From Siniperca chuatsi (lineage: Eukaryota > Chordata > Actinopteri > Centrarchiformes > Sinipercidae): a stretch of DNA of 64,000 bases. Under the pieces are notes generated by a model. It was given only the letters and a program-made list of their open reading frames with translations, made no database searches and was not told where the DNA came from. The DNA lies in NCBI RefSeq assembly GCF_020085105.1, contig NC_058064.1:19383323-19447322 (forward strand), read 5' to 3'. Below, one piece after another: positions 1 through 64,000 of the stretch; position 1 is the first letter of the stretch, and the number at the start of each line of letters is the position of its first letter. Made by a program: the position numbers and the translations under genes.

Positions 1-225
1 TAGTGAAAAATGTCCTTCACAGTCTTCCTGAAATCAAAGTGACGTCTTCAAATTGCTTGTTTTGTCTGACCAACAGTCCTGTGACACTGAACAAAGAAAA
101 GAAAAATCTTCACATTTTAGAAACTGGAAACAGCTAATCTTTGGCAGTTTTGCTTAATAGATTACTTAAATTATTAATCCACTATCCAATTTGTTGCTGC
201 ATGTTTGTTGATCAACTAACAAATG
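1..225 (+). repeat. Dispersed fish repeat fragment (same family as 47185-47505)
   Basis: The phrases gacgtcttcaaatt, tgaccaacagtcc and cacattttagaaactgga recur in diverged form around 47300-47440, where the element begins with ggctgcaactgacgatta. I recognise this as a very common dispersed fish element, but the class is not assigned. The copy is cut by the window edge. Confidence 0.55.
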
Positions 226-427
226 CATGTTTTTATTTATCTACATTCTTATCAAATCATAGATTTTGAATGTCTTTTGCATCCAATTTTAAGAGTTTCA
301 TATACAAAGATGTACTGTAGGAATATTTCCTTTTTGACTTGTGTGGATATACCTGCACTGATTCAATGATTTGCTCAACAGCACTTCAGCAGGACCAATC
401 CAGAGGTAAATTCCTGTCTAAACTTAC

Positions 428-585
428 CGGACCCGGCGTGCCAGCCTCTGTCGGAAGGTGGTGGAGTTTTGTTTGCGGTTGAGTAGCTGCGACCGGATGA
501 AGGCTTCATCGTAGACCGGCCGCTCAATCCTGTAAATCAGCTTTGAGTCCACGTCTTCCCAAGCTGCAGCTTCTTCTTGCTCCAT
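428..585 (-). CDS. SLC26-family anion transporter, first coding exon (partial gene, runs off left edge)
   Basis: Read on the minus strand, an ATG at 585 opens 52 codons plus two bases ending at a good donor (gtaagt, intron from 427). The peptide starts MEQEEAAAWEDVD and contains YRIERPVYDEAFIRSQLL. That is the N-terminal signature of SLC26 transporters (Y-x-V/I-x-R-P-V-Y just before the first membrane segment). The start is supported by frame, length and an upstream polypyrimidine acceptor at about 743, so the exon carries roughly 158 bases of 5' UTR. The remaining exons lie left of the window. The gene is divergent from slc26a3 copy a. Synteny with vertebrate SLC26A4-SLC26A3 favours a pendrin-type paralogue, but this short exon cannot separate slc26a4 from slc26a5- or slc26a6-like genes, so no symbol is given. 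Confidence 0.75.
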
Positions 586-1455
586 AACAGAAGCAGGGGG
601 GCTGATCGTATTGAGTCAGAGTGTGTGTCTCTCCGCCGTTGTTTATCTCTCCCACTCAGTCGTCTCCATCATTGTTCTGGCCGGTACATCTTCATTCCTT
701 TAGCCCGCTCCAACTTTAATCTGTCTGTCTGCACTTCCTCTTTCTGCTCAGAGGGCAAGAAAAGACAAGATAGATATTATTCCAACACTAACTGGTTTGT
801 CTTTTGGTTCACTACTTGCTAAATGATAACAAGAGTGGGAGTGATGATAACCAACCAGGCCTTTGTGTTTGTGCATTTTTGTGCTGATAAGAGAGACTTC
901 AGTTGGATTTGCAAGGCTACCACTTTTGATTGAGTGGTTTTATCACATTTTTAGCAAATATTTGGTCTTTGGCCGTTTATGCAAGTACATGGGTTGTATT
1001 ATATGTGATCTATTGTTGGGACAAAGCTTGCTGTACAAAATCTTATGGCGTAAAGGCGCCCCGCATGACGGGGAAAAGAAATCATTATAATGATAATAGT
1101 CACCGTGATGCTATAGGAGTATAAATCTGTCTATGTATGACTTCATAGTGAATTTACAGTACCCTTATCTGCTGTGATTGAAAAAGCTTTTATTCAATAT
1201 GAAAGTTTAGCAAACGCATTTCTGGATCCATCTGAATTAGCTAAATAAGAGATAAATAAAAAGAAACTAACAGCCGTGTTCTTCTTGTCAGGTTTGGTAA
1301 GATTTGATGTAATCCTATGTGTTGTGTGTGATATTTAATTATAGTCATTTCCACGTTAAAAATTGTACCTTTGTAATGCGGACAGTCAGTGTGGAATAAA
1401 GTGACCTGACCTGAAATTTAATTGACAATGATAATGCTATAGTTGATCGTTAATT

Positions 1456-1870
1456 TTAGGGAAAAGGAGGCAAAGACACACAGCCCTGTCTACATCTGTG
1501 GAGCTGAGGTGGAGCAGATCAACAGTTTTAGGTTCCTGGGGATCAGCATCACAGAGAACCTGGCATGGTCCTCTCACGTCTCCGCGCTGGTAAAGAAAGC
1601 TTCTTAAGGAAACTTCCGAAGGCAGAGTTCTTGTTAACTTTTACAGAGGAGCAACGGAAAGCATCCTGACCGGAAACATCACACACCGGCAGGGGATGAG
1701 CACGGCCCGGGACCGGAGGGCTCTGCACCTAAAGGACAGCACCCACCCAGCCAGTTCACCCTGCTGCTGTCAGGCAGAGCAGCTTCTCCCCTCAGGCTGA
1801 CAGACTGCTACATTCATCCTCAGCACTTCCCCACGCCAAAGAGTTTTATTTCTACGACTTAATATTTATT
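1456..1870 (+). pseudogene. LINE (L2/CR1-like) reverse transcriptase 3' fragment
   Basis: The plus strand reads AEVEQINSFRFLGISITENLAW, then SSHVSALVKKA, then a stop. This is the typical post-catalytic segment of fish L2/CR1-like non-LTR reverse transcriptases (FLG-I-I...W...I...L-KKA). Downstream, frame-shifted text still suggests the C-terminal PLRLTDCYIHPQ region. Stops and shifts show it is dead. It lies inside the inferred first intron of the left-edge SLC26 gene, in the opposite orientation. Confidence 0.7.
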
Positions 1871-2384
1871 CACTGATCTACTGTATGTCATTTATTTTGA
1901 GTAGCACACAGGGAACTACAGAACAAAGTCTACAATACATACAAACCTGTGTTGTAAAATGATCAATCAAACTGACACAGACGCACTTGTCCAAGCATAG
2001 TATGCTGTTTGTTTTCTTTTCATTCATCATTATAAAACGAAGCAGCTTGATGTTTTGTTGGTTCATAGTGTGCCCCGGTAACGTTAGACAAGACTCATCA
2101 GTTTTTTCCTATTCAATCTGTGACTCACAGTTGAGAGCGTTGAGCTTCTTCCCTTTTTTTATCTCCTTTACGCTAGCTAACGTTAGCTAACACGATATTG
2201 ATAAAAGGAAAAAAACTTAATAAATTTTGAGAAAAATATATTTAACAGTAATGTTAGGTATAATTAACCAGTGCCCAACTGTTACACTATCCTCGCTGTC
2301 ACAGAAGAGTTGTTTTGCTGTCTCTCCGCAGTTCAGCATTTAAGCTAACGTTAACACAGATGCTAGGAAAGACCAGGCTCTTAC

Positions 2385-2560
2385 CTCCGTACTCCTCCAG
2401 CTCCTGTGGGGATGCTGCCGGCTGAAGGGCAATATGAATTTATAAACTGGCCTCTTTGGTTGAAGTTTAACAAGAGCAACGTCCTTTGAGGACAGCAGAC
2501 AGCGCCAACCGCTTATGATTCACCAGAGATGGTCTATGTTGATAGGATGTATTACTCCGG
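2385..2560 (-). other. Probable non-coding 5' exon of the left-edge SLC26 gene
   Basis: On the minus strand a strong donor (GGAG then gtaagag) sits at 2385/2384. The sequence upstream of it shows no ATG-led frame that joins the coding exon. The next acceptor downstream on this strand is the polypyrimidine-AG at about 743, just before the SLC26 coding exon. I infer a UTR exon spliced over a 1.6 kb intron. The 5' limit is a guess: promoter-like motifs begin just upstream, at 2577-2618. Confidence 0.4.
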
Positions 2561-2569
2561 TGAAATTTC

Positions 2570-2660
2570 TTTTCATCTTCCGGTTTGCAAAGATGGGCGT
2601 TGACGTTCACGCATGCGCTTTCCTCTTGCACTCAGGCCAGTTTGTAGTCCGTGAGTATTT
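2570..2660 (-). promoter_or_regulatory. Candidate promoter (ETS, CRE-like and NRF1-like motifs)
   Basis: Within 45 bases there is an ETS core (CTTCCGG, 2577-2583), a CRE-like TGACGTTCA and an NRF1-type GCATGCGC (2611-2618). Such clusters are usual at housekeeping-type vertebrate promoters. It lies immediately upstream of the inferred minus-strand UTR exon. No TATA box is evident. Function is inferred from motifs only; it could also be bidirectional. Confidence 0.4.
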
Positions 2661-2749
2661 GAGCCATGGCTTTCCTTGCCAGATTTCCAATGCTTTTTCC
2701 CACATTAGTTTCACTTTAACATATTTAGTTATTTAGGATTTCACTATGA

Positions 2750-4480
2750 ATTTGCTAGATGTTACTACTCCATTGTATCTAGTATTGAATGTTTGGTCAG
2801 ATTTGTGGTTTTTTTCGACTTATTTTAATCTATTTCTTGATGTAAATAAGGAAACGTTTCTAACTTTAGACAAATATTTATTTAGGCAAAGCCGTTTTTT
2901 AAGACATTGAGCAGTTATTGAGCATCATATTTGCACAGTCCAAGTCCTGTTTTATTTAAAAAAATGTTGGCCTAAAAGTTGTCAAATTTAAATATATTGA
3001 TATATAAATTGATATATAAAATGATATCCATCATGTGTAAGTTTTATGTCACTCCAATTGCTGCGAGCTCCAAATTCAGAGAACATGATCTCAGCGTCCT
3101 TAATGGTAGCTATGGCCCTGACTATAGGACACCATACAAGATACTGTAGAAAGCCATCGAAGGAAGGTGAGGTAGGTTACATTTCCTTAAATCTGAGTTA
3201 TTCTAGGCTTGCAGACTAAGTTTGCACTAGACCGCTGTATTTAGGCAGGAAAAAATATTGGATTGAACTTAATATAAAAGGACTTGAATTGGGATCAGGG
3301 GCAGACAAACAGGGTTGGGTCATCACTGCTTTTGACCACAGTTTGACTGCTCAACAAAAAAAATGTTAGTCACTGCAAACAGTGACCATTGGGCTCCCAT
3401 ACGCCCATTCTGTAATCCATCTACAGTATTTATAGAATAGAATAATACAATACCTTGATGTGGAAAGCATTATAGGCAATGGTGAATAAACATCGAAGTG
3501 AAGTTGCCACCTCAAACTGGCTGCTTCCAGCTAGGCCTAGTGATGCAAAGGGCAATGCCATGGCTTTATCCCAAGCAGATACTGATCATGGTAGTTTGTT
3601 AAAGTGTGGTTAGATTACATGAAAATGTTATGATTCAGTTTTATTTAGGGGGATTCTGTTATCACGTGAAATGTGTGGTGCAGGCCTATAATGAAAGCGA
3701 AGTCTAATTACATTTTTGTACTAAAAATGGATGACAGAGTGAGCGCTCTTTCCTCTCGTGGATCTCTGACTGTTTGGGGGCAGGGAGCTGCATGACGAAA
3801 GCAGAACCAGCAGTGTCATGCCCTTACGTGTAGTAACCTAGTCACGGGGCCCCTTCCTGTGTTCCTGTTTTTTTCTCACATGGTCCAGAATGAACAAAGA
3901 CATTGTACAACATTTCTTCACACTGTTGTTTTGAACATTTTGAATACATAATCTCTAAAAAAAAAAAAAAAAAAAGTTAAAAAAAAGTGGACAGTTGCGC
4001 CCAGTCACAGGGGGAGGGGGAGAGTGCCGCGATCAGGCTTCCAGCAGATCGACGCATAGTGAGGACACAGAGAGCGTCTGCATCACCTGTCTGCATTCCT
4101 CTGTTTGCATCACTGGCTGCATAGTCTTCACAGTGACCAGTAGGCCTACTAATACACATCTGCTACCAAAAATGAAATGACATGTCCTGAAAATAATAAC
4201 TAAGACAAGAAGGAAAGTTTTTCTGCAGATGAAATATTTTTGTCTGAGAATGAATTACTACATTTCACATCCCTCTAACAAAGATTTCCGTTTCCTAACA
4301 CTTCATAATGATGATGATGATGACAGAAAATGTCACACTTCTTTATTATTTGTAACTGTATATGGTGCATAGTTTTATATTTGATATCTGCTTGGAAGGT
4401 TTGGTTTGCTTCTGAGAAAATCTTCAGTAAGGTAATCTGTAATTAATTATCCATGAATGTCACCAGCTAAACACCTTTGT
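2750..4480. other. Intergenic stretch without recognised gene
   Basis: Nothing gene-like was seen. It holds a poly-A run near 3958-3975, a short gatgatgatgatga run near 4310, and AT-rich unique-looking DNA. The short open frames show no splice context or family motif. Confidence 0.6.
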
Positions 4481-6560
4481 TCTCTTTTGGTTGCCAGGAG
4501 TTTTTGTGTCTTCCTTTTCCGATGTCCAGTTTGTGGTCACTGAGCCTGCACTCGGTCAGGATCTGTCTCTGCTTTCTGTCTCGGACAGTAGAGATATTCT
4601 GCTATTCTGATATTCATCATCTCTTTTTAGGGCCAGATACCGCTCTGATCTACTTTGGCTTTTAGTTTCTTCTTTCCAATGTTCCAAACTGGTTTCTTTA
4701 CATTGTTTGGTTTACTCTGATTGGTGTTTGGAAAGTTTGCTGTTGTGAGACTGGTCAGAGTCTGAGGGGGGGCAGTTAGTCTCAGTACCAACTGACATAG
4801 GGTACTTCTTTTCTGGGCTCAGCTCTTGGGTTTGGAGGGCTTTGATGCTTGTCCCAGCGGATATAGCCATGATGACTGAGCGGACCCCAGACTTCACTCC
4901 CATACAGCGCAGCGGGCTGGACGACATTAGCAAATATTTTATGCCAAATTTTAATTGGAATATGGAAATTATAAAATGTTCTCTTAATTGCATTTAGAGC
5001 TCTTTGAGCTTTTTCTTTAAGTGCATTCACTGCCATGCTGTTATGGTTATACCAAGGTCAGTATAACTCATACTGTGTTCAATTATATTATTATTTATGG
5101 TAAACTGGTATTTGTTCTCCTGGCATTTGTTTTCTTCATATTTCCTGCCAGCGCCCAGTTCTGACAGTACTGTTCTGCTATGTCCATTTGTTGCTGTCGT
5201 CCTTGTTCAGTAGGAGACAATAGAACAAGGTCATCAGCGTAAAACAGAGACTTCAGCTCTCTATCTAGGAGGGAGGGGCCCGGAGCAGCACATTGATCCA
5301 ACTGTACAGCAAGTTCATTTATATACACATTAACTAAAGTCAGGCTTCAGTTGCAGCCCTGACGAACACCTCTTCTCTGGCTGAAGGATTCAGTTTGTTG
5401 GTCTCCAATTTTAACAGCACACCTATTTTCCAAATACATTGATTCAACCAGATCATACATTTTGCCGCCTTTACCACAATGTAGAAGTCTGTAACAGAGC
5501 CCTTCATGCCAAATAGAGTCAAAAGCTTTCTTGAAGTCAATAAAACAGGTGAATATCTTACCATTTTTGTTTGGTGTACATGTTTATTAATTAAAGTGTG
5601 AAGGGTGTAAACATGGTCAGTGATAGTGTTTTGGGAGGAAGCCAATTTGATTTTTACTCAAGATGAAATGTTCTTCAAGGACATCTGGTATTCTTTTACT
5701 GAGAATACTACAATATTATTTACCTAGACAACTGCTGACACAGATGCCACGGTAGTTACCAGGGTCTGATTTGCTCTTATGAATTAGGGAAGTGAGTCCT
5801 TTTCACCAGATGTCAGGAAAACATCCTGACTGTAATAAGATATTGAACAACTTCAACACTGCCCCCTGCGTCTCTGTGGTGCTGCATTTGGAATTTTGTT
5901 TTTAATGCTGTCTAGACCACAAGCTTTCCCTGACTGGAGAGACTTTGTCTGTGTGGTCACTTCTTCCGAAGTAACTGGGAAATCAAGGGGGGGTTTGGTT
6001 GTCAATAATTGTTTCTTCTAATGTTTGGAGTTTTTCTTTTATAATACATTGATCTGAATTAATTAGATTTATCGGTATGTCTTTGTACAGATTTTCACAA
6101 TGTGCTCTCCAGATGTCACCACTTTGGATGGGAAATGCTTGTGGTTACTTTGTGTTGAAGTTGTTCCTCATTATCCCAGAAGTGATTAAGTTTCATGTGG
6201 GTGTAATTTAGTTTTTTGTTCCTAATTGTACGTTTATATTTGTTTGTAAGGCTGGGTTGTTTGGCTTTTTTTCTCAGGTCTTTTCTGATGGTCTTGCAGT
6301 CTTGATCAAACTGTTTGTCTGCATGTTGCCTTTTAACAGCATTAATGGCATCTTCAATGGCCTTGTTTACACCATCTCTGCTAGGATATTGGTATATTGG
6401 TCATTCATCAGATCAGGTGAGTTCAAGGCCATGAATTGAATTTGTCTCCACTGTCTGGGGGTGTAAGTAGGATTTCATTTATACAGCTTACTGTTTTCCT
6501 TTTTGTGTCACTCATCGGACCTGAGGGTTTAAAGAACACGTTTATTTGGTTGTGATCTGA
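4480..6560 (-). pseudogene. Degenerate non-LTR retrotransposon with reverse transcriptase (jockey-type)
   Basis: Read on the minus strand, several broken frames follow one another in LINE order. A region near 5930 reads SGKACGLD (the K-x-x-G-D/P-D entry to the RT fingers). At about 5600 comes TDHVYTLHTLINKHVHQTK. At 5250 LFYADDLVLLSPTEQG holds the catalytic YADD box. Near 4950 is HIPIKIWHKIF with ALYGSEVWGPL, the thumb and connection region. Frames are split by stops at 5640, 5340 and 5095, so it cannot encode an active enzyme. Exact ends are uncertain; no 5' endonuclease segment or 3' tail was delimited. Confidence 0.8.
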
Positions 6561-6599
6561 AAGGAGGGATTGCTGTGTCCATGTCAGTGACTGCATAGT

Positions 6600-6905
6600 C
6601 TACTGTACTTGTATAGCGCCTTTCTAGTCTTCCGACCATTCAAAGCACTTTACACACTGATGGCAGCGGCTACCCGACCCACTCTACCTCTAAGCCACAG
6701 CCCCAGAGTCTCCTCTGAGCTACGGTTAACTATGTACACTCCTAAGGCCCGACAGGGATGCACCGCCTCCCTGCCACTTGTTGTTCCGATGGGTGATGGG
6801 TGGTGTGGTAAACAGGGGAGACTGACCAAACACATGGTTGTTGCCATCTGGGTCGATGACATCAGGTTCAATTCCTGTTCGGCCATTCAGTTTTCCAGTT
6901 AGAAG
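6600..6905 (-). repeat. Deleted tRNA-derived SINE-like repeat copy
   Basis: The phrases gtatagcgcctttctagtct, tcaaagcactttacac, ctctacctctaagccacag and, at 6866, ggttcaattcctgttcgg match the fish repeat seen more fully at 31955-32170. Read on the minus strand it begins with a tRNA-like segment. This copy has lost the middle part. Confidence 0.5.
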
Positions 6906-8141
6906 CACTGGGCTTGGAAATAGCTGATTTCTGAGTGGAGGGTATCAAAAATGTCCTCTTCAAAATAAGGAGAATCTACTGGGGGTATAAATATCACATG
7001 CTTTAGGGCTTGAGGTAATATACAGACAGTATAAGATGCATCGATGCCGTCTGTCTTTCTGTATTAACAGTTTGATTCCATTAGGGGGCAATAACAGTCA
7101 AAGAGTTGCCAAACTTTACAGAGGAGAGACTTTGTAGAGTTTAATCATAATACAAGTAGACTACAACTAGTTTTTGTTCATGTTTGATACAAACCATATG
7201 TAAGAAATATATAAGAAAGTAAGAAATTGCTGCATCAGTTTGATATATAACATGAAAGTGTATTCATAAGCTGTAAAAGTAATGTGTCACAAAAGCGAAC
7301 ACCATGGCGGACCTTTCATTATTTTAGTGTCAGAGTGCAACACACTATGAAAACTAACTTACCAGTTTGTGTGGGGTATTTTTACTAGAAAAGGTTGAAA
7401 AAGTTTGCACCAGGTTAAGTGCAAGTGTTTTCAACCTTTCCCGATGAAAAATGAAATAAAACAACGCCTGGCGTGAACTGGCCTTTAATTTTAAAATGCT
7501 TTCGATAAATTCTCATTTAAACAAACCACATTTATTTCCAAACCATAATGAAGACAAAGTTTCCTTCTCTGAGTTATATGTTTAAAAAAAAAAAAAAACT
7601 AAATCATGAAAATTGACATGGCAGCTTTTAGCTTTTTAGCAAACTGTATATCATCCCAGCAAACCCAGCATGGCCATAACGTTGTCATTGTATGGATTCT
7701 GTGTCTCACAGTGCTATGTCACTGGTTAAGCATGAAAGGGCAAATTCAATGTGCTTTATGCAAGAATATGCATTAGGAAAGACATAAAGACATTGAGAAG
7801 ATTGAGAAGGATAGTGAAATAAAATAAAATGGAATAAAGTAAAATAAATATAAACACAAATGGGCAAAATAATAACAAAGTTTCAGTTTCCATAGTATCT
7901 GTGCAGTTTCAGTGCAGTAATAACTAGCCCCAGATTTAATAAATGATGTAAGCTAAAAGTGCAGTGGAAAAAATTAATCCAAGGCGCAGCAAACAGGGCC
8001 TTTCTAGTTCTGATTTTAGAGTAGCATCATCACTACTGGTTACCAGGTGCCACATGCTGAGGGATCACTGGAGTGAGATCAACTACAGTTAATGAAATCA
8101 AAACCTCCCCAGTAAAAGTCTCAGTTTACTGGGAAACTCAG

Positions 8142-8400
8142 CAGTGGTGGAAGAAGCCTACTCAGATCCTTTACTTAAAGTGAAAGTACCAATACAATAA
8201 TCTAAAAATACTCCATTATGACATACTGTCCACTGTCCTCGTTAGTATAGTGGACAGTATCTCAGGGGTTCGGGGACCGGGGTTCGATTTAGTGTTAAAT
8301 ACCAAAGAGTTTCCCCTCGGGGATCAATAAAGTATTTCTGATTAAGATATCAAAAGTAAAAGTACTCATTCTGCAGAAAAATGAAGTGAAAGGTAACATT
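8142..8400 (+). mobile_element. hAT-like MITE, 5' part, interrupted by a tRNA-Asp-derived SINE
   Basis: The copy starts cagtggtggaagaag, the same terminal motif as the full element at 42237-43288. It continues with the family text ctcagatcctttacttaa and caatacaataatctaaaaat. After the SINE insertion it resumes as atcaaaagtaaaagtactca and ttctgcaga. The 3' end cannot be traced beyond about 8400. Confidence 0.65.
8230..8350 (+). mobile_element. tRNA-Asp-derived SINE with LINE-like tail
   Basis: From 8236 the text tcctcgttagtatagtgg equals the 5' arm and A box of vertebrate tRNA-Asp. At 8275-8288 gaccggggttcgat equals its T-arm and B box. The anticodon arm is replaced and the acceptor 3' strand is missing, so it is not a working tRNA. 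It is followed by tttcccctcggggatcaat then aaagtatttctg, a tail familiar from fish SINEs and LINEs. It sits inside the hAT-like MITE. Confidence 0.7.
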
Positions 8401-8459
8401 TTACTGGACTTGATGACAACAAGAGTAAAAAGTAGGGAAAGTAAAAAAGCGATATTTCC

Positions 8460-10170
8460 ACCTGCTTGTCCACAGCACGCTTGTTAACGGAATTGATACA
8501 AACAAGCTTAAACAAAAGCTGTCTGTATGTAGTCTAACTGTTTGTTTTAGTTAACGTAGCTGAGACAATTAACCGGCCCCTCTCCCTCCACCTGCGGCAG
8601 TGAATCACAGCAGCAGCAGAGGGAGGAGGACAGAGGACAGGAGAGGCTACTGACTGATGTCTCCGTTCTTCATTCTTTCTAAACTTCACTCAGTATTTTG
8701 AGGTCAGGAATATGATTTATTTTACTGACATCTTAGATTTGTTTCCAGTGAGATATTATTGAGTGTATGTAGTGACTTTGCTGTTGTGAACTTTACTGTT
8801 GCTGCTCTAGAAACAACATTTAGTTATATTTAAAATATACATCAATTCGAACCCTGTTCTGAATGTATTACCCTTCTAGTTGACAGTACTACGGTGTTGT
8901 CTTGATTTTGTGTGATGGAATCCAAAAAGTAAAGAACGTGATGGAAGGTTTGTTAATTTAATTCATCTTAATTAGTAAAAGACTGTTCATGTGGAATTCT
9001 CACTGTGTGGGTTCATCAATATTGTTACCATGAGTGTTTAGGCTGTTGTTATGGGTAAGGGAGTCTACTGAATCTGCAAATCTAATATAATATTACACTA
9101 TAATAAAAAGCAAAAAAAAACATTTGAATGTGTGACAACAGTGTGTGTGTGCTTGTGTTGTGTTTGTGTGTGTTTATGAAGCTTCTGTCCAATCCGTGCT
9201 ACTGATCCCTCGTGCCACAATGGAAAGCATAGACTGACAGCAAGTATCTACACTTTGATCTAAACTCTATTCCATAGTAAGCAAAGTAATCATAACTCGG
9301 TTTCTTTCGTGACATTGAAAATATTCTGTGTCTTTGTCCCTCTCCCCTTAATGAAACAGAGAGGGCTGCTGTCCCTCTCGGGCTCAGGATGCTCAGCCAC
9401 TTCTTCCATTCCTTTTGTTTGATTGGTTCAGACGCAGGAAAATACACTCCTGAAACTTTGATTCACTTGCATTACAGAGGAGGTAGGGAGGATTTAAAAT
9501 GTCTGCTAAATAAGCAAGTGGAATACAATGTAGTAAACACATTTAGCATTTAATTAGATGTTATAGCTATATGTTTGTCTTTGGAAAAAAATCTTCACAC
9601 TCTTAGTCATCAGCAGTGACGATGATGATGATGATCATTTTTAATTAAATGTAATCAAAATGTAAAAAGATAACTCGGCAGTCTTAATAACCAATGTTCT
9701 GTTTCTTTCCTAGGGGGGAGGGGGGGCAGCAGAAAAGAGGTGCTTGTTTTTTACCAGAGTGCATATATTTTTTTCATTTAAATGTATTGGTAAAAGATTT
9801 GCAACATTAAACAATGACAATAACAAATGTACTTCTGGTAGTCTCAAGATATGTTTCAGTTTTTCCATTAAGAAGATTTCTTCAACAATCTTTAGCCAGT
9901 GGCCTGTTGCGGAGCATTACCTCCCCCCAGTTCCTCGTAATATCTTTTTACTTGCTATTAACAGTATTTCATTACACTTTCTTCAGAGAAATTACAGATA
10001 TAAAGTAATATACAATTCAATGGGACTTTATATCCTAGTATTTGTTGTAACACTTTTTCTTTCACTTTCTCTCATATAGTTTTTGGCATTTCCAAATATG
10101 GCTAACTGGCAGCCCTCCAAGGATTATGTACTCCACTTCCCTGTGTGATTAAAAAATAGTGTTTGTTGTC
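8460..10170. other. Intergenic stretch without recognised gene
   Basis: Mostly AT-rich sequence with a TG-rich patch near 9140-9175 and a gatgatgatgatgat run near 9622. Open frames near 9200-9450 and 9744-10079 have no recognisable domain, start context or splice signals. Confidence 0.55.
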
Positions 10171-10177
10171 ATACTCA

Positions 10178-10179
<2 letters not shown>

Positions 10180-10215
<36 letters not shown>
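10180..10215. repeat. (AC)n microsatellite
   Basis: An uninterrupted AC dinucleotide run of about 36 bases, preceded by actcactc. Confidence 0.95.
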
Positions 10216-10217
<2 letters not shown>

Positions 10218-10239
10218 AACAAGGATATATAGTCGAGCA

Positions 10240-10500
10240 GAACTGGTGAATCCCTAATAATTTTTATGATGTGAGCATTTTGAGGAAGGACGGAAATGTC
10301 CCAAAGGACCCCTGGCCCCAGCCCTATTTTAACCATCCCAACGAAATGCCTAACGCCAACCTTTATCTAATCTGAACCTAAACTTAATTCGTACCTGAAC
10401 CTTAAAACCAAGTCTTAACACTCAAACAAACCCATTTGAAGATCCAGCCAAAAGTGAGGACCAGCAAAAATGCCTTTCACTCCCAAGGTCTAAATGAGTT
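10240..10500. repeat. Degenerate dispersed repeat rich in CCTAAC-like words
   Basis: Text such as taacgccaacctttatctaa and gtgaggaccagcaaaaatg resembles a frequent fish repeat in which degenerate CTAACC words are flanked by a gtgaggacc motif. The class is unknown and there is no coding content. Confidence 0.35.
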
Positions 10501-10519
10501 GTTTTTTGCCATTAGCAAG

Positions 10520-12150
10520 CAAAATCTTATGATGAGATGATTGCAGTTGTTGCACTAGGACACCAGTGAAGCCTCTGAATAATGTGAGGAAAGTGTTGGT
10601 GAGATGAGGTTTAAGATTCGGGTCAGAATTGGGATTAACTTTTGGTTAAGGTTTGGGCTTCAACACACAGTGGTAGAGTTGGAACACAAAACATACTCAA
10701 ATGACTAATGCAAATGAGAGCTCACTCTGTGCTCTGCAGATTGCCCAGTTGGACATACTCATGCGTTGTTGCATGTGTTGTGTCCCTGTGGAGGTAATAA
10801 GAGTCCTCAAGGGGGAGATACAGGACAAACCAGTGAAAAAAGCAAAGTCGTTGCGTGCTGTGGTGCTCCTCACTGCAACACGAAAGGCTGTAGCTGGTGC
10901 TTGTGTTTCATTAAGAATATACAAGTGACACATTATGGAGCACAATGACTGCACCAGGTATATTCACTATGTACTTTCATGTGCGTGGTGACAAAGCCAC
11001 ATTTGTTTCACCAACATATAAAAAAAACTATTCTAGGTGCCTTTATGCTTCTTTAAGATGTGATGTATTGAAAGTCATTGATAATGTGGAACTGTAGACG
11101 CAAAACAGAACCAACTGCGTGACATTTATGCAACCAATGTGTAGAAACACTGTTTTGATGTATATGCCGTATTAATTCAAGCAAATCAATAAAATAGCAC
11201 ATAAAATCAGTAATATACAGCATTACATTTAAAAAATGAAGATCTTCAAAAATCAAGCCTTCAAATTGGCATAAAAAATGTATATAAAGCCATTTCTCCA
11301 ATACAATTATTTATAACCATCCTCCAGTCACTGAATGCATTTTTAATCGCAGACATTTTCATGTTGCGACAGCTTACACATACTGATTTAATACTGTCCC
11401 GAGGTAGGCAATATCTGTTTCATGATATGATTTTATGGTTCAGTACTATTGACCATTGCCAGAAGATACTAGCCCCAAGTCTGAGCCCAATAAAATGTGA
11501 CTATCTCGGTATAAATCACATGTTTCAAAGCTCATTGTAAAATGAAGTGGTTGAGAGCGTTCGTTTCCATGTCTGAAAATAGAAACACAGGCAGATTTCA
11601 GGAAGGAAATTTCCATCCTGGAATATTAGAACATTTCAGCTGAATCACTTTAATGTACCATGTTAGTCTTGGGTCGGATGAGTGAGTTGAGGATTGTTTA
11701 TTTCTACAATTTATCCCTTCATAGATCCATTATGCTTCACAATCATACCTGGCATGAACACTGACATTAACCCAAAAGGTAAAAGCTTCTACACTCATGT
11801 TGGAAAGGAATGGACCAGAATATCACAGGCTTTTAACTCTCCAAAATGTCATGTAATGTGGCAGAAACAAGCTGAATCAGAATGACTAAAATAAGGAGGA
11901 ACTAGTGATGAAAATGGGTGTTAAGAACAAATGTGAGAAGCTGCAGTTTCCTTGGAACAATTGGCTGAGACAAATGCTTTGCAATCACATCATACTTTGT
12001 CACAGGTCATACCTTTTTCTTTTCCTTCTGCCTCTCTCTTTACTGAACACAGGTATCCAGTACAAGTCAAAATGTCTGAAGTATCTTAAATAACAGATGC
12101 TGCATCGACAGTGCCATTTATACAGTAACTGATTGGAGAAGAGTCCTTTT
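10520..12150. other. Intergenic stretch without recognised gene
   Basis: No gene, RNA or clear repeat boundary was identified. Open frames near 10700-10950 and 11053-11301 overlap on both strands and look like chance. Confidence 0.5.
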
Positions 12151-12159
12151 TTCTTTCAG

Positions 12160-12500
12160 TTAGCATGCTTATTGTTGCCTCTGTGAGGCTCAGCAAAATA
12201 CTAATGCTAACATGCTAATGCTAAGCAAGTATAATGTTTACCATGTTCACCATATTAGGTTAGTGTGTTAGCATACTCACATTTGCTAAGTAGTGCTTAA
12301 CACAAAGAACAGCTGAGGCTGATGGGAATGTATAATTCAAAGTATTGGCCAAATAAGAGAAGGATGAAAAGTCAGGGGGTCACCAAAGTCATTAGAATTT
12401 CTCCTTGGGGAACCATGAATGTCTGTACCATAGACGGACATTAACAGCCCTGGAGCCATGCCGCTAGCGTGGCTAATAATCAGCAGGCACAAGCATTACA
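12160..12500 (-). repeat. Dispersed repeat fragment (family of 17690-18380), reverse orientation
   Basis: Reverse-complement words of the family occur: ggtcaccaaagtcatt, accatgaatgtctgtacc, and clustered aatgctaacatgctaatgct. They match inverted text at 17820-18340 and 29700-30080. Confidence 0.55.
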
Positions 12501-13224
12501 ATAACTTAAGGAGAATGATTCTCACGCATCAATCTGTTTTTTAAGAGTGTGAAGGCCTTAGTTCCATTTCAGACCACATTTCCGTCTTTCTTGTTTTGTT
12601 CCATAAAACCAACAGAGCAGCATTTTCCCAAATCCATGTAGGGGCGCACAGTATAAAAAGGCTCACTGTCTTTTTGGCACATCATGAATATTGTAATTGA
12701 TTCATTGACGCATGAAGGGTAAATGTAGCACTTTTAATCAGACCCGCTGGCTTCTGCAGCAATGAAACAAAATTGCAGGTTTTTTTAAGATCAATCCATC
12801 TCTGTTACGTCAACTCACATCTTCTGGCTCAAGCACAATGTTTATTTCCTACAGCAAATGTCCACCAACTTGTTTGAGTGTGAGTTGAGGGTTTGGAAAG
12901 GAACAAAAGCCTAAACATGGAACACCAGTCATCTCCGGCTGAGGACTACTCAGCATGGCTGTGGTTGATCTGAGGCATAAACACTTTGTTTCCTCCCTCT
13001 GCTGGGCCACCGGACGTCTGACCAGAGGAGAGAGACAGAAACACACTGCTGTTCCCTTTTGCTTCGGGTTAAGAGTTATCTAAATACTTCTACGCTAGAA
13101 TAACAAGAAGAAAAGTATCAGATCACCTTGTTGGCGCCATGTTGGAAAAAGTGAAGAGCTTGCACACTTTTACTTTCAAAACAACATATTTCACAATTTG
13201 TTTAACCACATGAGCTCCTCAGAA

Positions 13225-13445
13225 AATTAAAGGATTAAATCAGCATTTTGTTCACTTTCTTGCCAAGAGTTAAGTGGGAAGATTGTCACCGCTGTCATAT
13301 TTGTTCGTTCAATGTGAAGCAGGAGGCAGGAGACAATTTGCTTAGCTTAGCATAAAGGACTGACAGGGGAAACAGCTAGCCTGGCCACTGGTGACAAAAT
13401 CCGCCTGTTAGGCAGATTTCTTTGTAACCTTTGGACAGTGTTATG
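13225..13445 (+). repeat. Foldback MITE, internal fragment
   Basis: The words tcttgccaagagttaa, gaagattgtcaccgct, gcttagcttagcataaagga and gaaacagctagcctgg match the family seen at 24301-24690 and 30266-30700. Confidence 0.6.
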
Positions 13446-13469
13446 AAAAAAGAACACATTATTCCTCAT

Positions 13470-15390
13470 ACAAATTAAAAGTTGAATTCATAAGCAATAA
13501 AACTTAACTTTTTTACTGTTTTATAACTGCACAAAGATTATATATCTGCCTTTTCTAAATACACATTTCTCTATAATCCACCCTGATATTTGACTAGAAT
13601 TCAATATTTTGGACCTTAATTTGAAACAAAATTCATTGGGTTTAGGATGAAAACTTGAACATAACTTTACACTCATGTTTGAAACTACACTCAACTGTTA
13701 CGTTTGTTCTTCGCTCTTATTATCGGTATATTTTTCTCGGCCCACGTGAACTTGTTAACGTTGTACCCCTTGTTGGCATTCATTCCTGGGTGGAAAGCTC
13801 TGATGGTGCGGGCATCAACATTGTTTCACTAATGGTAGAACAATGTTTACTCTGTCCTCAAACATGATTACAGCCACTGTACGAGTACATTGCATGGTTG
13901 GCAACATTAGTCACAGAAGCAAACATGCTCACACACTCAGCTTTCTCTCCTACACACCAACCCCAAGAAAATGCCTTTTAAATGTACACCACAGCAGTCT
14001 GTGCTCCTCTTTTTGGTGTAAACACACATTTTTTTGTGAGTCCACAAAGATATAAAGACTAGAGGAGGAGAAATATTAGAACAGCAACTTAAAAGACACT
14101 TGTGAGGTCTGATCATGAGATGAATGACTGTCTGCATCAGTAAGTGACATTTTAACTGCTCAGTATTTACACTTTCTCTGCATCTTCATGTCAGTGTTAA
14201 TCTGCTGAATCATAGCGTTTTGGCTGAAAACATTATGAGTTGTTTAGTTAATTTTTATTTACTGCAGTAAGTTTCTGGAGCCAAAATTCGCTGTTGATCG
14301 TCACTATCACTTCATTGACATTAATCTTTAATGGTATTTGTTATCTTTGTACACAATCTCAGATCTGAGATTGGTAAATAGTTCTGTTGTCTGTCGGCAT
14401 TATCTCCACTGGTGGTTGTCACTATTTATTGCCCATGATGGGTTTAAAGTCTGTGCCATAAAAAAACACCTTTCATGTGTCGAGCCTCAGTTGCTGAGAG
14501 TGTTTAGGGTACACAAACATTTTATTGGAGAACTACTTGAAGGAGCATTTATTTTTCCTCAATGTATTTCTTAGTCAAATCTGGCTTTCATATAGTGGAT
14601 TATAAACGTTTGTGGTTACTCTAAATTCCTCTGCTGGATATATATTGTATCCCTCTCTACTTTTCCATCTGTCTAATCAAAACTATCCTGTATGTGTGAG
14701 TGAACTTCCCACCCTCCTGTCAGAAGAGATAACAGTATACAATGGAGCAATAAGTGTTGTTAATACTCATGTATCACATGTCATTATGTTTTACAGTATC
14801 CTTGAATGTGTTTCCACAGGACCTTTATCTTTGATGCCATCTACTGTATAGCACTATCAGAGCAGGCATTGTGACATGTCACAGTAGTAAAAGCACATGT
14901 GTAAATAATAAAATGAATGACGAGCCCTGGTGTTATTCATGCAGGCTCACTGTCACACTGTCATGGCCTGGTACACTTGAACAGAACAGAGCCATTGTTA
15001 ATGTTATTAGTAACATCTGTGTTTTTGCTTCAGTGACAAAGGTCTATTAAAGCAAGAAAATGCACAGAAATTCACTTTTTTAAACAAAAGTTTTGATGCG
15101 ACATCACTGCTAGACAAGGTACTATACATTTATTAATTGTATTTATTCATCTAGTTATATTGACCCAAACTGACTTTGTTGTAACATCAAGGAGCTTTCA
15201 TTTCACTATCATTGGTGGTGAAATGAAATATGCACTTTGGTTCTCAGTATGGAGCATAAAATTTGCATAGCCAATGTTATTATTTTGACAAGTAGACTCT
15301 TTACATGACATTTTGAACAGGTACTCCAGTAATTTAGTAATGTACTACCATACGGTTGGGAGATTGCAAGAGACACGTAAAAAAAAAAAG
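13470..15390. other. Intergenic stretch without recognised gene
   Basis: No domain-bearing frame, RNA gene or delimited repeat was recognised. Open frames near 14338-14574 and 14612-14851 have no coding support. Confidence 0.5.
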
Positions 15391-15404
15391 AATGGTTAAA
15401 ATTG

Positions 15405-15735
15405 TTGCAGGAGATGCTAAGATATCCTGACTTTTAGTGCCTAGTATGGGTCTAGCTCCAAAAACCCTGGATCCTACATTTCCCATAATGCAACTCAGAA
15501 GTTTTTTTTCTCTAGACTTCCCCTGCCTGGTAAAAACCCATGTCTTTCTAACTCCATGCCCCAGTTTGTAATGTTTCTAATCTAATCCAAACTCAAACCG
15601 AGATAAGCCTGATCATTGGGGTTATTATCTCAGACTCTAGATAGCTCCTCCAGAGCTGCCCACAGATGATATTTTACAATAGTTTTCACAGGCTGTGTGG
15701 AACTCTCCATGACAAATTAAACTTCATATGTAAAA
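15405..15735 (+). repeat. Dispersed repeat, copy 1 (partner at 44800-45130)
   Basis: Shared with 44800-45130: agtgcctagtatgggtc versus agtccctagtatgggtc, then caactca, cagtttgtaa, ctccagagc, and gttttcacaggct. Order and spacing are kept, so these are two diverged copies of one element. The class is not assigned. Confidence 0.65.
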
Positions 15736-15794
15736 ATTAGTAGGCTTAAGCTCTGGGGTCGTCAGACATTTGTGTCTCCTTCATTTTCAACCTC

Positions 15795-16361
15795 AAAGGT
15801 GGGGTATGCGATTCTAATCCAATACACGCCTATTTGTCAAATTCAGCGAACACCTCCTCACGGTCCGCTAGCTGCCCGTTCAGTGTGTGTGCTGAAAAAA
15901 CTCTGGTGTTTGTACACAGCCCTGGCTCGGACCGGGCCACTCAACACTATTCCAGCCATTCCAGCCATGATGTGTGTGTCAGTAACGTTAAATGACTTGC
16001 CCACGGACATTCAGCTTACTTTCTAGTTTGCCAAGACATGCTGATGTCGTGATGTTAGCTATAGTAGCAGGAGAGTTGTGTGTATCGCTGTCTGGAGCTG
16101 CTGTGCTGGCTCTGGGAAACCGTCTCGTCCTCTCTAGCTGTTAGCTTCACAGCAGCAACTGCTGGGACAGTTTGCTAACACACAACCTAGCTAAGCTAAC
16201 CTAGAACCTAGTTAAGCTAACCCACAACCTAGCTAAGCTAACCTAGAACCTACAGTAGCTAACGTTAATGACATTACTTGCTGTGTCGTTGTTCACTCTA
16301 TATCACGGTATTTGTCATGGTACTGGAATTTCTGGTCTCCAGAATCACATACCCCACCTTT
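15795..16361. mobile_element. MITE with about 21-bp terminal inverted repeats
   Basis: The left end reads aaaggtggggtatgcgattct. The right end reads agaatcacataccccaccttt, its reverse complement with one mismatch. The interior carries a 21-bp tandem repeat at 16182-16265 and open frames that show no protein family. It is a non-autonomous element; the superfamily is unclear because no clean target duplication was found. Confidence 0.7.
16182..16265 (+). repeat. Short 21-bp (42-bp higher-order) tandem repeat
   Basis: About four units of aacctagctaagctaaccta(g), alternating with aacctagttaagctaaccc, give a 42-bp higher-order period. The array lies near the right end of the MITE at 15795-16361. 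Confidence 0.8.
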
Positions 16362-16369
16362 AACTACAC

Positions 16370-17690
16370 GTCCTGTTGGAATACAATTCCCAGATGCCTC
16401 AGGTTCTTGCACAGTAATAGATGGATAGATAGTGTATGTTTTTCTCAGTCTTATGTAAATAGGAGAGTCATGACTATCAGAGCAGAGACCTTACGGTGTT
16501 GCAACGTAAAGCAGATTACTCCAACCTACTTTTCCCTGACTTCACACATCCCCTTGTGTGTCTCACCACATCATGTTCACACCAGCAGGACAGTCCAGGA
16601 CACTCTGTGTGCTGAAGTTGCAAGTTGTTCTTGTTCTTGCACATGGAATTTGCTGGGGGGGGTTCTTTTTGTAGTAAGAGTATGTTCTCTCCTGTCTGAT
16701 AAGCAATGGATAGGACACAAATGCACAGGGAGGATCATATCTGATGATCCACAGATTTGATTGTTATATCAACGCCAGTGGGATGAAAAATGTGACAGTT
16801 CTGAGGGCCAAACTTCGCTTTGCGTCACACCACTTTCAGTGTTCCTGCTGCCGCCGGGTCAAACAAAGCTAAAGTAGTTAAAGAGGAACTACACACACAA
16901 AAAAAATACACTTAATCAACACCGCCCGACTGTGGTAGCAGTTGCCGCGCCTAGTATAGAACACAGAACACTGGCTAACTGCAGCCCCAGTTTGTGCCTC
17001 TCACACACAGCTGCTGGTAGTGTAACCAAAGCATTAGCAAGACTGATAAGCACGGGGGGACAAACAGCAGGGCTACGGCTATGTACTGACACTGCCCCGC
17101 AGAAACACACACCGGAGAGCCTCGTTTAGTAGAGCCGCTACACAGGTATCACACAGGGACTTTCTCAAAGGGCCAAATGTGTAATAATAATAAATGTGCT
17201 TCTAGTGACTAGTCTAGTCTAGTCAAAGCTCCATGGGACTCCCTGTCTTTCCAGCAGAGACACAGAGTGTCTGACAGCAGCTGCTCATTGCTGGTTAGCT
17301 CTGACTACCAGCTCTGTGTAGCTGAAATGAATGGAAATAGAAATGATTTTCTTGATTGGGAATAGCTTTTGTCTCTAGCATTTTACACGTGGATTGTGTT
17401 CTGTGAGTGTCCGTTGTTTCTTTTTGCGACTTTTGTGCCAGAATTGTCTCCTTACTCCACAAAGAGCCAGAGTTGGGTGGTCAAAATGCATCAGTGTGAT
17501 TCAGCTGGTTTGGATGGAGCAGCTGGACATTTGTGCGTGCTTTAGACTCCATCAGAAAATCAAACCTTTTTCAGACTTGGTGTGTCGCAAAACACTGGCA
17601 TTGTGTGACTAGCAATGCAAAATTACTGTATGTACTACAGGTTTGTAAGCTTCTCTCTTAGCGGATTTCAGCTTTATCAATGTTATTCAT
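16370..17690. other. Intergenic stretch without recognised gene
   Basis: Contains a GC-richer patch at 16800-17150 with open frames on both strands that mirror each other, and otherwise plain DNA. No gene or delimited repeat was seen. Confidence 0.45.
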
Positions 17691-17955
17691 TCTAGATTGT
17701 TTTTCCTATGAATTCTGTTTTAGAATTTTGGCTCTGGCAATATTGGGTCGGTCCATCAGTCAGTCCACCACTTTGGTCCAAACTGAAATATCTCAACAAC
17801 TACTGGATGGATTACCATGATATTTGATACAGATATCTATGGTCTCCAGAGGACGAATCCTAATGACTTTGGTGATCCCTGACTTTTCATCTAGCGCTAC
17901 CAACAGGTCAAAGTTTTAACTTTCTCAACATCTACTAGATGGATTGGTACAAACG

Positions 17956-17988
<33 letters not shown>

Positions 17989-18385
17989 CGTGACAGCAAT
18001 GGTTCCCAAACAATGGATCCTAATGACTCTAGTGATTTCCCGACTTTTCTTATAGTGCCACAATGAGGTGACATTTGATGTTGTCGAGTATATTGGTTTA
18101 CGACCAAATAAAAACGAATGATATTCGCATCAGCCTTTGTGCTTTTAGTGCTACTTAACAAATTTCAGCATTCTAACATCCAAAACTAAGATGTACATGA
18201 ACATTATTACATTATTACAGCAATATTACACCTGCTACTGTATTTATTTTATCCCCAGGATGTTAGAATTGTCATTGTGAGCATGTTAGCAGGCTGATAT
18301 TGGCATTTAGGCCAAAGCCTTGCTGTGCCTAAGTGCAGCTTCACAGAGCCCCTAGCATGGCTGTAGACTCTTAGTCTTCATTGAC
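17690..18385 (+). repeat. Long dispersed fish repeat copy with internal A28 run
   Basis: Characteristic text: cagtccaccactttggtcc, tctcaacaactactgg, tgactttggtgatccctgac, gagcatgttagcaggctgat, and gctgtagactcttagtct. The same ordered phrases recur at 29600-30090 and 39370-39690. A28 occupies 17961-17988. Confidence 0.7.
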
Positions 18386-18639
18386 TTAAATGTTGGACAG
18401 GACATTTATATTGTAAAATATAATTATGAGCTACCGCTTTGGGAAAAGTGGTGGTCAGGGTAAATAATACAAATGTCTTCTTCACCAGTGTTGAAGGCAC
18501 TGATAACAGATTTATATGTATATATATTTTAGTTGTGGAAATTTTGTCCATAGTGAATGCAACATACATGCACATGTCCACACAGACCATGAACACATTG
18601 TTCTTTCCTTCAATCTCTTTTTTATTAATGGTAATAAAT

Positions 18640-18778
18640 GCATACCAAGTGGAAAAGTGGTTGACCTTGGTGTAATCAACAACAGATCATTGTTCCAGCA
18701 TTCATCAGTTATCAATCATTGCGCTCGTTTATCACTGAGCATGTTGTGATAGAACAAGGGCTGGCCAAAACCACCTGA
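18640..18778 (+). repeat. Dispersed repeat, plus copy of an inverted pair
   Basis: From gcataccaagtggaaaagtgg through gaccttggtgtaatc, cagatcattgtt, catcagttatcaatcat, actgagcatg and ctggcca, this stretch is matched on the opposite strand at 22431-22570. No coding content. Confidence 0.8.
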
Positions 18779-19015
18779 TCACAGCCATGCAATCAGATCA
18801 CACTGGTTTATTATAGTAATTTGTATGAGCTGGGAGTTTTACCCAGGAGTCACCGCTCCAGTGAGAAAGATTACCCCCACACACATCCACAGCGTGTGCC
18901 TTTGGTACCTGATAGTGATTTTCCACCATCACTGTCAGGTGAAAACATTTGGAATATGTCTATTAAAATCCCCAAAACTGGAGATTTTCACAACGAGATG
19001 TATTTATGTATCTGG

Positions 19016-19017
<2 letters not shown>

Positions 19018-19055
<38 letters not shown>
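19018..19055. repeat. (CA)n microsatellite
   Basis: A pure CA run of about 36-38 bases. It creates artefactual repetitive open frames on both strands. Confidence 0.95.
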
Positions 19056-19060
<5 letters not shown>

Positions 19061-19827
19061 TTTCCCATGAACCTGGCTTGAACTGTGCTTGATCCTGGAC
19101 AAACAGTGGAGGCAGGCATTACCTCCACTTAATTCTGAGTGGACACTTTGATAAGATTGCACTGAAACCAGTGAGAGACAGAACCCCCCCTCCTCCCCAC
19201 CCCCCACCTCCACCCTTACCACCCCACACTCCCACCACACACATAAACACACACACCTCACGCGCCTACAGTTTCTACTCTTTCTTTTCAGTTTAGTTGG
19301 GGATGCTTTGAATTTCAAGAAAGACTTCCTTCCCGTTAGCTCTCTGTTCTGTCCACTTTGTGGAGGAAAAATATAAAAGGTCAGTTACGTTTTAAGATGG
19401 CTCATGCATTTTAACCTGTAATGTGTTTAACCTTCATGCCAGGAATAGGATTATCATAGTATCAGTGTGCCTTATCACACGAACTCTTGCATTCAACAGT
19501 TTTTCCTCAAACAATCTTGGTTCTTGCAGCACACAGACTATTTTTACTCTTGAAGTGCGCGGCAGAGCGTTGCAGCCGACCTTTAGCAGTGTTTCCCATC
19601 CTGAAAAGCTACTTGATTTCCACTTTTTAACAATGACTTGTCCTGTCCTGTCCTGTCTGTCCTGTCCACATCCTCCCTATCCTGCCCATCGATATAATAT
19701 CTTCCAAATGCTCTTCGGGGGCGGAAAGCCTCCACTGAAAGTTGTGAGTTTCAGATTTTATTAAGAACAATGGTCAAGGATAAGGCATTCGTCCAGCAGT
19801 TGTGCGAAACCGGGACTTCATCATAAT

Positions 19828-19880
19828 TGCTGTTAATAATTACAGTCATGATAAGCGGCAGAGGTGACATTTATTGATGG
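19828..19880 (+). promoter_or_regulatory. Candidate epithelial promoter of slc26a3 copy a (HNF1, GATA, CDX-like motifs)
   Basis: GTTAATAATTAC (19832-19843) is a near-consensus HNF1 site. TGATAAG (19849-19855) is a GATA site. ATTTATTG at about 19869 is CDX/FoxA-like. They lie just upstream of the inferred 5' UTR exon ending at 19973. These factors drive gut and kidney epithelial genes, which fits a chloride/bicarbonate exchanger. Inference from motifs only. Confidence 0.45.
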
Positions 19881-19973
19881 CAAATTCGTCTGAGGTCCCA
19901 GTTGATCTCCTGGAGCTGGAGGAGGAAGACAGAGTGGAGAGTTTGGATTTGAGACAGATTAGGACACTGTCAG
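19880..19973 (+). other. Probable 5' UTR exon of slc26a3 copy a
   Basis: A strong donor (gtcag then gtaagc) follows 19973, and the upstream text has no usable long frame. The next acceptor in order is ctcag at 20379-20380, opening the first coding exon. The 5' end is not visible; the start given is approximate. Confidence 0.45.
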
Positions 19974-20426
19974 GTAAGCTGCTGTACATTACATGAGGAT
20001 ATGAAAGTTACTGGAAAAAGAAAATGTTACTTTTTTTTTAGCTTTGAGTGTGAAATCTTGGAACATCGAAGGGTCTTCGTGAGCAGCTGGAGTTCTAGAG
20101 ATGCTGAAAACGATAGTTGATCTTGGAAAAGTCAGGGAGCTGAGACATGTCAGTGCTAAAGTTTAAAACAATCCTCTCTGGTGTTCTCTCTGTTTCTAGA
20201 GCTAAAACAGAGCCTGACAAATCTGCCCCCAGGACAGTGCAGGTCCTGACCTGGCTCATGTGCTGTGCCTGTATTTGGGTGTCTGGACTTTTGTTGTTTG
20301 CTGGTAATGTGCTTTGATAAGTGATGTTCAAAGGCAAGACAGGATCCTCTTCCTAACCTAATGTGATTAATGGATCTCAGAGCCACATAGAGAGGAAGCA
20401 GCGGTCCTCCAGGCAGCAGAGGCGAG

Positions 20427-23400
20427 ATGATGCATCCGGGGGCTAGGCAGTATGTGGTGGCGAGGCCGCTGTACTCGGAGGAGTCCTTCGCAGAGGAGCA
20501 TGAGAAGGTCTACAGGCACCGTAAGACCATGCTGGACCACGTCAAACAGTACTTCACGTAAGGACGCTTTTGGTTTTTGTTTCCTGTGTGGTTTTTGACT
20601 TGTCATCGCTGAACAATTAATCCTTGAAGTCTGTCCTTTATGGGTGTTAAGATAATGAATTTAAAGGGGGGAGTGGAAAAAGTTGAGCTTCTGGGTAACA
20701 TGAGTCTCTTCTTGTTTCTCAAGTCATACGTCTAAAACTGCACTGACTACAGAATCATTTTTAACTTCTAAATGTATATATACGAACCTGCAACGTTTCA
20801 TACTGTATCATCATAACCTACTTTTTTTTTTAAACTTTTGGCTCAGTTTTTATAGTTTTAATTTAGGTCAAATTACGATGTTTGAGGTCAAGTTTTGTAA
20901 AGTAATGTTAAACCTTGGGTCCTGCTCCACTCAGTGCGTACGGCCCAGTCCTGTATATATCACATAAAACATTCTGTTTGTAGAAAGTAAAAGAACCAAA
21001 CAAAATCCAGTACACTGTCAACGACGTTTTGGTCCTCAGACATTCGTCTGGTAAAATTCATATAGACAAGGAGGTAAATTAAGCGATCACCAGTGTGTGG
21101 GATTTTTTGGTTGTTTCACAATCACAAGAGTTTCGGATCCGACGCACCTGTCTATAAGACTTTCTATTGTGCAAGAACTTTGTAGAAATTGTTTGAAGAA
21201 AGTATAAATTACTTGTGAGATTCTGGAGAGAAACTGTCTATTAATGTCCAGCATGTTTAAGTATGCCTAACAATTTCTTGTTTAAAATAAATACACATTT
21301 ACTTTGTTATAGTATAGTATAGCTAATTTCACCCTGTTCTGTAGCCCAATGCTCCTTCTTGCTTTCCTGCCTTCACACTCCCCAATATTCAGCCTTAGAT
21401 TTGGGTTTCTTATGGCCTTGGTGGTTTTAGTTGTCTGTGCAAATGAGCTCTTTATCCACTAACATAGTACTTGGTGATCCTTTAAGGGTGATACTGAGTG
21501 TATTCCCTTTTACCCTGTCTTTGACTGACATATAGACTCATATAAGGAATACCCCAAAGTTCAAACTGAGTCAAAATACAGTGCGATCGCTCTCATTTCT
21601 CATTTTCAGATCTTGAGTCTGTTTTTTGAAGATTTTATCAAGTGACCATACCTAGAGCTTCCGACAGTGAGTGTTCCAGCCATCACTTTATCTAGCTATT
21701 TAACATGGACTTTATGTTTGTTTCTGCCATGGCAGATGTGATGCTAAACGAGCCAAGAATGCAGCGCTCTCTCTTCTGCCGGTCATCGGCTGGATGAAAA
21801 TCTACCGAACCAAGGAGTGGCTGCTCAGTGACATCGTATCTGGTGTCAGCACTGGACTGGTAGCTGTCCTGCAAGGTAACTGCAAATGTTTCACTTTAGA
21901 GTATCTGAATGTAAGTTGAAGATTTAATTTCTTCTTTAAACCAAACTGGCACAATAGAGGCATATCAGCAGCTTAAATGCAATTCTGGATTTCCTCCTGT
22001 CATGTCCGATTTGGGGGTACAGAGGTTACCCACCACAGCAGACGCCTGGAGTTTGATTCCCAGTAGCTCCAATTTGGTCGTGCATTTCAACAAACACAAC
22101 CGGCCGTGTTCGTAGGTGGGATACCGGAAAGGATTCTCCTCCTTGTCACTGCACTAGTGACTCCTTCTGATTGGTCAGGGCAGTGGAATTGTTGGGGGAT
22201 AGTGCGAACCTCCCACATGTTATGTGGTAACAGTCAATCTCATCTGTGGCTGTTGGCAACATCATGTGTCACTGTGTGCAGCCCTCCACAAACCAACAGC
22301 AGAGTTAACAGCAACAGGACTGCAATGTAAGTGCTCGTTCCAAAATTGGGAGAAAAGAGGGAAAATTCAACAAAATTTTACAGAGAAAGTATGCATTTTG
22401 ACATTGTTATGCTGCAGAAGAACACACTGCAAGTGGCCTCGGCCAGCCTTTGTTCTGTCACATCATGCTCAGTAATAAACGACAAGCGCGATGATTGATA
22501 ACTGATGAATTCTGCAACAATGATCTGTTGTCGATTACACCAAGGTCAACCACTTTTCCGCTTGGTATGCAAAACACATTGTGAAATAAAGATGAAACTA
22601 ATAGAGTAATCAGTTCAGTTCATTCCCACTGCATGACCTAACTAAAGGGAGTAGGCAAATGCATCCCACTGTGCTGGTATCGGTAGGAAAAAAATGCTGT
22701 ATTTGAACATTCCTGGGGGGGGATGAATCTTGTTACTGATTTGCCTGAAGGGTTCTTACATTAGTCATCGGGGAGGGTTTTTTGATTTTATTTAATAAGA
22801 AAAGTGTTTATTGTTTATTTTTACTGTTCATTATGGGGACCACCGACAAAATTAGCTGCTGTAAATCTCACCTGTGCCTCTGAAAATGAGGAGTAATTGT
22901 CAGAAGCAGACATTTCCTTCAGAAAATTCCTAGATTGTAGAATAAAATCTTTTAAATTGTAGTTTGCCTTCAGCTTGCTATGTTTACACTTGTTTCCCCT
23001 TCTAAATGGCACCATTTTATCATTAACACTTGTGTCTAATCTGATGATGTGATAACCTTACAGTCAGAGTTGTTTAGAAAGATAATATGGGTCTTTCACC
23101 ATGCACATAAACACCATGTCAAACATATTATACATTATATTTTTACTAAGTTATAGAGGCAAAATATTTTTCATCAGTTTTAATGGTTCTTTAACTTAAC
23201 GATACGGTATCTATCCGATCACAACAAAGTGTAGTTTGGAAAGTACAAAATGCAGTGTGCCTCATCAGAGGAGTGAAGTCAAGTACTATAAATCTGTATA
23301 ATATGTGCATATCTTTGTGTTTCAGGTCTGGCCTACTGTCTGCTGGCCTCGCTGCCACCCTGGTATGGGCTCTTCTCCGCCTTTTTCCCAGTTATCATTT

Positions 23401-26400
23401 ACTTTTTCCTGGGCACCTCCAGACACATTTCAGTGGGTAAGGCCAGTGTATGTGTGTTTTTGTGCAGAGTGTCTATCCCTGTCCCTAGCTGCTCTCAAAA
23501 GGCTGCGAATCAGCTAATCTTCTGTCCTCTCTCTCAGGTCCGTTCCCAGTCTTGTGTCTGATGATCGGCTCGGTGGTCACCAGGTTGGTCCCAGACGAGG
23601 GTCCGCCCGCCAACATCACAGGGTTTGAAGGCCTGACCAGAGACGAACAGAGAGTGTTGGTGGCTTCTTCTGTGACCTTCCTCGCCGGTATCATGCAGGT
23701 GAAACACACTCTCCAAAACCACACAGATTATCCCTTCAACAGCTAAATCAGCACTGTCCGGGCAAACAAAAACAAAAAAATCAACACAATAATTAGTATT
23801 CTTGTGTTCGTGTACAAAATAAAATGTTGTTATCATCATGTTGGGGTGGCAGTGAAACACAGCGGTTAGGGAATTATTCTGTAGCAGGAGGACCCAGCTT
23901 AAAATCCCTGTTACAGCAAGCTTGTTTAAATGTCCTTGAGCAAGACGAGGGCAATTTGTGCAGATTTTGCAGACAGTCAGCTCTTCATAATCAAATGTAA
24001 GAACATTGTGCATGCTCCAGGTAAGTTAAAAGTACCCATTAAGTTGAACTTCTGAAAGACTCTTCAAAAAATGGTCTGATCTGAGTTACCAGGAGTAATA
24101 ATACTGATGTCTTGAAAGGCCAAAATGTTTTTCAAAAGTTCATATGTGTGGCACAATAATTTGGAGTAGTTGTTTAGCGCATTCTTGATTTACAAGCTCA
24201 ATTCAAAATCACTATTTAGTGGGGAAAATAATAAGGTAAAAGCAAAACACACTCATCCATCACTGAAATTTGACAGCTAGTTGTCTTGATTTGACCTGCT
24301 TAAAGGAATAGTTTGACATTTTGGGAAATACACTTACTTGCTTTCTTGCAGAGAGTTAGACGAGAAGATCGACACCACTCTCATGTCTGACCATTAAATA
24401 TGAAGCTACAGCCAGGAGACAGTTAGCTTAGCTTAGCATCAGTCATAGTCCAGCACATAACTCCCTGTCAAACCACAACTTTACAATTTGGTTTTTGTAT
24501 GGATTAAACTGACAAGATATAACATGTTAATTGGTGAGTTTTAGAGTTGCTGGTAGGTGGATATAGTTACCTTTGGACAGAGCCTGGCTAGCTGTTTCCT
24601 CCTGCTCCAAGTCTTTATGCTAAGCTAGGCTAACCAGCTGCTGGCTCTTGCTTGATATTTAGCAAACAGTCATGAGAGTGGAATCAAACACAAGCATTTA
24701 CAGCTGTCAATTTCACATCGACACAAATTTATCATGTTCAAAACTAAAACTAACGCAATAAAAGTGTGAGCTAGGTAATAACGCAATGTAGTTTTTTAGT
24801 TTAGTTTAGTTTCTTGATTTGTGTTGCCCTTTGGTCTTTTGCCCCCCTAAGTGCAACATCAACCACCCACATTTCAGAGCGTTGCTTCAATTTCAGTCCC
24901 AGACACTTGCGTCAAGGAATTGACTATTTATAGCAAATGGTTGTACTGTTAGATGTGGCAGAAAAGGCTCTGCTGTTTGAGGGAGCTCTCAAAGAATCCA
25001 AGCAGCAACAAGGTTTCTGCTGAGAGAGCTAACCCCTCTTAGTAAACACATGAAGAGTTGAGTTAAATCAACAATACCAAAAACTCAGCGCATAAGGAGG
25101 ATGTTGGGGTTGGTGGAATCAGTGGACACAGTGTTGAGGGTATCAGCAGAGTAAAAGTATGAATTATAATGGCTGCACTCTACACCTGCATGAATATGAT
25201 TGGACGTTAGTAGTCAGGTGATATGGTGGTGGTGAGCCAGTGATTGTGAAGCATGAACTAACGCTATGCTCCATTTGACACATTTTGGTGCATTTGGTGG
25301 GATGATAAAAAATAATTGTGTTATTGTGTTATAATTGGGAAATATAACAGTGGCATGTCTTGATGCACTGATGCAAGGTGCAGCAGGTGTGTAGCTGTAG
25401 GTGTACATCATATGCCAGTGTGTCTTGCCCTTTAGTGTTTTACCTCCACAGAAAGGAAAGAATGGATAATGCCCTTTAGCAAAGCATAAGCTAGATGTTG
25501 TCATCTACATTCGCACAAAGTATGGGGGTCAGTAGTATATATAGTAGTGACATACACCTACAAACCTGACCATAGTTGGAAGGGAATCACTTTCTAGTGT
25601 ACACTCTTCCCTGCACCATTAGTGTGTCTGGGTCTGAATCTCCTCCACATCCAGACGTAGTGTTCTGTCGCAGACCCTGACCTGTGATCTCTCTGTACAT
25701 GGAGGGAAGTTATAGTGGGTTTCATATACTACTGCATCATCATCATGATCTCTCTGTCTCGTCCAGCTGGCAATGGGTGTTCTGCAGGTGGGCTTTGTTG
25801 TCATGTACCTATCCGACACTCTGGTGTCCGGCTTCACCACAGCAGCTGCCATCCACATCCTGGTGTCCCAGCTCAAGTTTGTGTTGGGGCTGCAAGTCCC
25901 AGGCATCAGTGGACCACTCGCTATCATATATGTAAGTACAGAACAGTTTAAAGCTTTCTCACTGTTTATCACAGTCAGGGTGGGTCATTCATCTGTTAGA
26001 CCTGACTTTTTTTGTCTTTTTCAGACCCTGGAGATCATCTTCAATAAGATCACCTCCACCAATGTGTGTGACGTGGTGATCTCCTTGGTGATCATGGTGG
26101 TGGTGTTCATTGTGAAGGAGCTGAACGACAGATTTAAATCCAAGCTGCCAGTGCCCATCCCCATAGAGGTTATCATGGTGAGCAACATTGCACAACATGA
26201 TCCTTCAACATATTTTCCATAGCCTGAGGAGCTGAAGGCTTGTTAGTTATATAAACAGTACTAATGATAACACTTATTTTGGTTATAAACGTTTATGACT
26301 GTGCTGGACGGTGCGTCCATAACAATCATTAATCTGATTTATGAGATCATTTATGTCCCTTAAAAGAAAGAATTCATGTCAATTCAAAGAAACAGCTCAC

Positions 26401-29400
26401 AATCTGTAAACCAGGAGTTAATAAATAGCTCTCATTTTTAAACTAATCCTATGAGTCATGCCTGACAACTTCTGTCATTTAGTGATTTGTCATTTCTTCT
26501 CCAGACTGTCATTGCATGTGGAGTTTCATACGGATTTGACTTCAAGACAAGATATGGCATTGATATTGTTGGCCATATTCCAAAAGGGTAAGACATTTTG
26601 CACAATAGCTAAATCCAATGAATTCCGTATGTTATGTGAACAGCAAAAGCATCAGCGATAATTAAACTTCAAGGCCAAGCACCCACTAGACAATAGGACC
26701 AGTCCCAGACCGATCCCAATACATGATTTGTCTTTTCTGAGTTTCTGGGTCTCTCACTGTCTGTCAGAACACATTAATTCATGGATCATGCCACTCACAG
26801 GGTAAAGATAATGAATTATCTGTAAGGCTACACCCATGGGTATTGGTGTAACATTTGTAGATAGTGTTTTATCAACTCTGCGAGTGGGCAAACACATCTT
26901 CAATGAAGCGTCATTAACAAAACACATGTGCTGTATGCAGACTGGGGTAAAGGCAACTTTTCAGACAATATGGTAATTGTTGTATGAAATCCATAATGCT
27001 CACAACACACTTTGCAATTAACTTGATGACCCATAACCACAATGAAGAATGTTACCTGAAGTAGTATCACGTTAAATATTGTGGAAATATTTCAGCATAA
27101 CAGACTAATATCTGTTCTCAGGTACGAGCCTCCAATGGCCCCAAACCTGCACATCTTCCAGGAGACAACAGTGGAAGCATTTCCCATGGCCATAGTGGGT
27201 TTCGCTGTTGCTTTCTCTGTGGCAAAAGTCTATTCTGTAAAACACGATTACACCATAGATGGAAACCAGGTTTGTAACAATGCTAAGATTTACAACATTA
27301 AAGTAAGAGCAACAGGTTTAATCAGGATTTAGATCACAAGACATGTTTTCTCTCTGACCTGGCCGTAGGAGCTGATAGCTTTTGGTGTCAGCAACATCTT
27401 TGGAGCTTCCTTCAAGTCTTTTGCTGCAAGTACAGCTCTTTCCAGGAGTGCAGTGCAGGAGAGCACAGGCGGCAAGACTCAGGTAAACTGATGGGTTTTT
27501 ATTCCTCAATGAGCTTATTTGCCTTAATCCTAACCTTAATTCTAACACTAGACAAGTTTTAGTCAAATCTGAGGCTAAATACAGTGAGTTTGAGCCAGGT
27601 TGAAGACAGTCGAGGCTGACTCAAGAGAAAGACATAAACCAGTAATGTGTTTTATTGCATTACCAGTGGTAAATGGTAACTAAGAATAGTTCCACATTTT
27701 GGGAAATACGAGTTCAATGAGAAGATTGATACAACTCACATGGTACATATGTAACGTTAGCTAGAACCAGCAGCCAATTAGCATTGGAGATGCAGGTAGG
27801 TGCATTTTGTCAGCTTCGGACAGAGCCAGGCTAGCTGTATTGCACTATTTACACCACTTCATTTGTTTCACAGCTTTGCAGATTAACATTTTACATACAG
27901 AACGTATCATCAGTTTATAAAATACGATACATTTTTGTAAATTAAACTACCCAACAGTTTATAAAGTAGTAACAATTAGCTTTACCACAACAAGCACAAC
28001 ATTAAAATGTTGCTCACACATTAATGCATTAGTAATAATGTTCCAGTAATGTTGGATATAATAGTATTACTTTGAACTGCTGCATACTAAGTACTTATAC
28101 TTTGATACTTTAAGTACATTTTGCTGATACAAATTTTACTTAAATAAGGGTTTGAGAGCAGGACTTTTACTTGTAATGAAGTATTAAGCAGTGGTATTAC
28201 TGATTTTACTTAGTATTACTGAGCTTTCCAAATGCAAAAAGTCGAATCTAATCTATACATGTGAAGTGACTAATGAGTGCATAAAAGTGTGAGGGTGATA
28301 GAATATGCAGGAGTCCACAGGCAAAATCCCTGAAACCAATCATAGCTCTATGTGGAAGAAACGAACATTAATATGATTTCCAATTATTTAAAAATTATTT
28401 CACAGTATAATACCTTAATAAATGTTCTTGAGACCAGAGCACAGACAATTCATTAAGTGAGGGACCAATAAAAATTCTAAACAACACTGACTGGGGGTAT
28501 GATATCCCTTTACTAATAGTAATAAAATAAACAAAATTGAAATAGAAAAGTGAAGCAGTGGCATATCAGATTGATTGGTTTAATGAGACTGAAATTTGCA
28601 TAAGGTAACAGGGTTAGCAATCTGAAAGCCCTTCTTGGTTGGGTTTTTGTTTGTTGTCACGTGGTTCTTTATATCAGGATAGTGGAATAAAACAGACTTT
28701 TATTTTGAGGCATAATAAACTGGGACCAACGTGTTACAGCAAAGGAAACCAATATGTCTTGGACTTTTTGGTTTTTCTGCTTCGGTTTACAGTTGCCATA
28801 TACCTAAACTTCAGATAAATATCTTTGAGACATGTGGGAGCATTCCTCTTTGCTGTAGTTTAACATACGCGTTCTGTCCTTTTCAGATAGCTGGTTTACT
28901 GTCAGCTATCATAGTGATGATCGTCACATTGGCCATTGGATTCCTACTGGATCCACTCCCGAAGGTAAACCTCAGAACTCCGTCAAACTCAAAAGTCTTT
29001 GGGGTCTTGACTGACTGAAATCTTACCTTTGACCCATTATTTGAACAGTCTGTGCTGGGTGCTGTGGTCATTGTAAACCTGAAGGGCATGCTGATGCAGT
29101 TTAGAGACGTCCCGTACCTGTGGAAGAGGGACAAACCAGACTGTGTAAGTTCTCACACACTGAGAGTAGTTATAAAGAAAGTTTTCAAATTTATTATGGT
29201 CATTTTGTGCTACTAAAAAAAAAGATGACATATTGCCCCTTTGAAAAAACTTTTCTGCTTCTTACCATTATCTATGTCCAGGTTGTGTGGTTAGGTACCT
29301 GTATTGCAGCCATCTTACTGGGGCTGGATCTTGGATTGGCTGTAGGCCTTGGTGTGGAGCTGATCAGTGTCGTCCTCAGGGCTCAGTTGTAAGTATCTGG

Positions 29401-32400
29401 CCACCAACTCTTTACTTTGTCTTTATACAAAACACAATACTTTAAACTAGTTTGTTTTTGTCTTAGCTTGTCATTTTCTTTCAGGTCTTGGCAGCATGCA
29501 GTTTTCCTATTGATAAATGGACAGTTTGAACTGTTTCTTAAACTGCTGAAGTCCTTAGTGCTCCAATTTTTAGCCCTGCTAGCAGTGAAGCTCTGGGGAT
29601 TGCAGTGTTGGTCAGTCAGTCCACCACTTTGGCCCAGATTGAAAAATCTCATCAACTATTGGATGGAACAAAATAACTGCAATAAAATTTTGTACAGATG
29701 TTCATGGTTCACAGATGCTATGCTAAAGACTTTTCCTCTGGCGCCACCATGAGGTTCACATTTGAGGTTTTGAGTGAAATTTCTCAACAACTATTGGATG
29801 GCTTGCAATGATATTTGGTACACACATTCATGCCCCCCCCAGAATGAATTGCAATAACTTTGTTCATCCCTTAACTTTTCATTATGTTACTTTGTGTTAA
29901 GTGCCTGTTAGCAAATGTTAGCATGCTAACATGCTAAACTAAGAGGGTGAACATAGTAAATATTACCTGCTAAACATCCGCCTGTTAACATTACCATTGT
30001 GAGCTTGTTAGCATGCCAGAGTTAGCTCAAAGCACCACTGTGCCCAAGTATAACCTCCCAGAGCCGCTAGCATGGCTATAGACTCTTATACCAGATTTTA
30101 AAAAGTTTGCAGGTTGTTTTAGAAGTATTTATTTCTTTTCTTTTTTTTTCCAGCCCTCGCTGCAGTGTGCTGGCCAACATCAAAGGAACTGATATCTACA
30201 AAGATAGAAAGGACTATATTAATGTAAGTTGGTGCATGTGTTCTATCAGGTGTCTTCTGTAACTTATGGTAAAGGAATAGTTTGACATTTTGGGAAAGAC
30301 ACTTATTTGCGAGAGTGACATGAGAATATCTATATCTCTCTCATACCTGTCTGTTAGATATAAGGCTACAGCCAGTTAGCTTAGCTTCGCATAAAACAAC
30401 AGGGAGAAACAGCTAGCCTCCCTCTGTCCAAAGATAACAAAATCCACTTACCAGCACCTCTAAAGCTTAATAATAAACACGTTATTGTTTGTTTAGCCCG
30501 TAATTGTCCGGCATATAACCCCCTGTAAAACTGCAAATTGTAATTAAACGTATTTTTAAAAATGAGACATGTCAGATCAGTTAATACCCCTGTTTCTAGT
30601 CTTTGTGCAAAGCTAAGCTAACCAACTGCTGGCTCCAGCTACATATTTAATGGACAAATATAAGAGTGGTATCAGTCTTGTCATCTAACTCTCCTTAAAA
30701 GCATTTATTGTATTTTTGACCAGTGGTTCCAAAACTAGGATCAAGGGAGCCAGAGAGCCAGAGACCAGAGTCCTTGAGGATTTTCCATGTGCTCCTGACA
30801 GTATCAGGATTTGTTTGATTTTATTTGATTCATTTGGAATGAGCAGGAGGAAGGATGTTATAAAAATGTCTGTGTTGAAAGTGTAATTTCACCTGCAGTT
30901 AGAGAACCTGTTCCAAAATGTGCTTATAATTCCCTTAAAGCAGAGCTTGTCTTTACAGACCTTATCTGAACCAGAAAGGTGATAAGAATCATCCCTGCTC
31001 CCTTGTTCCTGTTTCATGTTTGCATCTTACTTTCAAGAGACTAGTTGCACTTTACCATGATTTTGGCTATAATTTGGGTATAAAGGAATGACTCTCTCCA
31101 GATATATGAGCCAGAGGGAGTGAAGATCTTCAGGATACCATCACCAATCTTCTTTGCCAACATTGAGTTCTTCAGGAACAAGCTGGTGGAAGCTGTAAGT
31201 ACAACAGTGGCAACAGACTGTGTTGTGTTTTTTTTTTTATTGTTGAGGTCACATCCTCCTAGAAAAAAAATGTCATTTATATTCAAAACCCTCAACTTAG
31301 CTCATTTAGTTTGCAACACAGCATCTCATTCTGTGGCAAATGTCATAAAAAACAACCAAATCGACTTTGAAAGGCCATGTTGTAAACAGACAGATTGGAA
31401 AATTTAAGTTTACAAATCTTATCTTGGGGTGCACGGTGGCAGAGCGGCTAAAGCTCCTGCCTCCCAATGGGTTAAGGAGATCGTGGGTTCGTGGACCAGA
31501 CCAACATCACACAATCTCTCTGGACAATCTCCAAAGACATGCATGTGTAGGTTAATTGATAACTCTAAATTGCCCGTATTGAATGAATGTGTGAATGGTT
31601 GTCTGTCTGTGTCTGTGTCTGTGTTAGCCCTGCGACGAGTTGGCCACTGTCCAGGGTGTACCCTGCCTAAGGCCCAGAGTCACTGGGATAGGCTCCAGTC
31701 ACCCGCGACCCCTAACGGGACCAAGCGGTAGAAAATGATTCCGTCTCTAAAACTTGTGACATACTTCACACTAATGTCTTCTCAGGTTGGATTTAACCCG
31801 TTGAGAGTGTTGCGAAAGAGAAATAAAGCACTGAGGATGATCCGGAAACTTCTAAAGAAGGGAGACCTGCAGTGGACATCAGTAAGTACTGACTTTGACC
31901 TTATTCAGTGATAACTGAACACACTTTTACTCTGGTAGCACTTTCACAATGCCATAAATGATAAATGGACTGCATTTATATAGCGCCACTCTAGTCTTCC
32001 AACCACTCAAAGCGCTTTACACTACATGTCAACATTCACCCATTCATACACTGATGTGTATCTCGCCCAACGACACTTTAACATGCAGGCTGGGGGGGGA
32101 GCCGGGAATCAAACCGCCAGTCTTTTGGTTAGTGGACAACACGCTCTACCTCTAAGCCTCAGCCACCCCGTAAAAGTCTCAGTAAACATTACTATCACTT
32201 GGATACCATTATTTAAAACAAGTAAATTCTGGAAATTAATATATTGATGCTGAATCTTTAGTTAAACAAATCTGAAGTGTGATGGCCTTTGCTCAGCAAA
32301 CGGTACAAGGTTCGCCTCCACTTATCTCAGATGCAAGTAACAGTGTGAACATGATAAGACCAGGTCTGTGATGTGTTGAGCAGATCAGGGTTTGTTGTGT

Positions 32401-35400
32401 TTGGTTTACAACATGTCTGCAACATTTACAACGGGCAGACTATAATTGTAACTTTTGTTACTTTTGGAGTGTAAAAGCAGAGGCATTAAACCATATACAC
32501 TAAGTCAGCTGTTGTACCCTTGATATTTCCACTTTCAAAGTACAATTATGTACCAAAGGTGACCAATAAGTACCTTTAAACAATTAATTATTAGAAAATA
32601 TTGAGTGCTACGATTCCCCCTGCACTGCAAACCTTGTTGCTCCCACACTTGGCTTAGGGAGATTGTAGACAGATGAAGACAGTGTAGACACACCCACCAG
32701 TAGTGCTTAGTATTGCTACAAGGACACTGATCGCTCACCAGCTTCCCATCAGTCATAAGCCAGGTTTCCATCCAAATGTAAACGCAAATTTTGGCCAAAT
32801 TTCCACAAAATCTGCAAAAGAAAATGCAGATTAATGTGTGTTTCCATCCACTACTGTTATGTGAATTTTAGGAGTTGGGTGCGTCGAGATAACAGTTGGT
32901 GGTGCTAATTCTCCAGTCAGGTGCCATTAAACCATTGCAGAAGAAGAGGACACAATAAGATGATGTGATTAAAAGAGCTCCAGTCAAACCTCAAACTAAG
33001 GCAATGTAGAAAACGTGATGGAAATATGGCATTTGTGTTTGTTTCATGTATTCATTTGAGGAAGCTTACAGTCTCTGCATTGCTCCACAGATATCTGAGG
33101 GTTTTCCTCTCTCCAGTGGAGCAGCTTCAGTGGACATTTTAAGTCCATATACGTCGTGATTTATTGTCTGTTTCCATGGTTTCCAACCTGTTTCCAGTGC
33201 GCTTTGTCGCATTTTGTTTTTATTGATTGACTTATTACAAGAACAAAGTAGATCAAGCTCATTGAATGTAGAAGGTTGCAATGCTGCACAGTGCCAGGCA
33301 GCAAAGTGGCTTGTCCTCCTTGTTTGCATGAGTTTCTTCCAGAAACTTTGGTTTCTGTCCACAAAGTCAGGGCAGCGAAGTTCAGGTTGATCATTTGAAA
33401 GTACAGCGTTTTGCCATTGAGTCCATATCATGTTTTCTTCCTGTGTATCTAAATGTTGGTCTTGCATTGCAGATGAGGAAAACTAGCATTTTTTTTCAAA
33501 ATTGTTTTTAATTTAATTTGTTTTCATAAGATCTCAGATTCACAGTTCACATTTGCTTTGTGAACTTTCAGAAAACAATCTTAAAGATTCTGTAGTATAA
33601 ATTTAGTTCTGCCTGCAGTACGTGTGTTACATGTAACTTTGTATATACTAGAACGTGCTGCAGCTCTGTGTGAACCAAAGAGAAGTGAGAACATGTATGA
33701 ACAGCATTTTGCCATTACAGAAAGGCTTCCTGAATACCTCATGTGGACCCATCAAGGAGTCAGAGGATGAGAGCAACATGGAGGAGCTGGACCTGCCGAC
33801 TGACTTCAAGGACCTTCCTGCCCGGATCGACTGGAACGCCGAGCTTCCCGCCAACATCATTGTTCCCAGAGTGGACATCCACAGCCTGATCCTGGACTTT
33901 GCTGCGGTCTCCTTCCTGGACATCTCTGCTCTGAAGGGACTCAAAACGGTGAGTTGTTCATTCACAGCAGCAACCGAAGCACTTATTTTACTAAAGCTGC
34001 TTTTCATTAGTCATCTTTAATTTTTTTTTTTGTAGGCGCTGAAAGAGCTGATCCGGGTTGAAGTTGAGGTCTACATTGTGGATTGTGATTGTAAGTATAA
34101 ACCTGAAGTAAGGCCCAGCTCACTCAGACAGACCTGTGACAAGTGCGTCACCATCTGTGAAGCTAAAGCTCTCCTAAGCTCGACCAAATGTGTTAATAAT
34201 GCTGCTTTTTGCATATCATGACATATTTGTAACATCTGGTTTTGTTATGAAGGACTTCTTAAAAGGAAAAGGAAAAACCGAACTGACTCTGTGAAAGCAA
34301 AACGCATCATTTAATATTACAGAAGTCAGCAGCTACCTTGAGCACTTTGCTCACTGAAACATGTCTTAGCGTTTACATTTTAACCAGTCATTCAGTGTGT
34401 TGGTGTAGCCTTTATATTTGACCATTGTTTAGCAAGTTCAGGTCTTTAAAGCCATTACTTTTGTCCATGTCACTTCCAACAGACACAATAAAAAGCATTC
34501 CATTGTTTTTCACTGTACTAGCAAAATGGGAAAAAAGTATGTCCATGCATTTCTAAAGTGTACTAAGTCTGCAGAAGAGGCACTACATTGCCTAAATTGG
34601 GAAATCAGAATTTGGACTTGGCAAAATAGCTTATTCTTTTTCAAATATACCAGTGCTTTCTTTTTTTACTATGCCCTCAGTTCAGCAACTTGTGCATACA
34701 CTTAATTATTGACACTCACTTTAAGTCCGCTTTTTTCACTGTTAACTTTATGGGCTCCGTACAACAGAAATGCATGGCCTCAAAGCCTTTCTGCCCCATT
34801 GTCACACATACTGTGTTTTCTGTCACAATGGGCATTTGCTGATTTATTTCTTATACTGCCCACAAATACATGTTTTACATACCCACCCTATACATCTTTA
34901 TTTCATTTTGTGTTCATTTCTTTGAGTAAATTCCCATTTGACAGAAATGATAAGCATTTCAGCTGACTGGTTTTCCAATAGATAATAGCCCACTTAGTGG
35001 CAATCTGTATTTCAAGGAAAACCACATGCTGACATGCGTGACAGATACAATCCTTAGTGTCATAAATCATTTCTCTAAATCCTTTATAGACATCTGAATT
35101 AACTTGTACTTTGACTGACTTCGTCTCCGCGCCTGCAGCTTACATCCTGGAGAAACTGCATGACTGTTGCTTCTTTGATGATGAAGTCCAGCCGTCAATG
35201 TTCTTCCTGACGCTGCATGACGCCATGCTGCACATCCTCGAGAAACATCCAGAGACTACAGAAAAGAAATCTGACTATGACAGGGTAAAGAAGACAAGGC
35301 TTACAGTTTGTATTCAGCGAAACATAGCATGACCCAATATGTGGACGTATACGGTCTATTAGCGCTGCGAATGGGTACAGAATACTTAACTCTTCGTGTC

Positions 35401-35668
35401 GTTCCGCAGATTATAACAACAGTCACAGTTCACCACCCTGGAGGCAGTTTGAGGAGCAGAGATAGAAATGTACGTATCCATTTTTGTCTGTGAGCAACAG
35501 CACCTGCTATGGTTTTCATCTCCTCTACTTTAGCCATGTCCTATACTTCATGCTATTGGTTTGATTTCATCTATTGGTTTATTTTTCTGTTCTTTATTAC
35601 CTGAAACATTCATTCAGACACAACTCCTTCTTCCCCCACAGGCTCCAGATCCCGAAACCAGGTTCTAA
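20427..35668 (+). CDS. slc26a3: Solute carrier 26A3-like anion exchanger, tandem copy a (complete, 20 coding exons, 753 aa)
   Basis: Predicted Cl-/HCO3- (and related anion) exchanger of the apical plasma membrane. Coding exons, all GT-AG: 20427-20557, 21736-21875, 23326-23436, 23538-23698, 25767-25931, 26025-26177, 26505-26587, 27122-27269, 27369-27482, 28887-28964, 29049-29144, 29282-29388, 30154-30223, 31102-31194, 31786-31881, 33721-33948, 34036-34090, 35139-35284, 35410-35469, 35642-35668. Phases join to 2262 bases. The N-terminus [19 protein letters not shown] resembles human SLC26A3. [12 protein letters not shown] (residues 120-131), sequon N153-I-T, and the [16 protein letters not shown] motif (386-402) mark the transporter domain. 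The STAS domain spans about 520-725, with DFAAVSFLD at 641-649. The tail ETRF parallels the PDZ ligand ETKF of human SLC26A3. Length fits the family (human 764). Tandem with copy b. The start could be the second ATG at 20430. Confidence 0.93.
22010..22380 (+). mobile_element. SINE-like repeat with tRNA-like head
   Basis: A tRNA-like head includes gagtttgattcccag (B-box like). It is followed by the family text gctccaatttggtcgtgca, gcactagtgactcctt, gtgcgaacctcccacatg, and an end of aaaattgggagaaaagaggg. I recognise this arrangement as a common fish SINE-type repeat; the family name is not certain. Confidence 0.6.
22431..22570 (-). repeat. Dispersed repeat, minus copy of an inverted pair
   Basis: The reverse complement begins gcataccaagcggaaaagtgg and follows the 18640-18778 copy nearly base for base through gaccttggtgtaatc and tcagttatcaatcat. 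One short gtc insertion is visible. Confidence 0.8.
23699..25766. other. Intron 4 of slc26a3 copy a
   Basis: Carries a foldback MITE copy at 24301-24690. The remainder is AT-rich with no recognisable gene. Confidence 0.6.
24301..24690 (+). mobile_element. Foldback-type MITE copy
   Basis: Begins ggaatagtttgacattttgg. It contains cagccaggagacagttagct then tagcttagcatcagtc, and later the mirrored tgctaagctaggctaaccag with ctgctggctcttgc. The element therefore folds back on itself. Related copies lie at 13225, 27676 and 30266. Confidence 0.7.
27483..28886. other. Intron 9 of slc26a3 copy a with two MITE fragments
   Basis: A foldback MITE fragment (about 27676-27850) abuts a reverse-oriented hAT-like MITE fragment (about 27855-28210). 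The rest is AT-rich and unremarkable. Confidence 0.6.
27855..28210 (-). mobile_element. hAT-like MITE fragment, reverse orientation
   Basis: Reverse-complement words of the CAGTGGTGGAA family are present: tactttaagtacattttgct, ggacttttacttgtaatg, and cagtttataaagtagtaa. Neither terminus is intact. Confidence 0.55.
29389..30153. other. Intron 12 of slc26a3 copy a, mostly a dispersed repeat
   Basis: From about 29600 to 30095 it holds a copy of the long repeat also seen at 17690-18385: cagtccaccactttggccc, caacaactattggatgg, gttagcatgctaacatgct, and ctagcatggctatagactct. Confidence 0.65.
30266..30700 (+). mobile_element. Foldback-type MITE copy in an slc26a3 copy a intron
   Basis: Starts ggaatagtttgacattttgg. 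It continues with acagccagttagcttagctt, gaaacagctagcctccctct and caaaatccacttaccagcac. It returns as gctaagctaaccaactgctg. The 3' terminal part is missing. Confidence 0.7.
31431..31737 (+). mobile_element. tRNA-derived SINE in an slc26a3 copy a intron
   Basis: The head ggtggcagagcggctaa carries an A-box-like TGGCAGAGCGG, and gggttcgtggacc is a degraded B box. The body has aaagacatgcatgtgtaggt, taactctaaattgcccg, tgtccagggtgtaccctgcc and gggataggctccag. This is a very widespread fish SINE text. It is intact enough to show the direction. Confidence 0.75.
31955..32170 (-). mobile_element. tRNA-derived SINE-like repeat, minus orientation
   Basis: Read on the minus strand it opens ggtggctgaggcttagaggt then agagcg (A-box region), and ggcggtttgattccc (B box). 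It ends in the tract whose plus strand is gcatttatatagcgccact. A second, deleted copy lies at 6600-6905. Confidence 0.65.
32759..33030. mobile_element. Candidate MITE with imperfect terminal inverted repeats
   Basis: Left gccaggtttccatcc and right gatggaaatatggc form an imperfect inverted pair enclosing about 250 bases of non-coding DNA. A similar gtttccacc terminal theme occurs at 54048. Boundaries are not confirmed by a target duplication. Confidence 0.45.
34091..35138. other. Intron 17 of slc26a3 copy a
   Basis: Largely unique-looking, pyrimidine-rich in places (34660-34930). No gene, RNA or classed repeat was recognised. Confidence 0.5.
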
Positions 35669-35960
35669 CTTCTGAGTGAGAAGATGATGATTTCTTCAGG
35701 AAGACACCAAGTAGACCAAAGACAAAAAGAGCAAATGTTTCACAGATCATGCTGTACGATACACTGATGTAATGAATGACGAGATACTGTTTTTGACTTT
35801 GTGCATCTGACCATCTAAGTTTACACATACAGTATTTACTGTAATGTAAACAAAAAAATTCATGGCATTGTTGTTTTTTATACTGTACATAGTGAATTTG
35901 TAGAAAGTGTAGGTGCAATATATTTTACATGTTGTATAGTTATATTTTCATGATAATGAG

Positions 35961-35966
35961 AATAAA
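35961..35966 (+). terminator. Polyadenylation signal of slc26a3 copy a
   Basis: AATAAA, 293 bases after the stop codon at 35666-35668, followed by T-rich and GT-containing DNA. It is the first canonical hexamer after the stop in a suitable place. Confidence 0.7.
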
Positions 35967-35989
35967 TGAACTTTTTGGCACACTGTTCC

Positions 35990-38280
35990 CAAAGTACTGT
36001 TCTCTGTTTGGGACCAAAACAATGTGAAAAAGACTGAATGTGCAGTGGCTGCAATACTAAAATAAATATTTTATGACTCTACAGAACATAATGACATTCA
36101 GCGTTTAAAGGCGGGGTTTTGTAGTCCTTAAGCAAAATATTCATAAGCCAAATGTCCTTAAACTTTGTTTTGGGTGCTACTCTCAAACGGTGGAAAGGCT
36201 GTCGGCACCAGGCTTACTGTGTTGCACTAACTGTGTTTGTGAATGTGGGAATATGCACCACTAAACCACAATATCAGCAGGCATGATAAGGGCCTTGAAG
36301 CCTCTGAAAGCTTAGTTTGAAATCTTAAGTATTTCTCTATTACATTATTAATTCATGGCTAAAAAAAAATGTACATACAATTTATATAACTGTCAGAAAC
36401 TCAGCTAATCAGCTTCATCAGGACTGTGTGGGCGTGGTTTGATCAGATTTGACTGACAGTGGCTTAACGGCAACCCCAACCCGCAAACAACCCCTCAACT
36501 TTCATCATATTTGATTCAAAGGTTGCTTAACTGTGATTGGTGCACGGACATATGTGACACATTTTTCCAACATTTTTCCAATCAGAGTTTAGCAACATTT
36601 GAAGTGGGGTTGGTGCACGTTCCCAAAGTAATTTGTGTTTAATCAGATTGCCACAGCGGACCCCTGGGTACATGTAATATCCCATGAATAATTTAACACA
36701 ATGCACAACTGCACTATTCATATTCATATTCAAAGGGGCTTTTTTTGACATGGGAAACAGACGTTTCAAAACAAGTGTGAAATAAAAACAACAACAACAA
36801 AAATGTGTATACAGATAAGTAATAAATAACTTAAATAAAATAGGAAAAAATGTAGATTTGCAGTTACAAAATAATTCTTTACATTGCGTAACTGTAGTAG
36901 CAGCAGTAACTGTACAGGCAGCAGTATTAGACATCTGTCTAGTGGAGCAGGAGGAGATGTGACATTAGTGCTAGTAGTAGTAAGTAGTGGTAGTAGTACA
37001 AATGGTACTACTACATTGTTTTGATGCACTGTAAGAAACGAAAAGCCCAGATCTGAGAAGAGGTGACACAAACGCCAAAACTGTTTTCCAGTTTGCACAA
37101 AAAGCAAATGCAGGTTCAATATGTTGTTGTGTTCTCAAACATCTTCATACAATCAATTATATTTATACATAATTATCACATACTGGTGTCTAAAAAGAAA
37201 ATGCCATAATAAAAAAACTTCCTCAACCTCAGCCTCACTTTCCAACACAGTACATTAGATCATCAGTTCACACCTGTAGTCATTTAGTAGTGATAAAAAC
37301 AGAGAATAAAAATAAGAACATTTCCATTTATTCCCTGTTACATCTATCAGGCCATAGATTTTCATCCATATCGCACCTACTGTAATATTCTCTTTGGCCA
37401 GACACCTTACTGTAGACATAATAATGTGTGACAAATTCAGCCTTGATATGCCTCTGCAGTCACCACAGACCAGGTCCACGTGCTGTGGAGGGCTTTTGTG
37501 TTTAAAAAAATGTCCCCAATGCCAAAGAAATCCCTCCCACGAAAAACATGGCGGTGTGTAATAAACCGCTGATGTTCTTAGATGGGCTCGGAACGTCCCT
37601 AACTGCTGCATCATAGCCTGATGAAACCTCGTATTCTCCCATATGACACTATAACAAAGTTGTGTAACTGTTGCACCTTCATTTTTCCCACGTTGCATTC
37701 ACACAAACTGCTATATTTATTACTCTTAGTGCTTCCATTTTTTGACAAACCAGGGAACCAGGTGTCTCTTTTCATGTGACTTCTCACTGATTATGGAATG
37801 AATGCTCCCACACAACAGAAACATATTTTATGTTTCTTCATCTATAAACTGTACTTTCTATGTGATAAATGTGTGAAAAGTAAAGCTCAGTAAATGCACG
37901 TTAGGTTGTGACGTGTCGTTACTGCATCACTGAAATTGGAGTCTTAGAACACAAACGGCAGCAACGTGTCTGAGAAGAGAATAGCTGTGATGCTCCCTAG
38001 ATCATGTTTAAGGCAAACTTCTCTGCTCACTGAAACTAACTGAGCTAAAGAATATGTGAGAATGCCTCTCATCCATTATCTCCGTTTGAAAGTGGAAAAA
38101 AACCGAAATGACATATCAACACAATGAATCATAAATGTTCTTGTGTTAATGATTGAACAAAGTTAAGTCAAAACTGACACAGTGATGAGATTGATGTCAT
38201 ATTGCAGATTAGATACACATAGACTCACATCACTGCGCAGGAAAGCAACGGGCAAAGGTTCATGTAGGGATCTCTCTCCA
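35990..38280. other. Intergenic spacer between slc26a3 copies a and b
   Basis: About 2.3 kb. It has AT-rich DNA and an inverted-looking tract near 36520-36640 (tgattggtgcac versus ggggttggtgcac). No UTR exon of copy b could be delimited. Any promoter of copy b must lie here or in unseen upstream exons; only a weak nuclear-receptor-like gggcaaaggttca occurs at about 38250. Confidence 0.45.
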
Positions 38281-38333
38281 GGACCTTTCGCATTATACTG
38301 GGATCAGATTCCTCAGGCACCTGTGGTGTGAGG

Positions 38334-41300
38334 ATGGTGACTTTGAGGAAACAATATGCGGTGTCGAGACCTGTGTACTCTGAGGACAGCTTTGCTGAAG
38401 ATCATGAGAAAATCTACAGGCTGCGCAAAACCACCCAGGACCATGTAAAAGAGTATCTGACGTAAGTGAACCCCAGTTTTTAGAGATCAGGATCACGGTC
38501 TTTGATTTGACTTAATAACTTGCACTACTGATTTGACATCTTCTGCAAAATAAGCGTCTAATTATGATAGAAGGTTTGATGAAATTGTGTCTAAGGAAAG
38601 TTCATTAAAGTTGCAAACTTTAGTTTATCAGGGTTTTTTTTCCTGTTAAATCCAGCTGTGATTCAAAACGTGCCAAGAATGCAGTGCTCGCTCTTCTGCC
38701 CATCACTGGCTGGATGAGGATCTACAGAGTTAGAGAGTGGCTGCTGGGTGATGTGGTGTCTGGGATCAGCACTGGACTGGTGGCCATTATGCAAGGTGAG
38801 AAGGAGTGAGCCAGAGTCTGGAGCTGCAGAGTCCCGTCATTGTTGGTGCATTCAAAGCAACCAAAACCAAACCAAACCAAACTTTAGGGTTCCATAAGAC
38901 ACTGCACAGCAACTGAAATTACTGATGCATTTGAGATATTTGGCTGAAGATAAGATACAACTTGATTGATCCCACACAGTGAAATGAAGTACAAGAACAG
39001 ATGCATAGCATGGACAAGTGCGCTTAATGAACTTGTATATTATTGTACATTAGGCCCTATGAGCATCTAAATACAAAATGAAGCATAAAAAGGCTAAAGA
39101 AAATTGTTAAATACAATATAAACTATCCATAAGTAACAACTACAAACTGTACTGAGACACACACATTGGTAAGTGAAAAAAGGGTTTCACAGAAAAACAT
39201 GGTTATATTCCTCAAAGTAAAATGGTGAAAAAGGATTGTTTTCTATTGGTATCTGGTGTCATTTGGCACTAGACTGTATCAGAAACTTTTTTATCTTTCC
39301 ATTTAAGTTCACGCCATAAACTGTCAACATTTAAACTTTGGACTATTTTTAGCAATGCTAGCATCGTGGCTCTAGGGATGGCAATGCCGATTGGTCAGTC
39401 TGTCGCTGAAATGTCTTAACAACTATGGACTGACATGAAAATTGGTACAGACACTGCACCCTGAGAATGAATTGGTGAACTTTGGTGAACTCTTAAGTCT
39501 GTAGGTCAAAATTTCAATTTGTTCAGTGCTTTGGTTTATGACGAAATACCTGCAAAACTAATGACATTCCATTATACCTGCTAACATCAGCATTATTAGC
39601 ATTGTCAAGTGAGCATGTTAGCATGCTGACGTAGCATTTAGCTAAGTACGGCCTCACAGAGCTGCTAGCATGGCTGTAGACTCTTAGTCTTGTTTGGGTC
39701 AAATGTAAATGTCTGCACCACGTTATCTACCAGAGGTTTCAAGCTAATTTTAATACTGACATTCAAAAACAAATATCGGCCAGCTTACCCACAGAATTAG
39801 CTCCTTTAGTAACTTAATAGCCATTGTCTAAAGCTTGTCCTCCTTATCTGTACTAATTTACATGGCAGAAAAATAACTGGCAATTAATGGAAGCTTTTTG
39901 TTTGTTTAATTTGCTTTTCCAGAGATATTTGACATGAAAGATATTCATTATTGTTTAAATCTTCGTTCCGTGTTTGTTGTTTTGCTGTGGTCTCCCTCAG
40001 GACTGGCCTTCTCTCTGCTGGCCTCGCTGCCGCCCAGCTACGGCCTCTACACAGCTTTCTTCCCCATGCTAACATACTTCTTCCTCGGTACTTCAAGACA
40101 CATATCTGTAGGTATGTCATGCAATGCTGAGTCACTATAAAATATTTATATATCATTTATATAAATTCAACTTTATCAAATACCATCTGATGTTTTTTTT
40201 TTAATTGATTGTGCTTTGGGACAAAACTCTTTATTTATCATAATTTCTCCCTATTTTTCTGTACAAACTGTCCCCTAGTAGTAAAACAGGTTTTCTGTCA
40301 TCAAGCATAAACATATCACTTAAAGAGGCCTGTTTGGAAAAGTTATGGATGTTATCATTTAGACACAAGGAGACAAGATTGGATGTGATATGGCTTAACA
40401 GTGTCTTCCCTCCGCCCCTCCTTTCCACCCACCTTCATGCAGGCTCCTTCCCAGTCCTGAGCCTGATGGTGGGAGCTGTGGTGACCCGCCTGGTCCCAGA
40501 TGATGGACCGCCGGCCAACATCACCGGCTTTGACGGCCTGACCCAGGACCAGCAGAGAGTCCTGGTGGCCTCCTCTGTGACCTTCCTCATGGGGATTTTC
40601 CAGGTAGATTTGTCTCCATACCATACCAGTGATTCTACATGTTCTAGGAAGGGTTTTCAAACCAAGCTTATTTTCTTTTCATTTTTCTGTCCCATGCAGC
40701 TTGCCATGGGTGTTTTACAGGTGGGCTTTATTGTTGTGTACCTGTCTGACACTCTGGTGTCCGGCTTCACCACAGCAGCTGCTGTCCACATCCTGGTGTC
40801 CCAGCTCAAATTTGTGTTAGGGTTGGACATTCCAGGCATCAGTGGTCCACTCTCTATCATATATGTAAGTCCAGCATGTATCTGACAGTTATATTATTAT
40901 TGTCTATGCAATTTTATATATTTGGAACTAGCTGAGATAGACTCCCAATGTATTCATCATTCAGGCAGTAGGAGAATAAGATAGACCAGGGAAAGAGGAC
41001 ATAAACGATAGCTTTAAACCCAACCAATGAGCTGGCTCCAAAGCAGTGGCCTAAGTATTTGTGAGACAATTGGCAGTGGTGGTACCAAAATTTATGTTCT
41101 CGAGTGGTTGCATTCAGGACAACAGGAATTCATAGTAAAGCAGTACTGGATATGCATGTTTATGTGTCAAAGTTTTTAATTTTATGGCCTTTCTGGGATT
41201 TCTGTCGCATCTTCATGTGGTTTGCCTTGGAATTTTGCCTTATTGGCGTGTGACATAAAAATAAATAATACTTTTCATTTTTAATCATGCTCAAAGTGTT

Positions 41301-44300
41301 GAGTTTAGTGCGTTTGCTTCTTTTGCACAGACCCTGGAGAAGATCTTTGTCCAGATCACCTCCACCAACATCTGTGACCTGGTGATGTCCATAGTGATCA
41401 TGGTGGTGGTGTTCATTGTGAAGGAGCTGAATGACAGATACAGAGCCAAGCTGCCTGTTCCCATCCCCATAGAGGTTATCATGGTGAGAGAAACCTTAAA
41501 GGGAGATACTCCTCCTGCACAATGTACCTTATTAACTACAAATCGTGTATACTTTACATTACTACCATTTAACACCATCATCGTGTGAAAAACCTCATTG
41601 GCTGGGGCATTCAAGGAAGCTCTGGAGTTTGAGAGTCGTCAAGCATTGTATTCACAAACTATGTTTATTCATGTCATTTGACACGCATTGTTGCTGTTCA
41701 TCAGCCAAACCTCAACTCTTAGATTTTAGAAGATGAACACATCAACAAAGCAGTGAGCCAGCGTGAACGATTCCAGGACCCTAAAACTGATGCAGCCAAA
41801 TGGCATTCAGCTATCATTAATTTTATCATTCACACCTGCGCTTTTCCTACTGTCACATGTCACAATGTCCTCCATTACGGTCAGTTTCCATGTGCTGTAA
41901 CAATAAAGCAACTTTGGCAATAAACAAAACAGTAACTCATTGTTAGCTGAAATGAATGACCTACCTCAAGCATGTTTGAGGTCTCTGCAAGTTGATTTCA
42001 AACCATAATGAATGGAAATCAATAGGTACCAATGCTTAGAACTCATTCTGATTTTTTTTCCATTCACACAGACTATCATAGCTTGCGGGGTGTCCTATGG
42101 CTTCAACTTCAAGGAGAGATACGATGTTGACGTTGTTGGAAAAATGGTTAGTGGGTAAGTTTCAAGTTCTCCACGTATACCAGTAGATTGCAGGTCAAAA
42201 TCAAGCTGGCCGCTGTTTCATCAGGTAATTCAGATCCAGTGGTGAAAGAAATCCCACTGAGCCATTACGTCATTGTACACAACATCGCCTCTGTGCTTTA
42301 ACTCTTATATAGACAAGGATTTATTGGCTACGTATAGCCTGGTTTTAGACCATATTTTAAAAACATCATTACATGTTTTAAAAATGCATAAAAGCCTGTA
42401 AATATTTAACATAGTACTGTTTACAGTATAACTGTTCATTTTTTGTTATATACACAGATTCTGTTTACTCATATCCCACAATGCAACATTCGGTTGTTAC
42501 ATTAATACTGGGAGTCTACTAAACTTTCCCTTTTCAACCTTGAATGACCTTAATCTAAACCAGACGTACAATAGACAACTATTAAACGTCTTTTCAACGT
42601 CAAATTGCTCAGTGGGACGCAAGCACCATGTATGTAAAAGTATTAGATTTGAAATCCTAATAAAATAAAATAAGTTATAATACATAAGTGTTACCAGCAA
42701 AATGTTTTTGAAGTATTAAAAGTAAGAGCACTTGTTCTGCAGAGAAGTGAGTGATATAATAGATGACATTATTAGATTGTTAATACCGATGCATCACTGT
42801 CTAAGCAGTATTGTACGGTTGACAAATTTGTATTCATTTTTTTGACTTTTCTCTAATCTTTGTTGTTTTTGTGATATATTGAATAATTTACCTGAAACTG
42901 TTTAAATGAAAGCATATGAACATTTTGAGGGAACATGTCTCTTTGGTAGAACTGCTGACAACTCATAGAGATCTGAAACATGAGAGGGGGCCCCAACTAG
43001 ACACTGCTTTTTTGTAAGGAGTCAGGAAGCTAAAAAGGTTGGAAACCACTGGTTTAATGCAGAACAATGCATTGCATTTTAAAAGCTTATCATATGTTTT
43101 TATGTACAATCTTAATATGAAAAGAAACCAGTAACAACAGCTGTCAAAAATTCAATATTCCCCGCTGAACTGCAGTTGAGTAGAAGTAAAAGGTATCAGA
43201 AAATGGAAATACTCAAGTAAAGTGCAAGTACCTTAAAATTGTACTTAAGTACAGTACTTGAAATGTACTTAGCTACTTTCCACCACTGTTCAGATCCTTT
43301 AAATTCACAATTAATCACAATCATCTTTCAGGTATGAGACTCCCATTGCGCCCAATATGGAAGTCTTCAAGGAGAGTGCTGTGGAGGCCTTTCCTGTAGC
43401 CATAGTGGGGTTTGCTGTTGCCTTCTCTGTGGCCAAAGTCTACTCTATCAAACATGATTACACCATTGATGGGAACCAGGTGAGTTACATATATTAACAC
43501 TGCCTATCTTTGTCTGGCTCTGACAGAGGAAAAAGAGTTAATTAGTTACTGATACTAAGCGAGAACGAGAATAAGACTCCTCATAATTTTGGTCATGAAG
43601 ATATAAAGATACATTGAACATTGCTTTTATTTCAAGGTTGGATGTAAACTTTCATGTGCTGTAAAAAAAAAAAAAAAAAAAAAAGCAGGTCAAACAGAAT
43701 CATTCAAGTCAAAACAAAGGTTCATCGCCAGAGAGGTGACTCAGTTTTTCATTGTTCCATCCCAGGAGCTCATTGCATTTGGGGTTAGCAACATATTTGG
43801 GGCAAGCTTCAGGGCGTTTGCAGCCAGCACGGCACTCTCCAGGACGGCTGTGCAGGAGAGCTCGGGAGGCAAAACGCAGGTCAGAAAAGAAATCTCACCA
43901 TTTACAACATCTGTTTCCTGGGTCACGAACTTTTACTAGGTCACTACTATTTTTGTCTCCAAAAAGATTTATTGTAATGTCGTTTTACAATCTGATTTAT
44001 ATCCCATTCTTTTCCTTCATTGGCATGTTAAAATGAAACATTAACTCTTTTACAAATGCAGATTGCAGGACTGATCTCAGCCATGATGGCGATGATTGTA
44101 ACCGTGGCACTTGGCTTCCTGCTGGAGCCGCTTCCCAGGGTGAGCCTCACCTCTGTAATGTAACAGCTTATGCCAATAGGTTGGACATTTTTGTTTTGTT
44201 ATGTTTTATGTTCCTTATATGGAGAGAGAGTTTGACATTTTTCAGTAATATTGATTCATATATGGGGGAAAGCTCAGTTGTGAGTGTATATCTATAAGTC

Positions 44301-45610
44301 TAAAAGTGTGTTTTTTTTCTTACTTCACTCCAGTCTGTCCTGGGTGCCTTGGTCATTGTCAATCTGAAGGGCATGCTGATGCAGTTCAGAGAAATCCCCT
44401 ACTTGTGGAGGAAGGATAAACCAGAATGTGTAAGTGTTCTTACATTTCACTGTCAAAACTAAGACGAACTGTATTTACTTGGTTATTAACATGGCCCAGT
44501 CTATTCTCTTTCAGTGTTTGACCTCAGGTGTTTGTCTGCAGGTGGTGTGGGTGGGAACATGTCTGGGTGCCATCCTGCTGGGACTGGATCTTGGTCTGGC
44601 GGTGGGCTTAGGGGTGGAGCTGCTCACTGTCGTCTTCAGGACTCAATTGTAATAACACAGTTTATGACATCTGATAGTAGTTTCTTAATATGCAAACTGA
44701 CTGCAGAGAGAAAATCATGGATTTACTGTAGTGGATGAAAAACCTTATCAGCACCCAAGTCATTTTGCAACATGAAGCAGTACAATGTATTGTCCCTATA
44801 AAGGGGCACTCCAGGGATTTAATATTGCATTTCCATAAAGTCAGGGATCTACAAGTCAACTTTTAGTCCCTAGTATGGGTCAAGCTACAAAAACACTGGT
44901 CCTATATATTTTACGTAACGCAACTCAATACCATCATTCAAACACACCTCCAGTTTGTAACGCTGGCTTTCTGTTCAAAATTTGATGTCTGATGACATAA
45001 TCAGGGTTCTTTTTTCAAACTTTGGAAAGCCCCCTCCAGAGCCACAGTAGTTGTTATACAACTGTTTTCACAGGCTTTCACAGTAGTACTCCTTGTGACG
45101 GGTAAAATAGGTTTAAGTTGATATTTTTATCCAAAATGTGTACGATGAAAAGCGTTAGAAGTGTGTTGTCTTGCTCAGGGACACTGGACACTTCCAATGA
45201 CAGTAAGTGTTCCGAGCCAGGTGGACACCCTGCTCATTCAAAGCTCCTCTAGACAAACGATGTGTTCCAAGCACTATAGTGCACTATATTTACTATCTGC
45301 TGTTTTATTTGGTTGTCTGAATTGACACTTTCAACTGACTGTCAGATGAAAATGATGCTCTATATAGTGCCCTCAGTTTCCACAATGGAACAAAAACAGT
45401 TGTGTCGATGGCATGTACCCTCCTTTCTGCACTTTATAGATGCCAAAACTATAATCCTGCCACTCTACATACATCTGCCACTGATGACAATTATGATGAT
45501 TAGCAAGTGTCTAAGTTCTCAATTTACTGCTCACTATGGAGTAAACTACTGAGTGTTTATCACAAAGGCATAGGTTTGGTTTCAGAAGTGTGGGGACTCA
45601 ATAAAGAAAA

Positions 45611-45689
<79 letters not shown>

Positions 45690-48600
45690 TATAATTACCA
45701 AATTAGGATGACATTGGTTATTGTTCTTTCCATAAGCAACAAAAAAAGAAATGCTGTCAACCTGTGTATTAGAAAATGTATTAATCATCAAGGAGGGAGA
45801 ATAGAAATAATAAATGTATTATTGAAGCACTGACCCTAATTAAAACCAAATTTTTTCTTTGATAGATACCTAATACTTAAAGTACAAAGAACACTGCCCT
45901 TTACTGCCTTATCTTTGACTGATGCTCAATAAAAGTCTTTAACTAATTAATTCATTCACTGTAGAAAATAAATACTAAATTTGTATTTATTTTTATCCAA
46001 AAACATGAGTAGTGTCTTCAGGTATTGCTTTCAGGATGCATAGTAGCCCAACAACCTTCACCAATTTGGTACAGGGACAGAAATAGAATTCCACCAGCCT
46101 TCCTCCCACAGTCTGCTGTGCTCTGCACCAATATTTATGTTTAACCCTCTTTATGTCCTTCTAGCCCTCGCTGTTCTGTCTTGGCTAACATCCCAGGGAC
46201 CGACCTCTACAGAGATCACAAAGATTACCTGCATGTAAGTGTGTTAAATGAAATACAATAAACCTAGCAGTGTTGAATGGTTTCGGTTCATGTCGTGGTA
46301 TCTTTCTGAATCACGTTTGTTTCATCACGATGCTTCCCTTCTCAGATATTCAGACCAAACGGAGTAAAAATCTTCAGGATACCCTCGCCTATCTTCTTCG
46401 CCAATATCGAGTTCTTCAGGGACAAACTTGTAGAAGCTGTATGCACGACACATCGACTCTCCCCTCTGCTTCACTTTACTTTTCTCAGAAAATAAATGCG
46501 TATGAACATAATGCCAGCACTTGGTTGTTCCAGGTTGGGTTTAACCCTCTGAGGGTTTTGAGGAAGAGGAACAAGGCTCTCAGGAAAATCGAGAAACTGT
46601 TGCAGAAAAAGGATGATGACATTACAGAGGTAAGACCTCAAATACACTAGAAACGACTGCACCAGTGAGTGTTCTTCCAAAAAGCTTTAAGTCTCCTTTC
46701 TCACATCTGTCAAACAGAAAGGCTTGAGGGACTTATTCTGCCAGACGACTGATGAGTCTTACATGAACAAGGAGGAGGTGGATCTGCCCACTGACCTCAA
46801 AGACCTTCCTTTCCAAATGGACTGGAACGCCGAGCTTCCCGCTAACATCAGTGTTCCCAGAGTGGACCTCCACAGCCTGATCCTGGACTTCTCTGCCGTC
46901 TCCTTCCTGGACATCTCTGCTCTGAAGGGACTCAAAACGGTACAAAGTCAGTCAAGGTGCTCCCACATACTGGAGTTCAATAAATGCTAGTAGTAGTGAA
47001 GCTGAGAAAGTGACGGTCACTGGCAGGATGTCACAGTAAAAGGTGTCACCTCCACCTTTTCGTCTAACCAGTCCACTGTGGCTTTTCACCTTTCCTCCCT
47101 GACATTATTTAAAACTGTAAAAGTTGCTGTTTAGACCAAGAAGTTGGCTGTCACTCGGTATCCTCTATGACAAATAAGACTGGGGCTGCAACTGACGATT
47201 ATTTTCATTATCAATTAATCTACAGATTATGTTCTCAATTAATCGCTTTGATTCACATTTTAATCGCGTTAATCGCGTTCTCCCAAAGCCCACAATGCCA
47301 TGTTCAAAATGCCCGACCAACAGTCCAAAACCCAAAGGTATTCCATTTACCATCACAGAAGAGTACGAAAACCAGCAAATATTCCCAATCAAAAAGCTAG
47401 AACCAGTGAATTTGTGGCATTTTTGCTCAAAAAACAATTATTCAGTTATAAAAATTGTTGGCAATTCATTTTCTTTCAGTCAGCTTGTTTCAGCTCTAAA
47501 TAAGAACCGCAGTTCCTGGTGACGTTTTACAATAAATGCCTTCCAGTGGTTCAACATCTGAAAGCTTTTACACACATATAAGTACAATCAACTTCTGTGG
47601 ACGAACTTTGTTTTCTCGTTTTGATGATATCCGTTGGTGCAACGCCGTCTCTGCTGTGGCACTTTCTGTTTAAGACATTTCCCAATAACCACTAACCACT
47701 ATCCAATAGTGTCGACAAGTCTGTAACATTCCTTGGATTTTTTGGTTGATGCAGTTTGGGTGTATAGGCAGAAGTTCTTTTGTTTATTCCAAATAAATCA
47801 AAATTGGAAGAATAAAACATATTGCTTCCTCTGCACCAGGTGTTTCTTGGGAAAGACCTTCCAGACAGTGTTCAGAACACCAAAAGAAAAAAGAAATGGA
47901 AGATTCAATAAAAGTAGGAATGTGTTGAATACTACACTGCCATAATAACTTAAAATAGAAAATAGATAATCAGTGTCTACCTTTTCACAAAGACCTTAAC
48001 ATAGACTTGCCATGAGACAACCCCCCCCCTCCCCCCGCCACACAAATGAATGTGAGAATCCACCACATAAAATCACAAGTAGGTGGCAATCTGCAATAAA
48101 GTAGAGCCAATGTACATATCATTCCTCAGCTGTATTATTATGCAATTCTATACTTTATATACTTCTCACAAATGTGGGATTTACATTATAATACATTTCT
48201 CACATAAAAACTCACTGCATTCTCCACAGGCGCTCAAAGAGTTCATCCATGTTGATGTGGATGTTTACATTGCTTCTTGCGATGGTGAGTTTCATTAGTA
48301 TTGAGCACAACATCCTACAATCAGTGATGACACGTGTCCACTGAGCACCTGAGGTGATTACTGCCTGTGAAAACCCATAACATGCTCTCATGTGTTGACA
48401 GCGCACATCCTGGAGAAACTACACAGCTGTATGTTCTTCGATGAGGAGATTCTGACCTCCATGTTCTTCCCGACCCTTCATGACGCAATGCTGCATGTGC
48501 TTGAAAAACACAAGAAGGACAAAAGTAAAGGCTGGGTGGTAAGTACAACTATTGATATGTCATTTTTTTCTGTATGGATAGTTAGTATTCTTAACATGAC

Positions 48601-50116
48601 AAAAATATTGCCATATCTGGCCCCTAGAAGCCTCTGATGTTCATTATGACCCACAGTACAAAAGTGTTGGACAGACAAAATCATGAAGCTAACAGCATCA
48701 GGTTCAGCTTTAGGGTGGCACTAGAGGAAAGCTCACGAGGTCATTATAATAAAATGCTTTTCCCGATATAATTAGATGAGGAGAAGTATGGAAGATTTAA
48801 AATGCCTAAATAAAAACAAATATAATACATACATAAATGCATACACACATAATATGTGTTTCCTTTTTATGTGTGCATTTACTGTGTTGTAATTAAATGA
48901 AAAACACGTTAAAAGGACAATAATTTTGGTTTTTGTCTTTAATACCAGAATTAATTGTTTTTGATTGTGACATGAATTATTCCATGCCACATTCAAATCA
49001 AACACAGAAAACAAAGTGAAGAGGTTTATTGTATTTCAGTGTTGTCCAGCAGAGGCGGCATGGACCTGCCAATACTAAATGGCTTGGCATTTTCAGTCTT
49101 TCATAGAGAAGCTCACAGTTTTGTCATCTGGGGAGCATGAATGTGTTCACAAAATTGTCAAATACTGATATTTCCTGTGTGCAAGAGTGCATACAATTTC
49201 GGCCTTCGAAATGGCAGTGCTGAATGCTAAAGGAAGGGTCAGGAGGTCATCCACTGGGGACCATGAATATCCACAGGAGATGTCATGGCAATCACGCAGT
49301 CGCTGTGGAGATATCTTGGTCTAGACCAGCTCGACTGATGGTCCGATCACTGATCCTTAAGCCTCTAGGCAAACAGGACAGAAACAACCCGTACATGTAG
49401 CAGTTAGAATGCTAAAACTTTGTTAAAAATTGGTTATGTTCCAAACAACGCAACCGTTCACACAAGTTGAAATTTTTACTTGGACCCTGTTCAACTCATC
49501 TACTTTTTCACTACGCTAATTAAAGTGACTTTTAAATTGCTTGTGTCTGGCTTGTTAGGAAGCACAGGATTGGGGTGATTGTAAATTGCACTTTAAATGC
49601 ATTTTAACAAGGAATGAATATCAAAGGTATCTCTTGTACAGATATAACCTTATTAATATATTACACTGTAAAATCAGAATGTGATAGTAGCAGAACAAAA
49701 CCACCGCGGAAACTTCTTTAAACTACATATCTTAGCTGGCTGTATGGGGACCAAGTATGTCTTCAAACCAAAGACGAAGCAAGTTATGCAACACAAGACT
49801 TTTAATGCAGTAGATAAAAGTCTGTGTGAGTCATCTGGTGTATTATATATATTTTTTGAGGCGGGGATAGAGAGGGGATGATATGCAACTGTCCCAGGTC
49901 GGGATTCAAACCTGTGCCGCTGCGTTACGGACTCGGGAGCCAGTCAAGGTGCCTTGATATGTGGTACGCGTTTTACACCGTGAGCTCCAGGGGCGCCCCC
50001 AGCTTGTGTATTATAGCAGTTATAATGCTTTGCTTTTTTGTTTTACTTCATAACATTTAACAACTCTGACACTCATTTGACTTGTTTTTTCGCAGTTAAC
50101 GGATACCAAACTCTAG
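38334..50116 (+). CDS. slc26a3: Solute carrier 26A3-like anion exchanger, tandem copy b (complete, 19 coding exons, 725 aa)
   Basis: Second predicted apical Cl-/HCO3- exchanger. Coding exons: 38334-38461, 38656-38795, 40001-40111, 40443-40603, 40700-40864, 41331-41483, 42072-42154, 43332-43479, 43766-43879, 44062-44139, 44334-44429, 44542-44648, 46165-46234, 46346-46438, 46534-46629, 46718-46939, 48230-48284, 48402-48538, 50096-50116. All are GT-AG and phases join to 2178 bases. The protein starts [30 protein letters not shown] begins at residue 119, with sequon N152-I-T and [17 protein letters not shown] at 385-401. STAS spans about 519-709, with DFSAVSFLD at 638. Exon sizes equal copy a except the first (one codon shorter), the STAS exon (two codons shorter) and the tail. 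The copy a exon 35410-35469 has no counterpart. The tail ends LTDTKL, a class I PDZ-type ligand. The start ATG follows an acceptor at 38280-38281. Confidence 0.92.
38796..40000. other. Intron 2 of slc26a3 copy b
   Basis: From about 39360 to 39695 it carries a copy of the long dispersed repeat (ctcacagagctgctagcatg, gctgtagactcttagtctt). The rest is AT-rich. Confidence 0.6.
40865..42071. other. Introns 5 and 6 of slc26a3 copy b (with exon 41331-41483 between)
   Basis: No classed repeat or additional gene was seen in the two introns; the DNA is AT-rich. Confidence 0.5.
42237..43288 (+). mobile_element. hAT-like MITE with intact ends and 8-bp target duplication, in slc26a3 copy b intron 7
   Basis: The left end CAGTGGTGAAAG and right end CTTTCCACCACTG are inverted repeats. 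Both flanks carry ttcagatc (42229-42236 and 43289-43296), an exact 8-bp target-site duplication, which is diagnostic of the hAT superfamily. The 1052-bp interior has no transposase frame, so it is non-autonomous. It may contain nested material, for example the 42480-42620 tract with aacgtcttttcaacgtcaaa. Confidence 0.85.
43663..43684 (+). repeat. Poly-A run
   Basis: A22 in an intron of slc26a3 copy b, about 80 bases upstream of an exon. Possibly the tail of a degraded retroelement, but no body was recognised. Confidence 0.8.
44800..45130 (+). repeat. Dispersed repeat, copy 2 (partner at 15405-15735)
   Basis: Same ordered landmarks as the partner: agtccctagtatgggtcaag, caactca, cagtttgtaa, ctccagagcc, and gttttcacaggct. 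It lies within intron 12 of slc26a3 copy b. Confidence 0.65.
45614..45687. repeat. (TA)n microsatellite, about 74 bp
   Basis: A pure AT/TA dinucleotide run in intron 12 of slc26a3 copy b. It generates artefactual Ile-Tyr open frames on both strands. Confidence 0.95.
46940..48229. other. Intron 16 of slc26a3 copy b
   Basis: Holds a repeat copy at 47185-47505 and a C-rich run near 48020-48037. No gene or alternative exon was seen. Confidence 0.55.
47185..47505 (+). repeat. Dispersed fish repeat (same family as 1-225)
   Basis: Begins ggctgcaactgacgatta, then a series of attaatc words, then gaccaacagtccaaaaccc, accatcacagaagagtacg and gctagaaccagtgaat. Recognised as a common dispersed element of fish genomes, class not assigned. 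Confidence 0.6.
48539..50095. other. Last intron of slc26a3 copy b; counterpart of copy a penultimate exon not found
   Basis: The matching place in copy a contains a 60-base coding exon. No acceptor-exon-donor unit with the I-x-T-x-T...GG-x-L-R pattern could be read here. The intron has a reverse-oriented repeat fragment near 49230-49310 (gggtcaggaggtcatcca) and a SINE at 49858-50002. Confidence 0.55.
49858..50002 (-). mobile_element. tRNA-derived SINE fragment
   Basis: On the minus strand a head with gagctcacggtgtaa is followed by ggtttgaatcccgacctggg (B box), then tgcatatcatcccctctcta. This matches a common fish SINE pattern. It is truncated at its 3' end. Confidence 0.65.
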
Positions 50117-50418
50117 AAGAGCAACTGTCTCCAAGGACATCCTTTCAAAAAGACCATTCAACCAAAGAATCACACAGAATTGGTGTTTAATATACTGTAC
50201 CATATAATCTGCTGTACTCACATACTACTACAACACAATATTTTGCATATTTAGTGAGGGAGTTCTTCTAAAGTTTTATTTTAAAACGCTTTAAAGTGCA
50301 TGTGATTTTTTTTATTTTTTATAAATGATCCAGTGCAGGGTGTTGTCACTGGACTTGTCACTCTACTGCAGTGTCCTTTTTCAGAACGTTTCTTTGACAT
50401 ATGCAATATATTTTCAAG

Positions 50419-50424
50419 AATAAA
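50419..50424 (+). terminator. Polyadenylation signal of slc26a3 copy b
   Basis: AATAAA about 300 bases after the stop codon at 50114-50116. It faces the cbll1 poly(A) signal about 310 bases away, consistent with tail-to-tail genes. Confidence 0.65.
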
Positions 50425-50729
50425 TGACGATACAAAAAGCATTTGGTGTAACAGAGGGTGTTAAATCTATTCATTATGTCAATCAAATGGATCTTAAATA
50501 CGCGGCATGTAGATGGTGAAAACCAGCCCTCACTGTGAGGTGTCACTGCACTTCCAATATTGAGATACAGTGAGGATTAAAAGACAATAACCTTTTTCTA
50601 AACAAACATTGAAAGTTTGTAAGCGATAAAAGGACCCTGGAATCGAGCTGCTGCGGTAAGGCCTTAATGGTACGCGCTTTATCAGTCATCATATCAAACA
50701 AGGAGGAGATGCAAATCTGCCGTTAAAAA

Positions 50730-50735
50730 TTTATT
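50730..50735 (-). terminator. Polyadenylation signal of cbll1
   Basis: On the minus strand AATAAA lies about 310 bases past the cbll1 stop codon. It is the first canonical hexamer seen in that 3' UTR. Confidence 0.55.
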
Positions 50736-51044
50736 GAGACATAGTTAGCGTCTTTGAATGTACAGTACATATGCGTGTAATCAGCTGACATATATACAGA
50801 AATATTTACCATACGCTATTAAAAAAAAGGGACATTCCTGCTCTTCTCCAAGTCTACTGTATGTTCAGTGGGAAGTTCAATTACACTTAACTAAAATGTG
50901 CAGCACATACACATTTGCTTCGGGGCAATTTTATCAAAATGAAAGTCCTACATCCTGTAACCCTGAGGTTTACTATCACATTATTCACACAAGTAGCATG
51001 GAACAGAATGACACAGACTGTTGCCCATTCATTCAGTTGGCAGT

Positions 51045-54000
51045 TTACTGATAATAAGGCCGATAGCGGCCCTGATCTGGGTGGTGCGGTCCAGGCATCT
51101 GGCCCTGAGGAGGAGGACCCTGCATTCGTGGAGGTGGGGGCCCTCTCGGAGCAGGCCACATCCCAGGACTGAGCCCTCCTGGCTGGCTGAACGGGGGACT
51201 GAGGGTGCCCTGGTCTTCAGAGAACTGCTGCATGGAGTTGGGATTGTAATGATGAGGTGGGGGCATTGACAGGGGGGCCACTGTGTTGTGGTGGAGGTCC
51301 TGGGGGCGGGTGGTTCATATAGGGGGGCATCTGGCCCATGATGTGCCCTGGTGGTGGAGTGATTGGTGGGGGAGCTGTGGACATGGGGGGAGGAGGGGCC
51401 TGGTTATACACCATGTGTGGGGTCCCAGAGGCCTGGGGAGGATGCTGCATGGGGTGGCTGATCGGAGGAGGTGGGGGAGGTGGGGGGCCAAAGTGCTGCT
51501 GCGGTGGTGCCATCATGTGGTGAGAGTGGGACACTACAGATGGCTGGCCAGGATAGTCCCCGGGGTGGTGGTGGGGTGGTTGAGCAGGGCCTGGCCCACC
51601 AGAGTGGGGCTCCCGAGAGGAAGAGGAGTCATCTTGGATGGGCACGGTGATGAGATTGCTGTGTTTACGGGTTGTTACCGTGGCAATGCGGAATGTCTCG
51701 GGACCAAGAGCGGAGGGCGGGGGCGGGGCTTCGTGAGCTGTAGGTGGGGGTGGCTGACTGTAGGGGTCATGACTGCTGTGCTGGAGCGGGTTGGGGAGGT
51801 GAACGTGGTTCTTGGGTAAGTGAGGTGGAGGCACGCGGAACCGCTCAGGGACCTCAGATGTAGGGGGCAGGTGCACGGGCTCCTGTCGGCCAGTGGAAGA
51901 CTTGGCTGCCCTCATGTGGCGGTGGTTGACATGGGCCTGCAGATCACGCTGGGACAGGTAGGTGCGCTTGCATCCCGGCACAACACTGCACATGTACAGG
52001 GAACCACGCTGGCACTGCTCGATGCGCTGCACTGGGTCTGTGCAGTTGTACAAGGTGAGGCTGAACACACAGGGGACAAAAGTTCAGTGACAAAGCAGTA
52101 ATAAAACACATCTGAGCTGCTTTACAAAATGCTACATACCCCTTTAGTCAAAATACTGCTTCGGGTTCAGTAAATATTTAAAAAACACCACTCAGAATCT
52201 AGGATGTTAAAACTGAGAGGAATTGCAATATCCACCACATCAAGACTACACATTTAAAATGTCTCCAGAAGAGCTCACCCAGGGCACATCTTTTCCCCTT
52301 TCTTCTCGTGAAGCAAAGCACAATCGTAGCAGAAAACATGTTTGCAGGGGATCTGAGGAGTTAGAGGGCAAGAGTTACACATGAACATTTCTCTGCGACT
52401 GCCTGCAGAGAGAGCTCAGTTCAACAAAGTACATACCATCCGCCCATATAGCTGGATAGGAAGACCACATTTATCACAAAAGTGAATTGGTACTTCATCC
52501 CTTTCTCCAATCAAATGTAACTGTTGGAAAAAAACAAAAAAAAAACAAAGCTCAAAATCACAGGTAACTACCATTAAAACACACTCAAATACAGTTACTA
52601 GGATATCATTAGCACTGAGAATGTGTCTACTTTTTTGTTTGCTCATTCTTTGAGATTGGATCTGACAATTCCCCACACAGGAAAAATAGGAAGCTAATTA
52701 TTTAAACCAGTCTGACACGGTCATTGATATCCGTCTGAAAATGCTGTATGGGCTGTTGAGTCGTTTCACTCTGCACAGGTGATGTACCTTATAGTCCCAA
52801 AACAGTTGCTGGGGGAATCTCCTCTGACTTGCAAACACATCACCAGCTTTAGCTCCACAATCACGCCTCTCTTCTTGCTTGAAGCCAAAGTTATCTGTAA
52901 CACAAAAGAGACAAGTATTAATAATGCAGTGCAGAAAAACAAAGACAGCCCTAAAACCCAGATAAGTGGTGATTTAGCAGTCTAAGTGAATAGCTACAAC
53001 AAAAATTAATTGAGCATGAAAAAAATTCTCTGTATGCCAATCTGACACTGTAAATTAAATGTAAAATATAATCAAAACCAAAATTGAAATAAAATATTTG
53101 TACTTGTATTTGTGTGGTGAGAGCTAGACTACAAGAGGGCAAAAACATGTCGATTTCAAGAAAGCCTTTGACTGGATCAATGGAGATCTTCTGGAGTGCA
53201 AGTGCTTGCTCTGGTATAGATGGTAAATTTTACAATGCTATCGAAACCTTGTACAAAGCCCCAGTTGCATGTTTACAGTTAAATAAACTTCAGGACTGGC
53301 TGGTGTCCTACTCCATCTGGGGTGAAGCAGGGAGATGTGCCCTCCCCAACTTTTTTTGCCCTTTTTGTTTTCTTGGGGTGCATAAATATACAGCTAAGCA
53401 GGCTATTGAAGGTGACATGGGATAGGAACCGCCTGGTCCAGTTGCTAGAGGAAAGGCTAACCAAAAAATGTTTTAACTGGGACAGAGCACGCAGTTACCC
53501 TTGGTTAAGAGAGGTGTCTGCAATATTTAGTGTAATATAAATATAGTAAAAAAAACTACTAAAGATCCATAAGGAACAATGGACGGATGAGATTTGGAAT
53601 AAGCCAAAGCTCAGAAACTATGTTCAAATCCAAGAGGATTACTACACTGAGCCTTATATACAATTCAATTTCCCTGTGTACTCAGAACTGGTACCTTGCC
53701 TCTGGCAACTGAGGAGGCAGATATAAAAGGTATTCCTGAAGAGCAGCGTTTATGCGTTTTTGTGTGATCTTAGTGTTGCTGAGGATTAATTTCATTTTGT
53801 ATTCCACTGCCCCATGTACCGCGACCTGAGGAATCATTTGTATGAAAAAAATGCAGTTGAGGAACCCTGATTTGTTTTGGTTGTCAGAAGGTAATATGTT
53901 GAGTTGGCTCTTTAATGAAGAGGTTTTTGCTTTAGCAAGATTTATAGACAATGCATGGAAACTAAGACAGAGAACACTATATGCATCATAATATCTTATT

Positions 54001-55006
54001 TGTTATGGAAAGTGAATATTCAGAAATTAGCTTTAATGTGACTCTAGCCGGGTTTCCACCAAAAATGTTCAGTATAGTACCCTTGAAAACCTTAGATATG
54101 ATTTGCGTTTCCCCCGCTGACAGTACAGTAGACGAGACTTTTCTTGGTCGTGAGAAGCTGCAGCATTTATTAACTGACACGTTGTAACCTACATTGTACT
54201 TTTGCATGCTTAGTTTGAGCAAAGGCTGCAGGTAGCAAGACAACAGACTGCTGAAAAAAACAGGAGAGTGTGGGAAATCCTACATGAGAGCGCCGACGAT
54301 GAGACTCTGGTTGCGCCGATCCTCTCTGACCAATCAGTGGTCTGCAGTGTTTTAACTCCACCTTTTAGTATTGGCTCAGCTCGCTTGGGACATCGACAGA
54401 GGGGTAATGAAAAAACGGGGCTGAATGGAGTGGTTCTATTGGTACCATTCACAACTTTTGCCAATGGAAACGCAAAAATAACCCGTTCTAATGTGTAATG
54501 AACTGAGCTGAACTGCACTGCTTGGTGGAAATGCGGGCTTCTGTCACTGGCATGGACAAGTGGAGAGAGAACAGGTGGAGAGGTATTTGTGAAAAAGTCG
54601 CAGTGTTATTTACCTGTAATCTACCATTTCTAACGATGTTCAAATGTATGTGTGGTGGAAGATAAACAGGCCTCCTGGCACAGTACAACTCTCAAAGATG
54701 TATCCTTATCTTACAGCCCTAATTTGTATTGCATTGAATTTTTAAGTTATCATACTATTCTGAGATCACATGTCAAACTGTTGTTTTGACATGATCAACT
54801 CAAAAATGTTTGCATAAGTCAGTAACAACCATCAGTGTTTAAGCAATGAGTGAGAACATTATAGTTAAAATGAAAGTCTAATCTCTCATTTTAGGTGTCA
54901 ATGATTCCTTTATACCAATTTCAAATGTTTTTATTATTTAATTTGTCAAAAGTCTGGCATGGGCTTAATGGGTACCTAATGTACCCTTTAATCCCCATTG
55001 GTGTTC

Positions 55007-55067
<61 letters not shown>

Positions 55068-58000
55068 TATTTAAATCTTTAATCTCTTAGCTCTCAACAG
55101 CTATTTTCATTTTGTCTCCCCTATCCTATGGCCTGTAAATGACATTTGAAATAGGTGTAACCAGCTTTTTTGCTGTGTTGTCAACACAGAAAAAGCTAAA
55201 CTTACAACATGTCTTCTTTGGGATGTAGCCAAAAAACTATTTAAGAACAAAATCAAAACTATAGTGAAAATTACTCTTCAATATTTCATCTTTCAGTATG
55301 TGTTGTCATTTTGTCTGTATATCTGGTGAGCTGTTGGCATTTGAATTTTCCAAAATTTCTGGTCCAGCCAGCTGGTTGAGAACAGAACAGTTTGCAGGTT
55401 CAATATCAATGTTCTCAGGATAGTAAATGGGTCAAGTTATTGTTTATTTACAAATAAATAATAACTTTCATTGATTTTCAAATGTTAATCACATTTAGGC
55501 TAGTAGTTTGAAAACAGAGACATCCGTCATAACTTACTGACGCGCAATCATTAGCCTATAATTTAACCAAATTAAACAAGATGTCAACATTCTGCAATGT
55601 CTACTACTAACGTAGGCCTATGCTCTTTGAGATGACTGTATATAATATACATACAATCACACATATATGATATTTAAATATGGGTATTAATTATCTGAAT
55701 TATGGAGCTGATTCATCAGGTGAGCTCAAAATTAGGGAGGAAAATGGTTCAAAGGTCAAAAGGGAGAAAATCCCCTTTAAAACACAGTCAGGTGGGCTTA
55801 AAGGGAACATCAGCGAATTTGAATTTTGGTTAAACATTAAAAACAACTATATGAAATAAATCTATATATGGGGCACTAACATAACATGAAAAGTATAAAT
55901 TGATCATGCAGAGAAGTAAGTAGCTATACTCATTTACATCCACCCCAGACAGTGTGACTGGTTTGCTAGCGTCCCCTTTAAGCCCACCAGGTAAAATGTT
56001 GATTAAAAAATAAATAAAGATAAACATACACATTTATTGTCTATTTAACAGTATAATAAATAAACTCCATACAAAAATATAAACTATACATGCTTGTCAT
56101 GCTTTATGTCATTGCAATGAACCATACTATGCAGCTCTGTATTGATGCAGCATGTGGTCTGTTTGCTGGCATCCTAGAACTCATATTTTGATTTCAAAAG
56201 AAACAATATTTCTAATTCTAGTACTATTCTAACATATATCTTATTTAAAAGCACTAACCACTTAAATTTAGATAACAATTGAGTACTTATCAAAAAAACA
56301 GGAGTAGAAATATGCAAAACAATGTTATCTTCTGAGGGTACCAAAATCACCAAAGTTATTTTGGTGTGCCTGCTGGGATCAGCAGGCACATGTCACACAT
56401 GTGCTTCGATAACGCCATATTGACAAATCTGATTGGCTTACAATCAAAAGTGTCATTATGTAACAAGCAGCTTCATTGGAAGAAACATCACAGAAAAAGT
56501 GATGTACTTTTAATTTAACTCAGAAGTTGCAAGTGGGCTTAAATGGTACGTGGGCTTAATAGGGACGTTTACCCTATTTCAGCACTGTGCTCGTTTTTAC
56601 TGCACTACGTATAACAACTGAAGAGAGTATTTAATTGTGTATGAGCCCCTGTAGATCATTTGAGTTGCAGTCTAATATAGATTGTGGTCACAATGAGTAA
56701 TTAATTGGCACCATCTGGTGGTGCAAAGGTAAACTGCATGATGTCGCCACAGTTTTCGATTCTAAAAAAATGCTAAAATCAGTTATTACTAAAACTTTAC
56801 TCCCAATTAATATTTTGTTTTACAAATTACACATTATTCCAATCCTGGTCCTCGAGACCCCCAGTTAAGAGAATCCCACTTAAAACAAGGACTACTAAAA
56901 CGTTCTTTATTGCATAAACTGCTAGTACATCAGACACAAACAAAATTCTGTAATTTTGCAAAAGTTAAATCTTAAAAACTTTATGATGACATATGGCAGA
57001 ACAGAAAAACTGCATTGGCAAAGCGGAAAGGAGGTCAAACTTTTGGCCCTCACAACAACACTGACTAAAAGACACCAACAACACCACCTTAGCTACTGCC
57101 TCCGATATAACATCCAAGATTAATCAGTGCCTCGGACAGGTCACAACAAAAAAACACAAGCTTCGACCAACAGTTTGTTGTTTTGTAATCCCCATTTAGC
57201 TATTATGACCTTTGTCACATGACACCTGATAAAGCTCAATTCTAAAGTTTAAGCAGACAATAAGACCAAAAAACAAAAAAGTTATTTAAAAAATAAAATA
57301 GGACATCATACACACTATATATTTTTGCTACCTGCATGAAACAACCGTAAACTTTCAATTTGCACACTGTCTCAGTCCCTCTAACAATGCTGTTTTTAAG
57401 GTAACATCCTTAAAAGAAAAAGAGGCATGGTCTACTGCAGAATGCGCCTACCGTCTTCTCCAGCCTCACTTTTGGATGGCCTGCTGCTGGGTCTCTGGAT
57501 GCGGGGCTGAGGTTTGCTCCTTATGGGCTGCTTGGATATGAGCTTGATGGGGATTCGCCTGCGAACATCTGGGCCACCCAAAATCCCAGAACCATCGCTT
57601 CCTTGAAGATCATTATCTGCTGGGGAAAAAGGTAGTGCAAAAAAAAAAAAAAAACAACTGACTGATGACACTTTTGAGAGTCTTATAGTGCAGGAACCTC
57701 TAAATAATTTCAAATGAATATCCTCCGGTTTCAGGTAAAATGCTCGAAGTCAGGATGTGCAAATGCACTGTGATGGGGCGTGTGATATTGGCCCCTGCCT
57801 GTCCACAGGTTTTTTTTAATATTACATTGCAGATTAACAATCCCTTGTTGAGTTGGGAATGCTACTGACGGCACACGTTTTGGAGAAAATCCTCACCGCC
57901 ACAGCCCCGACGGTTGGGGTAGAGCAAGAATGCTACATTCAAAGTTACTAATGTGTGATAATGTCTTTTAACTTTGGGTAACCAGCTAGATTAACGATTG

Positions 58001-58560
58001 AAAATAATCTATTATGACCGTATCGGTCTGGCTTTAGGACTGTAATATAAATAGTTAAGGACTCCGCAAGTATCTTTCTGAAGACATGCGATTAGTTCTG
58101 TCAGCGCTTACAATATCTTAGCTAGCATCATGCTAACGTTGGTCAGATAGCATTCTCAATCGCAGCTAGCGGTTGCGCCTACTTACAGAGACTGTACTAA
58201 CATGTGGAAAATGTAATGTTCCCCATTTCATATTGTAACTGTGTAAACTCGACTACAACGTTGTATGTGCTCTTATAGATTCATTTAGAACTCAACGTTA
58301 ACTTTTGGTGAACAAAAGTGTTCTAGCGTTACTCCATCGCTAGCCTGTTTTTAGCTAACGTTAGCCTGGACCAGACTAGTTTTAACTGCTCTGGAAGATA
58401 ACGAGATGCCGTAGCAAACCCGACTGCAGAGAGGGTGATATGTAGTTGTCTGAAGAGCTGGTACAACAACAACTATGACTGTGTAGTGAGAAATAAATCA
58501 CATAAAAGAAGTTTGTAAACGTCGGCCCTACTGGGCATTTTGCTTACCGCTTTGGTCCAT
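51045..58560 (-). CDS. cbll1: E3 ubiquitin ligase Hakai (Cbl proto-oncogene like 1), with disrupted last exon
   Basis: RING-type E3 ligase known for E-cadherin ubiquitination and for the m6A writer complex. Coding exons on the minus strand: 58548-58560 (MDQS), 57452-57616, 52788-52894, 52437-52520, 52279-52352, and 51045-52045 (or to 52060). The N-terminal [13 protein letters not shown], the RING cysteines C110/C113, C126, H128, C131, C134, C146, C149, the zinc-finger region [15 protein letters not shown], and the long Pro/His-rich tail ending RYRPYYQ all match human CBLL1. Expected length about 480 aa (human 491). Two oddities: the base before the last exon is A where AG is needed, and the final ~70 residues are in another frame. 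Either assembly error or decay could explain these. Tail-to-tail with slc26a3 copy b. The intron of 52895-57451 is repeat-filled. Confidence 0.9.
51254..51280 (-). other. cbll1: Frame disruption in the cbll1 last exon
   Basis: On the minus strand the upstream frame reads ...[14 protein letters not shown] and runs to a stop at 51217. The conserved C-terminus [21 protein letters not shown] lies in a second frame. Two C homopolymers on the coding strand (plus-strand G5 at 51259-51263 and G6 at 51272-51277) are the likely site: one extra C restores or breaks the frame. Removing one base gives a length divisible by three. Confidence 0.75.
53110..53960 (+). pseudogene. LINE reverse transcriptase fragment inside cbll1 intron 2
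   Basis: Plus-strand frames read [19 protein letters not shown] (the RT palm motif with the first catalytic Asp). After a shift comes [19 protein letters not shown] (the G-V-x-Q-G-D-x-x-S-P-x-x-F-x-x-F motif). Further down, [19 protein letters not shown] resembles the C-terminal region of fish L1-type LINEs. Frame shifts and a missing YADD segment show it is dead and internally deleted. Confidence 0.75.
54048..54538. mobile_element. MITE with GGTTTCCACCAA-type inverted ends
   Basis: Left ccgggtttccaccaaa and right cttggtggaaatgcggg are inverted repeats. The interior includes gaccaatcagtggtctgcag and gtaccattcacaac and lacks a transposase. Open frames here mirror each other on both strands and are not genes. 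No clean target duplication was found. Confidence 0.65.
55010..55065. repeat. (TA)n microsatellite, about 56 bp
   Basis: A pure TA dinucleotide run inside cbll1 intron 2. Confidence 0.95.
55791..55988. repeat. Short foldback: 15-bp perfect inverted repeat around about 170 bp
   Basis: Left ggtgggcttaaaggg and right ccctttaagcccacc are exact reverse complements. Related words (tgggcttaatgggtacc at 54960, gtgggcttaaatggtacgtg at 56533) occur nearby, suggesting a wider foldback or nested element between about 54.95 and 56.6 kb. Confidence 0.6.
56600..57440. other. Part of cbll1 intron 2 without recognised content
   Basis: AT-rich DNA between the foldback-like tract and cbll1 exon 2. No repeats or frames of note. 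Confidence 0.5.
57617..58547. other. Intron 1 of cbll1
   Basis: Donor gtaag at 58547 on the minus strand. It ends in a tandem acceptor (cagcag) at 57617-57622. It has several AACGTT and TAACGTTA words at 58130-58365. No repeat was recognised. Confidence 0.6.
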
Positions 58561-58720
58561 GATTCAACGAGTGAACACAATGCATTGTGGGACAGAAGTG
58601 GGCGAGGAGAAGATGTGAAAGCGAGAGGAAAGGAAAGAAGGGAGGAGGGAAGGAAAATAAGTGGGGAGAAAGGCGAACAATGCGTGAGATGACGATGAGT
58701 GGAGAAAATCAGAAAGAGAA
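58561..58720 (-). promoter_or_regulatory. Probable cbll1 5' UTR and promoter region
   Basis: Directly upstream of the cbll1 ATG at 58560. It has acaatgcattgtgggac, a GC/KLF-like gtgggcgag, and a purine-rich stretch on the plus strand. No TATA box is evident. Position relative to the start codon is the main support. Confidence 0.45.
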
Positions 58721-58749
58721 AAAACAATAGGAAGCAAAAATGTCAGGAC

Positions 58750-60840
58750 ATAATGAATAAGAGGTAACCTCTGAAACTACAAACTCAAGGATCATGGGTA
58801 CCATCATTCATTGCTGATACTATAAATAGATTTAGACTTAATCAGTTAGGCATAATATTAACAGATTCTGCTGGTAATGAATGATTTTTGAGAAATATTA
58901 TATTACATAAGACATTACTTTTTTTTTTACAATTTCTTGCATTCATATCATGGTTTCATATCAATAATTGTTTTTTTGCTGTGGGTCAAAACAATCCTAA
59001 TAAATCACTTTGAGCCATAATGACTTTCATCTTATACGCAACTGCAACTTAATGTTGAAATTTAAATACTACTTTTTTTATTAATTGCATTGAAATATTT
59101 TATTTTGAAAACCATCTCTCTGAATTTAGGTGGTTTGAATTTCATTCTTTGAAATTTCCAAAAGGTCATTTCAAGTTTTGCAATTTCAAAAACTATCAAG
59201 TATCATTTTTTTAGGGTTCACAAAGTCAAATATTCAAGTTGCTCAATTTCAGATCTAACAATTCTGATTTATTTAAATGGAGTAAGTGCCACAGAATAAT
59301 TTGTGAATGTTGACAAAACTTTCAAAATCATAATGTATGGTATGAAAACCAATCACAAATATATGCTGGTAATGAGTGCGCCAACCATAAAAATGGGTGG
59401 AATTTAGGTGGAATCATTTAGCTTCGTCCGTGCCTAGTGCAAATGACATCAGTAAAGTGCGTGGTTTGATCGTGAAAAAATCGAAAGGACAGCAACAATA
59501 AATCAAACGCACCCTTCCAAGAGCGGTGTGTTTAGGAAGTGAAGATGGGCACGCGCGCCGTTATTATGCCAGGGTTACAGAACAGACCGTGGAAGTCGCA
59601 CAACTTGTTTGACCTGGGTTGTTGGAATAAAATTGAACATCATGAAACATCACGACTTATTTTGTCATTTTACTACTTTAGAAAATAAAAACAAGACTGG
59701 AAAACCCTGACTGGAAATTACCCTCTGAAAACTTTGAGGAGGAGAACCTCATATATTCAGTTTTTCAAAGTAAAACATTTCAATGCTATTATTTGAGACA
59801 TATTTCAATTTCAACACTGGGGTTAAATTTCACAATTAGGTATTCAGTTGTTTGTAAAATTCTAATTATTTCAGACCTCCATTGCTTCCATACTCATAAC
59901 TTGGACATTTGTCATTATTGACATTTTATGGACTAAAAAACAATTTATTTATTTAATCAGTAATGAAAATAATTGGTGACTGCTGCCATTAAAGCATCTT
60001 GCCTTTCAACCCACTTCACCTTACTTTAAAAAATTTGTATTTTATTTTGAAAATCTGCATGTCCTGTCTACTGTGCTCACCTACTTGTCACAGGACTGAA
60101 ATCTGTGGTCTCAAATATTGAGAAAGTGACCTTGTGATTTTCTACATAATACATTGCTACCTTATACAATATATACAGTATACCTAATATTCTTTTAAGG
60201 TTAGAGGTCAGGCTCCACCTGTATGGAACATGTATTATGTCTAATTAAATGGAACCCAACAAAGAAATACAGCAACATTGAAACTTTAACTTCTTACATT
60301 TACACAAAATACATACATTTTATAGTTAGAATTCAATGCAACCCACTGTATGGTTCGTTTTGGATTTTGTTTATTTATAAGCAATACTTAATTTGGGTCA
60401 GATTCAGTATGGTAAACGATTTAGGAGGGAGAGCACTATGACTAAATGTATTTAGAAATGCACGTTGGCATTGTTGGAGCTGAGGATTGGCTGATATCAC
60501 AATAATGATGAATAGTACTGGGGGTTAGAGGAAAAATAGCCTACTTTAAGTTTCATTGGGTGTGGGGTGAACTCACTTTAATTAAACTGAACATTACTAT
60601 TTTCATCAACGTAACTGGCTGTTTTATGTCCACAAAACACATCTTAGAATTATGTTAAGCTATTACAGCAAATTTGTTAGTGTTATATGGTTAAAATAGC
60701 ATAAAGTATGAAGGTCACTCCTTCTTAGAGGCCTATCACACATAGGTCCCTATAGGTGCATTATAGTGTCACAGTGTCAGGCTGTCGCATCATTCAGTAC
60801 TCCAAAATGCTTTGCGAAGCTCAGTGGCAAGTGCACTGTC
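58750..60840. other. Intergenic stretch without recognised gene
   Basis: AT-rich spacer between cbll1 and the next promoter-like region. The tract at 59430-59620 is less AT-rich and may be an old element, but no family or frame was recognised. Confidence 0.5.
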
Positions 60841-60844
60841 TGAA

Positions 60845-61308
60845 GTCAATGCACGTCCCCGCGTAGCTCTACTGCGCGCTCCCGTAACCATGTCGCCATT
60901 TTGATTCGAAAAATATGACTGAGTTTTTCCTGCTTTGCATGCTAAACTTAGCCCCGCGTTTGAATTACTTTATGCGTGAGTACGAATCATACACTCTATA
61001 TCTGAAATAACAGGTATTGCTATTAATGTCAAGTAGCCATTAGTGTTGGGGAACTGTTTATTTGATAGACTTCAAAGCCACATTTGACTAACGTTAGCTA
61101 AGTTGAGCTAGCTAACAGTAGCCTGTGCTGTCGCAGACTGACCCTTCAAAACAAATCACTATTTGCTCACAGGCTAATGTATTTTAGCTAACACAGCTAG
61201 CTAATAGTTAGCTGGATAGCTAGTGACTTAGTAGCTGGCTGCCTGACGAAAAACTCCACCAACAATCGAATACAGACGGAAGGAATAGCAGCGGACTTTC
61301 AATCAAAG
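60845..61308 (+). promoter_or_regulatory. Candidate CpG-type promoter and first non-coding exon of an unrecognised plus-strand gene
   Basis: CpG-containing text (ccgcgtagct, ctgcgcgctcccg) is followed by cgccattttg (60894-60903), a YY1-type site often at the start of vertebrate genes. A strong donor (caaag then gtaagt) follows 61308. Between them there is no long frame, so this would be a 5' UTR exon. The gene identity is unknown. Confidence 0.45.
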
Positions 61309-61924
61309 GTAAGTTTCGGACGGAAAGATCGTCATGAGTTTGAGCAACTAGCTAACGTTAACTCTGCTGCTGCATCGACAAAGTTGAACCTAAGTTGGAG
61401 AGCTATTTAAGTTGGCTAACTCAGCTCAGTACACGTTAACGGTTAGTAGCTAATTAGCTTACGTGCTAATCACAGGAAAGGAGGAACTAACGTCAACGTT
61501 AGCTAAATTGTTTGCTAATTTGATAACTTAGTTCATGAAAAATCACAAATTAACCTTGATCAAGAAACTTGTGTTGGCTAATCGGCTAAATTTGTTTAAT
61601 AATTTGTTTAGTTAGCTTACTTGACAAGTTAACGTAACATAGTCGATAAGTTAATAGTTATAGTTGGGTGCTATCGAGATTAACGTAACGTTAACTTATT
61701 TTCCCACAGATATGTTCCTTATAATACCGCATATCTTCTTCGTTATTGTCTAGTAACTAACGAGCTAGCGCGTTAGTTAACTAGGTAACTAAGTAGCGTT
61801 ACGTTAGTGTTTAAAAGTGCAGCCATTCGGAGTTGGCTGAGGCCAGCAGCAACGAAGCCAAGCTGAGTTACTGAAATCAGGCAACGTTACATACCGTCTA
61901 GTTTCATTTGTTCGTTAGTTACCG

Positions 61925-62407
61925 ATGGATAAAAAAGAAAGGTACCTCGTGTTTAAACGACGGAATGTAATTAACTGTGAGGACCGCACTTACTGTAAAG
62001 TAAATCTAACTACGTTGTTTTCTATCTTGTTTTATTTCGTAGTGGTGCATCTACTGGAGTTGAAGTAAACAGAAATCTGAGCTCCTACAGCAAGTCAGTT
62101 GACGTGCACTTCATGCCAAGGCTATGGCAGCTCAGTTTACGTTTCTTTAGCTACACACCAGTGTGTCTTTCATTGTTAGACAGTCTTAACAAATGCAGTC
62201 TTAACAAATGGCGACTCCCTTACGTAACATAATATTATAAACGAGGGATAGCAGATATGCAGATTGCCTACATATTTGTTTGTTATTGATTGATCTATCA
62301 TTTTAAAATACATCGATGAATCATTAGCTGTCATATTTTTTTCACATCTCAGGTTATCAAAGTCTAAAGCAATTGCTTATTTTGTTCCACAGCCAACAAG
62401 CCCAAAG
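61925..62407 (+). CDS. Tentative start of an unrecognised plus-strand gene (three short exons)
   Basis: Possible chain: ATG at 61925 to 61941 (MDKKE), donor gtacct; 62043-62093 after acceptor ttcgtag, donor gtcagt; 62393-62407 after acceptor ccacag, donor gtaacc. The frames join to MDKKESGASTGVEVNRNL, then SSYSNQQAQ. Donors are weak and no family is recognised, so this may be chance or an alternative 5' region of the gene whose promoter lies at about 60.9 kb. If real, the gene continues past the right edge. Confidence 0.2.
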
Positions 62408-62419
62408 GTAACCAATGAT

Positions 62420-64000
62420 GTGAATTGAAGAAGCACCAGGCACTCTTTATATTTGTAAAGGAGTATTCTAAAACACAAGAAATATCACTGGCCTTTATTC
62501 TCATAAAGAACTCAATATTTTGGGACCATTATCTGTGTATCATACATTAGATAAAGGTCTGTTCACCTACTTTTACACCTTCAGTGCATCTAAGTGCAAA
62601 TAAGTAGCAACAGGCTGAGTAAAACTGTAGCTTTTGTTTGTCCTCTGAAGTGCACTATTACAGATTTGTTGATCATTTGGTAGTGCATTTTGTACTATGT
62701 ATGTAGTACAAAATGATAAACATTCAGTCACTACCAGTTGCGTATTATTTACATTCAGCAAGTAAAGTAGAGCTCATGTAAAAGTGCATACGGAATTTCC
62801 TTTTGCTTGATTTCACTGCTTTTTAACTTGCCTAATTACAGACTATTGTTGGCTCACAACATCCACATGTATACCCTTTATGTGTGCCATTGTTCCTCTT
62901 TTCATCGACTGTTACATGTGCCAGTAGACTGTTTTTGTTGAGGTTGCCTCTGGTGGGTTCTATTTTGGATGTAAAGTCAAGCATTTGCTTTCCTGCTTAG
63001 TGTCCACAGGGAGCGTTCAGCGGGTTATTACTGCACTTGTGTACTCTGTATGCCAGATGGACGCTGCTGCATGTGCAGGGAAGGGTCCTCCTCAGGATAA
63101 AAGAAAATGAAAAAGGAGGAAGCACTTGATTTCCTCCTTCAGTTTTACTTCCATGATCAACAGTTGATAGCATGTTGTTTACAGAGACATGTTAGCTTTG
63201 ACAAAGCCAGTAGATTGTTAGTAGGTTAGTAGATAGTAATTGGGTTTTTTTTCGTCACTGCTGATGTGTTAGGTTATCTAGATTAGCTGCCACAGTAACC
63301 ACATGAGGAAAAACAAACTAAACCTACTTGCATAGTCACAAAAGCATCAAATACTTGTTCTCCATCATTTAAAATGCATTCTCCATTTACCACCATCTGA
63401 TAGTGGGCATTTAAAAGCCTTTGTTGCGGTGCTGATGAGACATGAGAAGTAGATGTTGACCAAATCTTGTTCAGCAGTTGTCTAAGTATAGAGTGAGGAG
63501 CATGGACACAGTGGCTGTGTATGCGCTCAGTGTAGTGTTAAACATCAAGTAACGTGCCTGATGAATGTCAACCTGGGAACTGGCCATAATATTTCATTGT
63601 CATTTCCAGGCTTAAACATTGATATACCATAGCCTAATATTGAAGGTAAACTTTATGGTAACTGGTATCTGGCTTGACAGTTAATGTCATATGGGCCTAT
63701 AGACCGTAGCCTAATGCATTTTCATAAAATAGAAGAAGTTCACAAAATAGGTAGTGTAATAACCTGAGGGCAGTTTCCTTGTCAGTTCGTCTTATAGGAA
63801 GTCTTCACTATTACAGCCTTCTTACTTGCTAGTGAATATTCCCATTGTGTTTGGTTAATACCTCATTGATTCGTCATAATTACATGAGTTGGGTTGAGCT
63901 CTTTAGTTTGTTGTTATAACCTACAAGACAACACTACACTGCCAAATGTTGTTAAGTAACCCCAAAGTTAGATACATTTTCTGCATTGTATTGAAACTGC
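62420..64000. other. Right-end stretch without recognised gene
   Basis: AT-rich DNA with no exon, RNA gene or classed repeat that I could support; it may be the first intron of the gene inferred at 60.8-62.4 kb. Confidence 0.45.

Follow-up and report, generated by a model that had tools for sequence, protein, structure and literature searches.

The cbll1 locus and its neighbourhood

The window, the whole 64,000-nucleotide stretch of Siniperca chuatsi DNA that was analysed, carries on its minus strand cbll1, the gene of Hakai, a protein of ubiquitination and RNA methylation, read here as six coding exons (Table 1). Four of its introns have GT-AG ends; the fifth, between exons 5 and 6, is the subject of this analysis. 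The joined exons contain no nonsense codon ahead of a frame break in exon 6, and no further frame break. A 501-base DNA query running from exon 5 to exon 6 was searched against the whole genome of the species (718.8 Mb in 65 contigs) and returned a single match, the window's own locus. The apparent single-copy status of cbll1 rests on this one near-identity DNA search. At exon 2 the CAGCAG tandem acceptor (57617-57625, minus strand) would yield isoforms one residue apart, and human CBLL1 presumably has isoforms that differ by one residue as well.

Two tandem slc26-like transporter genes on the plus strand (21737-35266 and 38657-48529) adjoin cbll1 and are convergent with it. Their single-exon Pfam matches fall under the cut-offs (Sulfate_transp, 20.2 against 23.2; STAS, 18.1 against 22.6). 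The neighbourhood of human CBLL1, as we take it to be, includes SLC26A3. At 1811-3112 on the minus strand lies an intronless frame of 434 codons that encodes a PHAX RNA-binding domain (111.5 bits to PF10258). As human PHAX contains introns, the frame here may be a retrocopy in which the reading frame has been kept. A reverse transcriptase fragment (PF00078, 33.4 bits) at 5350-5583 on the minus strand is probably part of a decayed LINE-like element.

Table 1. Positions of the cbll1 exons and of the sites discussed, in window coordinates
Feature	Positions	Strand	Remarks
cbll1 exon 1, coding part	58548..58560	-	ATG at 58560
cbll1 exon 2	57452..57619	-	starts at CAGCAG tandem acceptor
cbll1 exon 3	52788..52894	-	
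cbll1 exon 4	52437..52520	-	carries first RING Cys pair
cbll1 exon 5	52279..52352	-	MCP-GG at end; seventh RING ligand
cbll1 intron 5, most likely excised form	52061..52278	-	GTGAGC...TTCAG, 218 nt
AG acceptor, most likely used	52061..52062	-	TTCAG; score 10.1; first AG in 49 nt
Extra 15 nt	52046..52060	-	52060 completes GGC (Gly) with exon 5 GG
AA in place of the AG needed for a C-x2-C exon start	52046..52047	-	precedes 52045
cbll1 exon 6	51045..52060	-	to homologous stop 51047-51045
C5 run, homologous frame broken	51259..51263	-	surroundings 51246-51270; frame open on both sides

The junction between exons 5 and 6

On the minus strand exon 5 ends in ATG TGC CCT GG and is followed by the donor GTGAGC, while the conserved C-T-D-P continuation (C TGC ACA GAC) begins at 52045. 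The original prediction held that exon 5 ends at M-C-P-G with C-T-D-P resuming from 52045, that the two bases before this point are AA so that no canonical acceptor exists there, and that an in-frame AG stands 15 bases upstream at 52062-52061. All of this is borne out on the minus strand. An exon 6 that starts at 52060 is 15 nt longer, keeps the frame and meets no stop in the five added codons, and positions 52059-52045 encode L-T-L-Y-N. For the sequence as given, the predicted change of the last RING ligand pair from C-x2-C to C-x7-C by LTLYN is also correct, the insert appearing as a gap in the alignment to the Hakai chains 3VK6 and 2MQ1.

The 15 nt contain 10 pyrimidines, a composition that fits a former intron and would look like an intron end. 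A search of the window for a local duplication that could be their source gave no further stretch closer than three mismatches. Other donors for exon 5 were considered as well; the nearest GT lies in GGGTGAGC, and the phase is thereby fixed. Three AGs further downstream (52038, 52032 and 52027) would shift the frame, at offsets of -8, -14 and -19, and score weakly (1.8, -3.4 and 0.9).

Strength of the upstream acceptor

Acceptors were scored with a matrix built from 31 sites in the window, 27 from the two slc26-like genes (placed by eye) and the four other acceptors of cbll1. The slc26-like genes have 34 exons, and the seven for which the AG could not be placed were left out of the matrix. The AG at 52062-52061 scores 10.1 bits and is beaten by only 6-7 of the 31 (leave-one-out range -2.9 to 18.2). 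The AA site at 52047-52046 scores 0.2, or 2.6 with the AG columns ignored, a value below which 4/31 real acceptors fall on in-sample scores. An in-frame AG at some offset is not rare as such. A score of at least 10.1 is rare: the two strands of the window together have 8,073 AGs, real acceptors among them, and only 66 reach it. Branch-point-like TNA motifs lie 24, 28, 39 and 42 nt ahead of an exon starting at 52060.

In the scanning model, as outlined in PMC1431707, splicing takes the first AG well beyond the branch point, and an AG newly arisen upstream can add residues to the protein; the exceptions given there are AGs near the branch point or near each other. The AG at 52061, the first in 49 nt, is the one whose use this model predicts. 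The acceptors of the window do skip AGs, 45 of them within 45 nt upstream of the 31 scored sites. In four of the 31 the skipped AG is 14-16 nt upstream; one of these AGs is strong (13.0) and three are weak (-1.1 to -6.4), the weak ones all standing 16 nt upstream of their acceptors. The strong one is a CAG in the second slc26-like gene (44526-44541, plus strand), apparently skipped although it lies 14 nt before the frame-correct exon start at 44542. This apparent skip and the listed exceptions to scanning mean that first-AG use is not absolute and that a strong upstream AG need not win.

Folding places a CUGAAC/GUUCAG hairpin over the upstream AG, with G52061 paired at 0.97-0.98 and A52062 at 0.10-0.99 across four folded stretches. 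The hairpin was considered as a means of hiding this AG and set aside as not unusual: the two bases of this AG are paired at 0.94 and 0.95, and 8 of the 31 real acceptors show pairing of 0.94 or above at both. The arrangement recalls in-frame tandem or shifted 3' splice sites (PMC1431707, section 9), where an AG a short in-frame distance upstream likewise adds whole codons. A tandem acceptor has two usable AGs. In cbll1 there is an AG at 52062-52061 and the downstream partner at 52047-52046 is AA, so the sequence as given offers no second acceptor.

The Hakai RING and zinc finger

In the alignment to the PDB chains 3VK6 and 2MQ1, which we take to be mouse Hakai, the five residues LTLYN stand opposite a gap, between the final pair of RING cysteines. 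Without the insert, 78/89 residues of the RING/zinc-finger region are identical to 3VK6, which comprises the RING and the phosphotyrosine-binding (HYB) domain. All eight RING Cys/His align identically, and the other ligands of the RING and zinc finger are all kept in this alignment, taking as zinc ligands those aligned Cys/His that we presume to act as such in Hakai. The cbll1 product differs from 3VK6 in two respects. If spliced at 52061, it has C-x7-C in place of the C-x2-C of 3VK6, with five more residues between the last RING ligands, and its frame is shifted in the proline-rich C-terminus, a region outside the PDB chains.

The Pfam domain zf_Hakai (PF18408), which follows the RING, scores 73.1 bits with the insert and 73.3 without it (cut-off 26). 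PF00097 scores 18.7 bits with LTLYN and 21.4 without (cut-off 21), and PF13923 scores 20.6 and 22.1, under its cut-off of 27 both ways. With the insert present, the PF13923 and PF00097 matches end short of the last Cys.

The HYB domain is described as a zinc-coordinated dimer whose zinc-coordinating residues are completely conserved in the animal and plant sequences found by search (PMC3507883). In a fly Hakai mutant, replacement of all eight RING ligands abolishes dimerization and leaves the protein a poor binder of its m6A partners, unable to rescue lethality; the catalytic activity of Hakai seems dispensable in the m6A machinery (PMC8213727). That mutant is a heavier change than a five-residue insert. 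If a RING-breaking insert had been in place for long, constraint around it should have slackened, and the region shows no sign of this (78/89). The insert would therefore have to be a sequence error, or else recent, tolerated or limited to some transcripts; that it breaks the RING and is both old and fixed is unlikely. Searches for relatives in viral and prokaryotic contig collections gave 3 and 64 pattern matches, of which none was confirmed, as expected for such collections. Six short Hakai peptides had no match in literature text. The LTLYN insert is not mentioned among the matches listed for Hakai/zebrafish and cbll1/teleost/splicing literature, which does not prove its absence from print.

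A frame break in exon 6

Exon 6 carries a second lesion, overlooked in the original prediction, that bears directly on the options of error and decay raised there. The continuous proline-rich C-terminal frame expected of a Hakai orthologue is interrupted at 51263-51259. Past the C5 run the unshifted frame reaches a stop at 51219-51217, giving a protein of 429 codons including the insert, and the homologous frame reads ...RYRPYYQ and continues to its own stop. By arithmetic the break costs the last ~70 homologous residues. The downstream frame presumably matches the human CBLL1 C-terminus, which would mean that it was under selection until recently or that the break is not real. A 43-nt mini-intron (GTCAATGCC...CCATGCAG) that would save the frame was rejected, since 43 nt falls below the size of vertebrate introns and its excision would take out homologous sequence.

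If the insert is accepted as genuine, the break at 51263-51259 would most likely come from an assembly indel in the homopolymer or from an allele of recent origin. As a second lesion in exon 6 it raises the chance that the stretch is mis-sequenced or decaying. Nearby coding sequence served as a control. There were 0 frame breaks in 17 slc26-like exon pairs (4,560 aligned bases, both copies) and in the 434-codon phax frame, where aligned blocks may hide breaks at their edges and include some intron edge, and where the phax frame was noticed for its length. One stop at the 5' edge of block 43306-43485 was taken as intronic. With ~5.9 kb compared, the count of 0 breaks sets only a loose limit on the error rate.

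Interpretation of intron 5

Conventional splicing at 52061 with a genuine LTLYN insert is the reading we favour, and we place it just on the probable side. On the sequence as given, ordinary U2-type splicing would excise intron 5 up to the TTCAG that ends at 52061. Exon 6 would be 15 nt longer than an exon giving C-x2-C, and in the protein LTLYN would separate the seventh zinc ligand of the RING from the eighth. The AA at 52047-52046 would then be no splice site at all. It could be the decayed remnant of an old acceptor after a 15-nt upstream slide or part of an in-frame insertion, two histories that the sequence cannot separate. The bases, their reading frame, the score of the acceptor and the gap in the alignment to 3VK6 are all read directly; we infer that the animal mainly uses the junction at 52061 and that the insert is probably genuine and either recent or tolerated. 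The original prediction offered three possibilities, namely a base error or polymorphism, a non-canonical site, or an altered ligase. The choice was fair, but the prediction assumed that the old acceptor had to stand at 52046. A slid acceptor or a 15-nt insertion calls for no unusual splicing, the TTCAG at 52061 being itself a strong ordinary acceptor (10.1).

A sequence error or rare allele is a serious possibility, though well short of probable. The true or usual base would give AG at 52047-52046 and a normal C-x2-C Hakai from there, the upstream CAG being skipped or used as a minor tandem acceptor, and the frame break, too, would be a consensus error or a rare variant. In favour of it, the gene is intact and conserved elsewhere and has two independent defects within a single exon, and the break falls at a C5 run, homopolymer runs being a usual place of consensus indels. 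The intron-end-like 15 nt, with their 10/15 pyrimidines, and the 4/31 scored acceptors that skip an AG at this distance point the same way. Yet the change at AA would have to be an A/G substitution, which, if the assembly was built from long reads, is not the usual consensus error. The nearby coding blocks, as small and partly biased controls, are without a frame break, and splicing would still need to pass over the stronger AG upstream. For this last reason a C at plus position 52046, restoring AG, is not the clean refutation that the original prediction saw in it. The upstream AG would stay, leaving C-x2-C splicing unproven, although the change could suffice, an AG of 13.0 being skipped elsewhere. 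Early decay is unlikely. It would make this a cbll1 copy losing its function by way of its lost acceptor, its RING insert and its shifted C-terminus, perhaps with another copy working elsewhere. Such a course is consistent with two lesions, both within exon 6, and with a protein cut to 429 codons and lacking ~70 homologous residues. It is at odds with the lack of any earlier nonsense codon or other frame break, with GT-AG ends at 4/5 introns, with the 78/89 residues identical to 3VK6, and with the 501-base near-identity query that finds only this locus in the genome.

That the AA itself is used, with or without editing, is on the two counts together very unlikely. AA acceptors make up a small part of the remainder of introns that are not GT-AG. 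Direct splicing of an unedited GT-AA intron at 52046 is a negligible prospect. Some human GT-AA introns are listed without sign of editing (PMC4176328). Against this, an average of 98.3% of the introns annotated in animals are GT-AG, non-canonical sites being often regarded as artefacts (PMC7072748), and a strong AG stands 15 nt upstream.

Scarcely more credible is A-to-I editing, in which ADAR would convert AA to AI, read as AG, so that edited transcripts would encode C-x2-C and unedited ones C-x7-C. Edited human GT-AA introns are tabulated for ADARB1, NRK, HOOK3 and COG8 (PMC4176328, Table 2), and edited GT-AA introns also appear in PMC2694175 and PMC7072748. As at the self-edited GT-AA acceptor of ADAR2, the AA of cbll1 stands where an AG would give a meaningful exon. 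In one of four folded stretches (52150-51950) both A's are paired at ~0.94-0.95, but their pairing is 0.29 to 0.75 in the other three, so that the value depends on which stretch is folded and spans 0.29 to 0.95. The folding energy is like that of shuffled sequence (z -0.12 for 293 nt and 200 shuffles; +0.69 for 801 nt and 20 shuffles), so a duplex around the AA would have no excess stability. No long partner was found for it either. Of the complementary partners of 52085-52010 sought within 54000-50500, the ten best are ungapped over 12-21 positions and every one stops at 52061, before reaching the AA, and the sole inverted repeat reported in 51000-53000 does not cover the AA. Unlike the ADAR2 site, cbll1 has a strong ordinary AG just upstream, and no stable long duplex was found there. 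Local pairing of AA is conceivable, and nothing apart from the AA itself speaks positively for editing. A two-state Hakai is equally hard to credit. In it the unedited form would have the LTLYN-stretched RING (C-x7-C), in which zinc binding, dimerization or contact with the E2 would suffer, and editing would open the downstream acceptor and restore C-x2-C. If it were true, an adenosine deaminase would set the activity of an m6A writer subunit, joining two RNA modifications.

Implications

If the insert is an error, the locus is a caution for automatic annotation, which would record a RING-altered Hakai for the species. If instead the insert is real and present in the main product, the species would have a naturally altered last zinc knuckle in the Hakai RING. 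Such a protein would allow a test of whether the vertebrate m6A writer complex runs with a RING-altered Hakai. It would also bear on the fly data, in which the RING mutant fails and catalysis is seemingly dispensable (PMC8213727).
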